Assembly: GCF_002251795.1 (NCBI RefSeq)
Contig: NZ_NOXU01000020.1
Coordinates: 33,693-97,692 of the forward strand
Source of the DNA: Niveispirillum lacus
GTDB taxonomy: Bacteria > Pseudomonadota > Alphaproteobacteria > Azospirillales > Azospirillaceae
DNA length: 64,000 nucleotides
Direction: 5' to 3'
Part shown: positions 1 to 64,000 of the stretch, in pieces
How the letters are laid out: the number at the start of each line of letters is the position of its first letter
Numbering within the stretch: the stretch's first letter is position 1
The notes under the pieces: generated by a model
The model's database searches: none
Told to the model about the DNA's origin: nothing
The model's input: the letters and a program-made list of their open reading frames with translations, nothing else
Position numbers and translations under genes: made by a program

Positions 1-995
1 GGGCCGCGCAGGGCGACCTGGACCTGCTGGCCGGGCAGGAGGGCGAGGTCCTCGGGCGCCGTCCAGCGGCCGGAGGCGTCCACGGGGACCGTCGCGGCAA
101 TGCCGGCGGGGGTGGAGATCTCGGCGGTCCAGCCAGCCGGGGCGTCGCCGGACGGGATGCGGCCCGACCGGGCGTTGGACAGGTCCGGCCGGAGGTAGAG
201 GCCCAGGCCGCCGCCTGCAGGGGCAGAAAGGGTGCCGGCGAAGGGGTGGACGTCGCCGGCCTGGAGCAAAGAACCGGGTATGAGATCGCGAGCCTCGGCG
301 GTCAGCCGGGCGCTGGACAGGCTGCGGCCGAGGGTGTCGGAGGCCGAGGCGAGGACGGAGGCGGAGAGCCTGCCGGCGGGGATGTAGCCGGCACCAGCGA
401 AGCGCAGGTCCAGGCGGCCCGACGTATCGGCGTCGGCTCCGACCTCCACGTTGGGCAGCGCCGCGACCTCGCGGCCCCTTTCGACGGGTAGCTTGGGCTC
501 GCGGCGCAGCCGCCGGGGCGCGGTCCTCCCGGTCGAGATAGTGACAGTCATGGCCCGCCGGTCGAAGCGGATCTCCAAGCCTAGGACGGCGGCCGCGACG
601 GGCTGGCGGACGAACAACATGTTGGACGAAGTGGCCACGTCGCCGACCGATACGAGGGCGGCTCCGGACGGACCATCGGCGACCAGGCGGCGTGCATCGA
701 TGCGCCAGCGACCCTTCGGGCCCTGCCCTTCCACGACCTCCCGGCTTTCCGAAAGGACGCGGTGCCCGGCTAGGCCGGCGACCACCGCCACGGGCAGGTA
801 GGGCTCGCCATCCTCGGCGACCAGGGCTTCCACCAAGCCGACGGACGAGCCGTCGACGGACAACTCCACGGCACCGGCGATGTCATCGGTCGGGGCCAAG
901 AAACCGGGTCGGTCCTGCGCGGCGGCTGCGGCGGGGAACGCAACGGCGCAGGTGCTGGCCACGAGGAGAGCATGGAGATGGCGGCGTCGATCCAC
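1..995 (-). CDS. Usher-like outer-membrane protein, N-terminal part (runs off the window)
   Basis: The minus strand is open from a GTG at 993-995 to the left edge, about 331 residues, with AGAGG 8 nt upstream. The product starts with an Arg-rich n-region, a hydrophobic stretch and an AAAAAQ site, so it is probably exported. The mature start (VELSVDGSSVGLVEALV) resembles the short N-terminal domain of usher proteins of chaperone/usher systems, and a region of tandem beta-rich segments follows. It is the last gene of an operon behind a PapD-like chaperone and a small membrane protein, which is the main reason for calling it an usher. Ushers form the outer-membrane pore through which chaperone-bound subunits are assembled. 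The C-terminal barrel and plug are outside the window, so the call is inference. Confidence 0.6.
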   Translation of the reverse strand, partial: MDRRRHLHALLVASTCAVAFPAAAAAQDRPGFLAPTDDIAGAVELSVDGSSVGLVEALVAEDGEPYLPVAVVAGLAGHRVLSESREVVEGQGPKGRWRIDARRLVADGPSGAALVSVGDVATSSNMLFVRQPVAAAVLGLEIRFDRRAMTVTISTGRTAPRRLRREPKLPVERGREVAALPNVEVGADADTSGRLDLRFAGAGYIPAGRLSASVLASASDTLGRSLSSARLTAEARDLIPGSLLQAGDVHPFAGTLSAPAGGGLGLYLRPDLSNARSGRIPSGDAPAGWTAEISTPAGIAATVPVDASGRWTAPEDLALLPGQQVQVALRG

Positions 996-1043
996 GGCGG
1001 AGCCTCTTGCGGGATGCTGGGCGAGGGTGGCGTCGGGAAGGGA

Positions 1044-1379
1044 TCAGCGCGGGTCGGGAGGGCGCCTGACCAGGTCCTCCTCGATCCAGACGAACCGGCC
1101 GGTCGAGGCGTCCTCGAGGCCGATCCATACGCGGTCCTCGACCAGCGCGATCGCGTAAACGGGATGGTTCCGTTTCGGGAGTGCGACGACGGGCGCGTCG
1201 GGGTCGGGCCGGGATCGGTACGTGAAGGCCGGATCCAGGTTGAACTTCCTGGCCAGGCCAGGGTCCGCCTCGTCCAAGGACGGCCAGGCCGTCCTCGTGG
1301 GCAGCATGCAGGGGATGATCACCGCCGCGGCGAGGGCGACCATCAGGATCGCGCGGAATACGAGCATCCGGGCCTCCAT
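1044..1379 (-). CDS. Small membrane-anchored protein between chaperone and usher genes
   Basis: A 111-residue protein with an N-terminal hydrophobic segment (about residues 7-26) followed by a soluble domain of about 80 residues. The end of that domain (PVYAIALVEDRVWIGLED) has the alternating beta pattern of a small SH3-like barrel. It lies 17 bp after the chaperone gene and 48 bp before the usher-like gene, all on the same strand, so it is probably co-transcribed and acts in the same envelope pathway. I recognise no named family. It could be an anchored accessory subunit or an assembly factor. Confidence 0.55.
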   Translation of the reverse strand: MEARMLVFRAILMVALAAAVIIPCMLPTRTAWPSLDEADPGLARKFNLDPAFTYRSRPDPDAPVVALPKRNHPVYAIALVEDRVWIGLEDASTGRFVWIEEDLVRRPPDPR

Positions 1380-1396
1380 CCTTTGTCAGGCGCCGA

Positions 1397-2158
1397 TCAG
1401 CGGCCCTGCGGGGCGACGGCCTTCCGGCAGGCCTGCTGGACGGGTGCGCCGTCCCTACGGGGGATCCACATGGCCCAGATGGCGCCGGCCACCTCGCGGG
1501 TGGGCTTCAGGAGGTATTCCCGGGACGCGACTTCGGGCCAAATGGTCGTCGCGTTGATCCGTCCGATGGTGCCCGCCGCGTCGCAGACTGCGACGTCGCC
1601 GTGGCTGCTGATCCCGGAAGGCCCTGCAAGGCGGCGCGCGGTGACAGCAACCAGTCCGTTTTTATCGACCCGAGCCGGCGCTTCGACCGATATCGTCGGC
1701 TCCTCGGGATTTCCGGCGCGCATGATGACGGGAATCACGGGGGCGGTCAGCACGTCCAGGCTGGCGCTGCCCTGGGCCTGTGCCTCCTCGACCGGGGACG
1801 GCACGACGGCGACGTACGCACGGCGCTCACCGGCAAAATCCGGCGGTACGTGCGCGATCACGCGTAGGGTCTGCGCCTCGCCGGGAGCCAGGACCATCGA
1901 CCGCGGGGCGACCTTGATCCAGCCGCCGGGATCGGGTTCACCGGCGACGGCGGGCCGGAGCTGGACGCGGAAGCGCGTCGGGCGGTCGCTACGGTTGGCG
2001 ACGAGGATCGTACCGCCGGGGCGCTGGCTCTCGCCGATCAGGAGGCGGGTGGGGGCAACGGTCAAGCCGATGGTGTCGGCTTTCACGGGCACGGAGGCGG
2101 AAAGTGCGGCGATCGCAAGAAATGCGGCGACGGCGGCACCGAACAGGGCGTTGCTCAT
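1397..2158 (-). CDS. PapD-like periplasmic fimbrial chaperone
   Basis: A 253-residue protein with a clear signal peptide (hydrophobic residues 7-22, ending near VKADT) followed by an Ig-like domain typical of pilus chaperones: VAPTRLLIGESQRPGGTILVANRS, then FRVQLRP and WIKVAPRSMVLAPGEAQTLRV. The motif of an N-terminal beta-strand, a VxN-type strand and a P-rich MVLAPGE loop is that of the FGS/FGL chaperone family. Such chaperones bind pilin subunits in the periplasm and hand them to the usher. The second domain is more divergent. The gene heads the tight chaperone, small protein, usher cluster. No pilin subunit gene is recognisable inside the window. Confidence 0.8.
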   Translation of the reverse strand: MSNALFGAAVAAFLAIAALSASVPVKADTIGLTVAPTRLLIGESQRPGGTILVANRSDRPTRFRVQLRPAVAGEPDPGGWIKVAPRSMVLAPGEAQTLRVIAHVPPDFAGERRAYVAVVPSPVEEAQAQGSASLDVLTAPVIPVIMRAGNPEEPTISVEAPARVDKNGLVAVTARRLAGPSGISSHGDVAVCDAAGTIGRINATTIWPEVASREYLLKPTREVAGAIWAMWIPRRDGAPVQQACRKAVAPQGR

Positions 2159-2258
2159 TCTTCCTGCTCCCTTTGAGGGGGGGGTCGGAAAGGTCGCGGG
2201 TGGGGCAGGAAAACAGGGGTAGGAAAACAGCCCGCGACATCGAGAGACAATCGGAGGG

Positions 2259-2354
2259 TCAGATGCCGCGCATCAGCGCGGGGAGACCTCCGAAGATGAG
2301 TGCGGCGACGGCGGAATAGTGCACGATGCGCAGGAAGATCATCATGGCGGACAT
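2259..2354 (-). CDS. 31-residue hydrophobic peptide
   Basis: A short open frame with GGAG well placed upstream encodes MSAMMIFLRIVHYSAVAAL and a further 12 residues ending MRGI. The central part is one membrane span with a positively charged end. It lies 100 bp upstream of the chaperone gene on the same strand and is flanked by sequence that contains no other gene. Its function is unknown. The good ribosome site and single clean span make it credible, but no homologue is recognised. Confidence 0.4.
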   Translation of the reverse strand: MSAMMIFLRIVHYSAVAALIFGGLPALMRGI

Positions 2355-2527
2355 GGTTCATCTCCGTGAAGTCGTTAGGATCGTTGGGTTTCAGCGTAGC
2401 AAGGAGCCGATTTCCAGCAGCTCGAGCTCCAGCGCGCACTGGTGGAGCCGGTACCTCTGACGGACGCGCCACATGACGGAGCCGGTTCAAAGAGGTTGGA
2501 GGGCTCGCAACTAAGCTCCGACGGTAA

Positions 2528-2543
2528 CCTGCCTCTTGGCAGG
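2528..2543 (-). terminator. Short hairpin after the 151-residue gene
   Basis: CCTGCC and GGCAGG form a 6-bp stem with a TCTT loop just beyond the stop codon of the gene that ends at 2546. It has no T-tract, so it is at best a weak terminator or an mRNA 3' end protector. Confidence 0.3.
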
Positions 2544-2545
2544 GA

Positions 2546-3001
2546 TCATGCCGCCCTTGGCCTCTGGGAAGGCCGGCCGAAGTCGTAGCGTGCATCGTAG
2601 TAAGCGTCGGCGAGCTCATCGGCGCGGGCCCAGAGGGCCATCCCCGTCTTGGAGAAGCTGTGTCGGGTGGCCTTCCCGTGGCAGTTCATCCCTGCCGCGT
2701 CGATGAACGCCCTCCGCACGCTCATGACGAGGCGTAGGGCACGGGCGTCCTCCGGGTCGAGCAACGACACCGCATCGTCGAGGAGGATGCCGTGCGGAAT
2801 CTTGCTGCCGACGCTCCGCATCCGGGCAGCGTCCAGGACACGGCACATCATAACGAGGTGCGAAACCATCACACCGTTCCTGAACAGCTCGCGCCTGTCC
2901 TCCAGGGGCAGGGCCGAGTGGATGCTCGCCACGTCCGGCATCGCATGCTTGAGCATCCTGGTAGCCGCCCATGTTTCCCGGCGGTTCGTATCGCTGGTCA
3001 T
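2546..3001 (-). CDS. Unrecognised 151-residue protein
   Basis: The start at 3001 is chosen because GGGAGGATC sits ideally before that ATG; an upstream in-frame extension to 3151 is Arg/Ser/Pro-rich and not protein-like. The protein is predicted to be mostly alpha-helical (LEDRRELFRNGVMVSHLVM; ALRLVMSVRRAFIDAAG) with no signal peptide or membrane span. It follows the 59-residue membrane protein by 16 bp and is probably co-transcribed with it. No family is recognised. Confidence 0.6.
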   Translation of the reverse strand: MTSDTNRRETWAATRMLKHAMPDVASIHSALPLEDRRELFRNGVMVSHLVMMCRVLDAARMRSVGSKIPHGILLDDAVSLLDPEDARALRLVMSVRRAFIDAAGMNCHGKATRHSFSKTGMALWARADELADAYYDARYDFGRPSQRPRAA

Positions 3002-3017
3002 CTTCGATCCTCCCGGT

Positions 3018-3197
3018 TCAGCGCGGCCGTATGGAGTCCAGCGACCAAGGCGCCGACTGGCTGCGCTGGACTGCGTCCGACACGGTGATAATGACGGGCG
3101 CCAGCTGGGCAATCGCGTTCGCAGCGGGCGGGCCGATAACGGCGAGGCCACCGAGGAAGACCAGCAGGTTCATATACATGCGGAACGACGAGTTCAT
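3018..3197 (-). CDS. 59-residue single-span membrane protein
   Basis: The ATG at 3197 is preceded by AGGAACCCGTC and starts MNSSFRMYMNLLVFLGGLAV. Residues 9-33 are hydrophobic and end in an Ala-rich ANAIAQ stretch, so this is either one membrane span or a signal sequence. A longer frame starting at 3362 crosses the palindromic operators and is unlikely to be used. The protein opens the minus-strand group that continues to the left. Function unknown. Confidence 0.5.
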   Translation of the reverse strand: MNSSFRMYMNLLVFLGGLAVIGPPAANAIAQLAPVIITVSDAVQRSQSAPWSLDSIRPR

Positions 3198-3340
3198 GAC
3201 GGGTTCCTGTGCAGGGGAGTCGCGTTGTGCGGCCGCGAGGGCCGCCACGATCAGTGCGGCGACATCGAAATCGTGGAGAAAAGTAGGAGTGCCAGCATTC
3301 CTTCTGGCCACCCCGTTTACTGATCGTAGAAACAAGATGC

Positions 3341-3417
3341 GCCATAATGGCACATATTGCAATATCTAATTGGGCCATTTTGGCGCATAAAGATAGACCA
3401 ACCTATGCCATAATGGC
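3341..3417. promoter_or_regulatory. Three palindromic operators at exact 33-bp spacing
   Basis: GCCATAATGGC occurs at 3341-3351 and 3407-3417, with the variant GCCATTTTGGC at 3374-3384. The centre-to-centre distance is 33 bp both times, about three helical turns, so all three sites face nearly the same side of the DNA. A further perfect palindrome, ATATTGCAATAT, lies at 3354-3365. The array occupies the AT-rich divergent intergenic region before the HTH gene that starts at 3494, which suggests autoregulation by that protein. Confidence 0.65.
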
Positions 3418-3428
3418 ATAACTTGAAC

Positions 3429-3457
3429 TTGACACCGCGAAACCGATCCGTTAGCCT
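3429..3457 (+). promoter_or_regulatory. Candidate sigma-70 promoter for the HTH regulator
   Basis: TTGACA at 3429-3434 is followed after 17 bp by TAGCCT at 3452-3457. The first element is a perfect -35; the -10 is weak. It lies 12 bp downstream of the last 33-bp-phased operator and 37 bp before the GTG start, so a protein bound to the array could block or recruit polymerase here. Confidence 0.45.
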
Positions 3458-3493
3458 AGGCGAATAGTCTTATCCGACAGCAAAAGGATCGCC

Positions 3494-3829
3494 GTGCCGA
3501 GCCCAGCCGACATTCCCACGAGCATCGCCATGTCCGCTGAGGAACTGGAAGGGATCGGGATTCAAAGATACGGCGGCTTCGGCTGGATCAGCGCCATGGC
3601 CCGGGAACTTGGGATCGGTCGGCGGACGGCTCAGCGGTGGGCCGTCGAGGGCATCCCCAAGCCAGCGACCGCCAGGGCCGTCCGGGCGCTGGCCGCAAGC
3701 CCCATCGATCCGGCGTTCACTCCCCAGCTCGGCGGGGATCGACGCAGCAGCCAGGCCCGCGGCAAGGGGAAAGCGGCCGAAAACGAGGCGGAGGAAGCAG
3801 GAACTCCCCAGGCAAAGCTGGACTTGTAG
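3494..3829 (+). CDS. Small helix-turn-helix DNA-binding protein
   Basis: A 111-residue protein that starts at a GTG with AGGATCGCC before it. Residues about 30-62 form a helix-turn-helix: GWISAMARELGIGRRTAQRW followed by AVEGIPKPATARAVRALA. The C-terminal 30 residues are charged and probably disordered (Lys/Glu/Ala-rich). It lies directly downstream of the three phased operators and a promoter, so autoregulation is the simplest reading. The gene opens the plus-strand group that continues to 8924, although about 400 bp separate it from the next gene. No named family is recognised beyond the HTH fold. Confidence 0.65.
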   Translation: MPSPADIPTSIAMSAEELEGIGIQRYGGFGWISAMARELGIGRRTAQRWAVEGIPKPATARAVRALAASPIDPAFTPQLGGDRRSSQARGKGKAAENEAEEAGTPQAKLDL

Positions 3830-4216
3830 CCGGGGCTCCCGGCATCACAACACAGGTTGGCTCAACCCTTTCCCCGCCCAGTTCGGGCGGGGCTGGCAGC
3901 CCCCCAGCCTTTCCAAAACCCTTCTCCTCTCGGCCCATGGCGCGCAGCGCCATCCCCGGCGCGCATGCGCGCCGAACCCGGAGGCGCGGAGTGCCGATGG
4001 CAGGCTTCCAGCCACCGGCACTTGGCTAGCCGGCTGGGCGATCCCCTCCTGTGAATAGCCCAATGCGCCGGGACCGACCTGGAATCCAACCAGTCGGAAG
4101 ACCTGGAAGGCGCGACCAACTGAACCGCAGAATGGGGATAAGTTCTGCATGTCGCGAAAGTGAGGGAATTTCTTCCTTGAACATCCGCTAAAATAATGCT
4201 ACATGAAACAAATGCT
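3830..4216. other. Non-coding stretch
   Basis: No credible gene. It holds GC palindromes such as GGCGCGCATGCGCGCC near 3958 and a CCCATGGCGCGCAGCGCC segment (about 3936-3953) that recurs near 58738-58755. The last 60 bp become AT-rich ahead of the next gene. Confidence 0.5.
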
Positions 4217-4238
4217 CAATGTTTTCATGGAAACATTG
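4217..4238. promoter_or_regulatory. Perfect inverted repeat at a gene start
   Basis: CAATGTTT and AAACATTG form 8-bp arms around a 6-nt spacer immediately before the ATG at 4243. It overlaps an alternative upstream ATG (4219). It could be an operator or an mRNA hairpin that affects translation of the gene that follows. Confidence 0.4.
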
Positions 4239-4242
4239 TCAC

Positions 4243-5034
4243 ATGGCCATAGTGTTTGATGGGCCGGATGCCCCTTCTCCGGAATTGCTAAACGCTTGGA
4301 ACGGATCGCTGAGCGAGGCGAGGCGATTGGCGCGCTCGCGCCAGATGGGTGCTGGCGTGGACGCGGCTTCCGCATCCGCCATGGCGCCCGACCACGCCAT
4401 GGCGCAGTTCGCGTTGGCAGAGGCTCTCTTGCGGTCCGACGACGCAGACGTGATTTTCTTCGTCCGGTGCATGTACTATGCGGCAGCCGGGCTGTTTTCG
4501 TCTGGGGATGACGGCTCCCGGCATTCAGATTCAGCCAAGTTCGATTCAGAGGCGACATTGGCTGCGGTGCAGCGGCAGCCGTTCCGTTTCCGAATCTGGC
4601 AGGCTTGCTTCGACGCCTTCGAGACAACCTGCACCCTTGGCCCCCTCCTGGCGCGTGCCGGAAGGCTCGGCGAGCGCGTGTACGGGCCCAGGCTGATGGA
4701 GCGCATCCACCAGCACCACAGCGCCCGGGCGCTCGCCCTCCAGGCAGCGCTCAATGCGAGCCCCTCCCCTTTAGACGACGACGGCCCCCCGCTCGCCATA
4801 GGCCTGGGATACGTCGCCGCGCAGCGTATAGCCGCGCCGGAAGCGTCGCTGCGCGTCTGCAGGCCGTCGCACCATGCCGACCTCCAGGCCGTCCTGGACG
4901 CGGACCCTGCACTTGCAGCCCGCGTATCGGCGCTCGACGCCCAGCCGCTCATGCGGTGCCTGTTCGACGACGCCGTCGTCCATTGGCTCCACCTCGCGCA
5001 TCTCAACGCGGCAATCGCAGATCCGCCAGAATAA
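4243..5034 (+). CDS. Unrecognised 263-residue protein
   Basis: The start at 4243 (MAIVFDGPDAPSPELL) is preferred over the ATG at 4219 because the latter lies inside an inverted repeat; neither has a strong ribosome site. The protein is Ala-rich and largely helical, has no membrane span or signal peptide, and contains an internal stretch with several Cys (FFVRCMYYAA, ACFDAFETTCT). Gene order suggests it belongs with the next two or three plus-strand genes. I see no domain that would support a function. Confidence 0.6.
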   Translation: MAIVFDGPDAPSPELLNAWNGSLSEARRLARSRQMGAGVDAASASAMAPDHAMAQFALAEALLRSDDADVIFFVRCMYYAAAGLFSSGDDGSRHSDSAKFDSEATLAAVQRQPFRFRIWQACFDAFETTCTLGPLLARAGRLGERVYGPRLMERIHQHHSARALALQAALNASPSPLDDDGPPLAIGLGYVAAQRIAAPEASLRVCRPSHHADLQAVLDADPALAARVSALDAQPLMRCLFDDAVVHWLHLAHLNAAIADPPE

Positions 5035-5103
5035 CGGCACTCCGCCGCCCCGACAACGCCACTTTCCCCGGTTTCCTTCGAGGTACCCCAGCAGGAGCAG
5101 AGA

Positions 5104-5772
5104 ATGAACCCCGCAAGCTATCCCTGCCATTCCCGTCCCCAGGACCAAGACTTGGTGCGCGACCATGTCCTGAACGTGGACGACCTCGCGGCCTTCGCCG
5201 TGGCGGACGCCTTCCTAAGGTCCCGCCATCCCGACGTGCAGATGTTCTGGCGCCAGGTCGTCCACGCCGGCTGGTCCCGGTACCACGTCGAGGCGCTCAT
5301 CGCGCGCGACGACTACGCCGGCTTCTGGGCGTCCCTGGGCGGGCGCGCTTCCATCCTTGAGAAGGCGATGGAGTGCTTCGGCGACGTGTCCCGCCTGCTG
5401 GAACCGCTTCGCGCCGCCGGTCTGGTGCCGTTCCAAGACCTCACGGCTTACGTGGAATCCATCGAGTCCGAGATGGAGGCCACGTACCGGACTTTCCTGC
5501 CCTTCGGCCGGGATATGTCGGAAGACAGCACCAGGGGCATCAGGTTCCTGACGATCGACGTCGTCGACAGCATGCTGGAACAACAGCGGGCGTCGGCGAA
5601 CGAGCTTCCGTCGCATCTTACCCAGGTCGTGGCGCTCACGGCGGCCAATCCCGAGCTGGCAAACGCCGTTTCCGATCCGTCGGACACCGCATTGTTCGCC
5701 CAGACCGCCGAGGCATACCTGTGGCTTCTCTCGGCAGCGGGGGCATCGCAGCGATCCGGCACCCCGGCCTGA
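5104..5772 (+). CDS. Unrecognised 222-residue protein
   Basis: Preceded by AGCAGGAGCAGAG, a good ribosome site. The protein is helical, acidic and Asp/Ala-rich (NVDDLAAFAVADAFL, YHVEALIARDDYAGFWASL) and has no signal peptide or membrane span. Its layout and size resemble the gene just upstream, with a short hydrophobic aromatic segment in the middle and an Ala-rich end, so the two may be distant paralogues, but I cannot show this. It lies 70 bp after that gene and 43 bp before the coiled-coil gene, which suggests one transcript. Confidence 0.65.
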   Translation: MNPASYPCHSRPQDQDLVRDHVLNVDDLAAFAVADAFLRSRHPDVQMFWRQVVHAGWSRYHVEALIARDDYAGFWASLGGRASILEKAMECFGDVSRLLEPLRAAGLVPFQDLTAYVESIESEMEATYRTFLPFGRDMSEDSTRGIRFLTIDVVDSMLEQQRASANELPSHLTQVVALTAANPELANAVSDPSDTALFAQTAEAYLWLLSAAGASQRSGTPA

Positions 5773-5814
5773 ACGAAGCTCACAACCCTTCATATCGATC
5801 TTGGAGCCTGAACC

Positions 5815-8346
5815 ATGGACGGCGCAGTCGACATGACCCTGCAGGAGCGCGAGCGAGCCATCGCCGCGCTGCGGGCTGAACAGGATGCCGCGCGAAGGGA
5901 GCGCTGGAAGCTTGAGGATACGCGCCTTGCGGAAAGGCGCGCGAACGACGACCGGCGCCGCAAAGCCGACAATGGAGAGGCCGAGCGCCGAAGCGCCGAG
6001 GACGTCGAACTCCGCACGCTTCGGGCGGAGGAGGACCGTCACCTCCAGCAGCTCCGGCGAAGCAGCGACGAGGCAAGGATGGGTGAGGTCGAGCGTGGGG
6101 AAGCCGGCACGACCGATTGGAAGAAACTCGAAAGCCAGGTGCTGAGGGTTGAAACGGCTTTCCGGGAGAGGGAGGAAAACAGGCTCGCCGAGGACCGGGC
6201 CGTTGAGGAGACAAGGAGGATTGAAGATCGCCTTCTTGCCGAGCGGCGCGCCAAGGAGGATTCGGACAATGCGCGGGCCCCCTCGCAACAGACCGTCGAT
6301 GAGCGTGCCCGCGAGGACGTGCGCATCGTCACGGACCGCCTGAAGGAGGATATCCGCAACGGGGCGCCGGACAGCGAAACGTTGCGGCAGCGGGCGGAGG
6401 AAGATCGAGCGCTGGCGAACGCCCGCCGGGAAGAGGACCGGCGCCCGGGTCCATTCGTGGCGCAGGCACGGCCCCAGGAAGACGAGGCAGTCGAAGAACG
6501 GCGCCAAGGCGACGATCTTCGTACCGCAACTCGGCGCAAGGGGATGGATGAGCTGCGGAAGGGCTTGCTAGACAGGGCAGCCAGCGGGAAGCGCATCCCG
6601 GACTACATGCTTATTACCGATCAAATGGCGCTTGAGACCGCGGTCCTCAGCAGGAACAAAGCCGCGGAGCAGTTGAACAGGAGCGTGCAGGCATCGCAAC
6701 CGGTGAAGAACAATGAGCCTGCGATGGCGATGGACCCGATAGCCGCAAACCGCAAGGTGCAGGACCTCCATCTCCTCGAGGATGATGTAATAAAGGCGAA
6801 GAGGGAGGTCGAGGATCTCCGCCGCGCCGCGGCCCGTGCCCGCTCATCCGCTCCCGACGAAAAGCACAGTGCGGAAAATCACGCCATCCGCAATGAACGG
6901 GGGATCGAGGACCGCAAGCGGAATGGCTCCCGCCGAGAGTTCGCCGCCGCCTGGGAAGCTGCCCGCCGACGGGGGGACCCGGTCAACATCGACTGGGTCG
7001 CGGAGAAAGAGGAGCGCTTCCGCGACAGGCTCCGGACACTGAAGTCCGAGAAGGCGACGCTGACCAGAGAGCGTGAGGGTTTTGGCGGGACGGAAGCCCA
7101 CACCCCCGTTCGGGAACTTCCCATGAAGGAGGTGATTTCCGACGCATTCGACCGGCTGCGGGCAGATGTTAGTCCGCGCGTGCCCGGGCGTGTCGACAGG
7201 ATCGAAATTCCCCTGCGGACGGTGTCATTCGGGTCCAAGGAGGACGCCCGCGCCGTGCGGGAGGCCCGCGAGGCGATCCAGCGAGAACGCGACCAAGTGA
7301 CGGAACGGGCCAGGCTGTACGACCGGTTCGCGCGCCATCCCGACCTTGGGAAGTTTCTCGATAGGATTGGTCCCGACAGCGAGACCGCCAAGCTGGCTTT
7401 CCAGGAACGGGAAGGCAACCGCGTCGATCGCGAGAACCTGCTGAGGGAAGTGGATGGCCGGTCGGGCCGTGCGGCCGTCGCCGTTAGGGAGGACGCCTAC
7501 GGCCGGGGGGCCTGGGACAAGCACGTACCGATCAGTTCCAGCCATTCCATTGAAATCGAGCGCAAGGCCATGGCCATCGAGCGCTTCGAACTGCTGCCCA
7601 AGGACGTGAGGCTCGGCGTCGCGACGATGGCAGAGGACCGCGAACGGGTCCTCGCTAACATCCAAAAGGCCCAAAAACATGAACTCCATGCCCGCGGCGA
7701 TTTGAAATCGCTCCGGGAACGGTACGACAACCGCTCTTGGACGGGACGTGCCGCCGACCGCGTCGCGAACCTGTTCACGGGTAACATGGACGCCGACCTG
7801 ACGCGGAAGGCCAAGCTGGAGAAGGCCTTCTCCAAGCCCCTGCCATCCGAGCGGATGGCCGCTGCCGGAAGGGACTTCCTGCGCGCCGACCCGCAATGCG
7901 CGAGGATGCTGGACAAGCTCGCCGAGAAATCAAGGCAGGGCGAGTTCGACAGGAACGTGCCGCTGCCCACCGGGCCGCTGCCTACCTTGGCTGCCCGCAG
8001 TTCCGGCGAGATCGGTCGGCTGGACGAGCATGAGCGGGACCGGTTCACCGACGTGTACAGGGAAAGGCACTGGCACCGCGACGCGCAGGCGACGGATAAC
8101 AGGCCTCCAAAGCCGCCGTCGCAGGAGAACGCCGGCCAGCAGCGTCAGCAGGTGCCGGGGCGCGACGCGCTCGCCGACCTCGACTCCATGATTAAGAAGC
8201 CGGAAGCGGCGGTCGGCGGCAGCCAAGGGAGCCAGAAGGACAGGGCGCAAGCCGAGGCACGGGGTGCTTTGCAGCGCCAGCAGGAGATCGACTCCCGCGA
8301 CAGGGCAAGGCAGGTCGAACGAAGCCGCACGGACGGTTCCCGATGA
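5815..8346 (+). CDS. 843-residue charged coiled-coil protein
   Basis: The ATG at 5815 has GGAGCCTGAACC before it. The N-terminal 260 residues are made of degenerate Glu/Arg/Asp-rich repeats (for example RRIEDRLLAERRAKEDS and LRQRAEEDRALANARREEDR), a pattern expected for long coiled coil or single alpha-helix. The middle (about 420-480) contains a more globular segment, and the C-terminal 70 residues are Gln/Arg-rich and disordered. No catalytic motif is visible. The stop overlaps the start of the next gene (ATGA), so the two are translationally coupled. Proteins of this type occur next to mobilisation genes, and the relaxase lies just downstream in convergent orientation, so a scaffold role in DNA transfer is possible but unproven. 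Confidence 0.75.
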   Translation: MDGAVDMTLQERERAIAALRAEQDAARRERWKLEDTRLAERRANDDRRRKADNGEAERRSAEDVELRTLRAEEDRHLQQLRRSSDEARMGEVERGEAGTTDWKKLESQVLRVETAFREREENRLAEDRAVEETRRIEDRLLAERRAKEDSDNARAPSQQTVDERAREDVRIVTDRLKEDIRNGAPDSETLRQRAEEDRALANARREEDRRPGPFVAQARPQEDEAVEERRQGDDLRTATRRKGMDELRKGLLDRAASGKRIPDYMLITDQMALETAVLSRNKAAEQLNRSVQASQPVKNNEPAMAMDPIAANRKVQDLHLLEDDVIKAKREVEDLRRAAARARSSAPDEKHSAENHAIRNERGIEDRKRNGSRREFAAAWEAARRRGDPVNIDWVAEKEERFRDRLRTLKSEKATLTREREGFGGTEAHTPVRELPMKEVISDAFDRLRADVSPRVPGRVDRIEIPLRTVSFGSKEDARAVREAREAIQRERDQVTERARLYDRFARHPDLGKFLDRIGPDSETAKLAFQEREGNRVDRENLLREVDGRSGRAAVAVREDAYGRGAWDKHVPISSSHSIEIERKAMAIERFELLPKDVRLGVATMAEDRERVLANIQKAQKHELHARGDLKSLRERYDNRSWTGRAADRVANLFTGNMDADLTRKAKLEKAFSKPLPSERMAAAGRDFLRADPQCARMLDKLAEKSRQGEFDRNVPLPTGPLPTLAARSSGEIGRLDEHERDRFTDVYRERHWHRDAQATDNRPPKPPSQENAGQQRQQVPGRDALADLDSMIKKPEAAVGGSQGSQKDRAQAEARGALQRQQEIDSRDRARQVERSRTDGSR

Positions 8347-8924
8347 CCGACGAGAAGCGGGACACACCGACCATCAAGGCCCTGGAGCTGCTGCTCAAGT
8401 CGGGCCGGATCGCACCGGAGGCCCGGCCGTTCGCGGAACAGACCCTGCGCTCTATCCAGGGGGCCGGCAGCCACCGGACCGAAGTCTCATGGGACGGGAT
8501 CATCGACATCGGGGCTTCCAGCCCTTCCCCTACCGGCGCTGAGCCGGTCGGGGAAGGCACAGGCCGAACGGTCGTCCTACTCCCCGTCCCTATCGACGGA
8601 GCCAGCGCCAAGGCGGAAAAAGTGCAGCCCGCGCCCCCGGAGGAAGAGGTCGGGCAAGTGCCCGTTGCGACTGACAAAACCGAGACCCCCGACATTCTCG
8701 CACAGGTCAGGCGAGGCCACGCCAAACGCGCGGCAATCCCGGATTTCGGCGACCTCGAATTCCTCATGCGCGACGGCGACCAGGCTGAGACGAAGACGAC
8801 GGACGCTGCAGCGGTCCCGCTGCGCGAGGAAGATCAAGGTCCGAACGATAGGCAATCCGTTCCGCAGCCGCCTCCTCCGCGCCGCGACGAGACGAAGGAC
8901 GCGGCTCGGCACCCTCAGCGCTGA
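8343..8924 (+). CDS. Unrecognised 193-residue protein coupled to the coiled-coil gene
   Basis: The ATG overlaps the preceding stop by 4 bp. The first 45 residues form a compact helical unit (TPTIKALELLLKSGRIAPEA), followed by a low-complexity Pro/Thr/Glu-rich linker. A second short ordered patch (RRGHAKRAAIPDFGDLEFLM) is followed by an Arg/Pro-rich tail. There is no signal peptide or membrane span. The stop lies 15 bp before the end of the convergent relaxase gene. Function unknown; probably a partner of the upstream coiled-coil protein. Confidence 0.65.
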   Translation: MTDEKRDTPTIKALELLLKSGRIAPEARPFAEQTLRSIQGAGSHRTEVSWDGIIDIGASSPSPTGAEPVGEGTGRTVVLLPVPIDGASAKAEKVQPAPPEEEVGQVPVATDKTETPDILAQVRRGHAKRAAIPDFGDLEFLMRDGDQAETKTTDAAAVPLREEDQGPNDRQSVPQPPPPRRDETKDAARHPQR

Positions 8925-8939
8925 AGCGCCTTGCGCGGG

Positions 8940-11900
8940 TCACATGGACGGGCCCCTGTCGCGCTCACGCTCGCGCTGCAGGGCCATCTCCCGAAGCCTT
9001 TCCCCGACCTGCCTCGCCTGTTCGGCATCGACAGCCCGCTGCTGCTCCTCCCTCGGCTTCCCTGGCGCGGCGGGACGCTCTAGCGCCACCTCCCGGTCCT
9101 GATCCGCCGCGCGTAGCAAATGCGCGGCGTTGGCCAGCCGCCGGTCGGCATCGACGAGGGCGGCCGCGTCATGTGCCCCTAGCCGTCGGACGTTCTCCGC
9201 CGCCATCCGGATCCGCGCAGCGTCCTGGCGGGTGAAGGCCCCCTCCCCTGCCCGGTCTTCCAACGACGGGCCCTTCAGGCCAGGCATCGCGGCGATCTCC
9301 CCTTTGCGGATCCATGTGAGGACCTGCGACCTGGTCAGGTGGTCGGCGATGTTCATCCTGTCGGCCTTGCGCTGGCACTCTCCCGCCCAGGCCCGCAGCG
9401 CGTCCTGCTTCCCGTCCTTGGTCGACAGGTCGGCGGCGGCAGACCGGTCAAGCGCCACGACGACCCGGCACTCCACCCTGTGCCGCCCGAGCGCAGCAAC
9501 AGCTTTCTCCCGATCGACCAAGCGATCCGCGGCGACGACGACGCGGTCAGCGGACATGGCCCTTGCAGCCGTGGCCGATACGGCGGCCGCATATTGCATC
9601 CGAAGAGGTCGGTTCCCGACCGCGAGGTCGTCCTCGACAATGGACATCCGCCTGCCGTCGCGCTCGACATACACGTCCAGAAAGGCGACGCCGTCGGCGT
9701 CCCTGGCCGCACCCCTGACCAGAAGCACATCGCCGTTTAGCAGGCCCTTCCCCGGAAGCTGCTCCAGCAGCGCGAGCCTGTCTCCCCTTGCTACCTTGAG
9801 CTCGTGCTCGACTTGGTACCTGCCGACCTCGCCGCCGCAGGCACGAATGCCGATCTCCTCCCGCCCGACGATCCCCGCGTCCTGCAGGCGAGCCCGGATG
9901 TCGCCCGCCACGCGCCGCGCGTCCGCGTGCGTCCGGCAAATGGCCAGGCTCTCCCTGCAAGCCTCCTTTTCGGGGCGCCCTGTCCGGACGTCCCGAAGGA
10001 TCCAGTCGACTGCCTGCTTCGCCGCCCTTTCAAGCGCGGCGTGGGGCTCGCGTACCGCCTCGACCTTCCCGGCGTCAATTAGCCGCTCAAGGCAGCGCGT
10101 CACGCGCCCGGCACTCAGGTCAACAGCCGTGCGGCGGAGACCCGGTTCCATGCGCTGGTCGCGCGCCGCCAGGTCCGCCCAGGCAGCCTCGACGATAGTG
10201 CGGAAGCCGGCACCCAGGTTGCCCTTTTCCGGCGAACGCCGCTCATCGCCGCAAAGGATCACCTTCGCGCCGACCCTCGAGGCGTGCGAAAGGAGCGTAC
10301 CGAGATCCTCGACGGACGCACTGCCGGCGTCGTCGACGACTACCACGTCGTCCTTGCGCAGGCTGAACCGGCCTGCGGACAGGTCGCCCGCGAAGCCCTG
10401 AAGGGCTCTGGCATCGCGCAGGCCGGCCCTATCCGCGAGGTACTCGGCGGCATTCCAGCTGGTCGCCACGGCGGTAACCCGGTAGCCGGCGTCCCGATGG
10501 GCCTGTGCGGCCGCCGCAAGGACATCCGTCTTGCCCGACCCGGACGGGCCGGCAAGGACCTGGACCCCGCCGGCACCGGAGACCAGGCGCTTCAGGTCAT
10601 CCCGCTGTCGGTCCGTCGCGCGGACGCCCGGTCCATGCGTCCCCTCGAGCATATCGTCCAGCCGAACAGCCGCCTTCCTGGCGTCGGCCGCCGTGAGACG
10701 GCTCGGTTCGTTTCGGCGTCCGATGGAATCCTGGAGGATGCGCAGTTCGCGCTCGGCCGCGACAGGGGAACCCATTGCCTTGGCCTTCCGCCCCCGGTCA
10801 AGCCGCGGCAGCGCACGCATCATTTCCTTGGCCTGCTTGAGGGCCTCCCTAGCGTTCAGCGACCCGTCCGCGCAGGCATTCGCCGCGACGGCAGCGATGA
10901 CGTCCTGCTTCTCCAGGACGCCCCGGTCCAGCTTCGCCAGCACCTGCCGCCCGGCATCCCGGCCCAATGCCGGCCGGGCGACGACCGGGCCGCGCTCGGC
11001 CTCCCGCACAATGTCGGACCAGGCCACCCCGCGCTTCGAAAGCCGGCCGGTCCACTCCTTCTTCATCTCGGGAAGCGGCGGAAGTTTCTCTTTCGACCCA
11101 CGGGTGTCGATGGCCACCTTCGCCGCAAGCCTCGCCCTCCGCCCATCAGTACGGCGCTCGCCGGTCTCGGCCTCGACCACGTCGAGGATTTTCCGCCGCC
11201 GGGTACTGAAGGCCTCGGTCACCTGACGCGCGATGTCGACGTCGAACTGTCCCCTTCCCTCCTCGCGCAGTGCGAGGCCGCGACTGGCCAGGCGGCTTGA
11301 CAGCTCTGTCCGGAAAAGCGCTCCGACCATCATTTTCGCGGCGGCAATCGGAGCCCTTTCCAGCGCCCCGAACGTGCCATCAATGCGCTTGGAGACGTTC
11401 GGGATGTATACGTGGATGTGCTCCTGAGGGTCGCCCCTAGCCTGCTTGGCATCGTCGTTCGAGCGGCTGGTCTTGTGATGCCAAAGCGTTGCCGGGACGC
11501 CGGAGACAACCTCCCGGCGGAGCGTGCCGCCTCTCGCACTGCCGCGTCGGCCGACGAAGACACCCTCACCATGGGCAATGTCCAGCGCCTCCATGACCGC
11601 GTCCTGGGCATCCTTCCGAATAGCGTCCGCCGCCTCCTTCCGACCCGTTTCCTCAAGTGCGTTGACGTAAAGGGACACTCCTTTCGGCAGCGAGAATGTC
11701 AGGTCGAAGCCGATGTTACGCGTCCCGTCACCGCCATCACGGACGCGATGTCTGCCGTCTGGCGACTGCCCTTCCATGGTACGGAGGAATGGATCAAGGT
11801 CTTCCACGGGACCGGTCGGAAGACCTTTTTGGCTGCCTATCGGAGCCCATCTCCCCGGTCCCTCGTCGCCTTGTCCGTCGGCTTCAAGCTCGAATTCAAG

Positions 11901-12056
11901 ACCATCCCCAGCGTCCAAATCGTGCTCGGCAGGTACATTATCCCGGACATTTCCGGCGACTTCCCGCGCAATTCGGGGAAGCCGGTCGGCGTAGTAGCGC
12001 CTGGATTCCCGTACCGGATAGAGGGGGTCCCTGATGTCGGAAAAGCCCGCCGTCAT
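8940..12056 (-). CDS. MobF-type conjugative relaxase with helicase domain (TrwC/TraA-like)
   Basis: A 1038-residue protein. The N-terminus has a Tyr-rich motif (ESRRYYADRLP) in the place of the catalytic tyrosines of MobF relaxases, then FDLTFSLPKGVSLYVNAL and a metal-binding histidine motif (DPQEHIHVYIPN near residue 211). The helicase part has a complete Walker A, GPSGSGKT (about residue 505), and Walker B VVVVDDAG. Such enzymes nick oriT, stay covalently bound to the 5' end and unwind the plasmid for transfer. The APKSVS motif of most family members is LPKGVS here. The gene follows the accessory DNA-binding gene by 5 bp. The C-terminal Arg/Glu-rich tail is typical for a region contacted by the coupling protein. 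Confidence 0.9.
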   Translation of the reverse strand: MTAGFSDIRDPLYPVRESRRYYADRLPRIAREVAGNVRDNVPAEHDLDAGDGLEFELEADGQGDEGPGRWAPIGSQKGLPTGPVEDLDPFLRTMEGQSPDGRHRVRDGGDGTRNIGFDLTFSLPKGVSLYVNALEETGRKEAADAIRKDAQDAVMEALDIAHGEGVFVGRRGSARGGTLRREVVSGVPATLWHHKTSRSNDDAKQARGDPQEHIHVYIPNVSKRIDGTFGALERAPIAAAKMMVGALFRTELSSRLASRGLALREEGRGQFDVDIARQVTEAFSTRRRKILDVVEAETGERRTDGRRARLAAKVAIDTRGSKEKLPPLPEMKKEWTGRLSKRGVAWSDIVREAERGPVVARPALGRDAGRQVLAKLDRGVLEKQDVIAAVAANACADGSLNAREALKQAKEMMRALPRLDRGRKAKAMGSPVAAERELRILQDSIGRRNEPSRLTAADARKAAVRLDDMLEGTHGPGVRATDRQRDDLKRLVSGAGGVQVLAGPSGSGKTDVLAAAAQAHRDAGYRVTAVATSWNAAEYLADRAGLRDARALQGFAGDLSAGRFSLRKDDVVVVDDAGSASVEDLGTLLSHASRVGAKVILCGDERRSPEKGNLGAGFRTIVEAAWADLAARDQRMEPGLRRTAVDLSAGRVTRCLERLIDAGKVEAVREPHAALERAAKQAVDWILRDVRTGRPEKEACRESLAICRTHADARRVAGDIRARLQDAGIVGREEIGIRACGGEVGRYQVEHELKVARGDRLALLEQLPGKGLLNGDVLLVRGAARDADGVAFLDVYVERDGRRMSIVEDDLAVGNRPLRMQYAAAVSATAARAMSADRVVVAADRLVDREKAVAALGRHRVECRVVVALDRSAAADLSTKDGKQDALRAWAGECQRKADRMNIADHLTRSQVLTWIRKGEIAAMPGLKGPSLEDRAGEGAFTRQDAARIRMAAENVRRLGAHDAAALVDADRRLANAAHLLRAADQDREVALERPAAPGKPREEQQRAVDAEQARQVGERLREMALQRERERDRGPSM

Positions 12057-12061
12057 CGTAC

Positions 12062-12733
12062 TTACCCCGCCCTTTTCAGGGTGATTCCTGCAACGCCGGC
12101 GAGCGTTTCCAACACCGCGGAAATGTTGGTCGAGAGTGCCTTCGTCGTCTCCAGCAGGCGCCCGTTCTCGTCCGCCAGCCCCTCGGTCCTCGTCCTTGTC
12201 CGCACGCAGTCGGCGGAAATTCCCGCGACCATCTTCGACATTTCCTCGACGACCTGGGCGAGGCGTGCGTCCCTCTCGACGAGGCGCGCCGACAGCACGT
12301 CGATCGCATGCTCGATGCGTCCGGAGACGCGCTCCTCGATCATCGCGTCGATGTCCTCGACGAGCTGCTCCTGCATCCGCGCAAGGTGCCTGTCCAGCGC
12401 CTGGTCCACCTGCGCCTCGACATCCGAGGCTACCATCTCCGCAACCCGTCGGGCGGAGGGGCCGCCCGCATCGACTGACCTGGCAGGACCGGCCTGGCGA
12501 TCCTGGCCCGGCCCGGGCGATCCCATGGCCATCTCCGTCACGCCGGCAGCAAGGAGGGCGGTGATGACGCTATCCCGGCTCTCCCCTCGGACAGCGGCAA
12601 GGCGTTCAAGCTGGGTCAGCAGGGTATCGGGGACGGTGTACCTGGCCTCGGAGGTCGCCCTGCCGTCCGCGCGCTTCGGGCGGCCGACCCTCCTGCGGAC
12701 CTGATCGGGATTGCCCTGGGGCACTGAATCCAT
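12062..12733 (-). CDS. Relaxosome accessory DNA-binding protein (MobC/TraY-like)
   Basis: A 223-residue protein; the ATG at 12733 follows GGAGGTTATCTTG. The N-terminus is basic (RRRVGRPKRADGR, an AT-hook-like GRPKR) and continues into a ribbon-helix-helix-like segment (ARYTVPDTLLTQLERLAAVR, then ESRDSVITALLAAGVTEM). Residues 85-210 are predicted long helices or coiled coil. This is the usual size and gene position for a protein that binds oriT and helps load the relaxase, whose gene follows at once. Upstream lies a long gene-poor region that probably contains oriT. No exact family assignment is possible by eye. Confidence 0.7.
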   Translation of the reverse strand: MDSVPQGNPDQVRRRVGRPKRADGRATSEARYTVPDTLLTQLERLAAVRGESRDSVITALLAAGVTEMAMGSPGPGQDRQAGPARSVDAGGPSARRVAEMVASDVEAQVDQALDRHLARMQEQLVEDIDAMIEERVSGRIEHAIDVLSARLVERDARLAQVVEEMSKMVAGISADCVRTRTRTEGLADENGRLLETTKALSTNISAVLETLAGVAGITLKRAG

Positions 12734-12937
12734 CAAGATAACCTCCGGTCGGGGCCGAGAATTAAAATTGAATAAATTGGCAGAGAATCTGGCCTCTGCG
12801 TCCTTCCCCGCCCATTATGCGGCCAAATATGGCGGAAATGCAGTCAACTTGCCTCGCCCTGGACGACACCAATTGGGTGCACCTGGTGTAAAGCAATAGG
12901 CCGGATTAGCTCTGCACCATCCCAACAACTCCTGGCT

Positions 12938-13130
12938 GTCCACCCTCCCCCACTCCCGCCATCCCCCTCCCTTCCCTGCCCGCCCCCTTCCACTCCTCCC
13001 CAGCCAGCCAGCCCTTTTCCCCCTCCAGTCACCAGCCGTCCCCCTCTCCCCCCTCCCGCCGCGCCTCTCTCCCCTCCTCCCAGCCCACCTCCCCTCCCCG
13101 TCCTTCCCTCTCGCCCTGCCCTGCCCCGCC
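12938..13130. repeat. Polypyrimidine tract
   Basis: One strand is almost only C and T; for example 13021-13080 has 9 purines in 60 bases and 12961-13020 has 10. Open frames on the opposite strand are Gly/Arg low-complexity artefacts of this bias. Confidence 0.75.
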
Positions 13131-13752
13131 ACGCCGCCGGCAACCCCAAGCCCAGTACCGCCCGGGGCAGCCTACGCCCCCCCACCTCGCCAACCCACCC
13201 GCCGGGACCACCCGCCGGGAACGCCCCTAGAAAGGCCGCCAAGGCCGCCCCAAGCCTCCCGGCGTTTTGGCCGCCCCACTGCCGATGGGCCGCTGGCGCC
13301 TCTTATAAGACGCCGGCAGGGCGCCGGCCAGGAGACCTGGGCCGCGGCTCCGGCAACCGTCGTCTCGGACGGGCCAATGGACACATAGGCCATGGGACCA
13401 TGTTCTCATGTGACGATTGGACAATGGCTTTCATGCTCCATGATTTCCCGGCGGCATGGAAACCACGGAATGAGGCGTAAGGCCGCCATCGGCCCTGGAC
13501 AACGGTCTTCCGATGTGAACAGGCCAACATGGAGCAACAGATGCAGCTTCCATTGTGCCGATTTTGCCCTGGTTCATCTTGTCATTGGATACATGTCTAA
13601 GTGGTACAGTGACCCATTCAGGCATGGTGATCATTCCGCCCTTTTCCATATGAGCACTGGTTCATGAGGCCGATGGTCCGTTGTACCTTTATAACGATAT
13701 AATGATGTTCCCATTGATAGATTTACGCATAACAACATGGTCCGCTGTGATC

Positions 13753-13840
13753 ATGGCATCATGGCATCATGGCATCATGGCATCATGGCATCATGGCATC
13801 ATGGCATCATGGCATCATGGCATCATGGCATCATGGCATC
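13753..13840 (+). repeat. 11-copy 8-bp tandem repeat ATGGCATC
   Basis: Eleven perfect head-to-tail copies of ATGGCATC, followed by a partial copy. Each junction forms GGCATCATGGC. It sits in the AT-rich CATG-dense part of the gene-poor region. It may be an iteron-like array or simply a slippage-prone microsatellite. Confidence 0.9.
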
Positions 13841-14249
13841 ATGATTAGTGCCGGACCTTGTGGCAAGCCATAAAACGGGCATTAGCCCAATATTACCATT
13901 GAAAACCCAAACAGGATAACGATGCTGGGATGAGACCTATGAAACATGGATTCAGGGAATGATGAAAAATGACAGCCATGGATAGCTGTCGCCTTTTCCC
14001 ATTCTAAGCACGTTATCATGAAAACATGTTTCAATTTTATGTGTTGTCATCGTAACGATATGAACATAAACCATCGTTCAGTTATAACAGTGACACGATG
14101 GCTCGTCGCGCCGTCGGCGCGCCTGCCCGCCGGCCCGGACACCACCTGGCCTGACTATCTCCGGTTATCCCGGATAGGCGAAACCGCGCCCGGGATGAGC
14201 GTGCGCCCCCGGATGTCTGCCCATGCAGCCGGCGCATCGGCGCCGCGGC

Positions 14250-14866
14250 GAAGGGCCGGTTACCTCACGGCGATCCGGCGCATCGCCGTCGTGCAGTTGG
14301 CACCCGGCACCCCATGGAAGTCCAGCCAGTCCGGAAAGCAAGCCCGGGCACCGCCGGGTGGTGCCGGAAGCCTTCGTGGTCGAGGCGTTCCTGAACGCCT
14401 TCCTCGGGGTGATGGTCCCCGACACCGATTTCGCGGGCTGCGAGCCAACGAGGAAGCGGCGGAAGTTTGGCTGGCTCTCTACGACAGGGCGGTCGCCAAC
14501 CGTGTGGTGGTAAGGCTGGCCGGGATCTTGGATGAGGTGCCCTCGAGTTCGCCGCCCTACTGGACGGCGAACGGGACCATGAACGCCGGGCCGCCCTGGT
14601 CTGCCTCCTCGTGGCGGCCCTGGCGGGGGAGGGGAGGGCGGTCGGGGTCGGGACCCCGTCAGCGGCTGGTTCTGACAGCCGCCGTTCGAGGCCTGGCAAC
14701 CGTGGGCGCGGACGCCCTGGAGGAGAACATCGGGCGCCTCCGCAAGGAAGGAGGCATGGCCGTCGAGGTATATCCAGGGCTGGGCGGGTGCCCCGCTTCG
14801 TCCGCAGGAGGGCTGCGGGAGGCTGCCCACCGGGAGTGGCCAGCTTCCGCTACCACAGCAACATGA
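14250..14866 (+). pseudogene. Decayed gene with several frameshifts
   Basis: Protein-like sequence moves between frames. One frame reads RRVVPEAFVVEAFLNAFLGV near 14358-14420; a second reads ANEEAAEVWLALYDRAVANR near 14440-14515; a third reads EFAALLDGERDHERRAALVC near 14545-14605; and the second returns with GADALEENIGRLRKEGGMAV near 14708-14765. No single frame is protein-like throughout. This is best read as one former gene of about 200 codons broken by at least three indels. The original function is not recognisable. Confidence 0.5.
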
Positions 14867-14870
14867 GAAC

Positions 14871-14913
14871 CATGGAACATGGTGTCGATATCTTATTGGT
14901 CCCATGTTCCATG
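14871..14913. promoter_or_regulatory. 12-bp inverted repeat with 19-nt spacer
   Basis: CATGGAACATGG at 14871-14882 and CCATGTTCCATG at 14902-14913 are perfectly complementary arms. There is no T-tract. Each arm is itself CATG-rich, like the 13.4-14.1 kb region. It could be a protein-binding site or a hairpin at the end of the decayed gene. Confidence 0.5.
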
Positions 14914-15049
14914 TTTAACAGATAGCCTTGGTAAATTATGACCATGCCACATGTTCCGTATTGATACGGCGCGGCGTCGCCAAGGAGCGGTCGCTGGCCT
15001 TGGCAGGGCAGGCGGGAAGGTGCGGCTATCGGAAGCGAAGGGGTGGCCG

Positions 15050-15607
15050 CTACCGCCTCGGACCACACTCGTTCAGATCCGCGTCGCCCAGCACGAGGTC
15101 GTTGAAAAAACCTGCCGGCATGGAATCCACGACCGCCGTGACCTCGGGCCCCGGGGCAGGGGATGCCGGCCCGATGCCGCGCCTGTTGACCTCGCCGCCG
15201 ATAAAACTCAACCGCTCGTACTGTTGCGTCGCGCGACGCCGCCACGCCTCAATTCCGGGGTCGTCGGGCCCGGTGAACCTGGGGTGCCAACTCCACTCCG
15301 CCACGTCGTCGGTGGCGGCGTCCCATCGGGCGTACTGCCGTTGCATTTCCAGTAGGAGAGCGGTGTCGGGCAGGGCGAGGATGGCTGCCCGATCAGCATC
15401 AAACTTGGCGAGCCGGCCTCCTTCCTCGTTGGCCTCTCGGACACGTTCAGCCCGCGCCTCGGAAAGAAGGTCGGTGCCCAGGATTTCCCATTGCTCGTCG
15501 GTGACGGGAGCGGAGAACGGGTTGGTATCGAGGTCATCGGCGGTCATTGCCGGCTCGGCCTCCGAACCAACTACCCGCTGAGGTTGCAGCGCCTGCGGTT
15601 TGTCCAT
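15050..15607 (-). CDS. Unrecognised 185-residue protein
   Basis: The ATG at 15607 follows GGAGGTGGAAAA, an excellent ribosome site, so the longer frame to 15646 is rejected. The protein is acidic with a helical middle (DTALLLEMQRQYARWDAATD) and a short conserved-looking PRFTGPDDPGIEAWRRRATQ segment. It lacks a signal peptide, membrane span or known motif. It is the last of three minus-strand genes with 13- and 46-bp gaps that are likely read from the promoter near 16960. Confidence 0.65.
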   Translation of the reverse strand: MDKPQALQPQRVVGSEAEPAMTADDLDTNPFSAPVTDEQWEILGTDLLSEARAERVREANEEGGRLAKFDADRAAILALPDTALLLEMQRQYARWDAATDDVAEWSWHPRFTGPDDPGIEAWRRRATQQYERLSFIGGEVNRRGIGPASPAPGPEVTAVVDSMPAGFFNDLVLGDADLNECGPRR

Positions 15608-15620
15608 TTTTCCACCTCCT

Positions 15621-15941
15621 TCAATAATCGAATTCGTTAAACGCACACTCGCCGCAAAGGCCGTCCCTTGCTTGGAAATACCGCGAGTGCCGGATCGTTT
15701 CTTTGCATTCGCGACACCGCCTGGACGACCTGTACCGGCTGCCGGCGGCAGCCGGGCTTGCGCTGCCCATCAGCTCCGCCTTCAACCCACCGGCGGCGAC
15801 GACGGCGTTGGCCTTTTCCAGCGTGGCGGGGTCGGTCGTCGTCCAGGCCTTGTGGTCGGCATTCCAGCGGCAACCAAGGGCGCGCAGTTGGTCCTTCACC
15901 GGAAACGTGTTCCCGGTGACAAACAGGGGTTGGGCGGTCAT
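15621..15941 (-). CDS. Small zinc-ribbon protein with a DUF5710-like domain
   Basis: A 106-residue protein from the ATG at 15941. Residues 6-50 (FPVKDQLRALGCRWNADHKA then WTTTDPATLEKANAVVAAGG) match the pattern of the short domain seen in DUF5710 and related plasmid or phage proteins, in which an enzyme-like KxxLKALGxRWxxxxKAW motif recurs. The C-terminal half has two Cys pairs (CREC and CGEC, 20 residues apart), which should bind zinc. Such modules accompany DNA-processing proteins, but the function here is unknown. It lies between two co-directional genes. A long overlapping frame extending to 16508 is a shadow of the upstream gene. Confidence 0.6.
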   Translation of the reverse strand: MTAQPLFVTGNTFPVKDQLRALGCRWNADHKAWTTTDPATLEKANAVVAAGGLKAELMGSASPAAAGSRYRSSRRCRECKETIRHSRYFQARDGLCGECAFNEFDY

Positions 15942-15987
15942 GCTGATGTGTCCGTGTTGGGGCAGGGAAGGGGGGGTGGGCTGGGGG

Positions 15988-16746
15988 TTAGTCCCCCAGC
16001 CTCTGGGCAAAATCCCAGGCAGCGTCGGAATACGCCACGCGGATGGAATACCAGCCCTCGCGGTCGGCCCAGACCTGGTCGTGCTGTGCCTTGATGTGCT
16101 GCAGGGAAGGATCCAGCGCCCACACGCGCCCGTCATGGTTGCGCACGATCCGACGGGCGACGACGCGGTGGGAACCGGCGAGCACCGCGCTGGTGCCCAT
16201 GTCCTGGCCGTCCGGCAGGCCGCGCTCCTTGACCATGAGTACGTCGCCCTGGCGCATCCCGCCGGCCAGGGACGCCTGGAGCTGTTTTGCGGTGCAGTCC
16301 CACATCCAGCGCTGGGCGCCGGCGACCACGGCGGCGGGGTCGTCAGGGGCGGCACGGATGGCACCGCGGACGGCAGCCGAGCCGACGGGATGGCGGAAGG
16401 CCGCACCGGTGTTTTCATTCCTGCCGGCCAGGAAATAATTCTTCCTGATGTTGAGGAAGCCGTTCCGAAACTTACGGAACGCCTGGCGGGCCTGGATGAC
16501 AACGACACCCTGCTCGAAGTCGAAGCCGTAGAGGTCGACGTTCACAGCCGTACCGCGCCGCTTCCTGTCGAACTCCGCGAAGACCTCAGGCAGGGCCTCG
16601 GCGAAGTCATCCATGATCGCCTCGGGGCTAATCGATTTTCCGTCGGCGGAAACCGTGATGATTTCGTCGTACGCGCCGCGCCGGATCGTGACGGTTTCGT
16701 AGGTGCGCAGGCGGTCCAGCGTCGAGATCGGCGTATTGGTAAGCAT
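15988..16746 (-). CDS. Unrecognised 252-residue protein
   Basis: The ATG at 16746 is preceded by CAGGAGACCTACC. The protein shows a well-mixed globular pattern (ETVTIRRGAYDEIITVSADG; AVNVDLYGFDFEQGVVVIQA) and has a basic central part (KFRNGFLNIRKNYF). It has no signal peptide, membrane span or motif I can name. It is the first gene behind the CTCTAGTATCTATT promoter and has a long leader of about 200 nt. It likely forms an operon with the next two genes to the left. Confidence 0.7.
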   Translation of the reverse strand: MLTNTPISTLDRLRTYETVTIRRGAYDEIITVSADGKSISPEAIMDDFAEALPEVFAEFDRKRRGTAVNVDLYGFDFEQGVVVIQARQAFRKFRNGFLNIRKNYFLAGRNENTGAAFRHPVGSAAVRGAIRAAPDDPAAVVAGAQRWMWDCTAKQLQASLAGGMRQGDVLMVKERGLPDGQDMGTSAVLAGSHRVVARRIVRNHDGRVWALDPSLQHIKAQHDQVWADREGWYSIRVAYSDAAWDFAQRLGD

Positions 16747-16808
16747 GGTAGGTCTCCTGAAGCGTGATTCTTCGGTCGCCGACGACACAGTTGCCGTGGC
16801 GGTGGTTG

Positions 16809-16838
16809 CGGAGCGAAGGCATGCGGAGCGAAGGCATG
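16809..16838. repeat. Two tandem 15-bp copies
   Basis: CGGAGCGAAGGCATG is repeated twice head-to-tail inside the transcribed leader of the gene that starts at 16746. Confidence 0.8.
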
Positions 16839-16946
16839 CGGGCGCACGTCCCGAAGCGAGATGGGCCAGCGATGCATCGCGATGTAAGGAGGACTAAACA
16901 AGGACGGCTGGATCAGTAATCCGTGCGCGTCAGCTTTGATGTCTAA

Positions 16947-16975
16947 TAGATACTAGAGGATAACACCGAAGTCAA
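16947..16975 (-). promoter_or_regulatory. Promoter with CTCTAGTATCTATT box (copy 1)
   Basis: On the minus strand TTGACT is followed after 17 bp by TATCTA within CTCTAGTATCTATT. The same 14-bp box, at the same distance from a TTGA element, occurs at 19955-19983. Upstream both copies also share an AAAAATGC and TGAAAAA pattern. It drives the 16746 to 15050 gene group. Confidence 0.6.
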
Positions 16976-17337
16976 AATAAAAATGCACGAAACCTGAAAA
17001 AATTTCTCTGCATTTATTGTATCAACTACGCAGATATGAATTGAAGTATTGAATATTTGAGAATCTAAGTATTGGAAATAGATCATTACTTAAATATTTC
17101 CAATCATTTCGTCTGACCGCTGAACCGCCAGTGCGAGCGGTTCGCCCGGGAGGGCATGCCGATCAGCCTATCCACGGCGGCCGATCAGGTCGGCCATGCC
17201 TGCGCCGTGCTGAAGCCGCTCCATGAGCTGCTGGCCCGGCACGTCCTGGCGGCGGAACGCCTGCACGGTGACGACACCACGGTGCCGGTGCTGGCCAAGG
17301 GCAAGACCGATAAGGGCCGGCTCTGGGTCGGAGCCTG

Positions 17338-17356
17338 CCCCGGACTTGATCCGGGG
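17338..17356. repeat. REP-like palindrome inside the IS66 remnant
   Basis: CCCCGGA CTTGA TCCGGGG has perfect 7-bp arms. This CGGACTTGATCCGGGG-type unit is a common extragenic palindrome of alphaproteobacteria. Here it has inserted in transposase coding sequence between GRLWV and the RDDRPF-like continuation. Confidence 0.65.
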
Positions 17357-17592
17357 TCCGCGACGATCGGCCGTTCGTGGGACAGGCACCACCGGCGGCG
17401 CTATTCCATTATTCCCGTGATCGGGGCGGCATCCATCCGGAACGGCACCTGGCCGGATACACCGGGTTGCTCCAGGCTGATGCCTATGCGGGTTATGGTC
17501 GCCTGTTTGATGCTGGGCGCAAGCCTACCCCGGTGACCAGTGCGCTGTGCTGGGCCCATGGCCGGCGCAAGTTCTTTGAGCTGGCCGACATT

Positions 17593-17833
17593 GGGGTCAC
17601 GACACGAAAGTGCGCACGGTGTCCGCTTCGATAGAACATTAGACGAACGGTGGCGGATCGGCTCAAAGGGCCTGTCCGCATAACGAAGGTTAGCCGGACT
17701 TGTTCAAGCTGTCCGTCTACCGGGCTGAATGGCGGGAAAGCGGACAAATTGATTTCCGGACGGGATTACGGACAATCGTTCTTTTTACGTTCGCGCGAGC
17801 CGGACAATATGCGCACTTTCGTGTCCGGACCCC
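17593..17833. mobile_element. Tn3-type miniature inverted-repeat element (TIME) in IS66
   Basis: The 241-bp element begins GGGGTC and ends GACCCC. Its ends are inverted repeats of roughly 30 bp that share GACACGAAAGTGCGCA with few mismatches. It is flanked by the 5-bp direct repeat ACATT (17588-17592 and 17834-17838). The GGGGTC terminus and 5-bp duplication are the marks of Tn3-family transposition. It contains no gene, so it needs a transposase in trans. Removing it restores the IS66 reading frame at this point. Confidence 0.85.
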
Positions 17834-18401
17834 ACATTGCCGCCAGGGCGCGTCGTGGCGAGAAGGCGCCCCAGATCTCGCCCATCGCCCTGGAGGCCGT
17901 GAAGCGCATCGACGTGCTGTTCGACCTGGAGCGCGCGATCAACGGCCTGCCGATCGATGAACGCCTGGCCGTCCGGCAGGAAAAGCCCAAGCCCCTGGTC
18001 GATGAACTGGAAGCCTGGATGCGCCAGCAGCGCGCCGTCCTGTCCCGGCATGCGCCCGTGGCCAAGGCACTGGACTACATGCTGACCCGCTGGGAGGAGT
18101 TCACCACCTTCCTGCACGACGGACGGGCCTGCCTGACCAACAACGCGGCCGAACGCGCATTGCGGGGCGTGGCCCTGGGCAGGAAGGCCTGGCTGTTCGC
18201 CGGTTCCGACCGCGGCGGCGAGCGGGCCGCCATCATGTACGGCCTGATCGTCACCGCCAAGATGAACGACATCGATCCCCAGGCCTGGCTCGCAGATGTG
18301 TTCGCCCGCATCAACGACATCCCGCAGAACCGCCTGCACGAACTGCTACCTTGGGAATGGAAGCTGCGCCGATCAGCGCAGGTCGCTGCCTGATCACAAG
18401 A

Positions 18402-18629
18402 TCATCGCCGCCCGAACATTTCCTGGAACAGCTGCTCCGAGCGCGCCAATCCCTCCGGCGTCATCACCACGGATTTGGCCTTGCCCACCGGATCATCAAT
18501 CAGACCCTTGCTATGCAGCCGACCCATCGTATCCCAGTCGAATGATTTCCAGGCGCGCGCGCCGTCGTGAAGGCCAAGCCATAGGAGCGCCAGCACCACG
18601 TCATCAACGCGGTCCGTATCAATGTCCAT
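18402..18629 (-). CDS. DUF6429 family protein
   Basis: A 75-residue protein with an ideal ribosome site (AGGAGGAGGTC). The sequence VDDVVLALLWLGLHDGARAW, FDWDTMGRLHSKGLI and KAKSVVMTPEGLARSEQLF matches the DUF6429 pattern: a small winged-helix-like fold found widely in alphaproteobacteria, with no known biochemical role. It faces the end of the IS66 remnant, with only 8 bp between the two stop codons. It is otherwise isolated. Confidence 0.8.
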   Translation of the reverse strand: MDIDTDRVDDVVLALLWLGLHDGARAWKSFDWDTMGRLHSKGLIDDPVGKAKSVVMTPEGLARSEQLFQEMFGRR

Positions 18630-18994
18630 GACCTCCTCCTGTTCCTCAGCACAGGGGAAGCATGCGACCCGCCAACCTCCACCTCAAGGCAAACAATCAG
18701 CGGCTTTCACCGGATGGATACTGCTTCGTCCCTGATCGGGACGATCAGTCTGATCTCGCTTCACGGCATGAGCTTGAGCGTTCCGGTCGGGAGTCCCCTG
18801 TCACGACAGAGTCCTTTATGCAGCCGGATATGGGGCGTGTGCTCTCGCCGGTCTGCGCACGGCGCGCTGATCGTCAGGCATCGTCCGGGCCGATGCCGGG
18901 AGGCACAGCTCCCGGGCTATCGTATAGGGGTGTCATCATCCTTCTCCCGAGCTGGGGGAAGGTCGGCGGCAGGCTTCCGCCGCCGACTTCTCGA
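18630..18994. other. Intergenic region
   Basis: No gene is supported. It contains the hairpin GTCCC TGATC GGGAC near 18731-18745 and a terminator at its right end. Confidence 0.5.
18962..18987 (-). terminator. GC-rich hairpin terminator
   Basis: GTCGGCGGC and GCCGCCGAC form a perfect 9-bp stem with an 8-nt loop, 7 bp beyond the stop of the minus-strand gene ending at 18995. There is no long T-run, so termination efficiency is uncertain. Confidence 0.55.
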
Positions 18995-19633
18995 TCAGGC
19001 GGCCTCCCGGACCTCTTCGATCAGGTCGTTGATGGCCTTCTGCATGGCATCCACCCCACCGATAACGAGGACGTCGTCCCTGATTCCCTCATCGACCAGC
19101 TTCGAGGCAGCCGCCGCGACCTCCTCGTCCGTGGAATCCACGGACAAGCCGATGACGGAGAGGAGCTTGCCACGGCTTGAGGCCTCGCTGCGCAGCCACT
19201 CGCCAGCCTCCCAGGCAGCCATATCCTCACGGACGAAGGCTACGCCGTCGAAAATTCCAGTGAGCTCGTTACGCGCGCTTTCCGCATCAGCGTCGAAGCG
19301 GCCGACATGGCGGGAGCCGTCCCATTCGACCGACATCCCACCCCCGACGCGGTCCAGCAGTTGCGCCAGGGCACCGCCTTCGGACAGGTCGCGCTTCAGC
19401 GCCACGACGTCAAGCATGAGGGGCGTTGCGTGGGCATCGACCTGCGCGATGGTCCAGGTCAGCGTGCGCCCGGCGCTCTCGTCCTGGGGGATTGCTGCCG
19501 GCGGGACGAATTCGCGAACCTCGATGCGCGCTTCGCCGCGCTGATCCAGGACGAGAACCGCTGCGACGGTGATGTCCATTTTCCCATTGCTGAGAACAAT
19601 GGCTTCCGGGACGACATGGCTGTAGCCGGTCAT
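18995..19633 (-). CDS. Unrecognised 212-residue protein
   Basis: The ATG at 19633 (MTGYSHVVPEAIVLSNGKMD) is chosen because GGAG lies 9 nt upstream; the ATG at 19642 touches that GGAG, and farther upstream the frame is Ala/Ser-rich noise. The protein alternates beta (ITVAAVLVLDQRGEARIEVR) and helical parts (KLLSVIGLSVDSTDEEVAAA) and has no signal or membrane segment. The last 30 residues form an amphipathic helix. It follows a 64-residue gene and is probably transcribed from the CTCTAGTATCTATT promoter at 19955. Function unknown. Confidence 0.6.
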   Translation of the reverse strand: MTGYSHVVPEAIVLSNGKMDITVAAVLVLDQRGEARIEVREFVPPAAIPQDESAGRTLTWTIAQVDAHATPLMLDVVALKRDLSEGGALAQLLDRVGGGMSVEWDGSRHVGRFDADAESARNELTGIFDGVAFVREDMAAWEAGEWLRSEASSRGKLLSVIGLSVDSTDEEVAAAASKLVDEGIRDDVLVIGGVDAMQKAINDLIEEVREAA

Positions 19634-19664
19634 TTCATACATCTCCAAAAAGGGTGTTTGAGGA

Positions 19665-19859
19665 TCAGCGCACGGCACGCCTGCGGCGACCGACAGCGCG
19701 GTCCAACTCGCCGTCGTCGCGGCCCCAGGCAATGGGAACGTCATCGCTGAAACGGGTGGCATCGCCGCCTCGCGGCACAATGCGGTCAATCCCGCGGAAG
19801 CCTCCCATTTCGAGGCTGTCGAAGTCGCGGTCGACACAAAACATGCTCTCAAGGTCCAT
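19665..19859 (-). CDS. Small 64-residue protein
   Basis: The ATG at 19859 follows GGGAGTGCGAGACA. The product is short, acidic in its first half (MDLESMFCVDRDFDSLEMGG) and Arg-rich at the end. It lies about 95 bp downstream of the second CTCTAGTATCTATT promoter and 31 bp before the 212-residue gene, so it is likely the first gene of that transcript. No family is recognised, and the coding call itself is moderate. Confidence 0.4.
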   Translation of the reverse strand: MDLESMFCVDRDFDSLEMGGFRGIDRIVPRGGDATRFSDDVPIAWGRDDGELDRAVGRRRRAVR

Positions 19860-19954
19860 TGTCTCGCACTCCCACCGGCCGAACCCCAAGGGTCCGGTCT
19901 GTCAAATCAGTTCTTCGGGTAGGAAAACGCGGAACCATCGGCTCCGTGAACAAA

Positions 19955-19983
19955 TAGATACTAGAGATTTCAATGTAGATCAA
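19955..19983 (-). promoter_or_regulatory. Promoter with CTCTAGTATCTATT box (copy 2)
   Basis: On the minus strand TTGATC is followed after 17 bp by TATCTA within the box CTCTAGTATCTATT, identical to the box at 16947-16975 and at the same spacing. It precedes the 64- and 212-residue genes. Confidence 0.6.
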
Positions 19984-20128
19984 TAGAAAAATGCGGATTT
20001 TGAAAAATAAATTTGAGTATAGTATATGCAGATCATCGCCGTCAACTACAATTATTGGCCTTAGAATGCTTATATTTCACCCCACGGTTCGAGTTCTTCG
20101 ATTTTTGAGTTTGACGTCCATTGATCAT

Positions 20129-20869
20129 TTAAGCCGCCTGGCGTTGATCTGATAGCGCAATTTGATCAAGCCGCCGGCGGTGCCGGAACGGAATCAGAAA
20201 CTGGCCAACCTCAAAGCCATAAAGCAGCTGGTAGCTGACCCCCATCCGCGCAGCCAACTGCGACGATTTCAATCCGGCCGCGATGCGGGCTCGCCGAAAC
20301 GCCTCGGGGTCCCGTGCCTCGCGGATCCAGCTGAACTGTTGCTGGAGGAAGCGCGACAAGCCGAGGGCGACGGGATCATCCGGGCGCTCCTGAAGGGAGG
20401 CGTCCACGCGGAAATGGACCTCGCCGACGACACGGGCCCAGGCCCGGCCCAGCGGCTGGTCGAGATACCGGGCACCGGCCAGCAGATCGGGGACGGCATC
20501 GCCAGTTGTCTTGTACCCCCGGGCGGCAAGGAGATCGACAACGCCCTGCTCATCGCACGAGGAGGAGATTTCCTCCAGATGCAGCCCAACGTAAATCTGC
20601 GCGCGCTCCTCCAACGTCACCGGCAGCTCGGTGATCGGCGGGGCGTCCAGTCCGGTCCAGCCGACGCGGCGCAGGGCCCATTCGAGGTCCTCGTCGTCGC
20701 CCATAGCGAGCCAAGCAGCGTATTGGATCTCCTGGTCCGTCTCGCGGATCCCGCGGTCCATGTCGTCCCGGAGGCGCAGGTCGTGGGGCGCTGCCCGAAG
20801 CCGCGCGGCGGTGTCGATGAGTTCGTCCAGGAAATAGGGCGCCTGCAGCCGGTTCTTGTCTTTCGACAT
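20129..20869 (-). CDS. Protein with C-terminal XRE-type helix-turn-helix
   Basis: A 246-residue protein if started at 20869 (MSKDKNRLQAPYFLDELIDT); a longer form from 21040 or 21010 would read through a palindromic operator and is Pro/Arg-rich. The ribosome site is poor. Residues about 187-235 form an XRE-type HTH: AFRRARIAAGLKSSQLAARM then GVSYQLLYGFEVGQFLIPFR. The N-terminal 180 residues are acidic and helical with no known motif. The HTH at the C-terminus rather than the N-terminus is uncommon. The 22-bp palindrome at 21007-21028 lies upstream and recurs before another HTH gene, so this protein is a candidate for the regulator that binds both. Confidence 0.65.
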   Translation of the reverse strand: MSKDKNRLQAPYFLDELIDTAARLRAAPHDLRLRDDMDRGIRETDQEIQYAAWLAMGDDEDLEWALRRVGWTGLDAPPITELPVTLEERAQIYVGLHLEEISSSCDEQGVVDLLAARGYKTTGDAVPDLLAGARYLDQPLGRAWARVVGEVHFRVDASLQERPDDPVALGLSRFLQQQFSWIREARDPEAFRRARIAAGLKSSQLAARMGVSYQLLYGFEVGQFLIPFRHRRRLDQIALSDQRQAA

Positions 20870-21006
20870 TTCTATATATCCACGCACTGGGGGAGGGGGC
20901 AGGGGCGGGAGACGCTTCTCAACCGACCACGCTGCTTGAGAATGTAGCACAAGGTCCTGGCGATTGTCAATAAAGGTTGTTCTTCGCTGTCGTTTTCTCG
21001 TTTTTG

Positions 21007-21028
21007 GCATAGAATGTACAAGATATGC
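21007..21028. promoter_or_regulatory. 22-bp palindromic operator (copy 1)
   Basis: The sequence is GCATAGAATGT then ACAAGATATGC, an imperfect palindrome around GTAC. It matches the element at 28220-28241 at 20 of 22 positions. It lies upstream of the C-terminal-HTH gene. Confidence 0.6.
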
Positions 21029-21094
21029 CGTTGGGTCCAATCAACCCGCTCTCGCACCGTGGAGGCCAGCCGCCCGGCGAAGCCCCTGTCAGCA

Positions 21095-21357
21095 AAAGCC
21101 GTCGCGCAGCGACGGAGCACCAGCCCACATGCTTACCTGCGGATGGCTGCGCGACGGGCGCAGGGGCGCACGGAGCAACCGACGCGAAGCGGCGGAATGC
21201 CAGCCGGCTGGCGAAGCCTTTTGTAAAGCAACCGGGCGCGGAAGCGACCGGTAAAGCCGTCGCGCAGCGACGGAGCACCAGCCCGCATGGTTACCTGCGG
21301 AAGGCTGTGCGACGGGCGCAGGGGCGCACGGAGCAACCGACGCGAAGCGGCGGAATG
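21095..21357. repeat. Two 105-bp direct repeats, 158 bp apart
   Basis: The copies at 21095-21199 and 21253-21357 differ at only a few positions. Each begins AAAGCCGTCGCGCAGCGACG (a short hairpin GTCGC GCA GCGAC) and ends CGACGCGAAGCGGCGGAATG. They lie 300-500 bp upstream of the ParA operon, a usual place for a plasmid centromere. Confidence 0.85.
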
Positions 21358-21442
21358 GCAAACAGCGTCATTTTTGAGGAGCGCGACAGCGCCCCGCACT
21401 CGCGCACGCCAGTGCGCATACCTCCCGAAGGGAATGGCCGCC

Positions 21443-21461
21443 AAACAATGAACCATTGTTT
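21443..21461. promoter_or_regulatory. Inverted repeat upstream of the partition operon
   Basis: AAACAATG and CATTGTTT form perfect 8-bp arms with a 3-nt spacer, 170 bp before the first partition gene. It may be a ParB-like site or an operator. Confidence 0.5.
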
Positions 21462-21631
21462 TATGTTGTCATGGTTATCTTATGCCACGCCAACATCATA
21501 AACATTGACACATGCTGCCATTTTTCCAGACGACAATGTTTGATGTTGACTTTTCAGAATCGGATAATCACAATCACGGCCCATTGTAACCTTGGCGGTC
21601 GCCAGGGACGCAGCGCGCAGGAAAATGCCGA

Positions 21632-22024
21632 ATGAGCACCGACCCCAAGACACGTTCCAACCGCTTCGCGACCTTGATCAGCACGGCACAGGAACCTGCG
21701 CCCGCCGCGGCTGAACAGCCCGCCCCCAGGAGCGCCTCTACGGCTGAACCCGCCCCCGTAGCGGCCCCGAAGCGAGGGCGCAGGAAGGCGGCTCCCGCCC
21801 CGCGCACGCTGGAGATGAAGTCGCGGGACCATGCGATGTCCACGATCGTGTGGCGGCAGGACGTGGACGAACTTGAGCTGAAGCTCCTGCTGCTGGGCCG
21901 CGAACTGGGCTCCAAGCGCCGAATTGCCGTGTCGGCCCTGCTGGCGGGCCTGCTCAACCTCGCGGCGAAGGACGACGACCTCATGCGCCGGGCGGCGAAC
22001 GTCATCCTGACCGAGGAGAGCTGA
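21632..22024 (+). CDS. Partition-associated DNA-binding candidate (ParB-position protein)
   Basis: A 130-residue protein. The first 60 residues are a disordered Pro/Ala-rich stretch with a basic patch (PKRGRRKAAP). The rest is a compact segment (STIVWRQDVDELELKLLLLG then RELGSKRRIAVSALLAGLLN) that resembles a ribbon-helix-helix or similar small dimerising DNA-binding domain. The stop is one base before the parA start, so the two are coupled. Small DNA-binding partners commonly pair with type Ib ParA proteins but usually lie downstream of parA, so the order here is reversed. Its role as the centromere-binding partner is inferred. Confidence 0.6.
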   Translation: MSTDPKTRSNRFATLISTAQEPAPAAAEQPAPRSASTAEPAPVAAPKRGRRKAAPAPRTLEMKSRDHAMSTIVWRQDVDELELKLLLLGRELGSKRRIAVSALLAGLLNLAAKDDDLMRRAANVILTEES

Positions 22025-22025
22025 G

Positions 22026-22733
22026 ATGCTCACGAAAGTCGTCGGTGTCGGCGGCCGCAAGGGCGGCTCGGGCAAGACAACCATTTCTCATATGGTCGCT
22101 ACCGGCTTGGCGTTCATCGCCCGGCTCAACGACCATGAGGGCCTGACGCCGGAAACGATCGTTTCCCTGTTGGTGACGGACCCCGACAGCGAGGTCCCGT
22201 CGCCCGAGGGCCGTTACTTCGAATGCGTCGACGCCCGAGATTCCAAGGAAGCCGACCGCATCATCGTGGCCTTGGACACTGCGCCCGACCCGATCGCGAT
22301 GGTCATCGATTCCGCCGCTCGCCAGGTCGAACTGGACGTAAGGCTGGTTAAGGGCGCGGACATCTTCCTGTTGCCCGTGACGCCCGACGACGACAGCGGC
22401 ATCAAGGCAATCAAGGACCTGCTGTTCTATCGCGACCAGGGAATGGAGGTGTCGCGGATATGGATCGTGCCGAACAATTGGACGGCCAGCCCCGCTATAC
22501 GCGCGGAAACTGAGGAAAAACTGTTCGACGGCCTCGCGGCCTGGGACGGCGGCAAGGGCTGGAAGAACATCATGGCTCCGATCTTCACCAAGCCGACGCT
22601 GAACCGACTGACCCGCCTGGACGACCCGGGCGCTAGGCGCGACCAGCTCCGTACCTGCGTCGACCTGACCCGCGACATCCTGCTGGCGATCGATGGCAAG
22701 TACCAGCCTTACACCGGCTTCGTCGCCGAGTAG
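22026..22733 (+). CDS. parA: ParA-family partition ATPase
   Basis: A 235-residue protein with a deviant Walker A (GGRKGGSGKTTISHMVATGL, signature Lys near residue 12) and MVIDSAARQ as the second nucleotide-binding motif. There is no N-terminal HTH, so it belongs to the short ParA type. These ATPases coat the nucleoid and move plasmid copies apart. Between Walker A and the second motif the usual DxDPQ is replaced by VTDPDSEV. A good ribosome site (GAGGAGAGCTGAG) overlaps the end of the preceding gene. A hairpin follows at 22745. Confidence 0.85.
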   Translation: MLTKVVGVGGRKGGSGKTTISHMVATGLAFIARLNDHEGLTPETIVSLLVTDPDSEVPSPEGRYFECVDARDSKEADRIIVALDTAPDPIAMVIDSAARQVELDVRLVKGADIFLLPVTPDDDSGIKAIKDLLFYRDQGMEVSRIWIVPNNWTASPAIRAETEEKLFDGLAAWDGGKGWKNIMAPIFTKPTLNRLTRLDDPGARRDQLRTCVDLTRDILLAIDGKYQPYTGFVAE

Positions 22734-22744
22734 TTCATGAGTAC

Positions 22745-22769
22745 CCGCCGGGGGCCAAGCCCCTGGCGG
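22745..22769 (+). terminator. Hairpin after parA
   Basis: CCGCC-G-GGGGC and GCCCC-T-GGCGG pair through 11 positions including a G-T wobble, with a 3-nt loop, 12 bp after the parA stop. There is no T-run. Confidence 0.5.
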
Positions 22770-22987
22770 ACATTGCGATTCCCGATCGGGTGACGGGATA
22801 GGCGGTCTCCTCCACGCGCGGAGGGACTGCCCGGCCAGGGCCGCGAAGCTGCCCTCAAATGGCCGAAATGCCACCCTCGAGCCGGCTTGTTTTCCTTTCA
22901 TAGCTCCCTTCCGGGGGCATCCATTGGCATTACCTCGTCCGGGCCGAAATGGGCCGTTCCGAGGTATGGGAAGAAAGGGATTCGCGC

Positions 22988-23815
22988 ATGAGTGGGCTCC
23001 AGGATTCTCTCGGTAAGCCCCGACAGTGGGAGGGGTACGTAACGGAAGGCCATGTCCTCATGGCCCGGGCCCGCGACCATTTCCGTTTCCATCGCGGCGC
23101 CGTGAAGACGGCGTTCTACGCCGGAGTGGCCGGAATCGCGGTCGTCGCGGCCATGACGATCTTCGGCAGCTTCATTGGCCTCGATTCCGCAGGGCGGCGG
23201 GCCGACGAGGTTCGGCTGGAACGTGCCAAGCAGGTGCGAGCGGAACTGAAGGAAAGCAGGGAGACGACTATTTCCGACGCCGTTTCCGGCGCGGCGGCCG
23301 CATACGACAAGCTGGTTGGCCGCTACGCCGACCCGGCTGCCGTGGTCAAGCTCGGCGAAGCTCCCTCCGAGGGCGAGATGCTGTCCTATTTCGTCGACTG
23401 GGCCAACGCCCAACAGAAGACAGGATCGGCGCCGAAGGACTGGGCCGTCGTGAAGGCGAAGGCCCTGCCGGCAAAGCTCGACGCCAGCACGGTCACCGAA
23501 CTGGAAACCCGGCACGGCCTCCTGGCGGTCGGCGCCGCGAAGGGGCAGGACGGCAAGCCCAGGCCGTTCGCCTGGCTGCTGCGCAAGGGCGAATGGGCCG
23601 TCATCCTCGTTGACGATCCGGCCGGCTCGCCGCAACGGCGCGACGCCCTCGTGGACGCCATGCGCGAGTACGTGAACGCGAACCGCAAGGACATCGACGA
23701 CGCGAAGTTCAGGGACTTGTTGGCCCTGTCCCGCGGGGAGGGGAAGATGACCGTTTACCCGGCCCATCGTCTCGGACCGGCCATGGTCCAGATCCTCGAC
23801 GACGTCTCGAACTGA
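22988..23815 (+). CDS. Single-span membrane protein upstream of the coupling protein
   Basis: A 275-residue protein from the ATG at 22988 (MSGLQDSLGKPRQWEGYVTE). One membrane span lies at about residues 42-62 (TAFYAGVAGIAVVAAMTIFG), with a short cytoplasmic N-terminus. A roughly 200-residue domain follows that starts helical (RADEVRLERAKQVRAELKES) and continues as a mixed alpha/beta fold. It lies 13 bp before the coupling protein gene, so it probably acts with it, for example as a membrane partner in DNA transfer. No family is recognised. The longer frame from 22949 lacks a ribosome site. Confidence 0.65.
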   Translation: MSGLQDSLGKPRQWEGYVTEGHVLMARARDHFRFHRGAVKTAFYAGVAGIAVVAAMTIFGSFIGLDSAGRRADEVRLERAKQVRAELKESRETTISDAVSGAAAAYDKLVGRYADPAAVVKLGEAPSEGEMLSYFVDWANAQQKTGSAPKDWAVVKAKALPAKLDASTVTELETRHGLLAVGAAKGQDGKPRPFAWLLRKGEWAVILVDDPAGSPQRRDALVDAMREYVNANRKDIDDAKFRDLLALSRGEGKMTVYPAHRLGPAMVQILDDVSN

Positions 23816-23828
23816 GAGGAGCATGGAC

Positions 23829-26597
23829 ATGGACGGAAACGAAATCACTGAGAAGCAGGCCCGCATGCTGCTGGCAATGGCCCTCCTCCCGGTCACTTGG
23901 CCCTTCGTCCTTGCGGCGTGGCTCTTCTTCCGGCCGGCGGTCGGCCTGGTCGAGCGGATCCGCGGGGTCGCGCCAGCCCGGCCCGACACGGCGGCCTTGA
24001 TGAAGGACCTTGGGCGGAAGTACGCCGGCAGCGCGGACCCGCTGCTCCGGGGCGACCGCCGTGCGGCGGCGGAAGCTGCCTGGCCGACGGAGGCATACCC
24101 GTCGCTTTACATCGACGTGCCCGAGGACCTGGAGCGGCCCGCGGCGATGGACGGCCGGCTGTTCGAGGGCGTCGGCGTTTCATACCTTGCAGAGAGGGAG
24201 ATCGTTCCCGACGACATCGCCGACGCGGCCCATGCCGGCAAGGTCGCGCAGCGGGCATTCGTGCTGTCGTCGATCGGGATCCTTGCCCTGGTGGCGTTCT
24301 TCCTGACCATGGCCGGCAGCTACCTCCCGGTTGGAATGAACCCATACGCCGCTGCAGCCGGTATCGCGGAGGTGAACGCCGACATCGCCGAGCTGCGCAA
24401 GCAGACAGTGGATCCGCTGCACGTGTCCTGGCCCGACATGAAGCCCATCGAGCTGTCCGCACCGACGGAGGGCGGCCTCGTCTCAGGCTTCCTGGCCGGT
24501 GCCAAGGCTTTCGGCTTCGACGCCCTGCATGTCGTCCTCGTGTACGTGGTGCCGATCCTGGTCACGGTCGCCTCGATCCTCTCCATCGCATGGGCGCTCG
24601 GAAAGGCTGCGCCGGCGAGCTACCTGTCGGCGCTGCTGGCCCGGAAGGGCGGGCGGTACGCCATGCCCACCAAGGATTCCTTCGTCCGCTTCCAGCACCG
24701 CGCCGACCTCCGCGAGCGCAACCTGAAGGGCTATGCGAAGCAGCTCCGGCTGGCCACCGGCCACCAGGCGCTCGACCCCCTCATCGGGCTGGGCAAGGCG
24801 ACCGGCGCGCTCCGCCACCGCGGCGACCAGCTGGCGCCGCTCGCCGGCCAGACCCTGTGCATGGACTACTCGAGCCTGTTCCAGCACATGGTCGTTTTCG
24901 GCGGCACGGGCGAGAACAAGACGGCCGGCATCCTGAAGCCGATCTTCCGGCAACTCCTGGACACGAGGTCGCCGGCTGGCAATCCCCTGGGGTTCTTCGT
25001 CATCGACGCCAAGGCCGTCCTGTGGCGCGACTTCATGCCCAAGATCGAGAGGGCAGGCCGCCTCGACGACGTCCGCGTGATCGGCTTCGGGGCGGACCAA
25101 TGGGGCGTGGACCTGCTCGCCGGGCTGGACCCGACGCAGGCCGCCGGGGTGCTGCGCACGATCATGGACCAGCAGGGCGGCGGCGGGAAGGATCCGTTCT
25201 GGGCCAACAACGCCGTCGACATCTTCAGGCACCTGCTGGTCCTCGCGGAGGCGTACCGCTACACGCCCGGCGGCCAGCAGGAATGGCTCGACACGGGCAT
25301 CGACCCGTACTCGATCTCCTGGGTGTTCAAGGCGATCTGCTCGCCGGCGATCGTCAGCAACGCGACGATGAACGTCCTCCGCTCCTTCGCCGACGACCAG
25401 TGGGACGAGTACGGCAGCGCAATCCACTCCGCAACCCTGTGGTCCAGCATCACCTGGCTGCAGAACGTGTGGGCGACGATGGCTGAGAACACGAAGTCCG
25501 GCGTCGTGGGTCAGGTGAGTCAGATCCTGGACGGCCTGGCGTCGCGCCAGGACATCCGCGACCGCTTCGCGTCCGGGCGGCCGCACCCCAACGCCGAGGC
25601 CGGGCGCCGCATCCTCCCCATCCGGGAGGCGCTCGACGGCCGGATCGTGATGGTCGCCGTCTCCTCGCTCGAGCACGGCACCGCCGCCAAGTCGATCCTG
25701 ATGTTCCTGAAGACGGGCCTCTTCCGCGCAGCCCGCCTCCGCGAGTTGGAGATCGGCAGCAAGGCCTGCCAGGCGAAGCCCTGCGTCTACGTCGCCGACG
25801 AGGTCCAGGAATTCGTCTCGGGCGACACGTCCGGCTTGTCGGACGGCACGTTCTGGAACGTGGCCAGGTCATCCGGGGTCGCGGGAATCATCGCCACCCA
25901 GACGATGTCGTCGCTGGTCATGGCCCTGGGCAACGAGAAGGCCGCCGAGAACCTCGTCGCGCAGTTTAGGTCAAAGGTGATCCTGCGCGTGGAGGACTGT
26001 TCGGCGTCGCGCGGCGAATCCATGACGACGCTTGAGATGGCTCAGGCCCTGTCTGGCCGGTACGAGAGGTGCCGCTCGTTCGAGGCGGGCCAGTACGAGA
26101 GCCTGGACGCCCAGTTCGCCGTCACCGGCTGGCATCCCGTGCTCTCGGCCCCCGACGGAAAGCCCGTCCGGCCGGCCGAGCGCAGGGACATCGTCGTGGA
26201 AGGCATGAAGGCCGCCTTCCTGCCGATGAAGTTTTCCAAGGACTCCGTCCGCGATCCCTTCCGGCCTGCCATCGACGGCGTCGGCGAGAAGCAGTCCCTG
26301 TACGAGGTCGACCCCCGCTACCTGGACGACGACGCCCGGGTGGCCCTGAAGGACGGCCAAGCCTGGCTGCAGCACAACATGCAGGTCGCGTGGCGGCGGG
26401 AGGACCAGCACCGCCAGACGGTGACGACGGGGATCGAGACCGAGCCCGGCGTGACGCCGTCGGACTTCCTGTCCATGGGCCGATTCTTCGCCTACGCCCA
26501 CCTTCAGCGGGCCGGCGCGCGGGTCCACGACATCATCGAGCTTGAACCCGACTACGAGGTCGGCGTCCCGGCCGCAGAAGCCCAAGCCGCCGCCTGA
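23829..26597 (+). CDS. VirD4/TraD-like type IV coupling protein with degenerate Walker A
   Basis: A 922-residue protein; GGAG lies 7 nt before the ATG at 23829. The N-terminal span (LLAMALLPVTWPFVLAAWLF) and further hydrophobic segments near residues 148-165 and 235-255 give a polytopic membrane anchor. The ATPase part has GGTGENKT at about residue 355 and VYVADEVQEF at about 652, followed by a sensor-like segment (SSGVAGIIATQTMSSLVMAL). These match the DNA-transfer ATPases that deliver the relaxosome to a secretion channel. The Gly before the Walker Lys is Asn. No channel (VirB) genes are in the window. The next small gene starts 12 bp after the stop. Confidence 0.85.
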   Translation: MDGNEITEKQARMLLAMALLPVTWPFVLAAWLFFRPAVGLVERIRGVAPARPDTAALMKDLGRKYAGSADPLLRGDRRAAAEAAWPTEAYPSLYIDVPEDLERPAAMDGRLFEGVGVSYLAEREIVPDDIADAAHAGKVAQRAFVLSSIGILALVAFFLTMAGSYLPVGMNPYAAAAGIAEVNADIAELRKQTVDPLHVSWPDMKPIELSAPTEGGLVSGFLAGAKAFGFDALHVVLVYVVPILVTVASILSIAWALGKAAPASYLSALLARKGGRYAMPTKDSFVRFQHRADLRERNLKGYAKQLRLATGHQALDPLIGLGKATGALRHRGDQLAPLAGQTLCMDYSSLFQHMVVFGGTGENKTAGILKPIFRQLLDTRSPAGNPLGFFVIDAKAVLWRDFMPKIERAGRLDDVRVIGFGADQWGVDLLAGLDPTQAAGVLRTIMDQQGGGGKDPFWANNAVDIFRHLLVLAEAYRYTPGGQQEWLDTGIDPYSISWVFKAICSPAIVSNATMNVLRSFADDQWDEYGSAIHSATLWSSITWLQNVWATMAENTKSGVVGQVSQILDGLASRQDIRDRFASGRPHPNAEAGRRILPIREALDGRIVMVAVSSLEHGTAAKSILMFLKTGLFRAARLRELEIGSKACQAKPCVYVADEVQEFVSGDTSGLSDGTFWNVARSSGVAGIIATQTMSSLVMALGNEKAAENLVAQFRSKVILRVEDCSASRGESMTTLEMAQALSGRYERCRSFEAGQYESLDAQFAVTGWHPVLSAPDGKPVRPAERRDIVVEGMKAAFLPMKFSKDSVRDPFRPAIDGVGEKQSLYEVDPRYLDDDARVALKDGQAWLQHNMQVAWRREDQHRQTVTTGIETEPGVTPSDFLSMGRFFAYAHLQRAGARVHDIIELEPDYEVGVPAAEAQAAA

Positions 26598-26609
26598 AGG
26601 AGATCGAAC

Positions 26610-26777
26610 ATGGACGACCAACGCATCATCGACACGGACCTGCACCTCCGTACCGGCCGCCGCGCGGGCGACGACGAGAAGCCCGCCGCGCAGGCCCAGG
26701 CGAGGGCCGCCGAGGCCCGGGAGCGCGAGATCGTCGCCTCCAGGGAGAAGGCGAGGGAGGTCGGGCGCGAGAGGTAG
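26610..26777 (+). CDS. Small 55-residue charged protein
   Basis: GAAGGAGATCGAAC directly precedes the ATG, an excellent ribosome site 12 bp after the coupling protein stop. The product (MDDQRIIDTDLHLRTGRRAG, then a Glu/Arg/Ala-rich helix ending in VGRER) is a short, highly charged, probably coiled-coil peptide. The tight spacing between two conjugation-type genes makes it credible. Function unknown. Confidence 0.55.
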   Translation: MDDQRIIDTDLHLRTGRRAGDDEKPAAQAQARAAEAREREIVASREKAREVGRER

Positions 26778-26879
26778 GCGGGCAGGGGACCGGCGGGAGG
26801 GGCGTCCACCTTCCCGCCGGATCCGCCGAGGCCGTTCGGCTGGGAGCAGCCTGCGGGCCGAGAGGAAGGAAGAGGGAAG

Positions 26880-28010
26880 ATGAAGGCAAGCACCGTCACG
26901 ACGAGTCTGTTCGCCCTGGGCCTTGCCGCGGTTGCGGCGGGCCCGGTGGCCGCGTTCCCGAAGAAGCCGGCCCCGGTGCCCGCGGAGGCGGCCCAGCCCC
27001 AGGCAGGGGAGCCACAGGCGCAGCAGCAACCCCCGAAGGAAAGCGCCGCGCCAGCGAAGGAGGCTCCAAAGCCCGCCCCGGCTCTGGCGCCGCCGGAGGC
27101 CAAGCCTGCGCCAGCGGCAAGCGCGAAGCCTGTGGAGGGGCCCCCAGCAACGCCGGCACCGAAACCCGTAGAAACGAAGTCGACCAAGGCTGCCGCCCCG
27201 AAACCAGTCGCGCCTGGGAAGCCCCCGGAACCGAAGCCCGCCCAGGTGGCACCCGCGCCCGTGCCGCCGCCTGCCGTCCAGCAGGCGGTCCAGGTCCCGG
27301 TGCTCGACCCGCTGGACGACCAGCTTCGGTGGAGAGCGACGTGCCAGCGCCTGTCGCTGGACTGCACCCCGCTGAACCAGTTCCCGGACCTGATGCCCTA
27401 CGAGGTCGGGACCCGGCTTTCCGACCAGGAGGTTTCCAGGTCCGACAAGCGCATCGCCGTCGCCGGCTGGCCCTACGACATCGTCTTCGACCGGCAGGGC
27501 GCGATGAAGGGGCGGATGGTGACCGATGTCCGCCACCAGCTTGCCATGGCGTCCGCCGGGCAGGACGTGGTCGTCGATCCCAAGCCTTCCTCCTTGCGCG
27601 GCGTCACGCAGGTGGTGATGGGCGGGCAGGGCGGGTACGTTGCGCTGCCGCCCGAGGAATGGGCGAAGCAGTTCGCCGAGCGGATCGGCGCCCCCGGCAT
27701 CGCGCCCCGGCTCCGGGACGCGGCCGTGCTGGCGATCGGCGGCAGGACGCAGAAGATCGTCCTCGACGGCGCCACGGCGGCCACCCTGTTGCCGCTTTGG
27801 CCGAGCCCGCCCCCGCACGACGCGTTGGGCGTTACCTCAGGGGATATCGCATCCGGCATGGCCTGCATTGTAGGCATCGGGTCGATGGCGTTTCCGGCGC
27901 CTGCGTATGCCGGCCAGCCCGGCCAGCCCGTATTCGCCCTGGTCAAGGACCTGCTTTTCTGCAGCGGCGGGCCGGCTGGGATGAGGGTTATGGAGAGGAT
28001 GCCGGCATGA
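26880..28010 (+). CDS. Exported protein with Pro/Ala/Lys-rich linker
   Basis: A 376-residue protein with a signal peptide (KASTVTTSLFALGLAAVAAG, cut near VAAFP) and about 110 residues of Pro/Ala/Lys-rich linker, of the kind that spans the periplasm (PKPAPALAPPEAKPAPAASA). The folded domain (about 145-376) begins WRATCQRLSLDCTPLNQFPD and includes three Cys that could form disulfides. The linker-plus-domain design resembles periplasmic subunits of secretion or conjugation complexes. The gene is last in the coupling-protein group and is followed by a clear terminator. No family is recognised. Confidence 0.65.
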   Translation: MKASTVTTSLFALGLAAVAAGPVAAFPKKPAPVPAEAAQPQAGEPQAQQQPPKESAAPAKEAPKPAPALAPPEAKPAPAASAKPVEGPPATPAPKPVETKSTKAAAPKPVAPGKPPEPKPAQVAPAPVPPPAVQQAVQVPVLDPLDDQLRWRATCQRLSLDCTPLNQFPDLMPYEVGTRLSDQEVSRSDKRIAVAGWPYDIVFDRQGAMKGRMVTDVRHQLAMASAGQDVVVDPKPSSLRGVTQVVMGGQGGYVALPPEEWAKQFAERIGAPGIAPRLRDAAVLAIGGRTQKIVLDGATAATLLPLWPSPPPHDALGVTSGDIASGMACIVGIGSMAFPAPAYAGQPGQPVFALVKDLLFCSGGPAGMRVMERMPA

Positions 28011-28071
28011 CGGGAAGGGGTGGCACCCCCGGTCATGCGAACGGCGCATAACTTTACAAAAGCGTCATGCA

Positions 28072-28101
28072 AAAGGGGAATTGCTCATCCAATTCCCCTT
28101 T
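28072..28101 (+). terminator. Rho-independent terminator
   Basis: AAAGGGGAATTG and CAATTCCCCTTT form a perfect 12-bp stem with a 6-nt loop. The stem ends in TTT and is followed by CGTTCG. It closes the coupling-protein gene group 62 bp after its last stop. Confidence 0.8.
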
Positions 28102-28113
28102 CGTTCGTACTGC

Positions 28114-28129
28114 TAAGATAATTATCTTA
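28114..28129. promoter_or_regulatory. Perfect 16-bp palindrome
   Basis: TAAGATAATTATCTTA reads the same on both strands. It lies in the AT-rich control region before the HTH gene at 28338, about 90 bp upstream of the 22-bp palindrome. Confidence 0.5.
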
Positions 28130-28219
28130 CGAATTTAGGTCAGCTGTCTGAAGACCTCATTATGAAAAGATACTTAGCCTAAATTCCGAGGCCAATTGTC
28201 CCAACCACGGCAGGCATCT

Positions 28220-28241
28220 GCATATAATGTACATGATATGC
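28220..28241. promoter_or_regulatory. 22-bp palindromic operator (copy 2)
   Basis: GCATATAATGT then ACATGATATGC is a near-perfect palindrome around GTAC and matches the copy at 21007-21028 at 20 of 22 positions. It includes a TATAAT at 28223-28228, so a bound protein would cover a possible -10 element. Confidence 0.6.
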
Positions 28242-28337
28242 TGTTTCTAACCTACTGATCTTATTCGCTTTTTTTGTTGCCTCAAGTCGCGCCTTCGTCC
28301 ATTGTTGTGGACATCGCAGACAGCGCGGAGACGTGTC

Positions 28338-28568
28338 GTGAAGACCGTTAGGAGCAAAAATCTGAAGAGCGTGCGGCAGGTTGCCGACGAAATGGGAATG
28401 ACTTCCGCGAATGTCCGGTACCATATCGGCAAATGGCGGAAGGTCAGCATGACAATCGACGGGGCCATTCTGGTCGACATCGTGAAGTTCAGGCGAAAGA
28501 TGGCCAGCGTGGTCACGCGCGGCAAGCCGCGCCTTGGTTTCCGGCAGGATCAGACGGCCGCCGCCTGA
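28338..28568 (+). CDS. Small HTH protein
   Basis: A 76-residue protein from a GTG with GGAG 7 nt upstream. Residues 8-30 (KSVRQVADEMGMTSANVRYH) form a classic helix-turn-helix, and a short beta-type tail follows (MTIDGAILVDIVKFRRKMAS). It lies just after the second copy of the 22-bp palindrome and 129 bp before the primase/helicase gene, so it may control replication gene expression. An in-frame TTG at 28302 is less likely as start. Confidence 0.55.
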   Translation: MKTVRSKNLKSVRQVADEMGMTSANVRYHIGKWRKVSMTIDGAILVDIVKFRRKMASVVTRGKPRLGFRQDQTAAA

Positions 28569-28697
28569 CGGCTGGCCACACCGGAAAAAAGAAAGCCCAC
28601 CCGCAGGTGTGCGACCTTTGGGCAGGCTGGGTGCAGTTCAAAAACATCTTGCAAATATATGCTAGCTGATTCCGGGATCGGAATCAAGGCCTAGTAT

Positions 28698-31600
28698 ATG
28701 AATACGCACCCATGCCGCGCCATGGCGCACCCTGCCCTTCCCGAAGAGGGCATCAATCAGATGGCAAGTAGCAACGAAATCAAGGCCCGCATCGTCGGCG
28801 CCGAAGCAGACCGCGCGTCCGTAGAGCAGGTGTTGGCGGCCATCGGCGTAACCGCAAAGGTCGGCGGAAGCTGGGCTTCGTGTCCGTTGTGCGGCAGGAA
28901 GCGCACGGACAAAACGTTCAAGGTCAATGAAAGCGGCACGTGCCAATGCCAGAAATGCCAGCGTCCGAAGAATGTCCTGGACCTGGTCATGGAGATCCGG
29001 GGTCACAAATTCCTCGATGCCATCGCCTTCGTCGGGGAAGTGATCGGCCTACCCCTGGACCGGAATGGCCGCCCCGGCGTCATGCCGGCCAAAGGTGCCC
29101 GGCCTGCGGCCCGTGACTTCCGGCCGGTGCAGGCGGAGCCGAGGAGGGCGATCCCGGTTCCAGCTGGGAAACCGCGCCGGTCCTTCGTCGCGCCCGACGG
29201 GCAGGAGATCCAGACCTTCGCTCCGAGGGAGGGGATGCAGGCCGAGCTTCCCAGCCGCCTGTCGTCGGTGCCGGTCGACAGGGAGGCGCGCGATCGAGGA
29301 TACAGGATCCTACTGGATCATCTGGCGCTTAAACCGCAGCATCGCCGCTGGCTGAATGCCAAGCGTGGGTTCGGCGACGGGCTGATTGACCGCCGGCTCT
29401 ACCGGTCCCTGCCGAAGGTCGCCGACATGGCGGCGGCGGTGGACGCGGCCGTGGCGGAGATGGGCATCGAGGTCGCAGTGGCACTGCCGGGCCTGGTAGT
29501 CCGGGAGGTCGGCGGCAAGCCCTGCTGGATGCTGGGCGCCCGGTATTCCGGGAGCAAGGACGGCGGCTTCCCCAACCAAGGCGAGACCGGCGACGGGCTG
29601 CTCACGCCTGTCATGGACGCGGACGGGTTGGTCGTGGCGCTTCGGGTCCGGTCGCACGTCCCGAGTGAGAACGGCGGATGGGACAAGAAAGTCACGTGGA
29701 TGTCGTCCAACTACGCGGGCGGCGCCAGTCCTGGCGCGCCGTTCCATCATGCCGTCCCCGGCCAGCTGGTCGATGCGTCCACCATCCTTGTCACGGAAGG
29801 CGAGGACAAAGCCCAGGCAGCGGCGGAGCACTTCGGCTGCCGCGCGTTGAGCTTACCCGGCTTGAACCCGGCTGCGGGGGAGGCGATCGTGAGGGAACTC
29901 GAACTGGTCCTTTCGCGGTACGGGGATGAGATTCGCGCCGTCGGCATTGCGCTGGACATGGACCCGCCGTCGAACCTGAACGCGACGCGGGACGCGTTCA
30001 TCACCATATCGATTGTCCGCGAATTCTGCGCCCGCCGCGGATTGGAATTCGCCGTCGGAAGCTGGGATGGGGTGAAGGGAAAGGGTATCGACGACGCCAT
30101 CCGGGCTGGTGCTGAGGCCGATTGGCTGACAGGTCCCGAAATCGACGAGCACCTGACCCTGCTCAAGGGGGACAGGGAGATCGAGCTGCCCCGCCGGAAT
30201 GCTGGACCGGCGGCCGGGCCGGACCTCCTGGCGGAGCTGGATGTCCCGGTATGGGACGGAAGCGAGGACCAGGCTGGGGCGGGCGAGTTGTACAGGTACG
30301 ACGCCGACGGCATGCCGACTGGCCCGGTGGGGTGGGCGACTTCCGATCCCCCAGCACCGGGCGAGGCAATGCAGCCAGCCGGGCAGCCGAACGACGAAAC
30401 CGAAGCAGACCCGGGCGACTTTTTTGCACACCTTGACGCCGGGCCCGGCGACGCTCCCCTTCCGGAGCTGAACGACCTGGCCGTAAAGGACGGGCAGGCG
30501 GGCGACGTCGGGGGCCAAGTGGGGCTGCTGAACCGGGGTCAGATGGCCGACCGGCCCGGCTTGCCGGAAGTCGCTTTCAAGCTGGTCGGCTGCCCGCGCT
30601 TCTCAGTCGGCCGTGACGGCATCTTCCTGAGCCTGGGCGAGGACAGAGGCTCCCGATCGGTCACGATGGACCCTATCGTCCCCGTTGCTGTCAGCAGGAA
30701 CCTCGAGACGGGCGAGGAAGAACTCGTCGTAATGCACTGGCGGCGCGGTGCGCCTGGCCGGTGGGTCACGCTGCGTATGGATGCGCGTATCCTCGCGTCG
30801 AGGAACCACCTGGCCGCACTGGCGGCACACGGCCTCGAGGTCAATATCCAGAACGCCGGCGACCTGTCGCTTTACTTAAGCGTGGTCTTCCGGCTCAACG
30901 GCCACCTGCTGCCTGTGATGTATTCGACCAGCAGGATGGGGCTTCAGGAGGTGGACGGCAGGTGGATGTGCTTGCTCGGCGACCGGTGCATCTCCGCCGC
31001 AGGCGTGACGGCGGCCAGCCGGTCTGACACTGGGGCGCTGGCGGGTGCGCTGAGCTTCAAGCCGACCGGTGCCGGCGAGACGGCGCTGGCGGATATCTTC
31101 AGCACGAAGGGGACAATCGATGGGCAGCGGGAACTGATGGCGCTGGTCGCCGGCTTCCCGAAGGCGCGCGTGATCCTGAACGCGGCGCTGGCTGCATCGG
31201 TCGTTACGCTTGCGCGCAGGCCCGGCTTCGTCCTCGACGTCTACGCGCCGAACGGTTCCTCGAAGAGTACGCTGACCCGGCTTGCCGCAAGCACGTACGG
31301 TCGGGCCGACGATTCCGGCGGGCACGTCGGGCAGGAAATCCCGTGGAGCTCGACGCTGCCCAGCATGGAGCTTAGGGGAGGGACGCTCGGCGGGCTCCCG
31401 ATGTACATAGATGACAGCAAGCACCTTGCCGGGCACGGCGGCGGCGAGAAGGCGTCCAGCTTGATCTACACGGTCGGCGGCGGCGGCAAGTTGCGCGCCG
31501 AGATGGGCGGGACCGGCACCAGGTCGAAGAAGGTCATGCAGACGGTCGCGATCTCGACCGGGGAATCGGCGCTGGCCGGGCTCCTGCCGGCGAACGACGG

Positions 31601-32480
31601 CGGCGCCAAGACTCGGCTGCTGCATGTTGGCCACCCAATCCCGGTAAAGTCGCCGGAGATGGCTGCGGTGGCGGACAAGATCAAGGCCGGCGTCCACCGG
31701 CACTTCGGTCACCTCGGGACGGAATGGATGGCGTTCCTGCTGTCGAAGCTTGAGGCCCATGATGCGCACAGCAGCCCTGGCGCGTTTGCCAAGTTGCTGA
31801 ACGACGCGATCGACGCAGAGACGATGCGCCTCGCGAGGAAGGCTCCCGGGCATCTTTCCGCGGCGAGGCTCGCCGGCTATGCCGCCGCGATCAACGTGGC
31901 GGCCGGGTTGGCGTCCATGTGCACGGTTAACATGCTGGACGGCTCCGCGGTGGGCCTTTACCCATGGGAACAGGAACTGGTGGACACGGTCGAATACCCA
32001 GAGGGCGGCGCGCCTCCTGCCGGGGTTCCTGTCGGGAGGGTTGTCGACGGGGATATCTGGGCTGGCATGCTGGAACATGCGGAGGATTCGGCGGGGGACC
32101 TGAAGGCGCTGGACAGCGTGTACGCGTGGGCGGTCGCCAACCAGACGGCGTTTGGCGGGCGGTTCGACCCGGAAAAGGACCGGCCGCGGGAACTGCTTGG
32201 CGTGTGGAAGCAGGACACGCGCGAAAAGCCCTGGGTTGCCCTCTATATCCTGCTGCCGGCGCTGGAAGGCTACCTGAAGCAGCAGGGCTTCGTGCCGAGC
32301 CAGGTCCTGGCGGCCTGGAAGGAAAAAGGCATCACCAAGTGCGACCCGGGGCGGGTGACGACGAAGTCGGTCTGCATCGCGGGCTCCTACCCGCGGGTCG
32401 TCGCAATTAAGCGCGAGGCGCTGATGGCCCAGGAGAACGGGGAGGGGCAGGCTCCCCAGCGGGAGCTTGCGCTCGGCTAA
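28698..32480 (+). CDS. Primase-helicase with DUF927 domain (replication candidate)
   Basis: A 1260-residue protein. The N-terminus has a CHC2-like zinc finger (CPLCGRKRTDKTFKVNESGT then CQCQKC; Cys62, 65, 84, 87). A Toprim-like domain follows (LVTEGEDKAQAAAEHFGC near residue 365, and GIALDMDPPS near 416). The C-terminal half is a DUF927 helicase-type ATPase with APNGSSKST at about residue 848, in which Ser replaces the usual Gly before Lys. It is probably the plasmid replication or primase protein, as no other Rep is visible. An alternative start is the ATG at 28761. It is followed by a small co-directional gene. Confidence 0.8.
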   Translation: MNTHPCRAMAHPALPEEGINQMASSNEIKARIVGAEADRASVEQVLAAIGVTAKVGGSWASCPLCGRKRTDKTFKVNESGTCQCQKCQRPKNVLDLVMEIRGHKFLDAIAFVGEVIGLPLDRNGRPGVMPAKGARPAARDFRPVQAEPRRAIPVPAGKPRRSFVAPDGQEIQTFAPREGMQAELPSRLSSVPVDREARDRGYRILLDHLALKPQHRRWLNAKRGFGDGLIDRRLYRSLPKVADMAAAVDAAVAEMGIEVAVALPGLVVREVGGKPCWMLGARYSGSKDGGFPNQGETGDGLLTPVMDADGLVVALRVRSHVPSENGGWDKKVTWMSSNYAGGASPGAPFHHAVPGQLVDASTILVTEGEDKAQAAAEHFGCRALSLPGLNPAAGEAIVRELELVLSRYGDEIRAVGIALDMDPPSNLNATRDAFITISIVREFCARRGLEFAVGSWDGVKGKGIDDAIRAGAEADWLTGPEIDEHLTLLKGDREIELPRRNAGPAAGPDLLAELDVPVWDGSEDQAGAGELYRYDADGMPTGPVGWATSDPPAPGEAMQPAGQPNDETEADPGDFFAHLDAGPGDAPLPELNDLAVKDGQAGDVGGQVGLLNRGQMADRPGLPEVAFKLVGCPRFSVGRDGIFLSLGEDRGSRSVTMDPIVPVAVSRNLETGEEELVVMHWRRGAPGRWVTLRMDARILASRNHLAALAAHGLEVNIQNAGDLSLYLSVVFRLNGHLLPVMYSTSRMGLQEVDGRWMCLLGDRCISAAGVTAASRSDTGALAGALSFKPTGAGETALADIFSTKGTIDGQRELMALVAGFPKARVILNAALAASVVTLARRPGFVLDVYAPNGSSKSTLTRLAASTYGRADDSGGHVGQEIPWSSTLPSMELRGGTLGGLPMYIDDSKHLAGHGGGEKASSLIYTVGGGGKLRAEMGGTGTRSKKVMQTVAISTGESALAGLLPANDGGAKTRLLHVGHPIPVKSPEMAAVADKIKAGVHRHFGHLGTEWMAFLLSKLEAHDAHSSPGAFAKLLNDAIDAETMRLARKAPGHLSAARLAGYAAAINVAAGLASMCTVNMLDGSAVGLYPWEQELVDTVEYPEGGAPPAGVPVGRVVDGDIWAGMLEHAEDSAGDLKALDSVYAWAVANQTAFGGRFDPEKDRPRELLGVWKQDTREKPWVALYILLPALEGYLKQQGFVPSQVLAAWKEKGITKCDPGRVTTKSVCIAGSYPRVVAIKREALMAQENGEGQAPQRELALG

Positions 32481-32496
32481 CGGGGAGGGGGTAGGG

Positions 32497-32733
32497 ATGG
32501 ACAGGACCGAGGAGTTCGAGGCGGACCTGGCCGCGGGGGCCAGGCGGGCGCTGGAGCGGGGACGGGATGCCGGGGAAGGGGAGGAGGGGTTCGAGGCCGA
32601 CCTGGTGGCGGGGGTGCGGGAGCAGCTCCGCCGGAGGGAAGAGGCGAGGCGGCGGAGGGAGGAATGGGTTCAGAAAAGGTGGGACGAGTTTTACCAGCGG
32701 CTGGCGGCGGACGCGGCGGCAATGGAGGATTGA
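32497..32733 (+). CDS. 78-residue charged helical protein
   Basis: The ATG at 32497 is preceded by GGGGAGGGGGTAGGG. The sequence contains an internal duplication (EEFEADLAAGARRAL and EGFEADLVAGVREQL) and a Glu/Arg-rich helix with Trp residues (RRREEWVQKRWDEFYQRLAA). It is 16 bp behind the primase-helicase gene and may be a small partner of it. It is also the last backbone gene before the defence-type block. No family is recognised. Confidence 0.6.
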   Translation: MDRTEEFEADLAAGARRALERGRDAGEGEEGFEADLVAGVREQLRRREEARRRREEWVQKRWDEFYQRLAADAAAMED

Positions 32734-32774
32734 CTGCGGGGTGGATGGGCAGCGGAGGCGGGAGGCCCAGACGA

Positions 32775-33206
32775 TCATCGGCCCAGGATTCTGCGGAGCA
32801 CGGATCCGATCCAGCTGAAAATGCCTCGACTGAACTGCTTGGGACGCTGCTCCAGTGTCGGAATGGACAGCGGTGGTCGCTTGAGCAAACGATCCTGCTG
32901 ACGTCCCGCCTCGATGGCGGTGCGTGTCATCTTACCCGCCCAGACAATGGCTCCACGGTCGATGATATAGTGAGAAGCGCAGGCGAAGTCGTGATTGCCA
33001 ATCGAAGGCCAGATAGACGCCCCTTCATCATGCATCGTAAGCCTGTATTCGGTGGAAACTAGTGGCGTTGACACCTCTTCGCCACATCCGCACGCACAGT
33101 TGTGCAGGGCTACGCAGCATTCTCGCGAAACATACAGGACCCCGTCTTCAAGAATCTCAGGTATCTCGGTCGTGAAGACGGTTCTGAGCTTATTGACCTG
33201 CATCAT
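32775..33206 (-). CDS. DUF6527 family protein of the multi-ubiquitin operon
   Basis: A 143-residue protein. The core holds clustered metal ligands: CACGCGEE (Cys37/39/41 region), then SIGNHDFACASHYIIDRGAI with Cys76 and His79. This is the DUF6527 pattern, a probable zinc-binding fold that is found again and again beside multi-ubiquitin and ThiF-like E1 genes. The C-terminal part is basic and ends in a hydrophobic helix (GIFSWIGSVLRRIL). The ATG overlaps the E1 stop. Its role in the modification pathway is unknown; deconjugating enzyme or transfer factor are both open. Confidence 0.75.
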   Translation of the reverse strand: MMQVNKLRTVFTTEIPEILEDGVLYVSRECCVALHNCACGCGEEVSTPLVSTEYRLTMHDEGASIWPSIGNHDFACASHYIIDRGAIVWAGKMTRTAIEAGRQQDRLLKRPPLSIPTLEQRPKQFSRGIFSWIGSVLRRILGR

Positions 33207-34393
33207 TTCGCGACTCTGTTAGAGATATTATTGCCCTCGATCATGTAAACCGAATTTATCTCGTTTCGTTCGTCACGGAAATATTTGGCCCATCGCTTCC
33301 ATCGCATCACTGCCATAATCGCACTCAACGAGTTGACAGCGGCGATCTGGATATCCGTGCGATATAGCTCGTCCTCCTCGTTGTCGTCGCCAAATGGAAG
33401 CAGCTTTTTGACATCACCCCAGTTCGTACCAGGGCAGATGAACGTCGCGCGGGCACAGCCATCCAGACAGTTATCCTCCAAGCCAACGCCAATGCCAGTG
33501 TCGACGAAAGGAATGCTCAACCGTAGCAGCCCCTCGGCTATCGCGAGCCGCGAGGAACCTTTGTCAACACACACAAAAACGAAGTCGAAGCCGTTGAGTT
33601 CGCCCACGTTGTCGCGTGTTACCCGAACCGGGTGAGGCGTGATTCCGCCGTGAATCCGAGCATAGACCTGAGCGTAGTAGTTTACCTTATAAGGAAATTC
33701 CTTGAGCAATGCCTCCTCAGGTGCGCCGGGTGAACGAAACAGGTTGTGGTTCAGCAGTTGGTCCCCATCATAAAGATGGATTTCCGTGACCCATGTTTTT
33801 GCGAGTAGGTCGAGCAGATAAGACCCAGTACCCCCAAGCCCAATGATCGCGACCCGACCCTTCAGCTTTCGATTCACCGTGCCGATCTGATACCGGGCGG
33901 ATGCTGAATCGGGGATTGCGAAGGGACTGTCATCGTTCGCAAGCATGCCCCGTTTGTGGGTTCTGGCGTTTGCTGTTTTGTCGAGTGACCTCGCGGCGGC
34001 GCTGATCAACTGCTCGTATGCAACCACCTTATCATAAATGTTCTCGTAGCGGTGGGTAATCTCTGGCTTCGACGACAGGTAATGATCCACCTCGATTTTG
34101 CCAATACGCTGCCTTTGGGAGCTATTGATGATATTTTCCATGCGAGCGCCGTTTCGATGGCACGGCGTTTCCCCTGCGAAATACATCGTATGGTCGGCCT
34201 GCGGCGTCGATGTCAGTCCGGAGGAGGCATCAAGCGACAGCGCGCAAGTAAGGATGCCCCTGGCCAAAGTGCCGCTGGTCGTAACATGCGGAACGCCATG
34301 GACGACCAGATGAGAATTATCCACCTCTATTTCGAAGCCCTCATCAGCGAGACGCTTCAGAAAGGGGTCACGACTTATCAGAGCGACGGACAT
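33203..34393 (-). CDS. E1-like ThiF-family adenylyltransferase with DUF6791-like N-terminus
   Basis: A 396-residue protein. The N-terminal about 150 residues (LADEGFEIEVDNSHLVVHGV then PHVTT) match the DUF6791-type domain that precedes ThiF domains. The E1 part has the nucleotide loop GRVAIIGLGGTGSYLLDLLA (about residue 180), LYDGDQLLNHNLFRSPG with the Asp and Arg that hold ATP-Mg, and FVCVDKGSSR. Cysteines in DNCLDGCARATFICPG are candidate thioester sites. E1 enzymes adenylate the C-terminus of a ubiquitin-like protein. The gene overlaps the multi-ubiquitin gene by 26 bp and the DUF6527 gene by 4 bp, so the three form one unit. Confidence 0.85.
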   Translation of the reverse strand: MSVALISRDPFLKRLADEGFEIEVDNSHLVVHGVPHVTTSGTLARGILTCALSLDASSGLTSTPQADHTMYFAGETPCHRNGARMENIINSSQRQRIGKIEVDHYLSSKPEITHRYENIYDKVVAYEQLISAAARSLDKTANARTHKRGMLANDDSPFAIPDSASARYQIGTVNRKLKGRVAIIGLGGTGSYLLDLLAKTWVTEIHLYDGDQLLNHNLFRSPGAPEEALLKEFPYKVNYYAQVYARIHGGITPHPVRVTRDNVGELNGFDFVFVCVDKGSSRLAIAEGLLRLSIPFVDTGIGVGLEDNCLDGCARATFICPGTNWGDVKKLLPFGDDNEEDELYRTDIQIAAVNSLSAIMAVMRWKRWAKYFRDERNEINSVYMIEGNNISNRVAK

Positions 34394-35027
34394 TGAACAC
34401 CATCCCGTTCTTCACCTTGATGGACTCACCTTCAACGAGATCACCTTCAGCGCCATCGACGCCATGCAGGTAGGTCGTCGTGTAGTTGAAGTTCTCAAAG
34501 TTGGGATTGGGATAGGCGATTTCCGCGATTTCCCGGTAACTGTATCGACGCTTCTCAACGGTACGCGATCGCCCATTAACCTTGATAATCACAGTCTTGG
34601 TTTCACGACTACGGACGCGCTCGACACCCTTGCCCGCCAAGTCGAGCTCACCTTCAGGCGGAATAACTGCGTCGCCATCGCTGTCGAGCACCAACTCGTG
34701 CTCCTCACCAATACCGGCGTAACGGTAGATGTCGGCCACCGCGATTGTCGCAACCCCCCACTCCCAGCCGCGCTCATCGACCGTGAAGGTAAAAACGCGA
34801 TCGCTGCGGAAGGAGAGGAATACCGCTGCCTCGCCCTCAACAAACTTCACCTGATCCTCCAGGCCGATCGAACGGCCGGAACGCTCGATGATCTGGATCA
34901 GTACAAAGTCGCTCGCGGGCACTTTGTTGGCAGCTTCGCGGATTTGGTCCCCATCCATGATTTTGTCCCCCGTGCCATAGGGGACACCGTCGACGGTGAA
35001 CTGATACTTCTCGTGTTCCTTGGCCAT
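34368..35027 (-). CDS. Multi-ubiquitin domain protein
   Basis: A 219-residue protein from the ATG at 35027 with GGAG before it. Three ubiquitin-like units can be outlined: YQFTVDGVPYGTGDKIMDGD to about residue 80, FTFTVDERGWEWGVATIAVA to about 145, and VIIKVNGRSRTVEKRRYSYR to the end. The C-terminus, VKNGMVFNVRRSDKS, lacks the di-Gly of ubiquitin but is typical of the bacterial multi-ubiquitin family. It is the likely substrate of the E1 encoded next. Divergent from it, across palindromic operators, lies a toxin-antitoxin pair. A longer frame to 35228 crosses those operators and is rejected. Confidence 0.85.
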   Translation of the reverse strand: MAKEHEKYQFTVDGVPYGTGDKIMDGDQIREAANKVPASDFVLIQIIERSGRSIGLEDQVKFVEGEAAVFLSFRSDRVFTFTVDERGWEWGVATIAVADIYRYAGIGEEHELVLDSDGDAVIPPEGELDLAGKGVERVRSRETKTVIIKVNGRSRTVEKRRYSYREIAEIAYPNPNFENFNYTTTYLHGVDGAEGDLVEGESIKVKNGMVFNVRRSDKS

Positions 35028-35087
35028 TGTGTTGCTCCATTCACGACGACTCTTGATCCGAAGCCCGCAGCGGACTAAAGTGACCAT

Positions 35088-35148
35088 ATAGTCCCGATAT
35101 GGATTATCTATATCAGGACTATTTTGCCACACAAGTCCAAATTTGGAC
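35088..35148. promoter_or_regulatory. Two palindromic operators between divergent operons
   Basis: ATAGTCCCGATAT (35088-35100) and ATATCAGGACTAT (35110-35122) are inverted with one mismatch. GTCCAAATTTGGAC (35135-35148) is a perfect palindrome with the same GTCC half-site. They lie between the multi-ubiquitin gene and the antitoxin gene, a place from which one repressor could control both. Confidence 0.65.
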
Positions 35149-35160
35149 ATTTGGGGAGAA

Positions 35161-35556
35161 ATGTACGTGGCCAACATCGAACCCGTCGCTCGGACAGGCG
35201 AAGGGCGGTTCGCAATTCCGGCAGTCATGGAGGCTTTTCAGGGTCTCGCGGAATTGTGGCAGCTGTCCACCGAGGACCAGCTATTGCTGCTCGGGTCCCC
35301 TGGAAGGTCGACATTTTTCAAATGGAAGAAGGAAGGCGGCACTATTCCGCGAGACACAGTCGAGCGCGTCTCGCACCTCCTGGCGATTCACAAGGCGCTT
35401 GAGATCCTGCTTCCAGACACCCGTGCAGCCGACGGTTGGGTCCGTAAACCTAACCAGTTCTTCAACGGCCAAAGTGCACTTGATGTGATGCGCGGCGGCC
35501 ATGTGATGGATATCTACCGTGTCCGACAGTATGTGGACGCCCAGCGTGGCGGTTGA
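35161..35556 (+). CDS. Xre/MbcA/ParS-type antitoxin
   Basis: A 131-residue protein from the ATG at 35161 after TTGGGGAGAA; the TTG at 35143 lies inside an operator. The helical N-terminal part (AFQGLAELWQLSTEDQLLLL then GSPGRSTFFKWKKEGG) and C-terminal segment (GWVRKPNQFFNGQSALDVMR) match antitoxins of the MbcA/ParS/Xre family, which neutralise RES-type NAD-degrading toxins. The stop lies 38 bp inside the RES gene. The GTCC palindromes just upstream suggest autoregulation. Confidence 0.85.
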   Translation: MYVANIEPVARTGEGRFAIPAVMEAFQGLAELWQLSTEDQLLLLGSPGRSTFFKWKKEGGTIPRDTVERVSHLLAIHKALEILLPDTRAADGWVRKPNQFFNGQSALDVMRGGHVMDIYRVRQYVDAQRGG

Positions 35557-36256
35557 TGAATTTGCTGCCATCGACGTCAATCGGGCATTCTTCACCCTCA
35601 TTCCATCCCGGTTTCCCACGGTCGATGTCTTCGCACGCGTTGCCAACGATCGAAGTAAGGAATTGGCTGAGATTGAATCCTTGACGAACCCGCGTTTGCG
35701 GGAGCGGGATCGGCTTCTCAATGGCGTCCAGGTAGTTGATGGCAACGGTCCGCTATTGCAGAATTGGAATCATGCGCCCTTCACCTACCAGAACCCGGAG
35801 GGATCGAAGTTCTTCGACTCGAGGTACCCGGTATTAGAGCTGGCTGGCGACGTACAGACGGCGCTAGCCATCTCGATCCGCAAACGCGAGTCTTTCCTGT
35901 CCCGTACTGGCGAAGCTGCGATTGGCCTCGAGATGCGCGAGCTTTCACGTGTCGTGAAGGGTCGCTTTGTCGATGGTCGTGATTGGAATCCCGATCTTGA
36001 TGTTGACGAGAGGATTCGTCGCGGCCAGGCAATCATGAAAGCGGGTTTCGATGGATTGCTCTACCGCCCGGTCGAACGGCCAGCTGGCTACTGCATCTGT
36101 GTACTTAGGGGCGAGGCCTTGGAACGGGCAGTGCAGCGTGACCATTTTAAGTTCGTCTGGGATGGTAGCCGCGTCAGCACGATTTACTCCTTCAGCTCTG
36201 GCAAAGAATACAGCCCGGATGACCTGCGCGGCGTTGTCCCAATTCTGGCGGCTTAA
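35519..36256 (+). CDS. RES-domain toxin (NAD phosphorylase-like), divergent
   Basis: A 245-residue protein from a GTG inside the antitoxin gene. The RES pattern is visible as NRAFFTLIPSRFPTVDVFAR, NPEGSKFFDSRYPVLELAGD and a C-terminal FDGLLYRPVERPAGYCICVL. RES toxins degrade NAD+ and stop growth until the antitoxin rebinds. The usual GGRWN-type motif is replaced by a degenerate SKFFDSRYP, and the Glu expected after the AL of the following helix is not obvious (TALAISIRKRESF). The family assignment is supported mainly by the partner gene and overall layout. Confidence 0.75.
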   Translation: MSDSMWTPSVAVDEFAAIDVNRAFFTLIPSRFPTVDVFARVANDRSKELAEIESLTNPRLRERDRLLNGVQVVDGNGPLLQNWNHAPFTYQNPEGSKFFDSRYPVLELAGDVQTALAISIRKRESFLSRTGEAAIGLEMRELSRVVKGRFVDGRDWNPDLDVDERIRRGQAIMKAGFDGLLYRPVERPAGYCICVLRGEALERAVQRDHFKFVWDGSRVSTIYSFSSGKEYSPDDLRGVVPILAA

Positions 36257-36395
36257 GTACCCACCTTTCCAAGACACTGCACTCACGTTAGGCTTCGGCC
36301 TCACTGTAGGCAAAAGCACTGCGGCCTCAGCTGCCGACGTCGCGCTTGGGGGCATAACGGCATTGCCTCTCCCATCGGACGTTGTAGTGCGGAAA

Positions 36396-39300
36396 TCACC
36401 GACCTGAATGGCCGGGAACTTCAGGCTCAAGCCGAATTTGCAGATCGGCAAGCAGATTAAAGTTCATGACATCGCCGGTCAGCGTTTCCAGGTAGTTGAG
36501 TAAATCATCTTGTCGCGGTTGACCAAAGGCCAGACGATAGATCGTGAGACTGCGCTTGAGCCAAGCGAGTCGTGTGACTTCCCGACTGAACGGCAGCATT
36601 GGTACACGCCGCTCGACGCGCACCGAACCTTCGTAGATCCAATAGGGGATGAGGTCTGTATCGACCGCCGCCTCCGAGCGCGCTCGCTCGAACATCAGCT
36701 TCCATGGATCGTTAGGAGCCTGTCCACGGCCCCTGACAACAGCGGCTTGACGCTCGGCCAGGTTGAGACGCACGGCATGGCCCTTGAAACGGTGGACGCG
36801 GCCTTCGCGCTGCTCGAGGTCTACCGGGTTGCCTGGCAGGTTCCAGTGATAAACGCGATAGCAATAGGGATGAAAGTCCAGCCCTTCCTGGCCGACCGAC
36901 GTGGTGGCGAGAATGAACGGCCGGAACGGTGAGTTGAAGGCGTCACGCACGCCTCCGAGCCGCGCGACGGCGCCGTCCTCGTCCTTGTAGTCGGCAAGCC
37001 GCATCGCAAAGCGTCCGCGCATCTGGAACTTGCTGATGGCGAGGGACTCTCCATCGACCTGCACGTCATCGACTTCGATCTGCGACGGGCGGATAGCGAG
37101 GGCCTGGGCCATGGCGCGAGCAACACCCATTGCACGGTCCTCGGCTGGGCGGGCGCCGAGACCTTCGGCGTCGACAAGGTAGTGGGCGTATTCGTCCAGG
37201 ACGGCCTGTAGGTTGTGCTCGGCGCAATAGACCAGCACGCGGCGCCAATAGTGATCGTCGGTATCCCGCCTCAGCAGGGCGACCGCGTCATGCTGGTTGA
37301 ACAGCGCCCGGAACGACCAGGCGACTTCAGCGGCGGCGCTGAGCAGGCGCGGGTCGTCCCACGCCAGCTCTGGCGCGATCCGCTTGAGGGCGCGAAGTGC
37401 GCAGACGGCCGGACTGCCCAGCGCCACGTCGACCAGCAGGTCTGGAAGATCGGCGAACGAAGTGCCGATGTCGTGCGTCTTCACCGCCGCCGCCAGCTCG
37501 GCGACATGATCCTGAAAGGCGTCTTCGCTCGCCAGAGCGCGCATGCCTTGGGGCGTCTCCAGCCAGGTGCGGGACCGCGCGCCCAGCAGGTCATCGATCA
37601 CGGCGGGGGCGGCCCACTCGGCGCTGTTGGCGTCCTGCCGCGACACCGCCCCTTTTCGCAGGGCCTCGAGGGCGGGCTTGAGACGGTCGCCTATGGCGGC
37701 GCGCATGCCATCCTGCGACAGGGCGGTCTCGGTTTCACTGAAAACCGCGAGCGGATCAGCCAGCTCGGCCAGTGCCGGCGATGGATAGATCAGCAGCAGC
37801 GCGCGCAGACCCACGTGCCGCCCCTGATCCTGTCGGAACTGCAAGGGGCGCAGGCGATGCGGCTCGAAATAGCGTCGGCCGGATTCCCCGACGCCCATGC
37901 GCCGTTCGGCTTCATAGGACAGCAGGGCCGCGATCGCGTCGGGCACCATGGACCAGGCTGAAAATATCAGCGCCTTGGTCAGCGGCGCGCCGGATCGCGC
38001 GTCGCCGTAATAGGGCATGGCGGCGGGTATCCAGAGATTCTGTTCGAGACGATGGTCGAAGATGTCGTCCATGATCGCGCGCATGCGGCCATTGGCCGGC
38101 TCAAGCAGCGCATAAGCGTCGATGGCTTCGTGATCGAGCATGGTCGGCCGAGCGGCCTGGATGGCGTTGCGGAGGGTCGCCGAGGGCGCCTCCGCCTCGT
38201 CCCTCAGAAGCTGCTTCAGACTGTAGTGGCGCATGAAGTTGAGTAGGTAAGGCGCCGATTTCCAGTATTCGATGATCTCCGGCGCATTCAGCGTGCGCGC
38301 CACTTGCGACAAGGCCGACGCCTGCGCGAGATCGGCGGGCGCGACCGAGACCGTGATGGTGGGCTCGCTCATCATGGAGTCGCGTTCGATCGTGGACGCG
38401 ACCCGCTCGGTTCGGGCGATCACTTTGCGCAGGCGCTGTTCGATGGCCTGGCGCGCCTCGACCGCTGAAGCGTGCGATTGCGGCAGGGTATGCAGGAGGC
38501 CGCGGAAGGCGCGCATCTCGCGCGAGAGCGTGGCCGCCAGCTCCGGCCCTTGTTCGCGGCCATAGAGGAAGCTCAGGGTTTCGAGGAAGTCCTGATAGTG
38601 ATCGCCTTCGTCGGGCTCGTCACCGGCGAGCGTGAGCATCCGATAGGGCGTGGCGGAGAGCAGCAGGGTGCGGGCGGCGTGCCCGTCGCCGCCCGAGTAG
38701 TCGAACAGTTCGCGCGCGAGGATCGCCGCGTCGCTGTCGCCGTGCAGCAGATCCCGAAACCGCTGGAACTCGTCCATGATGATCAGGTCGGGTTGCAGCG
38801 CGTCGACGCAGGCATGGGAGAGCTTGGCGCGTAGCCGGGCGACCAGGCTGTTGCGCGGCTGCGTCATCTCCGGGGGATAGCTGTCCCGGCGGCGCGGAAA
38901 GAGTTCGCAGACACGTTCGAGTTCCTCGAAGAGGTCGCGATCAGCCTGCACGTCGCGGCGGAAGCGCTCGATGATGCGCTTGTCGACGCCTTGGAGGGTG
39001 AGCGTGTCCACCGCGCGGTTCCAGCCGTCGATGCCGGCCGTGACCTGCAACAGATTGTGCAGGCCCCGCGGGCGCGAAACGAGGTCGTGCAGGAGATGGT
39101 GCAACAGGGCGCGTTCCTGCGTCACGCCCGTCGCGGAGCGCAGATCGAAGGTCGTGCCCGGCGTCAGGCTGATGAAGTTCACCTTGTTGGCGTCGAGACC
39201 GACCTGATCGCGCAATTGCAGGGGAACCAGGGTCATGCGGGTCGGCAGGGCCAGCTCGCGCCGCCCAAGGACGTTCAGCCGGTTGAGGTTCTGGGCGGCG

Positions 39301-39548
39301 ATCGCCTGATTCGAGCAAATGTAGAGGATGTCGATCCGCTTGGTGCTGTCCCACAGGTGCTCGATCATGCGGGCGATGACGCCGCGCGCCACCATCGTCT
39401 TGCCGAGGCCGACTTCGTCCGCGACCAGGAACTGGCGGACAGGATCGTCCTCGCCGTAGAGCCGGTCGAAGACATAATCGACGGTGCGCCGCTGAAAGAC
39501 CTTGAGGGGCGCAAGCGCCGCGTCGGCGCGGAACCGTTCATTCGGCAT
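36396..39548 (-). CDS. SNF2/DEAD-type helicase of the five-gene operon
   Basis: A 1050-residue protein from the ATG at 39548 (MPNERFRADAALAPLKVFQR), which overlaps the preceding stop. It has superfamily 2 motifs: DEVGLGKTMVARGVIARM (about residue 46), IIMDEFQRFRDLL (about 259), TLLLSATPYRM, and a C-terminal motif VI, QREGRVHRFKGHA (about 914), after ATTSVGQEGLDF. DEVGLGKT and the large insertions are those of SNF2-like translocases in phage-defence clusters. It is the last gene in an operon with PLD, DUF6361 and AddAB-like genes. It should move on DNA and position or activate the nucleases; this is inference. Confidence 0.85.
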   Translation of the reverse strand: MPNERFRADAALAPLKVFQRRTVDYVFDRLYGEDDPVRQFLVADEVGLGKTMVARGVIARMIEHLWDSTKRIDILYICSNQAIAAQNLNRLNVLGRRELALPTRMTLVPLQLRDQVGLDANKVNFISLTPGTTFDLRSATGVTQERALLHHLLHDLVSRPRGLHNLLQVTAGIDGWNRAVDTLTLQGVDKRIIERFRRDVQADRDLFEELERVCELFPRRRDSYPPEMTQPRNSLVARLRAKLSHACVDALQPDLIIMDEFQRFRDLLHGDSDAAILARELFDYSGGDGHAARTLLLSATPYRMLTLAGDEPDEGDHYQDFLETLSFLYGREQGPELAATLSREMRAFRGLLHTLPQSHASAVEARQAIEQRLRKVIARTERVASTIERDSMMSEPTITVSVAPADLAQASALSQVARTLNAPEIIEYWKSAPYLLNFMRHYSLKQLLRDEAEAPSATLRNAIQAARPTMLDHEAIDAYALLEPANGRMRAIMDDIFDHRLEQNLWIPAAMPYYGDARSGAPLTKALIFSAWSMVPDAIAALLSYEAERRMGVGESGRRYFEPHRLRPLQFRQDQGRHVGLRALLLIYPSPALAELADPLAVFSETETALSQDGMRAAIGDRLKPALEALRKGAVSRQDANSAEWAAPAVIDDLLGARSRTWLETPQGMRALASEDAFQDHVAELAAAVKTHDIGTSFADLPDLLVDVALGSPAVCALRALKRIAPELAWDDPRLLSAAAEVAWSFRALFNQHDAVALLRRDTDDHYWRRVLVYCAEHNLQAVLDEYAHYLVDAEGLGARPAEDRAMGVARAMAQALAIRPSQIEVDDVQVDGESLAISKFQMRGRFAMRLADYKDEDGAVARLGGVRDAFNSPFRPFILATTSVGQEGLDFHPYCYRVYHWNLPGNPVDLEQREGRVHRFKGHAVRLNLAERQAAVVRGRGQAPNDPWKLMFERARSEAAVDTDLIPYWIYEGSVRVERRVPMLPFSREVTRLAWLKRSLTIYRLAFGQPRQDDLLNYLETLTGDVMNFNLLADLQIRLEPEVPGHSGR

Positions 39549-41394
39549 GAGCAGCGTCCTGCGTGGCGAGCGCAATCCGGAAGGTGTTCCAGAGCGCGCG
39601 GAACTCGGTCGGAATCGGATCGGTACCTGCGCCGTCGTCGGTTTCCAGACGGGCGATCAGCCGTTCGATGGCGCGGAGCTGGTCGCCGCCACGGCAGAAG
39701 GCGCGAACCAACTCTTCAAGGATCGGCGCGTCGTCGTTAGCCGCGCGCCACGCGCCCTGACCGGACCCATCCTGCGCCGCCAGCGCGGCGGCGAAGGGAT
39801 CGCCCAATTCGGAGAGCAGCAACCGGAGATAGCGGAAGAAGGCATCCTTGCTGTCGATCACCCAGCGCAGGATGGCGGCGTGGCGCTCGGCGGGCAGCCC
39901 CTCGATCATGAGCCCGGTGCTGAACAGGATGGAGACATTCTCCGTCTCGTCCGTCAGATGGCAGGCGAGAAACCGGGTTAGATCGACCAGCGGCATTGCG
40001 CCAAGGTCGACGGGCTGCCCCCGCCGAACAGGCTCCAACACATCGCGCGCATGACTTTCGCCCCGCGTGATCGGCCAAACCCGCAGGACACCGAGCCCGA
40101 GAAGGGACAACGGCTTGGACGGCGCCAGCCAGACCCGCCAGGCGGGCGCGCCATCGGCGTTGGGCTCGGCGCGCTCGCAGCGGAGCGTGAGGCCGCTTTG
40201 GCAAATCTCTCGCCGGGCCAAGTCCAATCGCGCCTCGGCCGCGCATTGCGCGGCGTCGGCGGAGTTCATCTCGTCGCGAACGAAAGGCCGCGTCAGCCGG
40301 CCGAACCCCTTCTCGCCGAGGATTTCCTCGACGCTGCCGACCCGCGACCGCTTGCCGGTCAGGGTCGCGAAAATCTCGACATTGCCGCCGGTCAGCAGCG
40401 CCGGGCGCGTGGCGTTTCCTGAGCCGACCGTGATCGCGGTGTCCCAGCCGCGCTCGGTGACGAACGCCTTGGCGTGGAGCCCTTGCAAGGCCGTTGCGTC
40501 GGCTTCCTCGCCATCTTCCGTGGCCGCCATCTCGTCGAGCACGGCCACGCGCGCGAAGCGGTCCAGCGTGGCGACGGACACCCGCGCGAGTTCGTCGGAG
40601 CGTCCGATGAAGATCGGCTTTTCGGCGCTGGGCAGGACGGCGAGCAGCGACAAGGTCTGGTCGTCGCAAAAGGGCGAGACCACGCCCAGCCGCACGCAAG
40701 GTTCCGGGCGCCACGGCTTGCCGCCGAGGCCGTTGACCGCGAAGGAGACGCCCTCGAATGGTTCGGGCAGACTCCATTCGGCGCGTCGTATGTCTTCGGC
40801 CAGCTCATCGATGAGGGCCTTCGTTCCGTCGGGAGCGCCGACGGTCGCCAGGTCGGGGAGCTGGCGAAGGAAGTCGGCTACCGGGCGGTTGATGGCTTTG
40901 GGCTGCTTGGAGATCACCCCGTCGAGGGTGGCGGCAATATCCCAGGAGCGGTCGCGCGTCAGGTTTCGGGAGAGGATGAGCAGGCGCAGGCGCGCTGGAT
41001 CTTCGGGCCGCAACGGCGTGAAGCGCAGCGCCCACATCTTGGGGTGGAAGGCGCCGCCCTGAGGGGCGGCGACCTCGACCACGATGCGTTCGAGCAGCGA
41101 GCAAAGGCGGGAATGGGGACGGACGCTCGCCTGGATGTGGCCGGCGTCGGTGAAGACGACGAGGCGGCCGGCGATGCGCTCGGCGCCTTCCAAGAGCGCC
41201 AAGGGGTGAGAAAGGATGTCGTCGCGATTCTCGGCAGCGAACAGCGCCAGACTGACCGGCACGGCGAGCGCGGTCTCGAAGTCGAGCGAGAAGGTCGTGG
41301 CGACCGCCGCGTCGAAGACGTAGCCCGCCGGCGGCTGGAGATTGGCGCCGTAGAGCGTTCGCTGTTCGGGATCGAGGCTGCGCCTATTCAGCAT
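39538..41394 (-). CDS. Phospholipase D-like nuclease family protein
   Basis: A 618-residue protein with two HKD-type motifs: HPKMWALRF (about residue 117) with LLILSRNLTRDRSWD behind it, and HAKAFV (about residue 306) followed by AITVGSGNATRPALL. Two such motifs form one catalytic site in the PLD superfamily, which includes nucleases that act beside helicases in defence systems. The first motif has HPK and the second HAK, so the catalytic His and Lys are kept. The gene overlaps both neighbours by about 10 bp. The C-terminal 200 residues are helical and may contact the helicase. Confidence 0.8.
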   Translation of the reverse strand: MLNRRSLDPEQRTLYGANLQPPAGYVFDAAVATTFSLDFETALAVPVSLALFAAENRDDILSHPLALLEGAERIAGRLVVFTDAGHIQASVRPHSRLCSLLERIVVEVAAPQGGAFHPKMWALRFTPLRPEDPARLRLLILSRNLTRDRSWDIAATLDGVISKQPKAINRPVADFLRQLPDLATVGAPDGTKALIDELAEDIRRAEWSLPEPFEGVSFAVNGLGGKPWRPEPCVRLGVVSPFCDDQTLSLLAVLPSAEKPIFIGRSDELARVSVATLDRFARVAVLDEMAATEDGEEADATALQGLHAKAFVTERGWDTAITVGSGNATRPALLTGGNVEIFATLTGKRSRVGSVEEILGEKGFGRLTRPFVRDEMNSADAAQCAAEARLDLARREICQSGLTLRCERAEPNADGAPAWRVWLAPSKPLSLLGLGVLRVWPITRGESHARDVLEPVRRGQPVDLGAMPLVDLTRFLACHLTDETENVSILFSTGLMIEGLPAERHAAILRWVIDSKDAFFRYLRLLLSELGDPFAAALAAQDGSGQGAWRAANDDAPILEELVRAFCRGGDQLRAIERLIARLETDDGAGTDPIPTEFRALWNTFRIALATQDAAHAE

Positions 41395-42562
41395 GGGCGA
41401 GATCCCGCAGGTGCGATTTGGCCTGCGCCCAGCGGAAAGTGAGGCGGTCGGCGCCGGAGGCGCCGGTCCAGCGGTCGCGCACGGCGTGATTGGCGTAGCG
41501 GGACTGGCTGGTTTTCAGCCGCCGCTCGCGCTCTTCGACAAGCTGCCGCGCCGCAGGCGACGCGATCACCTGCTCCGTCCCGGCCAGAACCAGCTCGCGC
41601 CACTCGGTCACAAAGCGCTTGGCGGCTGGCCGGACGGTGTGCGCGGGGTGCTCGACGACGTTCCAGAAATCATCGAGCGACCATGCGCGCACGGCGCTGG
41701 GATCGAGTTCGTCGCTCCAGGCCGCAAGCCGCTCGCGATAGCCGTCGATCCAGTCGTCGCGCTGGCGCAGCTCGCTGAGCGCGAGATTGTAGAGTAGCGC
41801 TGCGCCGTGCATCGCATGGGAGAAGATTTCCCCATGCTGAACGAGGCGGCGCACTGCGGATGGAAACGCCGACAGATGGGGGTGCGTCCAGATATAGTCA
41901 CAGTCCGCGTCGACGCCTTCGCGCGCCAGCATCGTGAGCAGTGCGGTGGGCTGGCTGGCGATCAGGCGGTCGATGAGGAATTGCGCCTCGTCGGTGGTCA
42001 GGCGGAAGACGGCGTGCTCAAGCAAGTTGCCGGGCACCTGGGGCAAAGTCGGATTCCAGACGGCAGGCATCTGAGCGACGGCCAGAGCATCTTCGCCGCT
42101 GGATGAGCCGCGGGATCGGCCACGGCCCCGCAAGGCGACGAACAGACTGTCGAGCGAACCAGGAAAGACCCGGATGCCCCACGCGCCCAAGCCAGCCCAA
42201 TAGACGGAACTCGGCAACCGCTGAAGCCGTGGTCCTGCATCCCGGCCGATGATGCCGTTGGACTCACCGCCGGCTTTCAGGGCGTCGGCAAGCCGGATTT
42301 CGGTGTCGCGCGCTTCGGTGCGGAGCTGCGCTTCAGGGACTTCGCGCTTTTCCAGCGCGCGATAGAGCCAGGGAATGAACAGCATGTATCGCAGTCGCGT
42401 CTGGATCGTGCTCGTGCCTGGAAAGAGATGATCGGCAATGGAATCCCGGATCGCCCCCAGCCCCAGCTCGTCGCGGGTCTCGCGCTCCTGAAAGAGCGCC
42501 ATGATGCGCTGCGCGCGCTGTCGCTCGGCTTCATCGAAATCGATCCAGGCAAGAGACGACAT
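41384..42562 (-). CDS. DUF6361 family protein
   Basis: A 392-residue protein with the family signature at its N-terminus: LAWIDFDEAERQRAQRIMAL, DELGLGAIRDSIADHLFPGT and RYMLFIPWLYRALE. DUF6361 proteins are encoded beside helicase and PLD genes in many genomes, but no activity is known. The later part is helical with scattered Trp/Tyr and no clear catalytic motif. It overlaps the PLD gene by 11 bp and lies 4 bp behind the AddA-like gene, which supports one transcript. Confidence 0.8.
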   Translation of the reverse strand: MSSLAWIDFDEAERQRAQRIMALFQERETRDELGLGAIRDSIADHLFPGTSTIQTRLRYMLFIPWLYRALEKREVPEAQLRTEARDTEIRLADALKAGGESNGIIGRDAGPRLQRLPSSVYWAGLGAWGIRVFPGSLDSLFVALRGRGRSRGSSSGEDALAVAQMPAVWNPTLPQVPGNLLEHAVFRLTTDEAQFLIDRLIASQPTALLTMLAREGVDADCDYIWTHPHLSAFPSAVRRLVQHGEIFSHAMHGAALLYNLALSELRQRDDWIDGYRERLAAWSDELDPSAVRAWSLDDFWNVVEHPAHTVRPAAKRFVTEWRELVLAGTEQVIASPAARQLVEERERRLKTSQSRYANHAVRDRWTGASGADRLTFRWAQAKSHLRDLAHAE

Positions 42563-42566
42563 GGGC

Positions 42567-45500
42567 TCAGGCCGCCTCGCTCTCGGTCTGCTTCGTCGGC
42601 AAGATGGGAATGACTGAGCCGGAGGTCATCAGCACGATCAGTCCGCGCTCGGCGCCGGTCATGTCGAGATAGGCCCGCACCTGCGCGCGATAGTGATCGA
42701 GCATTTCCAGTGCTGGCACCACATCGCTTTTCCAGTCCACGACGACGGCGGGACGGCCCTCAGCCGTCAGGGTCAGGGCGTCGACGATCCCGGCGGTTGC
42801 GATTTCCACGCCGTCGGCCGTCCGTGCGGAATAGACGGGAAATTCGGCCAGAAGACCAGGCCGCAGGGCCGCGATGTCGGGGAGGGCCAGGGTCCGGGCC
42901 ACGCAGGCCGCCAGTTCCTGCGCCGACAGCCCTGCTGCCGGGTCGGCGACCGGGGACCGGCCGAGGGAGCGGATGAGGTCGTCAGCCCGTTCGGCCAGGT
43001 CGGCATCCACCTCTAGGGTTTCGCCGGTCAGCACCTCTTCCATGAGCTTGTGGAGGATCAGCCCGCGCTCGCGGCCACCCTGCACGAGGGCGGCGGCTTC
43101 CAGTTCGGGGGGCTGATCGTCGGCCGACCCCGTCCAGAGCGCGGCTTCTTCTTCCCGCAGCACGGTACCCGCGGCGTTTTCGTCGCGGCTGGGCGCAAGC
43201 CAGGTCAACCGCATCTGCGCGGCCGCGATGGCTTCGGCTTCGGCGGCGAAGCCATCGCGCGTCTGGGTGTTGCCCGCGCCCGCACCTGCGGCTGCGAAAC
43301 CGGTAGGCAAGTGAGAGACGTCCAGGCCGGGTAAGGCCGCGAGCGACAGATCGACGAGTCCGATCCAGGCCGATCTCGACTGCGTTACGTCGAGCCGAGG
43401 TAAGACGAGGAGTTCGCGGGCGCGGGTGGCCGCGACATACCAGAGCCGGATGCGCTCGCGGTCCAGTTCCTCCTTTTCCGCCTGGCGCGCGATTTCATAG
43501 CCCTCGGGCGTGACGCCCAGGACCGGGCAATAGAAGGTCTCGGTCTGGCGGTCGATGACGGCGCTGTCGGTCGTCATGACGCCGGTCATGGTGTTGATCG
43601 GAATGACGATCGGCCACTCGAGCCCCTTGGCTGCGTGCATGGTGAAGAGCGCAACCGCTTCCTCCTGGGCGTCGGGCCGTCCCTCAACGGCGCGGGCTTC
43701 GTCGGACCACGCCGCCGTCATCGCCTCGGCGAAGGCGCGCAGGCCGCGCACGGCGTAGCCGGTCGACAGGCTGAGATAGAGATCGACATTGGCCAGCGCG
43801 CGCTCGGCCTGGCCGCGATGGCGCTCGAGGAGGAGCGGACGGACGCGCATCACATCAACGGCCTGCGAGAGCAGCTCGTGCGGGGTCGTGCTGTTGCCGC
43901 GCCGGGAGAGCGATTGCAGCCGCTCGATGATTTGACGCGCAAGCGGGTGCGTGACGACGGCAGGGTCGATGCTTAGATCCAAGCGCGGGATCCGATCCGG
44001 CTGTTCTTCCGAGCGCGGAAGTCCCCAGATGATGTCCAGCAGGTCTTCTTCGGTGAGACCGACCAGAGGCCCGCGCAGGAGCGCGCCGAGCGCAAGCGTG
44101 TCGCGGCGGTCGGCCAGCACACGGGTAAGCGCGAGGAGATCCTGGATCTCCTGGCGGCGGAAAAAACCCTTGCCGGCTTGGGTCGCCACGGGGATGCCGC
44201 GGCGTTCCAGGGCTTCCTCATAGCGCCACAGCTCCGCGCCGGTTGGCGCCAGCAAGGCGATGTCGCCCGGCTGGCAGGGGCGCTCGGCGGCACTGCGACG
44301 ATCGACGATGGGGTGGCTTTCAATCAGCCGGACGCACAGCTCGGCGATGGCGTCGGCTTCGGCGTCGCGCTGCTGTTCGGCGCTGGCCTTGCCGTTTTCA
44401 TCGGCCACGGCGATGTCGAGGGCGGCCACGCACAGGCCGCCCCGATCGTCATGGAACGGGTCGAGAGCGGTGAAGCCCGGCTGGCCGTCGGCCGAGAGCA
44501 CGGCCTCGAAACGCTCGTTGACGAAGGTGAGGATCGAGGCGCAGGAGCGGAAATTGGTCGAGATCGACAGGAGGCTGCCGGGGTGCTGGGCGCGGAAGGC
44601 GTCACGTGCCTGCACATAGGCGCCGACATCTGCGCCCCGGAAGCGATAGATCGCCTGCTTGGGGTCACCGACCAGGAAGAGCGCGCCCGGCCGGATTTGG
44701 AACCGGGTCCAGTCGGCGTCGACATCGACCGGCTCGCCGCATAGCCGCCAGAAGATTTCGGTTTGCAGCGGATCGGTGTCCTGGAACTCGTCGACGAGGA
44801 CATGGGCGAAACGCTGCCCCAGCGCCCGGCGCACGGCGTCGTGGTCGCGCAGCAAGTTGCGCGCAGAGAAGATGAGATCGTCGAAATCGAGCTGGGCGCT
44901 GGCGCGCTTGTGGTCGCGATAGCGTTGCAGGATCGGACGCGCTTCGTCGATCAGCGCCGCCAAGGCATGGCCGGCGACGGCCTGCGCCAACGCGACCCAG
45001 GCGTCGCAACAGGCGGTGTAGTGGATCTCGGCTGCGTCGTTCAGCCGGTCGCCATCGGCCTTGGAGAAGCCGGCCTGCTTGGCTGCGGCGGCCCATTTGC
45101 CCTTCTTGCGGTAGGAAGCGAAGGCGCCGGTCTTGGTGCAAAGGTCCGGGTGGGGCCGCGCGGTCAGGAGCCGAACGAGGCCCGCGGGCGTCGCGGGATC
45201 GGGACCGTTCGCTACGGCGGTCGCCATTTCGGCCAGGCGCTCGACGATCGTCACCGTTTCCGGCTCGGCCGCCGCAGTGCCGCCCATGAAGCTCGCGAAA
45301 TTCGCCGTGGCCTGCCGGAACGCCGTGAGGTAGGCGTCAAGCGAAGAGACCGGAGGGGCCGAGAGAGCGGGGCGGCGGCGCAGATTCTCGGCGATCTTGT
45401 GGATGAGCGCCACGGTTTCGCCGGGGCTGTGCAGCACCATCTCGGCGAGGATGCCGCCCTGGCCGCCGGACAGGCGTCCGCGCAGCCAGCCATCGACAAT

Positions 45501-45968
45501 TTCGAGGAAGGTGAGGTCAGCCTGGTTGCGATCCATGACGCCAGCGCCGGGATCGATGTCGGCCTCCGCCGGATAGGGCTTTATCAGGCGCTGGCAGAAG
45601 CCGTGGATGGTCGAACAGGTGATTTCATCGATCGCGGCGCTGGCGGCGGCGAGATTGTTGCGATGGGCCTGGGACAGCCCATCGGGCAGCGCCACGCGCA
45701 GCTCGGTCGCAATCGTGCCGGCCGAGAGATCGGCGACGAACTCGCGGACACGCGACAGCAGCTCGCTCGCGGCGAGTTCGGTGAAGGTGACGGCGGCGAT
45801 GGAGCGCGGCGCGATGCCTTCGGCCATCATGGCGGCGATGCGGCCAGCCATGACGGCGGTCTTGCCTGAACCCGCGCCGGCCTCGACCAGGATTGAGCGA
45901 TCATGGAGGCTGATCGCATCGCGGCGCGCGCCGTCGTCCTTCAGCATCTTGGACACGCTGCTCATCAT
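42567..45968 (-). CDS. AddA/RecB-like UvrD-type helicase-nuclease
   Basis: A 1133-residue protein with superfamily 1 motifs in order: VEAGAGSGKTAVMAGRIAAM (near residue 31), VTFTELAASELLSRV, HVLVDEFQDTDPLQTEIFWR, GDPKQAIYRFRGADV, TMHAAKGLEW and RLWYVAATRARELL. A C-terminal PD-(D/E)XK nuclease follows: AGIVDALTL then VVDWKSD (about 1078) and YRAQVRAYL. This is the AddA architecture. Chromosomal AddA repairs double-strand breaks and degrades foreign DNA; here it is part of a defence-type operon. The gene overlaps the AddB-like stop by 4 bp. Confidence 0.85.
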   Translation of the reverse strand: MMSSVSKMLKDDGARRDAISLHDRSILVEAGAGSGKTAVMAGRIAAMMAEGIAPRSIAAVTFTELAASELLSRVREFVADLSAGTIATELRVALPDGLSQAHRNNLAAASAAIDEITCSTIHGFCQRLIKPYPAEADIDPGAGVMDRNQADLTFLEIVDGWLRGRLSGGQGGILAEMVLHSPGETVALIHKIAENLRRRPALSAPPVSSLDAYLTAFRQATANFASFMGGTAAAEPETVTIVERLAEMATAVANGPDPATPAGLVRLLTARPHPDLCTKTGAFASYRKKGKWAAAAKQAGFSKADGDRLNDAAEIHYTACCDAWVALAQAVAGHALAALIDEARPILQRYRDHKRASAQLDFDDLIFSARNLLRDHDAVRRALGQRFAHVLVDEFQDTDPLQTEIFWRLCGEPVDVDADWTRFQIRPGALFLVGDPKQAIYRFRGADVGAYVQARDAFRAQHPGSLLSISTNFRSCASILTFVNERFEAVLSADGQPGFTALDPFHDDRGGLCVAALDIAVADENGKASAEQQRDAEADAIAELCVRLIESHPIVDRRSAAERPCQPGDIALLAPTGAELWRYEEALERRGIPVATQAGKGFFRRQEIQDLLALTRVLADRRDTLALGALLRGPLVGLTEEDLLDIIWGLPRSEEQPDRIPRLDLSIDPAVVTHPLARQIIERLQSLSRRGNSTTPHELLSQAVDVMRVRPLLLERHRGQAERALANVDLYLSLSTGYAVRGLRAFAEAMTAAWSDEARAVEGRPDAQEEAVALFTMHAAKGLEWPIVIPINTMTGVMTTDSAVIDRQTETFYCPVLGVTPEGYEIARQAEKEELDRERIRLWYVAATRARELLVLPRLDVTQSRSAWIGLVDLSLAALPGLDVSHLPTGFAAAGAGAGNTQTRDGFAAEAEAIAAAQMRLTWLAPSRDENAAGTVLREEEAALWTGSADDQPPELEAAALVQGGRERGLILHKLMEEVLTGETLEVDADLAERADDLIRSLGRSPVADPAAGLSAQELAACVARTLALPDIAALRPGLLAEFPVYSARTADGVEIATAGIVDALTLTAEGRPAVVVDWKSDVVPALEMLDHYRAQVRAYLDMTGAERGLIVLMTSGSVIPILPTKQTESEAA

Positions 45969-48619
45969 TCCGCCTCCCAGACCTGAGCGACTTCGCCAAG
46001 CTGCTCCGCGGCGGCCGGCATTTTGCGTTTGCAGTACGTGGCGCTGGCGTTGGCCGGCAGAGCGAAGGCGAGGTCGTCATAGTCGCCGCCGGTATCCGGG
46101 CCAGGCAAGGCCGCGCCTCCGACGAGACTCGACCGTGCCGCGCGCAGATAGCCCGTGATTTCCGCGAGGACGGCCTCGGGATCGTCGAGCTTGAGATCGA
46201 CGGGCTCGCGCGGATAGAGCAGCGAGGCGCTGATCGCGACGTCGTCTCCGAGTAGCGCCTTCACTGCGAAGGCATAGAGGCACCGCTGAAGCTCGCGTCC
46301 ACCGTTCAGGCGGATGTCGCCGCGCGGCGGCCGTCCGGTCTTGTAGTCCCGCACGAGGGCGCGCTTACCGTCGCCGGAAATGTCGAGCCGGTCGATATAG
46401 CCGGCGATGTTGAAGCCCGTGTCGGGAATCGTGACCGGCGCGCTCGCATCCCAGGGCGTCTCCGCGTCGGATTTCGGCTCTGAGCCACCGAAGGGCACCT
46501 CCCCGTAGGATCGGGCCCCCGGCAGGATATCATCGCCATATGACAATGCGCGGCCCGCCATCACGCGGGCGTCGTCCAGCGTGCGGCTCCAGATGACAGG
46601 CGGCGGAACCGGACGCTCACGCTCCCAATCGGCGGCGACGGCTTGCGCAGCCCGCGCCACCGCGGCTTCGATGGTTTCGGCGTTGGCGGAGGAAAGGCCG
46701 CCTCCGGTTTCGAGGTCGCGCAAGGCGCGATCGAGAACCATGTGGACGAGATCGCCGGTCCCGAGCGCATCGAGCACGAGCGGTTCGGCGCTGCTCTGCG
46801 GTTCGCGCCATCCGAACGCATAGACCCACAGGAAGCTGAGTGGATTTCGCAGCAGGCGGCGCAGCGAGCTGGCCGACTGGGTGCGGCCGAGGATGGCGAG
46901 AACGAGCGGATGATCCGCCCGCACGAGCCCGTCATGGGGAGTGATCTCGGCCTCTCGCCAGTCGCGCCAGCAGCCGTGCGCGCTGAACGCCTGCGGATCG
47001 GCGGCGAACTCCCGGGGCCGGGCCATGAGGCGGTCGGTCTCGCTGAAGGCGTGCACCGGCGTCGCGTTGCGGCGCAGATAGGTTTCGTTGCCACGCCCGG
47101 CGAGCAGGGGGCTGCGACCCAGGAGACGCCCGTCGGTGTCGCGCCGGGCGCGCGAGAGAACGACGGTATCGGCCGTCGTGGCGAGGATCGTCTCGAAGTC
47201 GCGGCGGTCGGCGAGGTTGACCGGCAGCGGGTCGAGCACCGGGGTCGGGATGATATGGTCCGGGATCAGGCGGTCCTCGGCAATCCCACGCGGCCAGCGC
47301 GAGGAATTGAGCCCGAGGAGCCGCACGAAGCGGCGGGGCGACGCGGCGAGCGCGCTGGCCGGCATCCAGGCGACGCAGACGCACGCTTCCAGCCCGTCGT
47401 CCTGCTTCAGAGTTTCCAGAGTGGCGTCGATCGAGGCGGCGGGACCGGCGAGCAGAGCCTTGCGCCAGATCGCGAGCGAGCGGCCCTTGAGGAAGGCTTC
47501 TCCGATCTCGCTGGCGGCCTCCGATCCTTTAACTAGGGTCGCGACCGCCGTGCGCAGAGCAGGAACATGGTCGGTGCCGTCGGGCCAGTCTTCCGGCGTC
47601 AGCCGGGCCAGCAGGCGGTTCCAGGCACCCGGCGTCGAGAGCGGCGCATCGGTCGGCAGCGCCCGCAACCAGCCCTCGGGCAGGGTCTCGAAAGGCCCGC
47701 TGTCCCGGCAGAGCGCCGCGAGGCGGCGCAGCCGCGACTGCGACAGACCGCGAACCACGATGTCGGCCAGCGCCGCAGCTGCCTGGCCCTCGCGGGTGGC
47801 GACGGTGCGGATGCCATGGACGAAGTGAAGGTCGATGTTGGCGTCGGCGCGCAGGGCCAGGAAATGATCGTCATAGTCGGCGGGTGAGGCGGTCGCGATG
47901 GCGATCTCCGAAGCCGGGACGCCCGAGGCAAGCAGGCCGCGCACCCAGCGCATCGCCTCAATGGCCTCGTGATAGGCCGTCGCCGCGCTGATGGCGCTGA
48001 TTCCCGGCGCTTGCGCCAGCGCGCGTGCAACCGTGACGCCGGTGCCGTCCAGCCATGCGGGAACGCTCCTCGGGCCGGCCGACCACCGCACGGGAATATG
48101 GGCGGTGAGGGCCTGGAGCAGCGGCCGCCAGCAGGGCGAGAGTTCGGTAAGGCCGACGATCTCCAACGGCCCGAGGACCGCCGGCGCATGGCCGATCCGG
48201 ACGGTTGCGGCGGCCACGATGTCGAGAGGCCGCATCATTCCGGGCGGAAGCTGGTCGAGGACGACCGCTTCCAGCCGCGCGATAGCGGCGAGACGGGGAT
48301 GATCCGCCGCGCTTGCGGCAAGATCGATGCCCGCGCGCCAAGCTTTGTGAAGCGTGTCGGCCGCCGCGTCGATCATGCCGGGAAGAGCCTTGATGCTCTC
48401 CAACTCGCCCATCTGCGTGGCGGGCAGGGCTGCCTGGATGGCCGCGCGCAGGCTCTCGTCGTCGATGGATTGGGTGAAACCACCAGCCAGCCGAACAGCG
48501 GCCTGCTCGAGGGTCATGATCTGGATGCCGTTATGGCGGTCGCGGGCCGCCGTTAACCGGCTTTCCCGCATCGCGAGCCGACCATGAACGATCAAGGTGG
48601 AGCGATGTACGTTGGTCAT
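45965..48619 (-). CDS. AddB-like PD-(D/E)XK nuclease
   Basis: An 884-residue protein; the ATG at 48619 (MTNVHRSTLIVHGRLAMRES) has GGAGG 7 nt upstream, so the frame to 48694 is rejected. The N-terminal part resembles the AddB/RecC helicase fold (GIQIMTLEQAAVRLAGGFTQ), but I see no Walker A, so it is probably not an active motor. The C-terminal nuclease is clear: FNIAGYIDRLDISGDGKRAL, VRDYKTGRP (about residue 758), RELQRCLYAF. Cys residues that could hold an iron-sulfur cluster are not evident in the expected AddB pattern. It opens the five-gene operon. Confidence 0.8.
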   Translation of the reverse strand: MTNVHRSTLIVHGRLAMRESRLTAARDRHNGIQIMTLEQAAVRLAGGFTQSIDDESLRAAIQAALPATQMGELESIKALPGMIDAAADTLHKAWRAGIDLAASAADHPRLAAIARLEAVVLDQLPPGMMRPLDIVAAATVRIGHAPAVLGPLEIVGLTELSPCWRPLLQALTAHIPVRWSAGPRSVPAWLDGTGVTVARALAQAPGISAISAATAYHEAIEAMRWVRGLLASGVPASEIAIATASPADYDDHFLALRADANIDLHFVHGIRTVATREGQAAAALADIVVRGLSQSRLRRLAALCRDSGPFETLPEGWLRALPTDAPLSTPGAWNRLLARLTPEDWPDGTDHVPALRTAVATLVKGSEAASEIGEAFLKGRSLAIWRKALLAGPAASIDATLETLKQDDGLEACVCVAWMPASALAASPRRFVRLLGLNSSRWPRGIAEDRLIPDHIIPTPVLDPLPVNLADRRDFETILATTADTVVLSRARRDTDGRLLGRSPLLAGRGNETYLRRNATPVHAFSETDRLMARPREFAADPQAFSAHGCWRDWREAEITPHDGLVRADHPLVLAILGRTQSASSLRRLLRNPLSFLWVYAFGWREPQSSAEPLVLDALGTGDLVHMVLDRALRDLETGGGLSSANAETIEAAVARAAQAVAADWERERPVPPPVIWSRTLDDARVMAGRALSYGDDILPGARSYGEVPFGGSEPKSDAETPWDASAPVTIPDTGFNIAGYIDRLDISGDGKRALVRDYKTGRPPRGDIRLNGGRELQRCLYAFAVKALLGDDVAISASLLYPREPVDLKLDDPEAVLAEITGYLRAARSSLVGGAALPGPDTGGDYDDLAFALPANASATYCKRKMPAAAEQLGEVAQVWEAE

Positions 48620-48988
48620 GGCCATCCTCCCTCTAAGCCAAGTTGTTGAGCTGCTGGTTGAAACCCATAGGGTTGCTGTCTCAACATACCTCACTGGAGT
48701 TAGGGGTGTAAAATACTCAGGAGATACACGGTTATGTTATGCGGCTATCAACTGATGCTAAAAACAGTTGGGGCTGGGATGATCCCAGTCTACGGTTGAC
48801 GGACCGCCTCCTTCCTGATGGGGCTTCCGGTCGGATGCCGGCACCCGGGCGTCTTTTGCGCGGCACTGTTGAACAGCCAGCCAATATTGCTCATGCGCAG
48901 CCCAGCTGAAGTTGAACCGGACTTTGGGAGCGATCCGTATGGATCTTCTGAACCATAACCACGTTGCAGTCTCTGCACTTGGCACTTT
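48620..48988. other. Non-coding stretch between the reverse transcriptase and AddB-like genes
   Basis: It contains CTGGGA TG ATCCCAG-type dyad symmetry near 48774-48788, followed on the minus strand by CCCCAACTGTTTTT, a possible weak terminator for the reverse transcriptase gene. Short minus-strand frames exist (to 48758) but lack a ribosome site. No gene is supported. Confidence 0.5.
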
Positions 48989-51900
48989 TTATCGCAAACA
49001 GCCTGCGGGTGGATACTTCCAACCATCTTGCTTTTCTGCACCAAGTAGCCGTCGCTCCTTCATGCCCTTGATGTTGTCGATCTCGAAGAACGAGATCGTG
49101 GCTTGGGGCTGTCCATGGGTATGGAATACCTGTCGCTCATAAGTTTGCCCCTTGGGGAGGTGGGCGTTGCTTCCGCCATAGGTTCCGTTATTCGCGATCA
49201 GGACGAGTTGATACATATGATAATGCAGCGCCTGCGCCATCTGATCGAATGTGCCGACGTCGAGATTAAGTGCTGGGATCGCGAAGACATCTGATCGATC
49301 GCGAAGATCGCTTGCCAATCTCAAATCGGTTGCATCGTAGCAGATGGACGCGGTGAGCCACAGCGCATCGCTGGCCGGATTTTTTGACCATTCATAGCCG
49401 ACCAGCCATTGGCACGGCCGGAATCCGATTACTAGTTCAACTGACGAGTTGAATGGAAGCTCCATCGGAGAAAGGTGCTTCTTACCCTGTCGCCTGATGA
49501 CAGTCTGCAGGCCTCGACCCTCCACTCTTCTCGGTATAATCCATAATGCGGAATTGATCAGAGGCTGGCCAGGAACGACGCGCTCGTAGACCATCCCGGC
49601 AAGAATAGTAGTCTTGAATGCCCGCGCGAACGGAACGAGATGAGTCGCGACATCGTCCGGATGTACCGATAGCTCTGGCAGGATCAGCCAATCCAAGCGC
49701 TTACTCGCCGGTTTGTGGGTTTCGCGTAGGTCCAGCATCTTCTCTACCGCAGCCAATGCCGTTGACAGATGTCTTCTGTGCTTCAGCCGAACATGCGGCG
49801 AATCCATTGCGAGATCGGTCTCTGAGAAGTCATTCTTCTCAGGCATGATTGATTGGACAACGCATGCCCTGAGCGGCCGGCCCTCCTGAGCCGTACCTGG
49901 GATCGGCGCGTTTACCTTGAGCATCAACGTGCCCGTTGCCGAGCCGACTGCGGCGTAGGCGTCATTCAAAGCGGCGCGAATCCGAGATGCCGTCTCCTCA
50001 AGTGTAAGTTGATCGGTTTTGCAGTTGCTGGTGCGGCAGCCAGGCCAGATGAGCAGGTCGAACAGAATATCCTGTGTGAATTGCGATATTGGCAGCCAAT
50101 CGTCACCGAACGCTTCGTGTCCGTTGTAGAATCCGTACTGTCGCTGGAACCAATGTCCCCTCGTGGGTCGATAGACGGGCGCTGCCTCCTTCCAGGAGGA
50201 AGGCCTAACCGGAAGGCTGAAATCTATCCTAGCCGTCAGAATGAAGCGCAGCAGATAGCCGAGCTGGAACCTCCAGCGCTGGGATGCCGGAGCCCATGAT
50301 GGCGCCTTGTAGATCGACGTGTAGGCTTGGGTGGTCTGAGCTGACATGAAAACCACCTGATCCACACGGACATAATTTCCGACATCACTCACCGCAATTT
50401 GCGTTGTGGAGGGCGTTATGACCTCTGGCACGTCTCCCCGTCCGACATGCTCTATGAACTTCTCGGCGAAGCTCAGAACGCCAATCTCGTTCCGCAGCGA
50501 GTTTAACGGCCCCTTGTCCTGAACGTACGATTGCAAGGAATGCATGTCGGGCGAGTTAGACCACGCGGCGATCCCCAAATCCTCGGCGATCCCCGCTGGC
50601 ACGGTAAATTGGCCGTCGACAGTGTGATAAAGGTCTCGAGCGAACTCGATGTCTCGGGCTGCTATCTCAGCAAACCTGGCCGGAGTCAGCGTCCTTGCGA
50701 CCAGTTCCACTGCTTTGTTCTTCGCCAGGAAAGATCGACGGGTGACGACTGCGAATATCGCATATTCCCGGTCCGACGACGGGTCTGGTCTTCCTGTCAA
50801 GAAGGAGAGGAGCCTCCAGTATGGTCGATTGGTCTTCGGAGATTTGGGCGGATCTATCGACTGAGGAGCATGCACGGCAATGTAGAGGAGGGCTTGCTGG
50901 GAGAGATACCATGGAACCTGGGCCGCCTCGCCGTTGGCTACCCGGATTGCAGACAGCAGGAGCAATGACCGGTATCCGACGACATCAACCGAAGCCGGAA
51001 GGCATTCACGATCTTCGATGAAGCCGGTTTCAGTAGCTCCAGCCCGAAAGATCTCCGCAAGGCAATAGTAGGCTATCTGACGGCTGCTGGTCGTTTTGAT
51101 GCGCCCGTCGAGATAGGGCTCGATGAGTTTCAGCACTTCGGCCAACATTTGGGGTGAGGGCCAAAGGTCCAGGGCGACACGGAGCAGTCGCACATTGGAC
51201 GGATCAGAGATCCACCGCTTGACGAGGATCAGTGCGAACGCGTGGGCTTCGTCGTCCAGTTCCAACTGCGAAAGCCGGGTACGTCGAAGCGACTCCTCGC
51301 CGAACTTGGGAGGAGCCATGAAGGGGCGATCGTCGAGGAGCGGCCTGAGAGAACGGAAGGTTTTTCTAAAGCGACCTGCGGCGAAGCGGCCGATCGTCTC
51401 GTCCTTGACGTCGGGCACTGCTCTCAGGCTCGCAGGACCCGACGCATCTTCGGTGTCACTTAGATTGATTTGGGACCGGACCAGCGCTTCGATCGCCTGT
51501 ATTACTTCTTCTCCGCCGCTGGCGTCGAACCCGCCGGAGATCGCGGTCTGAATACGCTCCATTTTTCGAGATTGGCGAACGAGAGGCGTCTGTTCGCCGC
51601 CCACCGATGCCGTGGAGGTCTTTTCCATAGCGAGTTCCAGGCCGGGACATGTGCCGGTAAGCGTTTCTTGAAGCCAGGCAGTAACGCGTTTCTGAGCCTC
51701 TGCTTGCGAAACTTCAGGCACCACAGTGATGGTGAGCCTAATGTCATCGACATATCGACATGCGTCCTGGAGCCAGACTCCGTGGGGTATCTCGCGCCCA
51801 AGCTGATTCAGCACAGCTTGATCGAAATCCAGAAGCACTATGTTCGAGAAGAATCCGGCTGCCGCCAACCCTTGAGGAAGGGAGACCCCGGTGAACTCTG

Positions 51901-52684
51901 GTATCAAGGCACCCCGCTTATAGCTTTCAAACTGGCGTTGATCGGCGTTGGCCCAAGACCAATTCAGCACTTTGCAGGCGAGATCGAAGAATCCCCCGTC
52001 ATCGTTGGGAGTCTGCAGTGCCCGTATCTTGGAGTGTAGTAGTTCCGGCGTCACTCTATCATAGAATTGCTTGAGGTCGGTCTGAACTATCAGTATCCGG
52101 TCCTCATTTATGAGCGTCGCCGCAACCGATTCCGGCCGGTACAGAAAGGACCGATAATCCTGAAAATAACCGCGATAGAGCTTGGATGAGCCCCAGCGAT
52201 GGATCAAGCCATCACCGGCCTCCGCGTGATCGCAGAAGAGCCGATTGCCGTAGGACATCACCGATCGACGGACGGTGAGGGATCCGAAGTTGCCACGAGG
52301 ATCTCCTTGCGCCGTTTCAGCCCGTTCGCTCAGGCAGAGCAGAAGCGCTATGGCGGCAACCTGATCGGCGAGTGAGACGTGGGCGAGCGGCCGCATTTTC
52401 GTCGGCCCAGATCGAGTGGATTTCCACAGCCCTTTGGCATCGAGCTGCCATCGCTGGCTCTTAGGAGCGGGAACGAGTTTCAGCTGGTCGGTCTCGTATT
52501 GTCCCGATCGGAGGCGCTCCGACAGTCGGAATATGAAATTCGGCAGGTCCGCTGCAGCTTGGTCGAGCTCCAGGGTGTCGGAGAACCAGTTATGATGGCG
52601 GATGTAAGCAGCAGCCTTCTTCCAAGCCTGAACGAGGACGTACTCCTGAGATATCTGATCGAGTGTCGGAAGAAGCCGCTGCAC
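48989..52684 (-). CDS. Reverse transcriptase-nitrilase fusion (DRT type 1-like)
   Basis: A 1231-residue protein from a GTG with AGGTGAGAAA upstream. Reverse transcriptase motifs are VQTDLKQFYDRV (about residue 205), SLPQGLAAAGFFSNIVLLDF, CRYVDDIRLTI (about 310) and LELAMEKTS. The C-terminal 280 residues are a nitrilase-type hydrolase with the Glu-Lys-Cys triad visible: LILPELS (about 1002), RRQGKKHL (about 1068) and TASICYDATDL (about 1113). This combination is the hallmark of defence-associated reverse transcriptases of the nitrilase-fused class (DRT type 1), which protect against phages. The gene follows the Upf1-like helicase by 154 bp, where a TATAAT (52748-52753, minus strand) may give it its own promoter. 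Confidence 0.9.
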   Translation of the reverse strand: MQRLLPTLDQISQEYVLVQAWKKAAAYIRHHNWFSDTLELDQAAADLPNFIFRLSERLRSGQYETDQLKLVPAPKSQRWQLDAKGLWKSTRSGPTKMRPLAHVSLADQVAAIALLLCLSERAETAQGDPRGNFGSLTVRRSVMSYGNRLFCDHAEAGDGLIHRWGSSKLYRGYFQDYRSFLYRPESVAATLINEDRILIVQTDLKQFYDRVTPELLHSKIRALQTPNDDGGFFDLACKVLNWSWANADQRQFESYKRGALIPEFTGVSLPQGLAAAGFFSNIVLLDFDQAVLNQLGREIPHGVWLQDACRYVDDIRLTITVVPEVSQAEAQKRVTAWLQETLTGTCPGLELAMEKTSTASVGGEQTPLVRQSRKMERIQTAISGGFDASGGEEVIQAIEALVRSQINLSDTEDASGPASLRAVPDVKDETIGRFAAGRFRKTFRSLRPLLDDRPFMAPPKFGEESLRRTRLSQLELDDEAHAFALILVKRWISDPSNVRLLRVALDLWPSPQMLAEVLKLIEPYLDGRIKTTSSRQIAYYCLAEIFRAGATETGFIEDRECLPASVDVVGYRSLLLLSAIRVANGEAAQVPWYLSQQALLYIAVHAPQSIDPPKSPKTNRPYWRLLSFLTGRPDPSSDREYAIFAVVTRRSFLAKNKAVELVARTLTPARFAEIAARDIEFARDLYHTVDGQFTVPAGIAEDLGIAAWSNSPDMHSLQSYVQDKGPLNSLRNEIGVLSFAEKFIEHVGRGDVPEVITPSTTQIAVSDVGNYVRVDQVVFMSAQTTQAYTSIYKAPSWAPASQRWRFQLGYLLRFILTARIDFSLPVRPSSWKEAAPVYRPTRGHWFQRQYGFYNGHEAFGDDWLPISQFTQDILFDLLIWPGCRTSNCKTDQLTLEETASRIRAALNDAYAAVGSATGTLMLKVNAPIPGTAQEGRPLRACVVQSIMPEKNDFSETDLAMDSPHVRLKHRRHLSTALAAVEKMLDLRETHKPASKRLDWLILPELSVHPDDVATHLVPFARAFKTTILAGMVYERVVPGQPLINSALWIIPRRVEGRGLQTVIRRQGKKHLSPMELPFNSSVELVIGFRPCQWLVGYEWSKNPASDALWLTASICYDATDLRLASDLRDRSDVFAIPALNLDVGTFDQMAQALHYHMYQLVLIANNGTYGGSNAHLPKGQTYERQVFHTHGQPQATISFFEIDNIKGMKERRLLGAEKQDGWKYPPAGCLR

Positions 52685-52838
52685 TTTCTCACCTGCTTAA
52701 TGCGCCGCGCGTCTTGGCACGAGGCTCCACTGGTCGCGTTTCCTAGGATTATACACCGAGGTCGTCATGATGGGTGACGGAGTGCAGTATAAATCATTGT
52801 TAGCCGCCATAAGGACGGGCGGAGCTCGGAAAGGCTGG

Positions 52839-55800
52839 TTACCCACAAACCACTTGGCGAACGATGTCCTCCTGGATGCTGCCTTCCGCAGGCACTCTTA
52901 AATGGAGCAGAGAGCACGCGCCCTTTCCGTGTATCAGCAACCTTGAAATCGGGTTTGCCTCGCGCACGGTCAAGGCTCGCACATGGCCGATCACAATTGC
53001 GCATTCGCGCGCACGAGACAGCGCAACATTCATGCGATTCTCATCGAGCAGGAAATTTGTGTTTCCACCGCTGCGCGTCATTAACAGCAAGACGATGTCC
53101 GCTTCGCCGCCCTGTACGGCATCCACGGTCGTGGTCTGTACGCGGTGTTCCAGACACCGTCTACGAATCTCATGCTCGACAGCGACGCGTTGCGCTTGAT
53201 AAGGGCAGATCACCAGACAAGCCCCATCAGTCGCAAGCGCTGCAACCAGTTCTACGGCCACCCGTCGCTCGAATTCGTTTTCGAGACTCTTACCCTGAAC
53301 GAAACGATGTCGATACTCCGGCACATCGCTACAGTCCACTATCGTGAGACGCTGCCGGGTCAGTGCCCAGTCCGTGTCCTGCCGCGACGACTTCAGTCGG
53401 CCCTCGTAGAAGAGCTCGCTCACGGCTGCCCCGATTTTCGGGTGCATGCGGTGCTGGACGGCTAGCATAGCCTTGTGGCTGTCCGGTAAGGACTGGAACA
53501 GGTGGTGGAAATAGCTGTCACGCAGCAGCGCCTCCACCTCCTGAGGGTCGAGCCGGTTGGTGCCGTCGTCGCCTAGCATTTCCTCCGTCACGGTCGGCGG
53601 CAACTGCTTATGGTCACCGACAAGCACGAGGCGGTGGGCGCGCATCGCTGGCAGCAAGATTTCCGGCGCGAAAGCCTTACCGGCCTCATCAAACACTACC
53701 AAGTCGAACTCCTTGTCCAGCAACGCGAAATCGGCACGCGACATACCCATCGAGGTCACGGCATGCACCTCGCGGCCTGCCAGGATCCAGCGGCTGAGCG
53801 CTTCGCGCACGCCCCTGGCCAGGGTGCCGTCATCGCCCTCTATCAGCGCGCGCCATCCCGGATGCACGCCGCTCGCTGGCGCCAGCGCCGACGCGCGCCA
53901 ACTCTCGATCAGGCGATCTTGCGAACAGTTCACCAAGCTGGTGCCTTCGATCCGAGAGGCCTGCGCCACATAGCGTACGATGCGCTCCGCCAGCCCCGGG
54001 GCCTCTTTCAACAACCGCTGCATCACCTCGTTGACCGCGACGTGCGTCGGCGCCACCACAAGCACGCGAGCGGGCAGCGGCTTGCCCGACGACTCCCAGT
54101 CCGTGAGGAATCGCCGCAAGAGAGCAACGACTAGCGTCGTCTTGCCCGTCCCCGGCGGGCCCCACACCGCGAATACGCCTTCATCGGCAAGGGCGGTATC
54201 GATGATGGTGCTGGGGGTGTTCGCGTGACTGCGCGTTGTATTCGCAGGACCTTCCTCCAGGTGGAACAGGTCGGCGCGCACCGTTGGCGACACGAAGCGT
54301 TTCTCCAACGCTGAGCCGGCGGAACGCGCCATGATCTCCTGCGTATAGCTTGCGCCGACCACGGCCAGATAACGCAAGGCGTGGGCGTCGGCGTTGGCAT
54401 CATGAAACGAGATTTCGACCAAGCCTAAGGCGTCGTCAAACACCTTGAGCGCCCGCAGCGGCATCTTCTGGCCGACGGCGTCCACGCCTTCCACCCGCAG
54501 AGGCTCCGCGTCCGCTTCGAGCAGCCAAGCGGGAAGCGGGCGCTGCAGCACAATGCATCGTGCTGCCTTCCCCGCCCGCCTTCTGCCGGTGGCGAACACT
54601 TCCACGCGCGCATCGCGTTCCGCCATATCTCTCAGATCTTCAAATAGCACCTGCATCTTGCGCAGGTGTAATGCGGTATGGCGGTCCATAAGGTTGATGC
54701 GTTGGTTGGCAAGTTCCTCAGCCAGCATGTCCATGAACTCCTGGAACAAGCCTGGAGTAAGTTCCTGTTCGGCACCGCTGCCAGGGACGAAGACGCCCAC
54801 TTCCGCATGGATGCGCACGGAGGTCGGTGGCCGCGGACCGGCATCGTCCACTGCCAGCAACTGGAAACAGTCAGCGCCTTCTTTGCAGCGCATGCGCAAA
54901 GCTACCTCTCCAACCTGGAAGACGAAGACACCCTGGTCCTGCATGGACACGCGCCAAGGGCGCGATAGGGCGCCAGATTTCTCGATACGGTCCCACGCTT
55001 CCTGCAGTTCGAGTAACTGTTCGGTCCTGCAGGCCAGCGGAATGGGGCTCCACTCCTTGGCCTCTCGGCGGACGGTGGGCGAGAAGCCCACGTCGAGCAG
55101 CTCCGTACCCGGGCGGGCACAAACCGCGCGGTCGATTTCCGCCCAGACCCACGGGCGACTAAAGACACTTAGAGGTGCACCAGGAGATGTATTGCCTCGG
55201 GGATCACTCCGCTCCAGCGGCAGTCGGAATTCGATGCGCGTCGGTGGGCCGCCCTCGACGCCTGTGTCCAGGCTCGGCGTGATGCTGACCCGCAATCCGT
55301 CTCGCATACGACCTTCGACAGTCACCTCGAAAGCCGTCGTTCCGTTGCGCGCCAGCCGCAACAGTTCCCCTCGCAGCGGGCACACGCTCGCAGTTCGGCT
55401 ATGGTGGTCCACATCGTGAACTGCAACCAATTCGCCACAGTGGTTGCCCCGCAGCACATAGCCGCGATGCACCTTCGTGCCGGCTTCCAGCTGTAGCAAC
55501 GCGCCGCGGGCAGGGTAGTCTGTCGGCATCTGCAGCCGTTCCAGGGAAAAAAGGTCCTCCACCCCTGTTGGCAAGCTATAGCGAAACCATTCCAGGTGCG
55601 CACGCTCGGCCTCGACAATGCCTACTGCGTGCTCGAGTTCCATAATGGTGCGTCGCAATGCGTTCTCGCCCACCGGGCGCAAGTGGTGGGCCGCCAGCGC
55701 AGATGCCTGTTTGAGCGCAGCGCGCAACTCCGGTTCGATCTGCTCTCGCATCTCGATTTCCGCAGCGATAAGGAGTCGGACTTGCGCCATCCAGGGGCCG

Positions 55801-55958
55801 AGCAGCGTGCGGCGCCGCTGCGCGTCGGCCGCAAGGATATCTTCCCGCTCGCGTTCCAGCTTCAGCAGTTCGCGCCGCTGCTCTTCCGTCTTGTCGCCGA
55901 GCCACCACTGGACGGCCATGGCGCCCATGCTGATCCCAGCCAGAGCCAGGTGGATCAT
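52839..55958 (-). CDS. Membrane-anchored Upf1-like superfamily 1 helicase
   Basis: A 1039-residue protein. Residues 2-20 form a short hydrophobic anchor (IHLALAGISMGAMAVQWWLG) followed by coiled coil (KTEEQRRELLKLEREREDIL). About 450 residues of unknown fold come next. The helicase core has VWGPPGTGKTTLVVALLRRF (about 600), LVVFDEAGKAFAPEIL (about 756), LVGDHKQLPPTV, LAVQHRMHPKIGAAV, TVDAVQGGEADIVLL and NRMNVALSRAREC. This is the COG1112/Upf1-like group, which acts on RNA or DNA. The ATG overlaps the stop of the 145-residue gene. Its context next to a DRT gene and an S1-domain gene suggests nucleic-acid surveillance at the membrane. Confidence 0.85.
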   Translation of the reverse strand: MIHLALAGISMGAMAVQWWLGDKTEEQRRELLKLEREREDILAADAQRRRTLLGPWMAQVRLLIAAEIEMREQIEPELRAALKQASALAAHHLRPVGENALRRTIMELEHAVGIVEAERAHLEWFRYSLPTGVEDLFSLERLQMPTDYPARGALLQLEAGTKVHRGYVLRGNHCGELVAVHDVDHHSRTASVCPLRGELLRLARNGTTAFEVTVEGRMRDGLRVSITPSLDTGVEGGPPTRIEFRLPLERSDPRGNTSPGAPLSVFSRPWVWAEIDRAVCARPGTELLDVGFSPTVRREAKEWSPIPLACRTEQLLELQEAWDRIEKSGALSRPWRVSMQDQGVFVFQVGEVALRMRCKEGADCFQLLAVDDAGPRPPTSVRIHAEVGVFVPGSGAEQELTPGLFQEFMDMLAEELANQRINLMDRHTALHLRKMQVLFEDLRDMAERDARVEVFATGRRRAGKAARCIVLQRPLPAWLLEADAEPLRVEGVDAVGQKMPLRALKVFDDALGLVEISFHDANADAHALRYLAVVGASYTQEIMARSAGSALEKRFVSPTVRADLFHLEEGPANTTRSHANTPSTIIDTALADEGVFAVWGPPGTGKTTLVVALLRRFLTDWESSGKPLPARVLVVAPTHVAVNEVMQRLLKEAPGLAERIVRYVAQASRIEGTSLVNCSQDRLIESWRASALAPASGVHPGWRALIEGDDGTLARGVREALSRWILAGREVHAVTSMGMSRADFALLDKEFDLVVFDEAGKAFAPEILLPAMRAHRLVLVGDHKQLPPTVTEEMLGDDGTNRLDPQEVEALLRDSYFHHLFQSLPDSHKAMLAVQHRMHPKIGAAVSELFYEGRLKSSRQDTDWALTRQRLTIVDCSDVPEYRHRFVQGKSLENEFERRVAVELVAALATDGACLVICPYQAQRVAVEHEIRRRCLEHRVQTTTVDAVQGGEADIVLLLMTRSGGNTNFLLDENRMNVALSRARECAIVIGHVRALTVREANPISRLLIHGKGACSLLHLRVPAEGSIQEDIVRQVVCG

Positions 55959-56392
55959 TTCAGCCGGATCGTCGCGAGCGTTCTCAGGGATTCGTTGGCA
56001 TCGGCTATGATGCGTCGGCGCCCTTCGAAGTCTGAAGATTGGCCGGCCTCGTCGATTAGCATTTCCAATATTTTGAACACGTATTCCTGGATCTCCTCGA
56101 GTTTGTCCAGTGCGTGGTGTCCGAGGTCGACTTGTAGCCGGGTAGTCTCGAGGGCCAGCCTTGCCTTCTCGATATCTGCATGCGCCTTAGCGATGATAGC
56201 TTCGCTATCCTTCTTCGCACGTAAATAGTCGAATCCTTTGCCGATTGTATTGAATGCATCACCCAATACCTTCACGCGGGCCACCGCCAGGCTGTTCTCC
56301 AATTTGGCCAAATCCAGTTCCTTCGGCCCGGTGTCACTCGCCGCCGCAGGCATGGGCTTGGTCGCCTTAGGTAGATTAAGTTTGCTAGCCAT
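55955..56392 (-). CDS. 145-residue helical protein of the S1-helicase operon
   Basis: The ATG at 56392 follows GGAGGAATACCCC, a strong ribosome site. After a Lys/Pro-rich start the protein is almost entirely helical (LAVARVKVLGDAFNTIGKGF; AIIAKAHADIEKARLALETT; HHALDKLEEIQEYVFKILEM), so it is likely a helical bundle or coiled-coil partner. It overlaps the next gene by 4 bp and the previous by 8 bp. No family is recognised. A structural or regulatory role with the helicase is the simplest inference. Confidence 0.65.
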   Translation of the reverse strand: MASKLNLPKATKPMPAAASDTGPKELDLAKLENSLAVARVKVLGDAFNTIGKGFDYLRAKKDSEAIIAKAHADIEKARLALETTRLQVDLGHHALDKLEEIQEYVFKILEMLIDEAGQSSDFEGRRRIIADANESLRTLATIRLK

Positions 56393-56879
56393 GGGGTATT
56401 CCTCCTAGTTCCTTCCATCCGGCCAGTGCGGTGCCGAGTTGCTCCCAGGCATCGTCTAGCATCTCCTGGACATTCTCCAGTCCCTCGCGGTTAGGAATGT
56501 CCTCTTCCAACAGGAGGCCCAGCCACACCGTTGCGTCCTGCATCAGCCTAGCTGCAAGGTCGACCAGTCGTCGCGCCGGATCGAGGCGGCCCCGGTGCAG
56601 CTCGGATTCACGTTGTATTAGCGCCGCCATTTTCTTCAGAATTTCGCGTTCCTGAACTAACCGTTGCTCCAACAGCGCGATCTCCTCGCGCACCGCGGCG
56701 GTCCTCACCCTCGTGGCGCTGTAATCCAGCCCGGCCTGAATCGCGCCGAGAACGTCCGACACTGCCGCCAGCAGTCCCAGGGGGCCTACCCGGGCGGGCG
56801 TTCTCACCGCCGTCCCGACCCCAGCCCTGGCCATGATCTCGACCGTTTTCGACAGGAATCGAAGTGCCTCGCGTGCCAT
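56385..56879 (-). CDS. 164-residue helical protein, overlapping the S1 gene out of frame
   Basis: The ATG at 56879 has AAGG 9 nt upstream. The protein begins MAREALRFLSKTVEIMARAG and continues as long amphipathic helices (VREEIALLEQRLVQEREILK; LVDLAARLMQDATVWLGLLL). Residues 20-50 are hydrophobic enough to associate with membrane (VGPLGLLAAVSDVLGAIQAG). It resembles the 145-residue neighbour in being a helical bundle. Its first 91 codons lie in another frame of the tail of the tandem-S1 open frame. The reading here is the more protein-like one, so the tail of the other frame is probably spurious. Confidence 0.6.
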   Translation of the reverse strand: MAREALRFLSKTVEIMARAGVGTAVRTPARVGPLGLLAAVSDVLGAIQAGLDYSATRVRTAAVREEIALLEQRLVQEREILKKMAALIQRESELHRGRLDPARRLVDLAARLMQDATVWLGLLLEEDIPNREGLENVQEMLDDAWEQLGTALAGWKELGGIPHG

Positions 56880-58407
56880 GAAGAATCGCCTTGTTCCAGC
56901 CCAGGGGTTGCACTTCGATCAGCCTTCCGATGAATGCCAGTCTCCGCGCGAAGTCGAGAGGCAACACCGGCAGGATGTCGCCCGTTATGCATTGCATCCT
57001 AGTGTTTCTTTCCGGATCACTGTGCCAGAGAGTGCCGGAAGCCGGCTCGAGGTAAATTTCCTCGTCCTGTCGTTCCGGCACGGCATCCTTAGGTGTTTCC
57101 AACGTGACCTTCAGGCGCACGAGCAACACCACCCGCGCATATTCCCGGCAATGCGGCACGCGCTCCGGCGGCTCTCTTTCCGCGGTTGTAAAATGTCGGT
57201 ACAAACCCTCGGTAAGGAAGGCCTTCGGTACCGACAAGGTCACGGGAATCGCATGATGCCCAACCTGCAGCGACACCCGCAACCACTGGTCGGACAGCGC
57301 TTCTCGCGTCGTTTCAGGACATGCGTCGGGCAGCGCCGTGTACAGGCCGCTCAAAGCGCTAGAGGTATCCGCGCGCAACCGCAGCTCCTGCACCTTGTCC
57401 TGTAAAGCCTCCACCGAACCGGGTACTCGCTCTGCCGGCTCCGTTGCAGCCGGCAAAAAACGGGCGTTTGTCGGCATGGCGCTCGCAAACAGAAAGCGAA
57501 CAGGATGGCGCTTCGCGTCCGCCGCCTTGGCGAGAGCAGTCAACAGCGATTTGCCGCGTGCCGTCGGTATCCAGGATTTGGGTTTCACTAGTCCATGTTC
57601 GGCTAGCAGGTGCGCGATGGCGTGAACCGAGTCCGATGGCAGTCCCGTCTCGGCGACCAAGGCCGCGCAGTCCGCGCCGTCCGCCAGCCTCTCCAGGCAC
57701 CACTGGCAGATTACGTCCACTTTGCGCGGCAGGCGCACATCCACGTGCATGCGGCAGGCGACCGCACCCACGTCCCAAGGCACGGTTTGCAGCGGCTGCG
57801 CCGGTACCAGGCAGAGGCTCGCTGCAAAGCTGCTGTGCAACTTCGATGGCGGCAAGGAATCCTCTAGTTCCGGAACGTCGATCCAATCGACCCGAACCTT
57901 GATGACCTGGCCCGCGATTAGGGCGTATTTACGCTCCGGGCCGCCAGTGAAACGCGCGTGCGGAACGAAGCCTTTCGCCTTGCCATATGATACGTCGGTC
58001 TTATCCTCAGCCGGCCGCGTCACTCGAACCTCTACCTCGTCGCCAACGGACAGAGTGGACAGATCGACCCGTCGGATCATCTCCTCGACCAACGTCTCGC
58101 TGCAGGTGTACTCGCCCGGCTTCGAACGGGAAGGGCCAAGCACAACAACCTGTAGTCGGTCACCGCGCTGATAGTATGAGGAGACATCGGCTTTCTCACG
58201 CGGTATGTGATAACCACCAACATGGCCAATGCGTCCGTGCGATATCTGGACCTTGTAGAACTTTGGCCCCACGTAACTGATGGAGCCGGTGACAAGATCA
58301 CCGACCTCAAGATCGTTGCCTCGGTCTGTTATGGGCATTTCCGCGGTCGGGACCACGGACGGAGGGCCATTCAGGAAAAAGAGCCGGAAGATATCGAGAA
58401 TTCCCAT
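56608..58407 (-). CDS. Tandem-S1-domain protein, first gene of the helicase operon
   Basis: The open frame is 599 codons. It starts with a short hydrophobic segment (MGILDIFRLFFLNGPPSVVP). S1-like RNA-binding domains follow at about residues 33-75 (DLVTGSISYVGPKFYKVQIS) and 98-160 (VGDEVEVRVTRPAEDKTDVS). A winged-helix-like part (ADGADCAALVAETGLPSDSV) and a beta-rich C-terminal domain (RVSLQVGHHAIPVTLSVPKA) come after. Convincing protein sequence ends near codon 510 (RLIEVQPLGWNKAIL); the last 91 codons are Gly/Arg-rich and overlap the 164-residue gene. Either the natural stop was lost by an indel or a frameshift joins the two. The protein would bind RNA and supply substrate to the helicase; this is inference. 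Confidence 0.65.
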   Translation of the reverse strand: MGILDIFRLFFLNGPPSVVPTAEMPITDRGNDLEVGDLVTGSISYVGPKFYKVQISHGRIGHVGGYHIPREKADVSSYYQRGDRLQVVVLGPSRSKPGEYTCSETLVEEMIRRVDLSTLSVGDEVEVRVTRPAEDKTDVSYGKAKGFVPHARFTGGPERKYALIAGQVIKVRVDWIDVPELEDSLPPSKLHSSFAASLCLVPAQPLQTVPWDVGAVACRMHVDVRLPRKVDVICQWCLERLADGADCAALVAETGLPSDSVHAIAHLLAEHGLVKPKSWIPTARGKSLLTALAKAADAKRHPVRFLFASAMPTNARFLPAATEPAERVPGSVEALQDKVQELRLRADTSSALSGLYTALPDACPETTREALSDQWLRVSLQVGHHAIPVTLSVPKAFLTEGLYRHFTTAEREPPERVPHCREYARVVLLVRLKVTLETPKDAVPERQDEEIYLEPASGTLWHSDPERNTRMQCITGDILPVLPLDFARRLAFIGRLIEVQPLGWNKAILHGTRGTSIPVENGRDHGQGWGRDGGENARPGRPPGTAGGSVGRSRRDSGRAGLQRHEGEDRRGARGDRAVGATVSSGTRNSEENGGANTT

Positions 58408-59215
58408 ACAACCCTGACCTTTACAGTAAGCTCATAGGACCGCGCAGAACACGTCCGCAGCAAGATCTGGCTCAATTAGAGTAGGCATGTAAATTAATGA
58501 GCGCAATCTATTTTGTGAAAGTCAAGTAATTTTGGAAAACACTCTTATATCAATATCATGACATGATTACTTTTCGCATCTGACCGGCCGCTACATGGTT
58601 CACAAAGTACGCAGCCTCGTCGAACCAAAGGTCAAGCGTGTCTCAGGCGGGCGCGGTGTGGCTGAAGGTCGCGAAGCCTTGGCATAGTGGGCGCGTGTGG
58701 GCCAGCCTCGACTGTCTTCTTTCATATTCCTGCAGGCCCATGGCGCGCAGCGCCGGCGCCGAAAGCGCCGGAAACACCCGGGCGCGTCTGCGCCCGGGCA
58801 GCGAGAGGTGGCAACGGAAAAATCGGGCGCCCCCTGGAACATCCTGGACCGAGAGCACTTCACGCCTTCGTGAGAGCTGCCCGGTTGCCTCCCGAAACCT
58901 CTCCCGGCTGCTGGCCACCAAGGCAAGAATTTGCGCATCACCCCATAGCATTTGGTGTTTCAGGTACATGAAACGCCGTGCCATAGTTTCAGGGCTGCCT
59001 GAGGCCTGAGAAACCGACGGCAGTGCGCATCGAGCGCTCACACAGGGTCTCCCGCTATGTCGGGCGGCCCACGGAATACAACACCCTCACACGGCGTCGG
59101 GTCGCTCCCGGCGCTGGGGAATACGTGGGGCGCGTCTCCCTGTGTGCGCGTTTCTCAGCCGCCCGGCGCCAGCCGGCTGCGGATGGATGCGCTTGTCATG
59201 CCATAGGGAGACAAG
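58408..59215. other. Intergenic region at the right edge of the defence block
   Basis: The first 200 bp are AT-rich and should hold the promoter of the S1-helicase operon. ATCATGACATGAT, an odd palindrome, lies near 58554-58566. From 58600 the sequence becomes G+C-rich with GC hairpins (GGCGC repeats near 58755-58800). A minus-strand frame starting at 58984 (MARRFMYLKHQMLWGDAQIL, ending 58643) is possible but has no ribosome site. An imperfect inverted repeat (CGCTCACACAGGG near 59035, CCCTGTGTGCGCG near 59138) lies before the protease gene. Confidence 0.5.
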
Positions 59216-61300
59216 ATGACCGACACGCCCTTCGTGCCGTTGGAATCCCATGCTGCCGGCTGCCCGTGCTGCGCCGGCACATCCGCCGCCGACCAGTCAG
59301 AAGCCGCGATCGGATCGCCGCCGACGTCCCGGTTCCCGTCCGGCCTCCACCGCGTCGACGAGCTCGACCTCCGCGCGCTCCTGTACTACCGCGGCGCGCA
59401 GACCGCGGACGGCGTGTACACCTACGGCCTGACCCGTTGGAACGCCGACCAGATGGCCGGCAAAGGGCTTACGTACGACCAGGCGCGCAACTCCGACATC
59501 GGGGTCGGGACGGCGGTCACGCTCAACTACCATTTCATGACCGCCCTGCCGGCCAGCTTCTCCGAAGGAACCGTCTACGGGCCGGCATCCAGCTTCCGCC
59601 CGCTGAACGACGACGAGAAGAGGATCGTCGTCGAGGAGCTGACCAAGATCTCCAACGTCACCGGCATCAAGTTCGTGGAATCGACGAGCCCCGCAGGCAA
59701 GACCCTGTCGTTCGCGGTCACCGCCTTCACCGATTCCAAGACGTCGGTCGCCCGCGCATCCATCCCCGTTCCCTCATGGTCGCCGGACCGCATCACGTTC
59801 GGCGAAGGGGCCGGCGACGTCTACCTGGACCGGAGCTATGCGGACGGCCACGCGAAGGACGGCTTGTCGGTAGGGGAGCGCAGCAACCTGGCGGGGACGA
59901 TCCGACACGAGATCGGCCACGCGCTTGGCCTGTCGCATCCCTTCGCGGGCCCGGTCGTCCTGCCAGATTCCGCCCAGAACCATTTAAACACCGCGATGGG
60001 CTACACGGACGCCAACGACATCCTCTACGGCATCATCGACGGGACCAGTTCCGGGACCTACCTCAACGCGACCATGGAAAGCCTGGGCGTCCTCGACATC
60101 CTGGCCCTCCAAAGCCTGTACGGCAAGAACACCACCTTCCGTTCCGGGGACGACGTCTATACCTGGGACCAGAAGGCCGCATTCCGGCAGGTCGTCTACG
60201 ACACTGGCGGCACGGACACGATCGACCTCTCGGCCAGCACGATGAGGTCCGACATCGACCTGACGGCGGAGTACCTGTCCTCCATCAACATGCGCGTCAC
60301 CGGCACCGAGATGCGGACGAACCTGCCGTCCTACTATACCGTCACCCCCCCGATGGTCACGTACACCGGCAAGGGCAACCTTGCCCTCCTCGGTACGATC
60401 GAGAACGTAAGGGGCGGGGCGGGCAACGACCGGATCAACGGCAACGACGTCGCAAACGACATTTCCGGCGGAGCCGGCAACGACAGCATCTGGGGCGGGG
60501 CCGGCGACGACAGGCTCTCCCTGGGCGCCGGCAATGATCGGGTGGTCGCCGGGTCCGGCAACAACACGGTCGACGGTGGGGCCGGCATCGACGTCGCAGG
60601 GCTGGACGGATCGGCGTCCCAGTTCCGCATCACCCGGGCTGCCGACGGCACGCTGACGGTCACCAGGGCGGACGGGGTCGATACCTATGCCGGGACCGAG
60701 TTCGTCCTGTTCAAGGACGGGCTGAAGCTCAACTGGAACGTCGGGGTAAAGTTGGCCGGAGGCTTCGACGAGAGCTACTACTTGTCAAAGAACCCCGACG
60801 TCGCCGCGGCGGTGTCGGCCAAGGCGCTGGCCAGCGGCTTCGACCATTACATCCGGTTCGGCCAGGCGGAGGGACGCTTCGCGGTCGACGCGCGGTCGGA
60901 CCTTTATTTCGACGAGAACTTCTACCTGGCCGCCAATCCCGACGTGGCGGGCGCGGTTTCCGCCGGCAGCTACCGGACCGGCTGGGCGCACTACCAGGCG
61001 TTCGGGAAGGCCGAGGGTCGGACGGCGACTCCGCTCTTCGACAAGGCCTACTACCTCGACCACAACGCGGACGTGAAGGCCGCCGGCGTGGACCCCTGGT
61101 TCCACTTCATGAACTTCGGCTGGCGGGAGGAGCGCGACCCTTCTGCGTACCTGGATGTGTCAGGTTACCTGGACGCAAACGCCGACCTGAGGGCAGCCGG
61201 AGTCAACCCGGTCACCCACTACCTGATGTACGGCCAGGCCGAGGGCAGGCTGCTGGTGGCGACCGCCGGTATCGGGATCGACTGGACCTACGTCGGCTGA
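59216..61300 (+). CDS. Serralysin-type RTX metalloprotease with C-terminal NPDV repeats
   Basis: A 694-residue protein with a good ribosome site (AGGGAGACAAG). It has no signal peptide, as expected for type I secretion. The catalytic zinc site is complete: TIRHEIGHALGLSHP (about residue 228), followed by the Met-turn-like NTAMGYTD. Calcium-binding RTX nonapeptides lie at about 395-465 (GGAGNDRINGND, GGAGNDSIWGGAGDDRLSLG). The last 180 residues are three to four repeats of about 47 residues with YYLSKNPDVAAAV and HYIRFGQAEGR cores, a module common in large exported proteins of Rhodospirillales. No type I transporter genes are seen. The first 30 residues contain CPCC, which is unusual. Confidence 0.9.
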   Translation: MTDTPFVPLESHAAGCPCCAGTSAADQSEAAIGSPPTSRFPSGLHRVDELDLRALLYYRGAQTADGVYTYGLTRWNADQMAGKGLTYDQARNSDIGVGTAVTLNYHFMTALPASFSEGTVYGPASSFRPLNDDEKRIVVEELTKISNVTGIKFVESTSPAGKTLSFAVTAFTDSKTSVARASIPVPSWSPDRITFGEGAGDVYLDRSYADGHAKDGLSVGERSNLAGTIRHEIGHALGLSHPFAGPVVLPDSAQNHLNTAMGYTDANDILYGIIDGTSSGTYLNATMESLGVLDILALQSLYGKNTTFRSGDDVYTWDQKAAFRQVVYDTGGTDTIDLSASTMRSDIDLTAEYLSSINMRVTGTEMRTNLPSYYTVTPPMVTYTGKGNLALLGTIENVRGGAGNDRINGNDVANDISGGAGNDSIWGGAGDDRLSLGAGNDRVVAGSGNNTVDGGAGIDVAGLDGSASQFRITRAADGTLTVTRADGVDTYAGTEFVLFKDGLKLNWNVGVKLAGGFDESYYLSKNPDVAAAVSAKALASGFDHYIRFGQAEGRFAVDARSDLYFDENFYLAANPDVAGAVSAGSYRTGWAHYQAFGKAEGRTATPLFDKAYYLDHNADVKAAGVDPWFHFMNFGWREERDPSAYLDVSGYLDANADLRAAGVNPVTHYLMYGQAEGRLLVATAGIGIDWTYVG

Positions 61301-61383
61301 GCCGCGCCACCGTTTCCCTCCCTGCAATGAGATCGCCGGCGCAGGACGCAGCGTTCCGCCGGCACCATCCATAGGAGAGCAAC

Positions 61384-62289
61384 ATGAAGAAGTCCGCCGC
61401 GACGGGCGTCGCGCTCGTCATCGTCGCCGGGCTGTCCGCTGCCCCGGCGGCCCGGGGGCAGGCGGCGCCGCCGGTCGTCACCGCGATCGACGGCCGGCCC
61501 ATCGACGTCCTCGGTGCGCTGCCCGGCATGACGCCCGAGCAGGTGCGCGCCGTCCTGGAGCCCCAGGGCTTCGTGGTTAAGGACGAACACCGGAAGGAAC
61601 TGAACTACAGCCAGAACAAGGTCGTCGTCTGGACCTCCCCCGAGTTCGTGTCCCGCCTGATCCTCGAGAAGCCCGGCGCGGCGCCGGCCGAGGAGGTGAC
61701 GGCGGAGTTCACCTCGGGCGTCAGCGGCAACCAACTGGTGGCCGCGACCCGGTCGTACGACTGGACGTCCGGTAGGACGCCGCTGAACTGGGACCTCAAG
61801 CCTGCGAACGACTACGTCGTAAAGACCTGGGGCAGGCACAGCGGCTTCCACATCCCGGCGGACGACGCGCACGTCGTCTACTGGTACAGGTTCATCGACG
61901 GGAGGACCACGACCTGCCCGAGGACGCCGGACGGCATGAGCGAGACCTGCTACGAGGGCGGCAACCTCGGCGGGCCGCACGTCCTTGACGAGTACAGCCG
62001 GACCAGCGACGTGCTCATGCGGGTTGCCATCTGGAACCACCAGGGAAAGGTCCTGCGCTTCGAGCAGCTGGTCGACGACTTCCAGCGCCGGGACGCCGCG
62101 CGGGCGCTGGAGAAGGCCGAAGTGGAAGCCAAGGCCAAGCAGGTCCTCTCCGGCGGAGACAAGCCGCCGCCCAAGCCCAGGCCGACCTTCACCGGCATCG
62201 ACGTGCCGAAGAGCGTCCCGGCGCAGGGGAGGGCGGACAAGGCGGCGCCGGTGGAGAACATCCCGACCGGCAGGGACGGCGGGAAATGA
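61384..62289 (+). CDS. Exported protein of unknown function
   Basis: A 301-residue protein with a signal peptide (KKSAATGVALVIVAGLSAAP, cut near ARGQA) and a good ribosome site (AGGAGAGCAAC). The body is beta-rich (VVTAIDGRPIDVLGALPGMT; NKVVVWTSPEFVSRLILEKP) and has two Cys (TTCPRTPDGMSETCYEGG) that could form a disulfide. The C-terminal 60 residues are Lys/Pro-rich. The stop overlaps the start of the next gene, so the exported and membrane proteins are coupled. No family is recognised. Confidence 0.7.
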   Translation: MKKSAATGVALVIVAGLSAAPAARGQAAPPVVTAIDGRPIDVLGALPGMTPEQVRAVLEPQGFVVKDEHRKELNYSQNKVVVWTSPEFVSRLILEKPGAAPAEEVTAEFTSGVSGNQLVAATRSYDWTSGRTPLNWDLKPANDYVVKTWGRHSGFHIPADDAHVVYWYRFIDGRTTTCPRTPDGMSETCYEGGNLGGPHVLDEYSRTSDVLMRVAIWNHQGKVLRFEQLVDDFQRRDAARALEKAEVEAKAKQVLSGGDKPPPKPRPTFTGIDVPKSVPAQGRADKAAPVENIPTGRDGGK

Positions 62290-64000
62290 CGCGGGCGCTG
62301 CGGGTCGCCGCGTCGCCCCTGGTGTGGCTGACCCTGGCGTACCTGGCCTTCGAGCTGTCCTTCTCGGCCCGCCTGCTGGACGCGGCGGCGACGGCGGCCG
62401 GCATCGGCGACATCCAGGCGCTGGAGCAGGTCGGGCGGACGCTGTCCGGCATCGCCCTGGGCCTGGTGGCGGCCGGCGCCCTGCTGCGCCGCGAACGGCC
62501 GGCGGGCCTGGGACGGGCATGGGTCATGGGCGCCACCGCCCTGATGTTGCTCGGCCTCGCCATCGACCTGAGGGTCGGGTCGGAGAGGCCCACCCTGGCC
62601 GCGGCCGGCCTGGCCTGCGGCGGCGTCGCCATGGTCATGGTCAAGCGCCGGGGCCGATGGGACGCCGACGTCGGGGCGCTGGTCCTGGCGCTGCACCTGG
62701 TGGCCAGCGTCGCCGCCATGTACGCCTTCCAAGCCCACTTCGTGGAGGCCCTGGTCGGGCGGCTGGGGCCGGAGGACCGGCGCGCCGCGGCTGTGCTGGC
62801 CGAGGCCGCCGACCGCTTGACGGCCTGCCAGGTGCGTGTGGACGAGATCTTCCTCTGCGACGGCGCCTCGACGCCGTCGGGGAAAGCGTTCGCCGCGATC
62901 TTCCCGCTGCTGGCCATCGGCCTGCCGGACCTGGACCGGCGGGTGATGCCGGCGCTGGAGCGGCTGGGGGCCCGGAAGTTCACGACGGAATGCAATCCCG
63001 GCGATGAACGGTGCATCGGCACGCCCGAATACTTCCTCAACGAGGTCTGGCTGCCCCTGGTGGCAGCGGTGCAGGGCGGCACCTGGGCGGACTACCAGAA
63101 GCAGGCGCTTGCCGGATGGGCCCGGCAGGAACGGGCCTGGGACGACTACGCGAAGAAGCTGTCCAGGCGCGGCTTCGAGCCCGGCACCGTGCCGCCGGCC
63201 CACTGGGATCGGGTCCGCCGCGAGCTGCGCAAGGAGGGCATCCAGGTCGCGGACGACTGGCGGCCCTTCGACCGGCAGGGCTTCCAGGCGGCGGTCGACG
63301 CGCAGGTCGAGCGCAGGCTCCGCCAGGCGCACAAGGAGAAGGGCCTGGGGTCGGGCTCGACGCCGATCCAGGACTTCAAGGTGTTCTTCGCCCAGCCGGG
63401 CATCCAGCGGGAGATCCGCAGGGTGCTGAACGTCCCCGACGGGAAGATGGCCTTCAGGCCGGTGGTCGACCCCGCCGCCGTCGAGGCGGAAATCCACGGC
63501 CCGCTGGTCAGGGAGGCCGTTCGCGAATACGCGCGGGTGATGGGCAGCGCCCCGGAGGACTTCGCCGAGGGCGGCCGCCACGGGGAGATCGGGACCCAGG
63601 CGGCCCACCGGGTGGTCGTGCCCCCCGTGGCGCTGCTCTTCTCGCTGCTGGGCGGCGGCGGCCACCTGCTGAAGCTCCTGGTCCTGCTGACCGGGACGGT
63701 CACGTCGAACGGCGCGGCCCGTGCCTTGGTCAGCATGGCGATCGTCGGGGCGCTGGCCTTCTGGCCGACGACGAGGCCCAACGCGGTGGTCGGCACCCAG
63801 GCCTACGCGAACCTGGACGCGGCGGCCGCCGGCTTCGTGGCCGGGCGGATCGGGGAGGCAGGCGGGCGCGCCGCCGCCGGCCTGCTGGAATGGACCGTCC
63901 GCGCGCAAGACGTCTTCTACCCGGTCAACGAGGCGATCCGCACCAGGCTGCTGCGCGGGATCGCGTTCGGTTTCGGCGGGCCGGCCAAGGGCCCGCAATC
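62286..64000 (+). CDS. Polytopic membrane protein, partial (runs off the window)
   Basis: Open from the ATG at 62286, which overlaps the previous stop by 4 bp, to the right edge (at least 571 residues). Four or so membrane segments lie in the first 160 residues (VWLTLAYLAFELSFSARLL, LSGIALGLVAAGALL, VMGATALMLLGLAIDL, LVLALHLVASVAAMYAF). A soluble, probably periplasmic domain of about 270 residues contains CNPGDERC, and a second hydrophobic cluster follows near residues 445-495 (VALLFSLLGGGGHLLKLLVL). It lacks motifs of known transporters. Coupling to an exported protein gene suggests a shared envelope complex. Its C-terminus is unseen. Confidence 0.7.
   Translation, partial: MTRALRVAASPLVWLTLAYLAFELSFSARLLDAAATAAGIGDIQALEQVGRTLSGIALGLVAAGALLRRERPAGLGRAWVMGATALMLLGLAIDLRVGSERPTLAAAGLACGGVAMVMVKRRGRWDADVGALVLALHLVASVAAMYAFQAHFVEALVGRLGPEDRRAAAVLAEAADRLTACQVRVDEIFLCDGASTPSGKAFAAIFPLLAIGLPDLDRRVMPALERLGARKFTTECNPGDERCIGTPEYFLNEVWLPLVAAVQGGTWADYQKQALAGWARQERAWDDYAKKLSRRGFEPGTVPPAHWDRVRRELRKEGIQVADDWRPFDRQGFQAAVDAQVERRLRQAHKEKGLGSGSTPIQDFKVFFAQPGIQREIRRVLNVPDGKMAFRPVVDPAAVEAEIHGPLVREAVREYARVMGSAPEDFAEGGRHGEIGTQAAHRVVVPPVALLFSLLGGGGHLLKLLVLLTGTVTSNGAARALVSMAIVGALAFWPTTRPNAVVGTQAYANLDAAAAGFVAGRIGEAGGRAAAGLLEWTVRAQDVFYPVNEAIRTRLLRGIAFGFGGPAKGPQ

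Follow-up and report, generated by a model that had tools for sequence, protein, structure and literature searches.

A Mokosh-like four-gene operon conserved across phyla in a defence island of Niveispirillum lacus

Organization of the four-gene operon

Four neighbouring minus-strand open reading frames (ORFs), at positions 52839–58407 of a 64,000-nucleotide stretch of the Niveispirillum lacus genome (the window), raise the question of whether they form one system and to which known system it is related. The first gene (56608–58407, 599 aa) encodes a protein with a putative S1-like pair and a winged-helix region, the second (56385–56879, 164 aa) and third (55955–56392, 145 aa) encode small helical proteins, and the fourth (52839–55958, 1039 aa) encodes a putatively anchored MkoA/Upf1-type helicase. 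All four lie on the minus strand, and the four genes are, with near certainty, one operon.

The second and third genes overlap by 8 bp (56385–56392) and the third and fourth by 4 bp (55955–55958), matching the overlaps of 4 to 8 bp given in a preliminary description of the locus. A longer overlap, unmentioned there, was revealed by codon-position G+C and a stop scan: the first ORF extends 272 bp into the second gene, out of frame (56608–56879). The coding signal in this overlap is mainly that of the second gene. Between about 56950 and 56770 the codon-position G+C switches to the pattern of the downstream frame. The conserved part of the 599-aa ORF therefore spans about residues 1–509, and the ~90 residues after it, which run out of frame over the second gene, are unlikely to be conserved protein.

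The four-gene order is conserved in six loci

Six distinct loci carry the anchored-helicase type, namely the window, viral contig L030, Domibacillus mangrovi, two more genomes of the class of Domibacillus, and one genome that belongs to the phylum of Niveispirillum but to another class. The order of winged-helix protein, helical protein, helical protein and anchored helicase is shared by 6/6, as are orientation and tight spacing; all four reading frames are open in every locus, and the layout is kept across phyla. This co-occurrence supports the proposal that the four genes constitute a system. A profile of the N-terminal helicase region of the five relatives, scanned against 185 loci, gave no matches beyond these loci, their copies and the window. 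A second scan of genome_contigs yielded at least 80 loci; in the sample of 80 listed, phmmer with the window and L030 proteins identified the system in one, L079. Helicase trees neither showed nor rejected the six loci as one clade. The first tree (two changes) combined the six loci with the 45 best-scoring of 159 core hits, six near-copies having been removed; the second (support 45/52) was restricted to the 30 best hits and omitted ten loci, the long-branched L082 and L100 among them.

No close relatives of the S1 protein were found in viral_contigs, genome_contigs or plasmids, and among 398 genomes of its phylum it was found in its own genome and as one 64-residue match with a stop, which was discarded. 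Searches for close relatives of the window helicase in viral_contigs, and of the L180 helicase in viral_contigs and E. coli genomes, likewise gave no matches. No plasmid matched the second-gene protein, the helicase N-terminus or the operon DNA. Helicase matches in plasmids and phages covered mainly the core, with none spanning 80% of the query, and the seven plasmid neighbourhoods inspected held other gene sets. Six genomes matched the helicase at E ≤ 1e-55: that of the window, G126 and four others. In G126 too the match was confined to the core, so the loci of the four others were examined as well: each has a long helicase in an open frame of 1525–1660 aa followed by a frame of 467–494 aa, and gave no match to the N-terminal helicase or small-protein profiles.

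A MkoA-type helicase core follows a hydrophobic N-terminus

The helicase core, delineated by profile matches and a six-row alignment, comprises residues 585–1005 (52944–54206) and contains Walker A, Walker B and Upf1-type motifs, with the key motif residues invariant across all six helicases. It matches Pfam AAA_12 (E 2e-34) and AAA_11 (E 3.1e-32), and a profile of the six helicases matches Upf1 in the PDB (E 1.3e-66). Residues 584–1000 match the PADLOC model of MkoA, PDLC03920, with an E of 5.8e-87, spanning only model positions 622–1086 of 1112, compared with 84–1093 for the Mokosh helicase L167; the N-terminal half of MkoA is annotated as a kinase in plasmid homologues. The helicases of the relatives match MkoA at E 7.7e-105 to 1.2e-125 (4/5 relatives scanned), and the match of the window helicase to MkoC of Mokosh type II is weaker (E 6.1e-26).

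Hydropathy, profile and model indicate that the helicase N-terminus (55557–55955) consists of hydrophobic residues 2–20 and a long, probably helical region at about residues 25–134. The hydrophobic stretch is present in 6/6 loci; its best 19-residue Kyte-Doolittle mean in the window, starting from residue 2, is a modest 1.34, against 1.86–2.33 in the five relatives. Of the COG1112-type helicase with a membrane anchor described earlier, the core is clear, and the anchor is suggested by hydropathy, less strongly than in the relatives. The N-terminal region is homologous to that of the relatives, as judged from a profile–profile comparison (E 2.4e-6, score 55.8; best shuffles 22.0 of 60 and 22.8 of 50) and from blastp against L180 (E 1.3e-6), which together carry the link; plain hmmsearch missed it at E 0.01 with a four-member profile and gave E 0.007–0.1 with a five-member profile. 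Helices in this region are predicted by a low-confidence structure model, and the models of the first protein and the helicase were unusable (pLDDT 31.5 and 35.3).

The first-gene family links the operon to MkoB

Residues 29–174 of the first protein (57886–58323) plausibly form an S1-like pair, with sub-threshold matches to the ribosomal-S1 model PRK06676 over residues 29–174 (E 1.3e-4) and to PF00575 over residues 121–178 (E 0.0019, below the curated cut-off). The pair occurs in the window locus only, the other five of the six loci being without S1. S1 domains are not core to the four-gene family, and the tandem S1 put forward as a trait of the system does not hold, being carried by one locus in six at sub-threshold scores.

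In contrast to the S1-like pair, the winged-helix region appears to be shared. Residues 219–293 (57529–57753) match the five-member family of relatives with an hhalign score of 29.9 (best shuffles 25.0 of 60 and 22.2 of 50) and HTH_IclR with an E of 0.025; the match of the window protein to the first-gene family of the five relatives is weak. That family in turn matches MkoB-type N-termini with a probability of 93.8, an E of 1.7e-7 and a score of 58.9. The MkoB-type set consisted of L167 (PADLOC MkoB, E 6.6e-54), L031 (E 9.5e-4), and L168 and L084, which were included by similarity only. A gapped-column shuffle control scored 132.9, above the real score, and was judged an artefact, either of the gapped columns or of reading the output by fixed columns; an ungapped-column control was used instead, in which the comparison scored 44.5 and the highest of 60 column shuffles 22.9. 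Against the MkoB-N profile alone, the window protein gave no match (score 15.9; best shuffles 19.0 and 22.3); against the joint profile it scored 31.7 (best shuffles 22.5 and 21.3).

Judged from these sequence comparisons, the four-gene set is Mokosh-like, with a MkoA-type helicase core and a partner family whose winged-helix part is homologous to MkoB-type N-termini. The preliminary description saw a set without named relatives; this stands insofar as PADLOC has no model for the whole set, its models matching single proteins only, and falls insofar as two of its components, the helicase core and the winged-helix partner, resemble those of Mokosh. No PLD nuclease was matched by Pfam or PADLOC in the four window proteins, and an HKD-type motif is absent, with no HxK in the first protein and no HxK....D/E in the other three.

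Two small helical proteins

The two small proteins, read as helical from their sequence, are not clearly transmembrane by Kyte-Doolittle hydropathy and have no convincing family match in Pfam- and PADLOC-type profile scans. The second contains one moderately hydrophobic segment followed by a coiled-coil-like stretch; it matches its L180 counterpart by blastp (27.8% over 54 aa, E 0.003), with no significant profile comparison. The third scores marginally against the profile of its relatives (16.4; best shuffles 15.1 of 60 and 14.7 of 50). Profile comparisons gave no clear support for kinship of the two window proteins with their counterparts, which is suggested mainly by position and size.

The operon lies in a defence island

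The window holds Azaca, Drt1a (DRT1a) and a ubiquitin-like operon, in agreement with the defence setting first proposed from a neighbouring gene. In a sister genome the Azaca block is retained, and beyond the same breakpoint lie Hma genes. Other loci have a HEC-06-like gene nearby (L079), AbiD and type I RM genes nearby (L166), or type I RM alongside (L180); for L165, the one neighbour scanned gave no defence match. The four-gene operon likely serves defence. Elsewhere in the window, 42567–48694 was considered as housekeeping addAB and rejected, as the gene at 45965–48694 is present in only 2 of 11 genomes of the genus, its own included.

Possible mode of action and alternatives

We give about an even chance to a horizontally moving, antiviral-type operon related to Mokosh, with a nucleic-acid sensor and a membrane module as its putative effector. 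The helicase and the winged-helix protein, which in the window would also contribute S1, would recognise phage-derived RNA or structures that contain RNA; hydrolysis of ATP would then alter a coiled-coil assembly at the inner membrane, made up of the helicase N-terminus together with both small proteins, and the output would be membrane damage or growth arrest, replacing nuclease cleavage by PLD. RNA is suggested as the ligand by the Upf1-like core and the sub-threshold S1 matches, and the membrane by hydropathy. More tentatively, the operon may represent a third Mokosh-like branch, in which sensing by the Upf1-type helicase drives a three-part coiled-coil assembly on the inner membrane and the window form has gained an S1 RNA-reading module.

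The Upf1-family core (PDB Upf1, E 1.3e-66), the S1-like pair and the hydrophobic N-terminus would also suit a membrane-tethered RNA surveillance device or clamp, which would bind phage transcripts, unwind them and prevent their translation, leaving the membrane undamaged and the remaining steps to host RNases. We regard this as rather unlikely: S1 is missing in 5/6 loci, no RNase was recognised among the operon proteins, the presence of two extra helical proteins at each locus points to an additional role, and the part missing relative to Mokosh is the PLD. It is improbable, too, that the anchored helicase and helical proteins form a DNA-acting barrier that stalls entry or replication of phage or plasmid DNA at the membrane, as the defence island and the winged-helix region, a domain type that often binds DNA, might suggest. 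The S1-like pair of the window speaks against such a barrier, as does Mokosh itself, which is described in PMC11291487 as degrading viral transcripts.

Given the missing PLD and a first ORF that has no stop codon where one is expected and so continues over the second gene, the operon could also be a decayed or incomplete Mokosh system that is itself inactive. We consider this very improbable, as the key motif residues do not vary among the six diverged helicases, four frames are open in 6/6 loci and the layout is kept across phyla. A chance neighbourhood of unrelated genes, to which the poor family matches of the small proteins and the absence of a plasmid match for the second might point, is refuted by the shared loci, with their common order, orientation and tight spacing.

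If a nucleic-acid sensor is indeed coupled to a membrane module here, Mokosh-type helicases would be exchangeable sensors, wired to either a nuclease or a membrane module, as other defence sensors are exchangeable between effectors. The ligand of Upf1-like helicases would become testable with a non-nucleolytic output. The coupling would also bear on the relationship between Mokosh and the eukaryotic piRNA pathway that is proposed in PMC11291487.

Comparison with known systems

CoCoNuT systems of types II and III resemble the four-gene set in the Upf1-like helicase (CnuH), coiled coils and RNA-binding OB folds with which they are described; their McrB GTPase and McrC were found neither among the four proteins nor among the eight island proteins scanned. 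A set in plasmids of Polaromonas, Acinetobacter soli and Streptococcus salivarius and in viral contig L032 has a related helicase core, a coiled-coil protein and a small protein that we read as winged-helix, but differs in its short helicase (about 500–585 aa) and in having a large protein whose middle part is hydrophobic and pore-like. Viral contig L031 carries an S1-helicase, a winged-helix protein and a separate PLD; it shares S1 domains (E 2.7e-16) as part of a Mokosh-like helicase set and a weakly MkoB-like partner (E 9.5e-4), but differs in that the helicase itself carries S1 and a PLD-type protein (DrmC/MkoB match) is encoded separately. Mokosh type II, in which MkoC is a single protein with a PLD domain, shares the helicase core with the four-gene set, which lacks the PLD. 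With Mokosh type I (MkoA and MkoB) the set shares the Upf1/COG1112-type helicase core, the winged-helix N-terminus of the partner family and the association with defence, but is without the N-terminal half (kinase) of MkoA and the PLD nuclease; in their place, the four-gene set features a pair of small helical proteins together with a hydrophobic, putatively coiled-coil helicase N-terminus.

Organization of the four-gene operon

The four genes lie on the minus strand and are transcribed in the order 599-aa ORF (56608-58407), 164-aa ORF (56385-56879), 145-aa ORF (55955-56392) and 1039-aa helicase ORF (52839-55958), with an 8-bp overlap between the second and third genes and a 4-bp overlap between the third and fourth. 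The helicase core is clearly of Upf1 type (Pfam AAA_12, E 2e-34; AAA_11, E 3.1e-32), and the best-scoring PADLOC model is Mokosh MkoA (E 5.8e-87), matched over residues 584-1000 only. The first protein gives two sub-threshold S1 matches, at residues 29-174 (E 1.3e-4) and 121-178 (Pfam, E 0.0019), and a weak helix-turn-helix match at residues 242-275 (Pfam, E 0.025). Searches with Pfam, PADLOC and further domain models return no trustworthy match for the two small proteins.

In ORF coordinates, the first gene overlaps the second out of frame by 272 bp (56608-56879), which may reflect a lost stop, a frameshift or a true extension. Codon-position G+C shifts from the first-ORF frame to the second-gene frame between ~56950 and ~56770, a stop scan finds no stop in the first ORF before 56610, the stop being missing at the expected place, and in the five relatives described below the ORFs at this junction overlap by at most 17 bp or are separated by up to 12 bp. 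The ~90 residues past residue 509 of the first protein are therefore probably spurious or derived from a lost stop.

Conservation and distribution

The genes that the preliminary description grouped as a system occur together elsewhere: all four are present, in one order, in 6/6 distinct loci bearing this helicase N-terminus, and it is near certain that they form a real, conserved operon. A scan of viral contigs with a helicase alignment as query yielded L030, which has the identical set and order and adjoins serine recombinase genes; L077, which breaks off within the helicase, is nearly identical to L030. At L030 (4290-8402) the helicase, alone of the six, has a long cysteine-rich, zinc-ribbon-like C-terminal tail. 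A genome scan found L079 of Domibacillus mangrovi among the matches listed. The class of this species (398 genomes) contains five helicase matches at E <= 1e-60, namely the L079 seed, two full-length matches (L165 and L166; 34% and 32% identity), both within four-gene operons, and two core-only matches, one of which (L167) belongs to a typical Mokosh type I pair. At E <= 1e-55, six of 398 genomes of the window's phylum gave a match. Besides the window's own, these are G126, which belongs to a different class and carries a complete operon (L180) adjoining a type I restriction system, and four others, in each of which a long helicase is accompanied by a single partner-sized frame and neither the helicase N-terminal nor the small-protein profiles match. 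Across 185 loci, the five-relative N-terminal profile matched the relatives, their copies and, weakly, the window (E 0.007-0.1), and nothing else.

The four-gene family is rare and scattered. Only the window's own genome matched at E <= 1e-20 among 385 genomes of its class, and only G126 among the 147 of its family; the remaining 81 genomes in the window's family and order contain no full-length relative, and no plasmid match spans 80% of the helicase.

We compared the window proteins with five-member profiles of the relatives, using shuffle controls (n=60, repeated with n=50). The helicase N-terminus (residues 1-155) matches with a probability of 88.9%, E 2.4e-6 and a score of 55.8, against best shuffle scores of 22.0 (of 60) and 22.8 (of 50). 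It also aligns with L180 by blastp (26.6% over 177 residues, E 1.3e-6); at a cut-off of E 0.01, plain hmmsearch with a four-member profile did not recover it. For the winged-helix part of the first protein, the score is 29.9 (best shuffle 25.0 and 22.2). The third protein is marginal at 16.4 (15.1 and 14.7), and the second, at 12.6, falls below its best shuffle (17.7 and 17.4); with an earlier four-member profile, neither the second (14.7 vs 14.4) nor the third (20.0 vs 20.9) was told apart from shuffles. Since these profile scores are close to those of shuffles, with one blastp match between the second protein and its L180 counterpart (27.8% over 54 residues, E 0.003), the kinship of the small proteins is grounded mainly in position, size and build. 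In one build of the helicase-core tree, a branch with support 45/52 separates the six from the rest, the window being on a very long branch; in the other build, grouping the six takes two changes.

A putative membrane module and a probable S1 add-on

When hydropathy is measured with a 19-residue Kyte-Doolittle window, all six helicases start with a hydrophobic stretch (1.34 in the N. lacus protein, 1.86-2.33 in the others). The second-gene proteins have a single moderately hydrophobic segment (0.42-1.52), and the third-gene proteins a weaker one (0.33-1.31) whose location differs among loci. We infer that the helicase N-terminus and the small proteins would form a membrane-attached coiled-coil assembly that replaces the effector.

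Large hydrophobic or coiled-coil proteins also occur in other sets around related helicase cores, which would fit exchangeable output modules. One such further unnamed set (L028 5004-10326, L029 5169-10320 and L032 3763-9362) comprises a large protein whose middle is hydrophobic and pore-like, a coiled-coil protein, a small protein that is winged-helix by eye, and a short MkoA-like helicase; the first two proteins are split across several frames in L029, and L072 (1467-7007) has a similar layout, judged from gene sizes only. On the viral contig L033 (4600-12346), two uncharacterised genes follow a large coiled-coil helicase, next to serine recombinases; this may be a further helicase-based defence set.

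Among the six loci, the tandem S1 of the preliminary description appears particular to the window, as no S1 domain is visible at the start of the first proteins in the five relatives (no Pfam S1 in L030, L079, L165 and L180; L166 judged by length and sequence). Because the relatives are without S1, yet the helicase of L031, a different Mokosh-like set, itself carries S1 (E 2.7e-16), S1 looks like an add-on acquired more than once. The L031 set (6360-13095) is a split, S1-bearing Mokosh variant: its helicase matches S1 at either end, its partner resembles MkoB weakly, and the PLD-type protein is a separate one.

Defence-island context

The window is a defence island. Its order is a ubiquitin-like operon, in which a multi-ubiquitin protein stands next to an E1-like ThiF/DUF6791 protein (33203-35228), complete Azaca ZacABC (ZacA, ZacB and ZacC; 36396-42562), a UvrD-helicase/PD-(D/E)XK protein with a second PD-(D/E)XK protein beside Azaca (42567-48694), Drt1a (1274 bits, PADLOC) and the four-gene operon, Drt1a lying 154 bp downstream of the operon on the same strand. 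Housekeeping addAB was rejected for 42567-48694, because the second PD-(D/E)XK gene is found in just 2/11 genomes of the genus, its own included.

The sister genome G465 keeps 36418-48633 at 91-92% identity, and the match ends there (33 kb of G465 compared). Adjoining that breakpoint are HmaA and HmaB of the Hma system, in a run of WYL protein, HmaA, sacsin-like protein and HmaB (L185 4509-16571) that occupies the same slot as Drt1a and the operon; the slot is thus variable. A HEC-06-like gene lies near L079, and AbiD and type I RM genes near L166; the one neighbour scanned at L165 gave no defence match. The four-gene operon likely serves defence.

Comparison with known systems

The operon is apparently hitherto undescribed. 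In keeping with the preliminary description, which did not recognise a named system, PADLOC has no model for the four-gene set, and in the open-access literature, judged by titles and abstract openings, we found no paper on such a set (subscription papers were mostly outside this scope). The nearest published case, as excerpts of PMC11090510 present it, is that of the CoCoNuTs, which have Upf1-like helicases and coiled coils in common with the operon but concern McrBC systems.

In the relatives, the link to Mokosh extends to the first gene. Their first proteins (346-357 aa) form one family (n=5). The N-terminal part of this family aligns with that of four MkoB-type partners (L167, PADLOC MkoB E 6.6e-54; L031, E 9.5e-4; L168 and L084 by similarity) with a probability of 93.8% and E 1.7e-7. 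Restricted to ungapped columns, this comparison scores 44.5; the best of 60 column shuffles reaches 22.9 and the reversed profile 11.4. Among the five relatives, PADLOC MkoB models give weak matches in L165 (E 2.6e-4) and L079 (E 1.9e-3) and none in L030 at E 0.01, L166 at E 0.1 or L180 at E 1e-5. The window first protein has no match to the MkoB profile alone and scores 31.7 with the joint profile (best shuffle 22.5, repeat 21.3).

Mokosh is described as pairing a PLD domain with a helicase (excerpts of PMC10952713 and PMC10013915) and as a degrader of viral transcripts (excerpt of PMC11291487). The PLD, the effector that defines Mokosh, is missing from the window set, with no HxK in the first protein and no H.K....D/E in the other three, and the set was therefore not filed as Mokosh despite a sensor core of the same kind. 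The effector model for the operon is about an even call; the operon reads best as a Mokosh-like sensor with a different, probably membrane-linked output.
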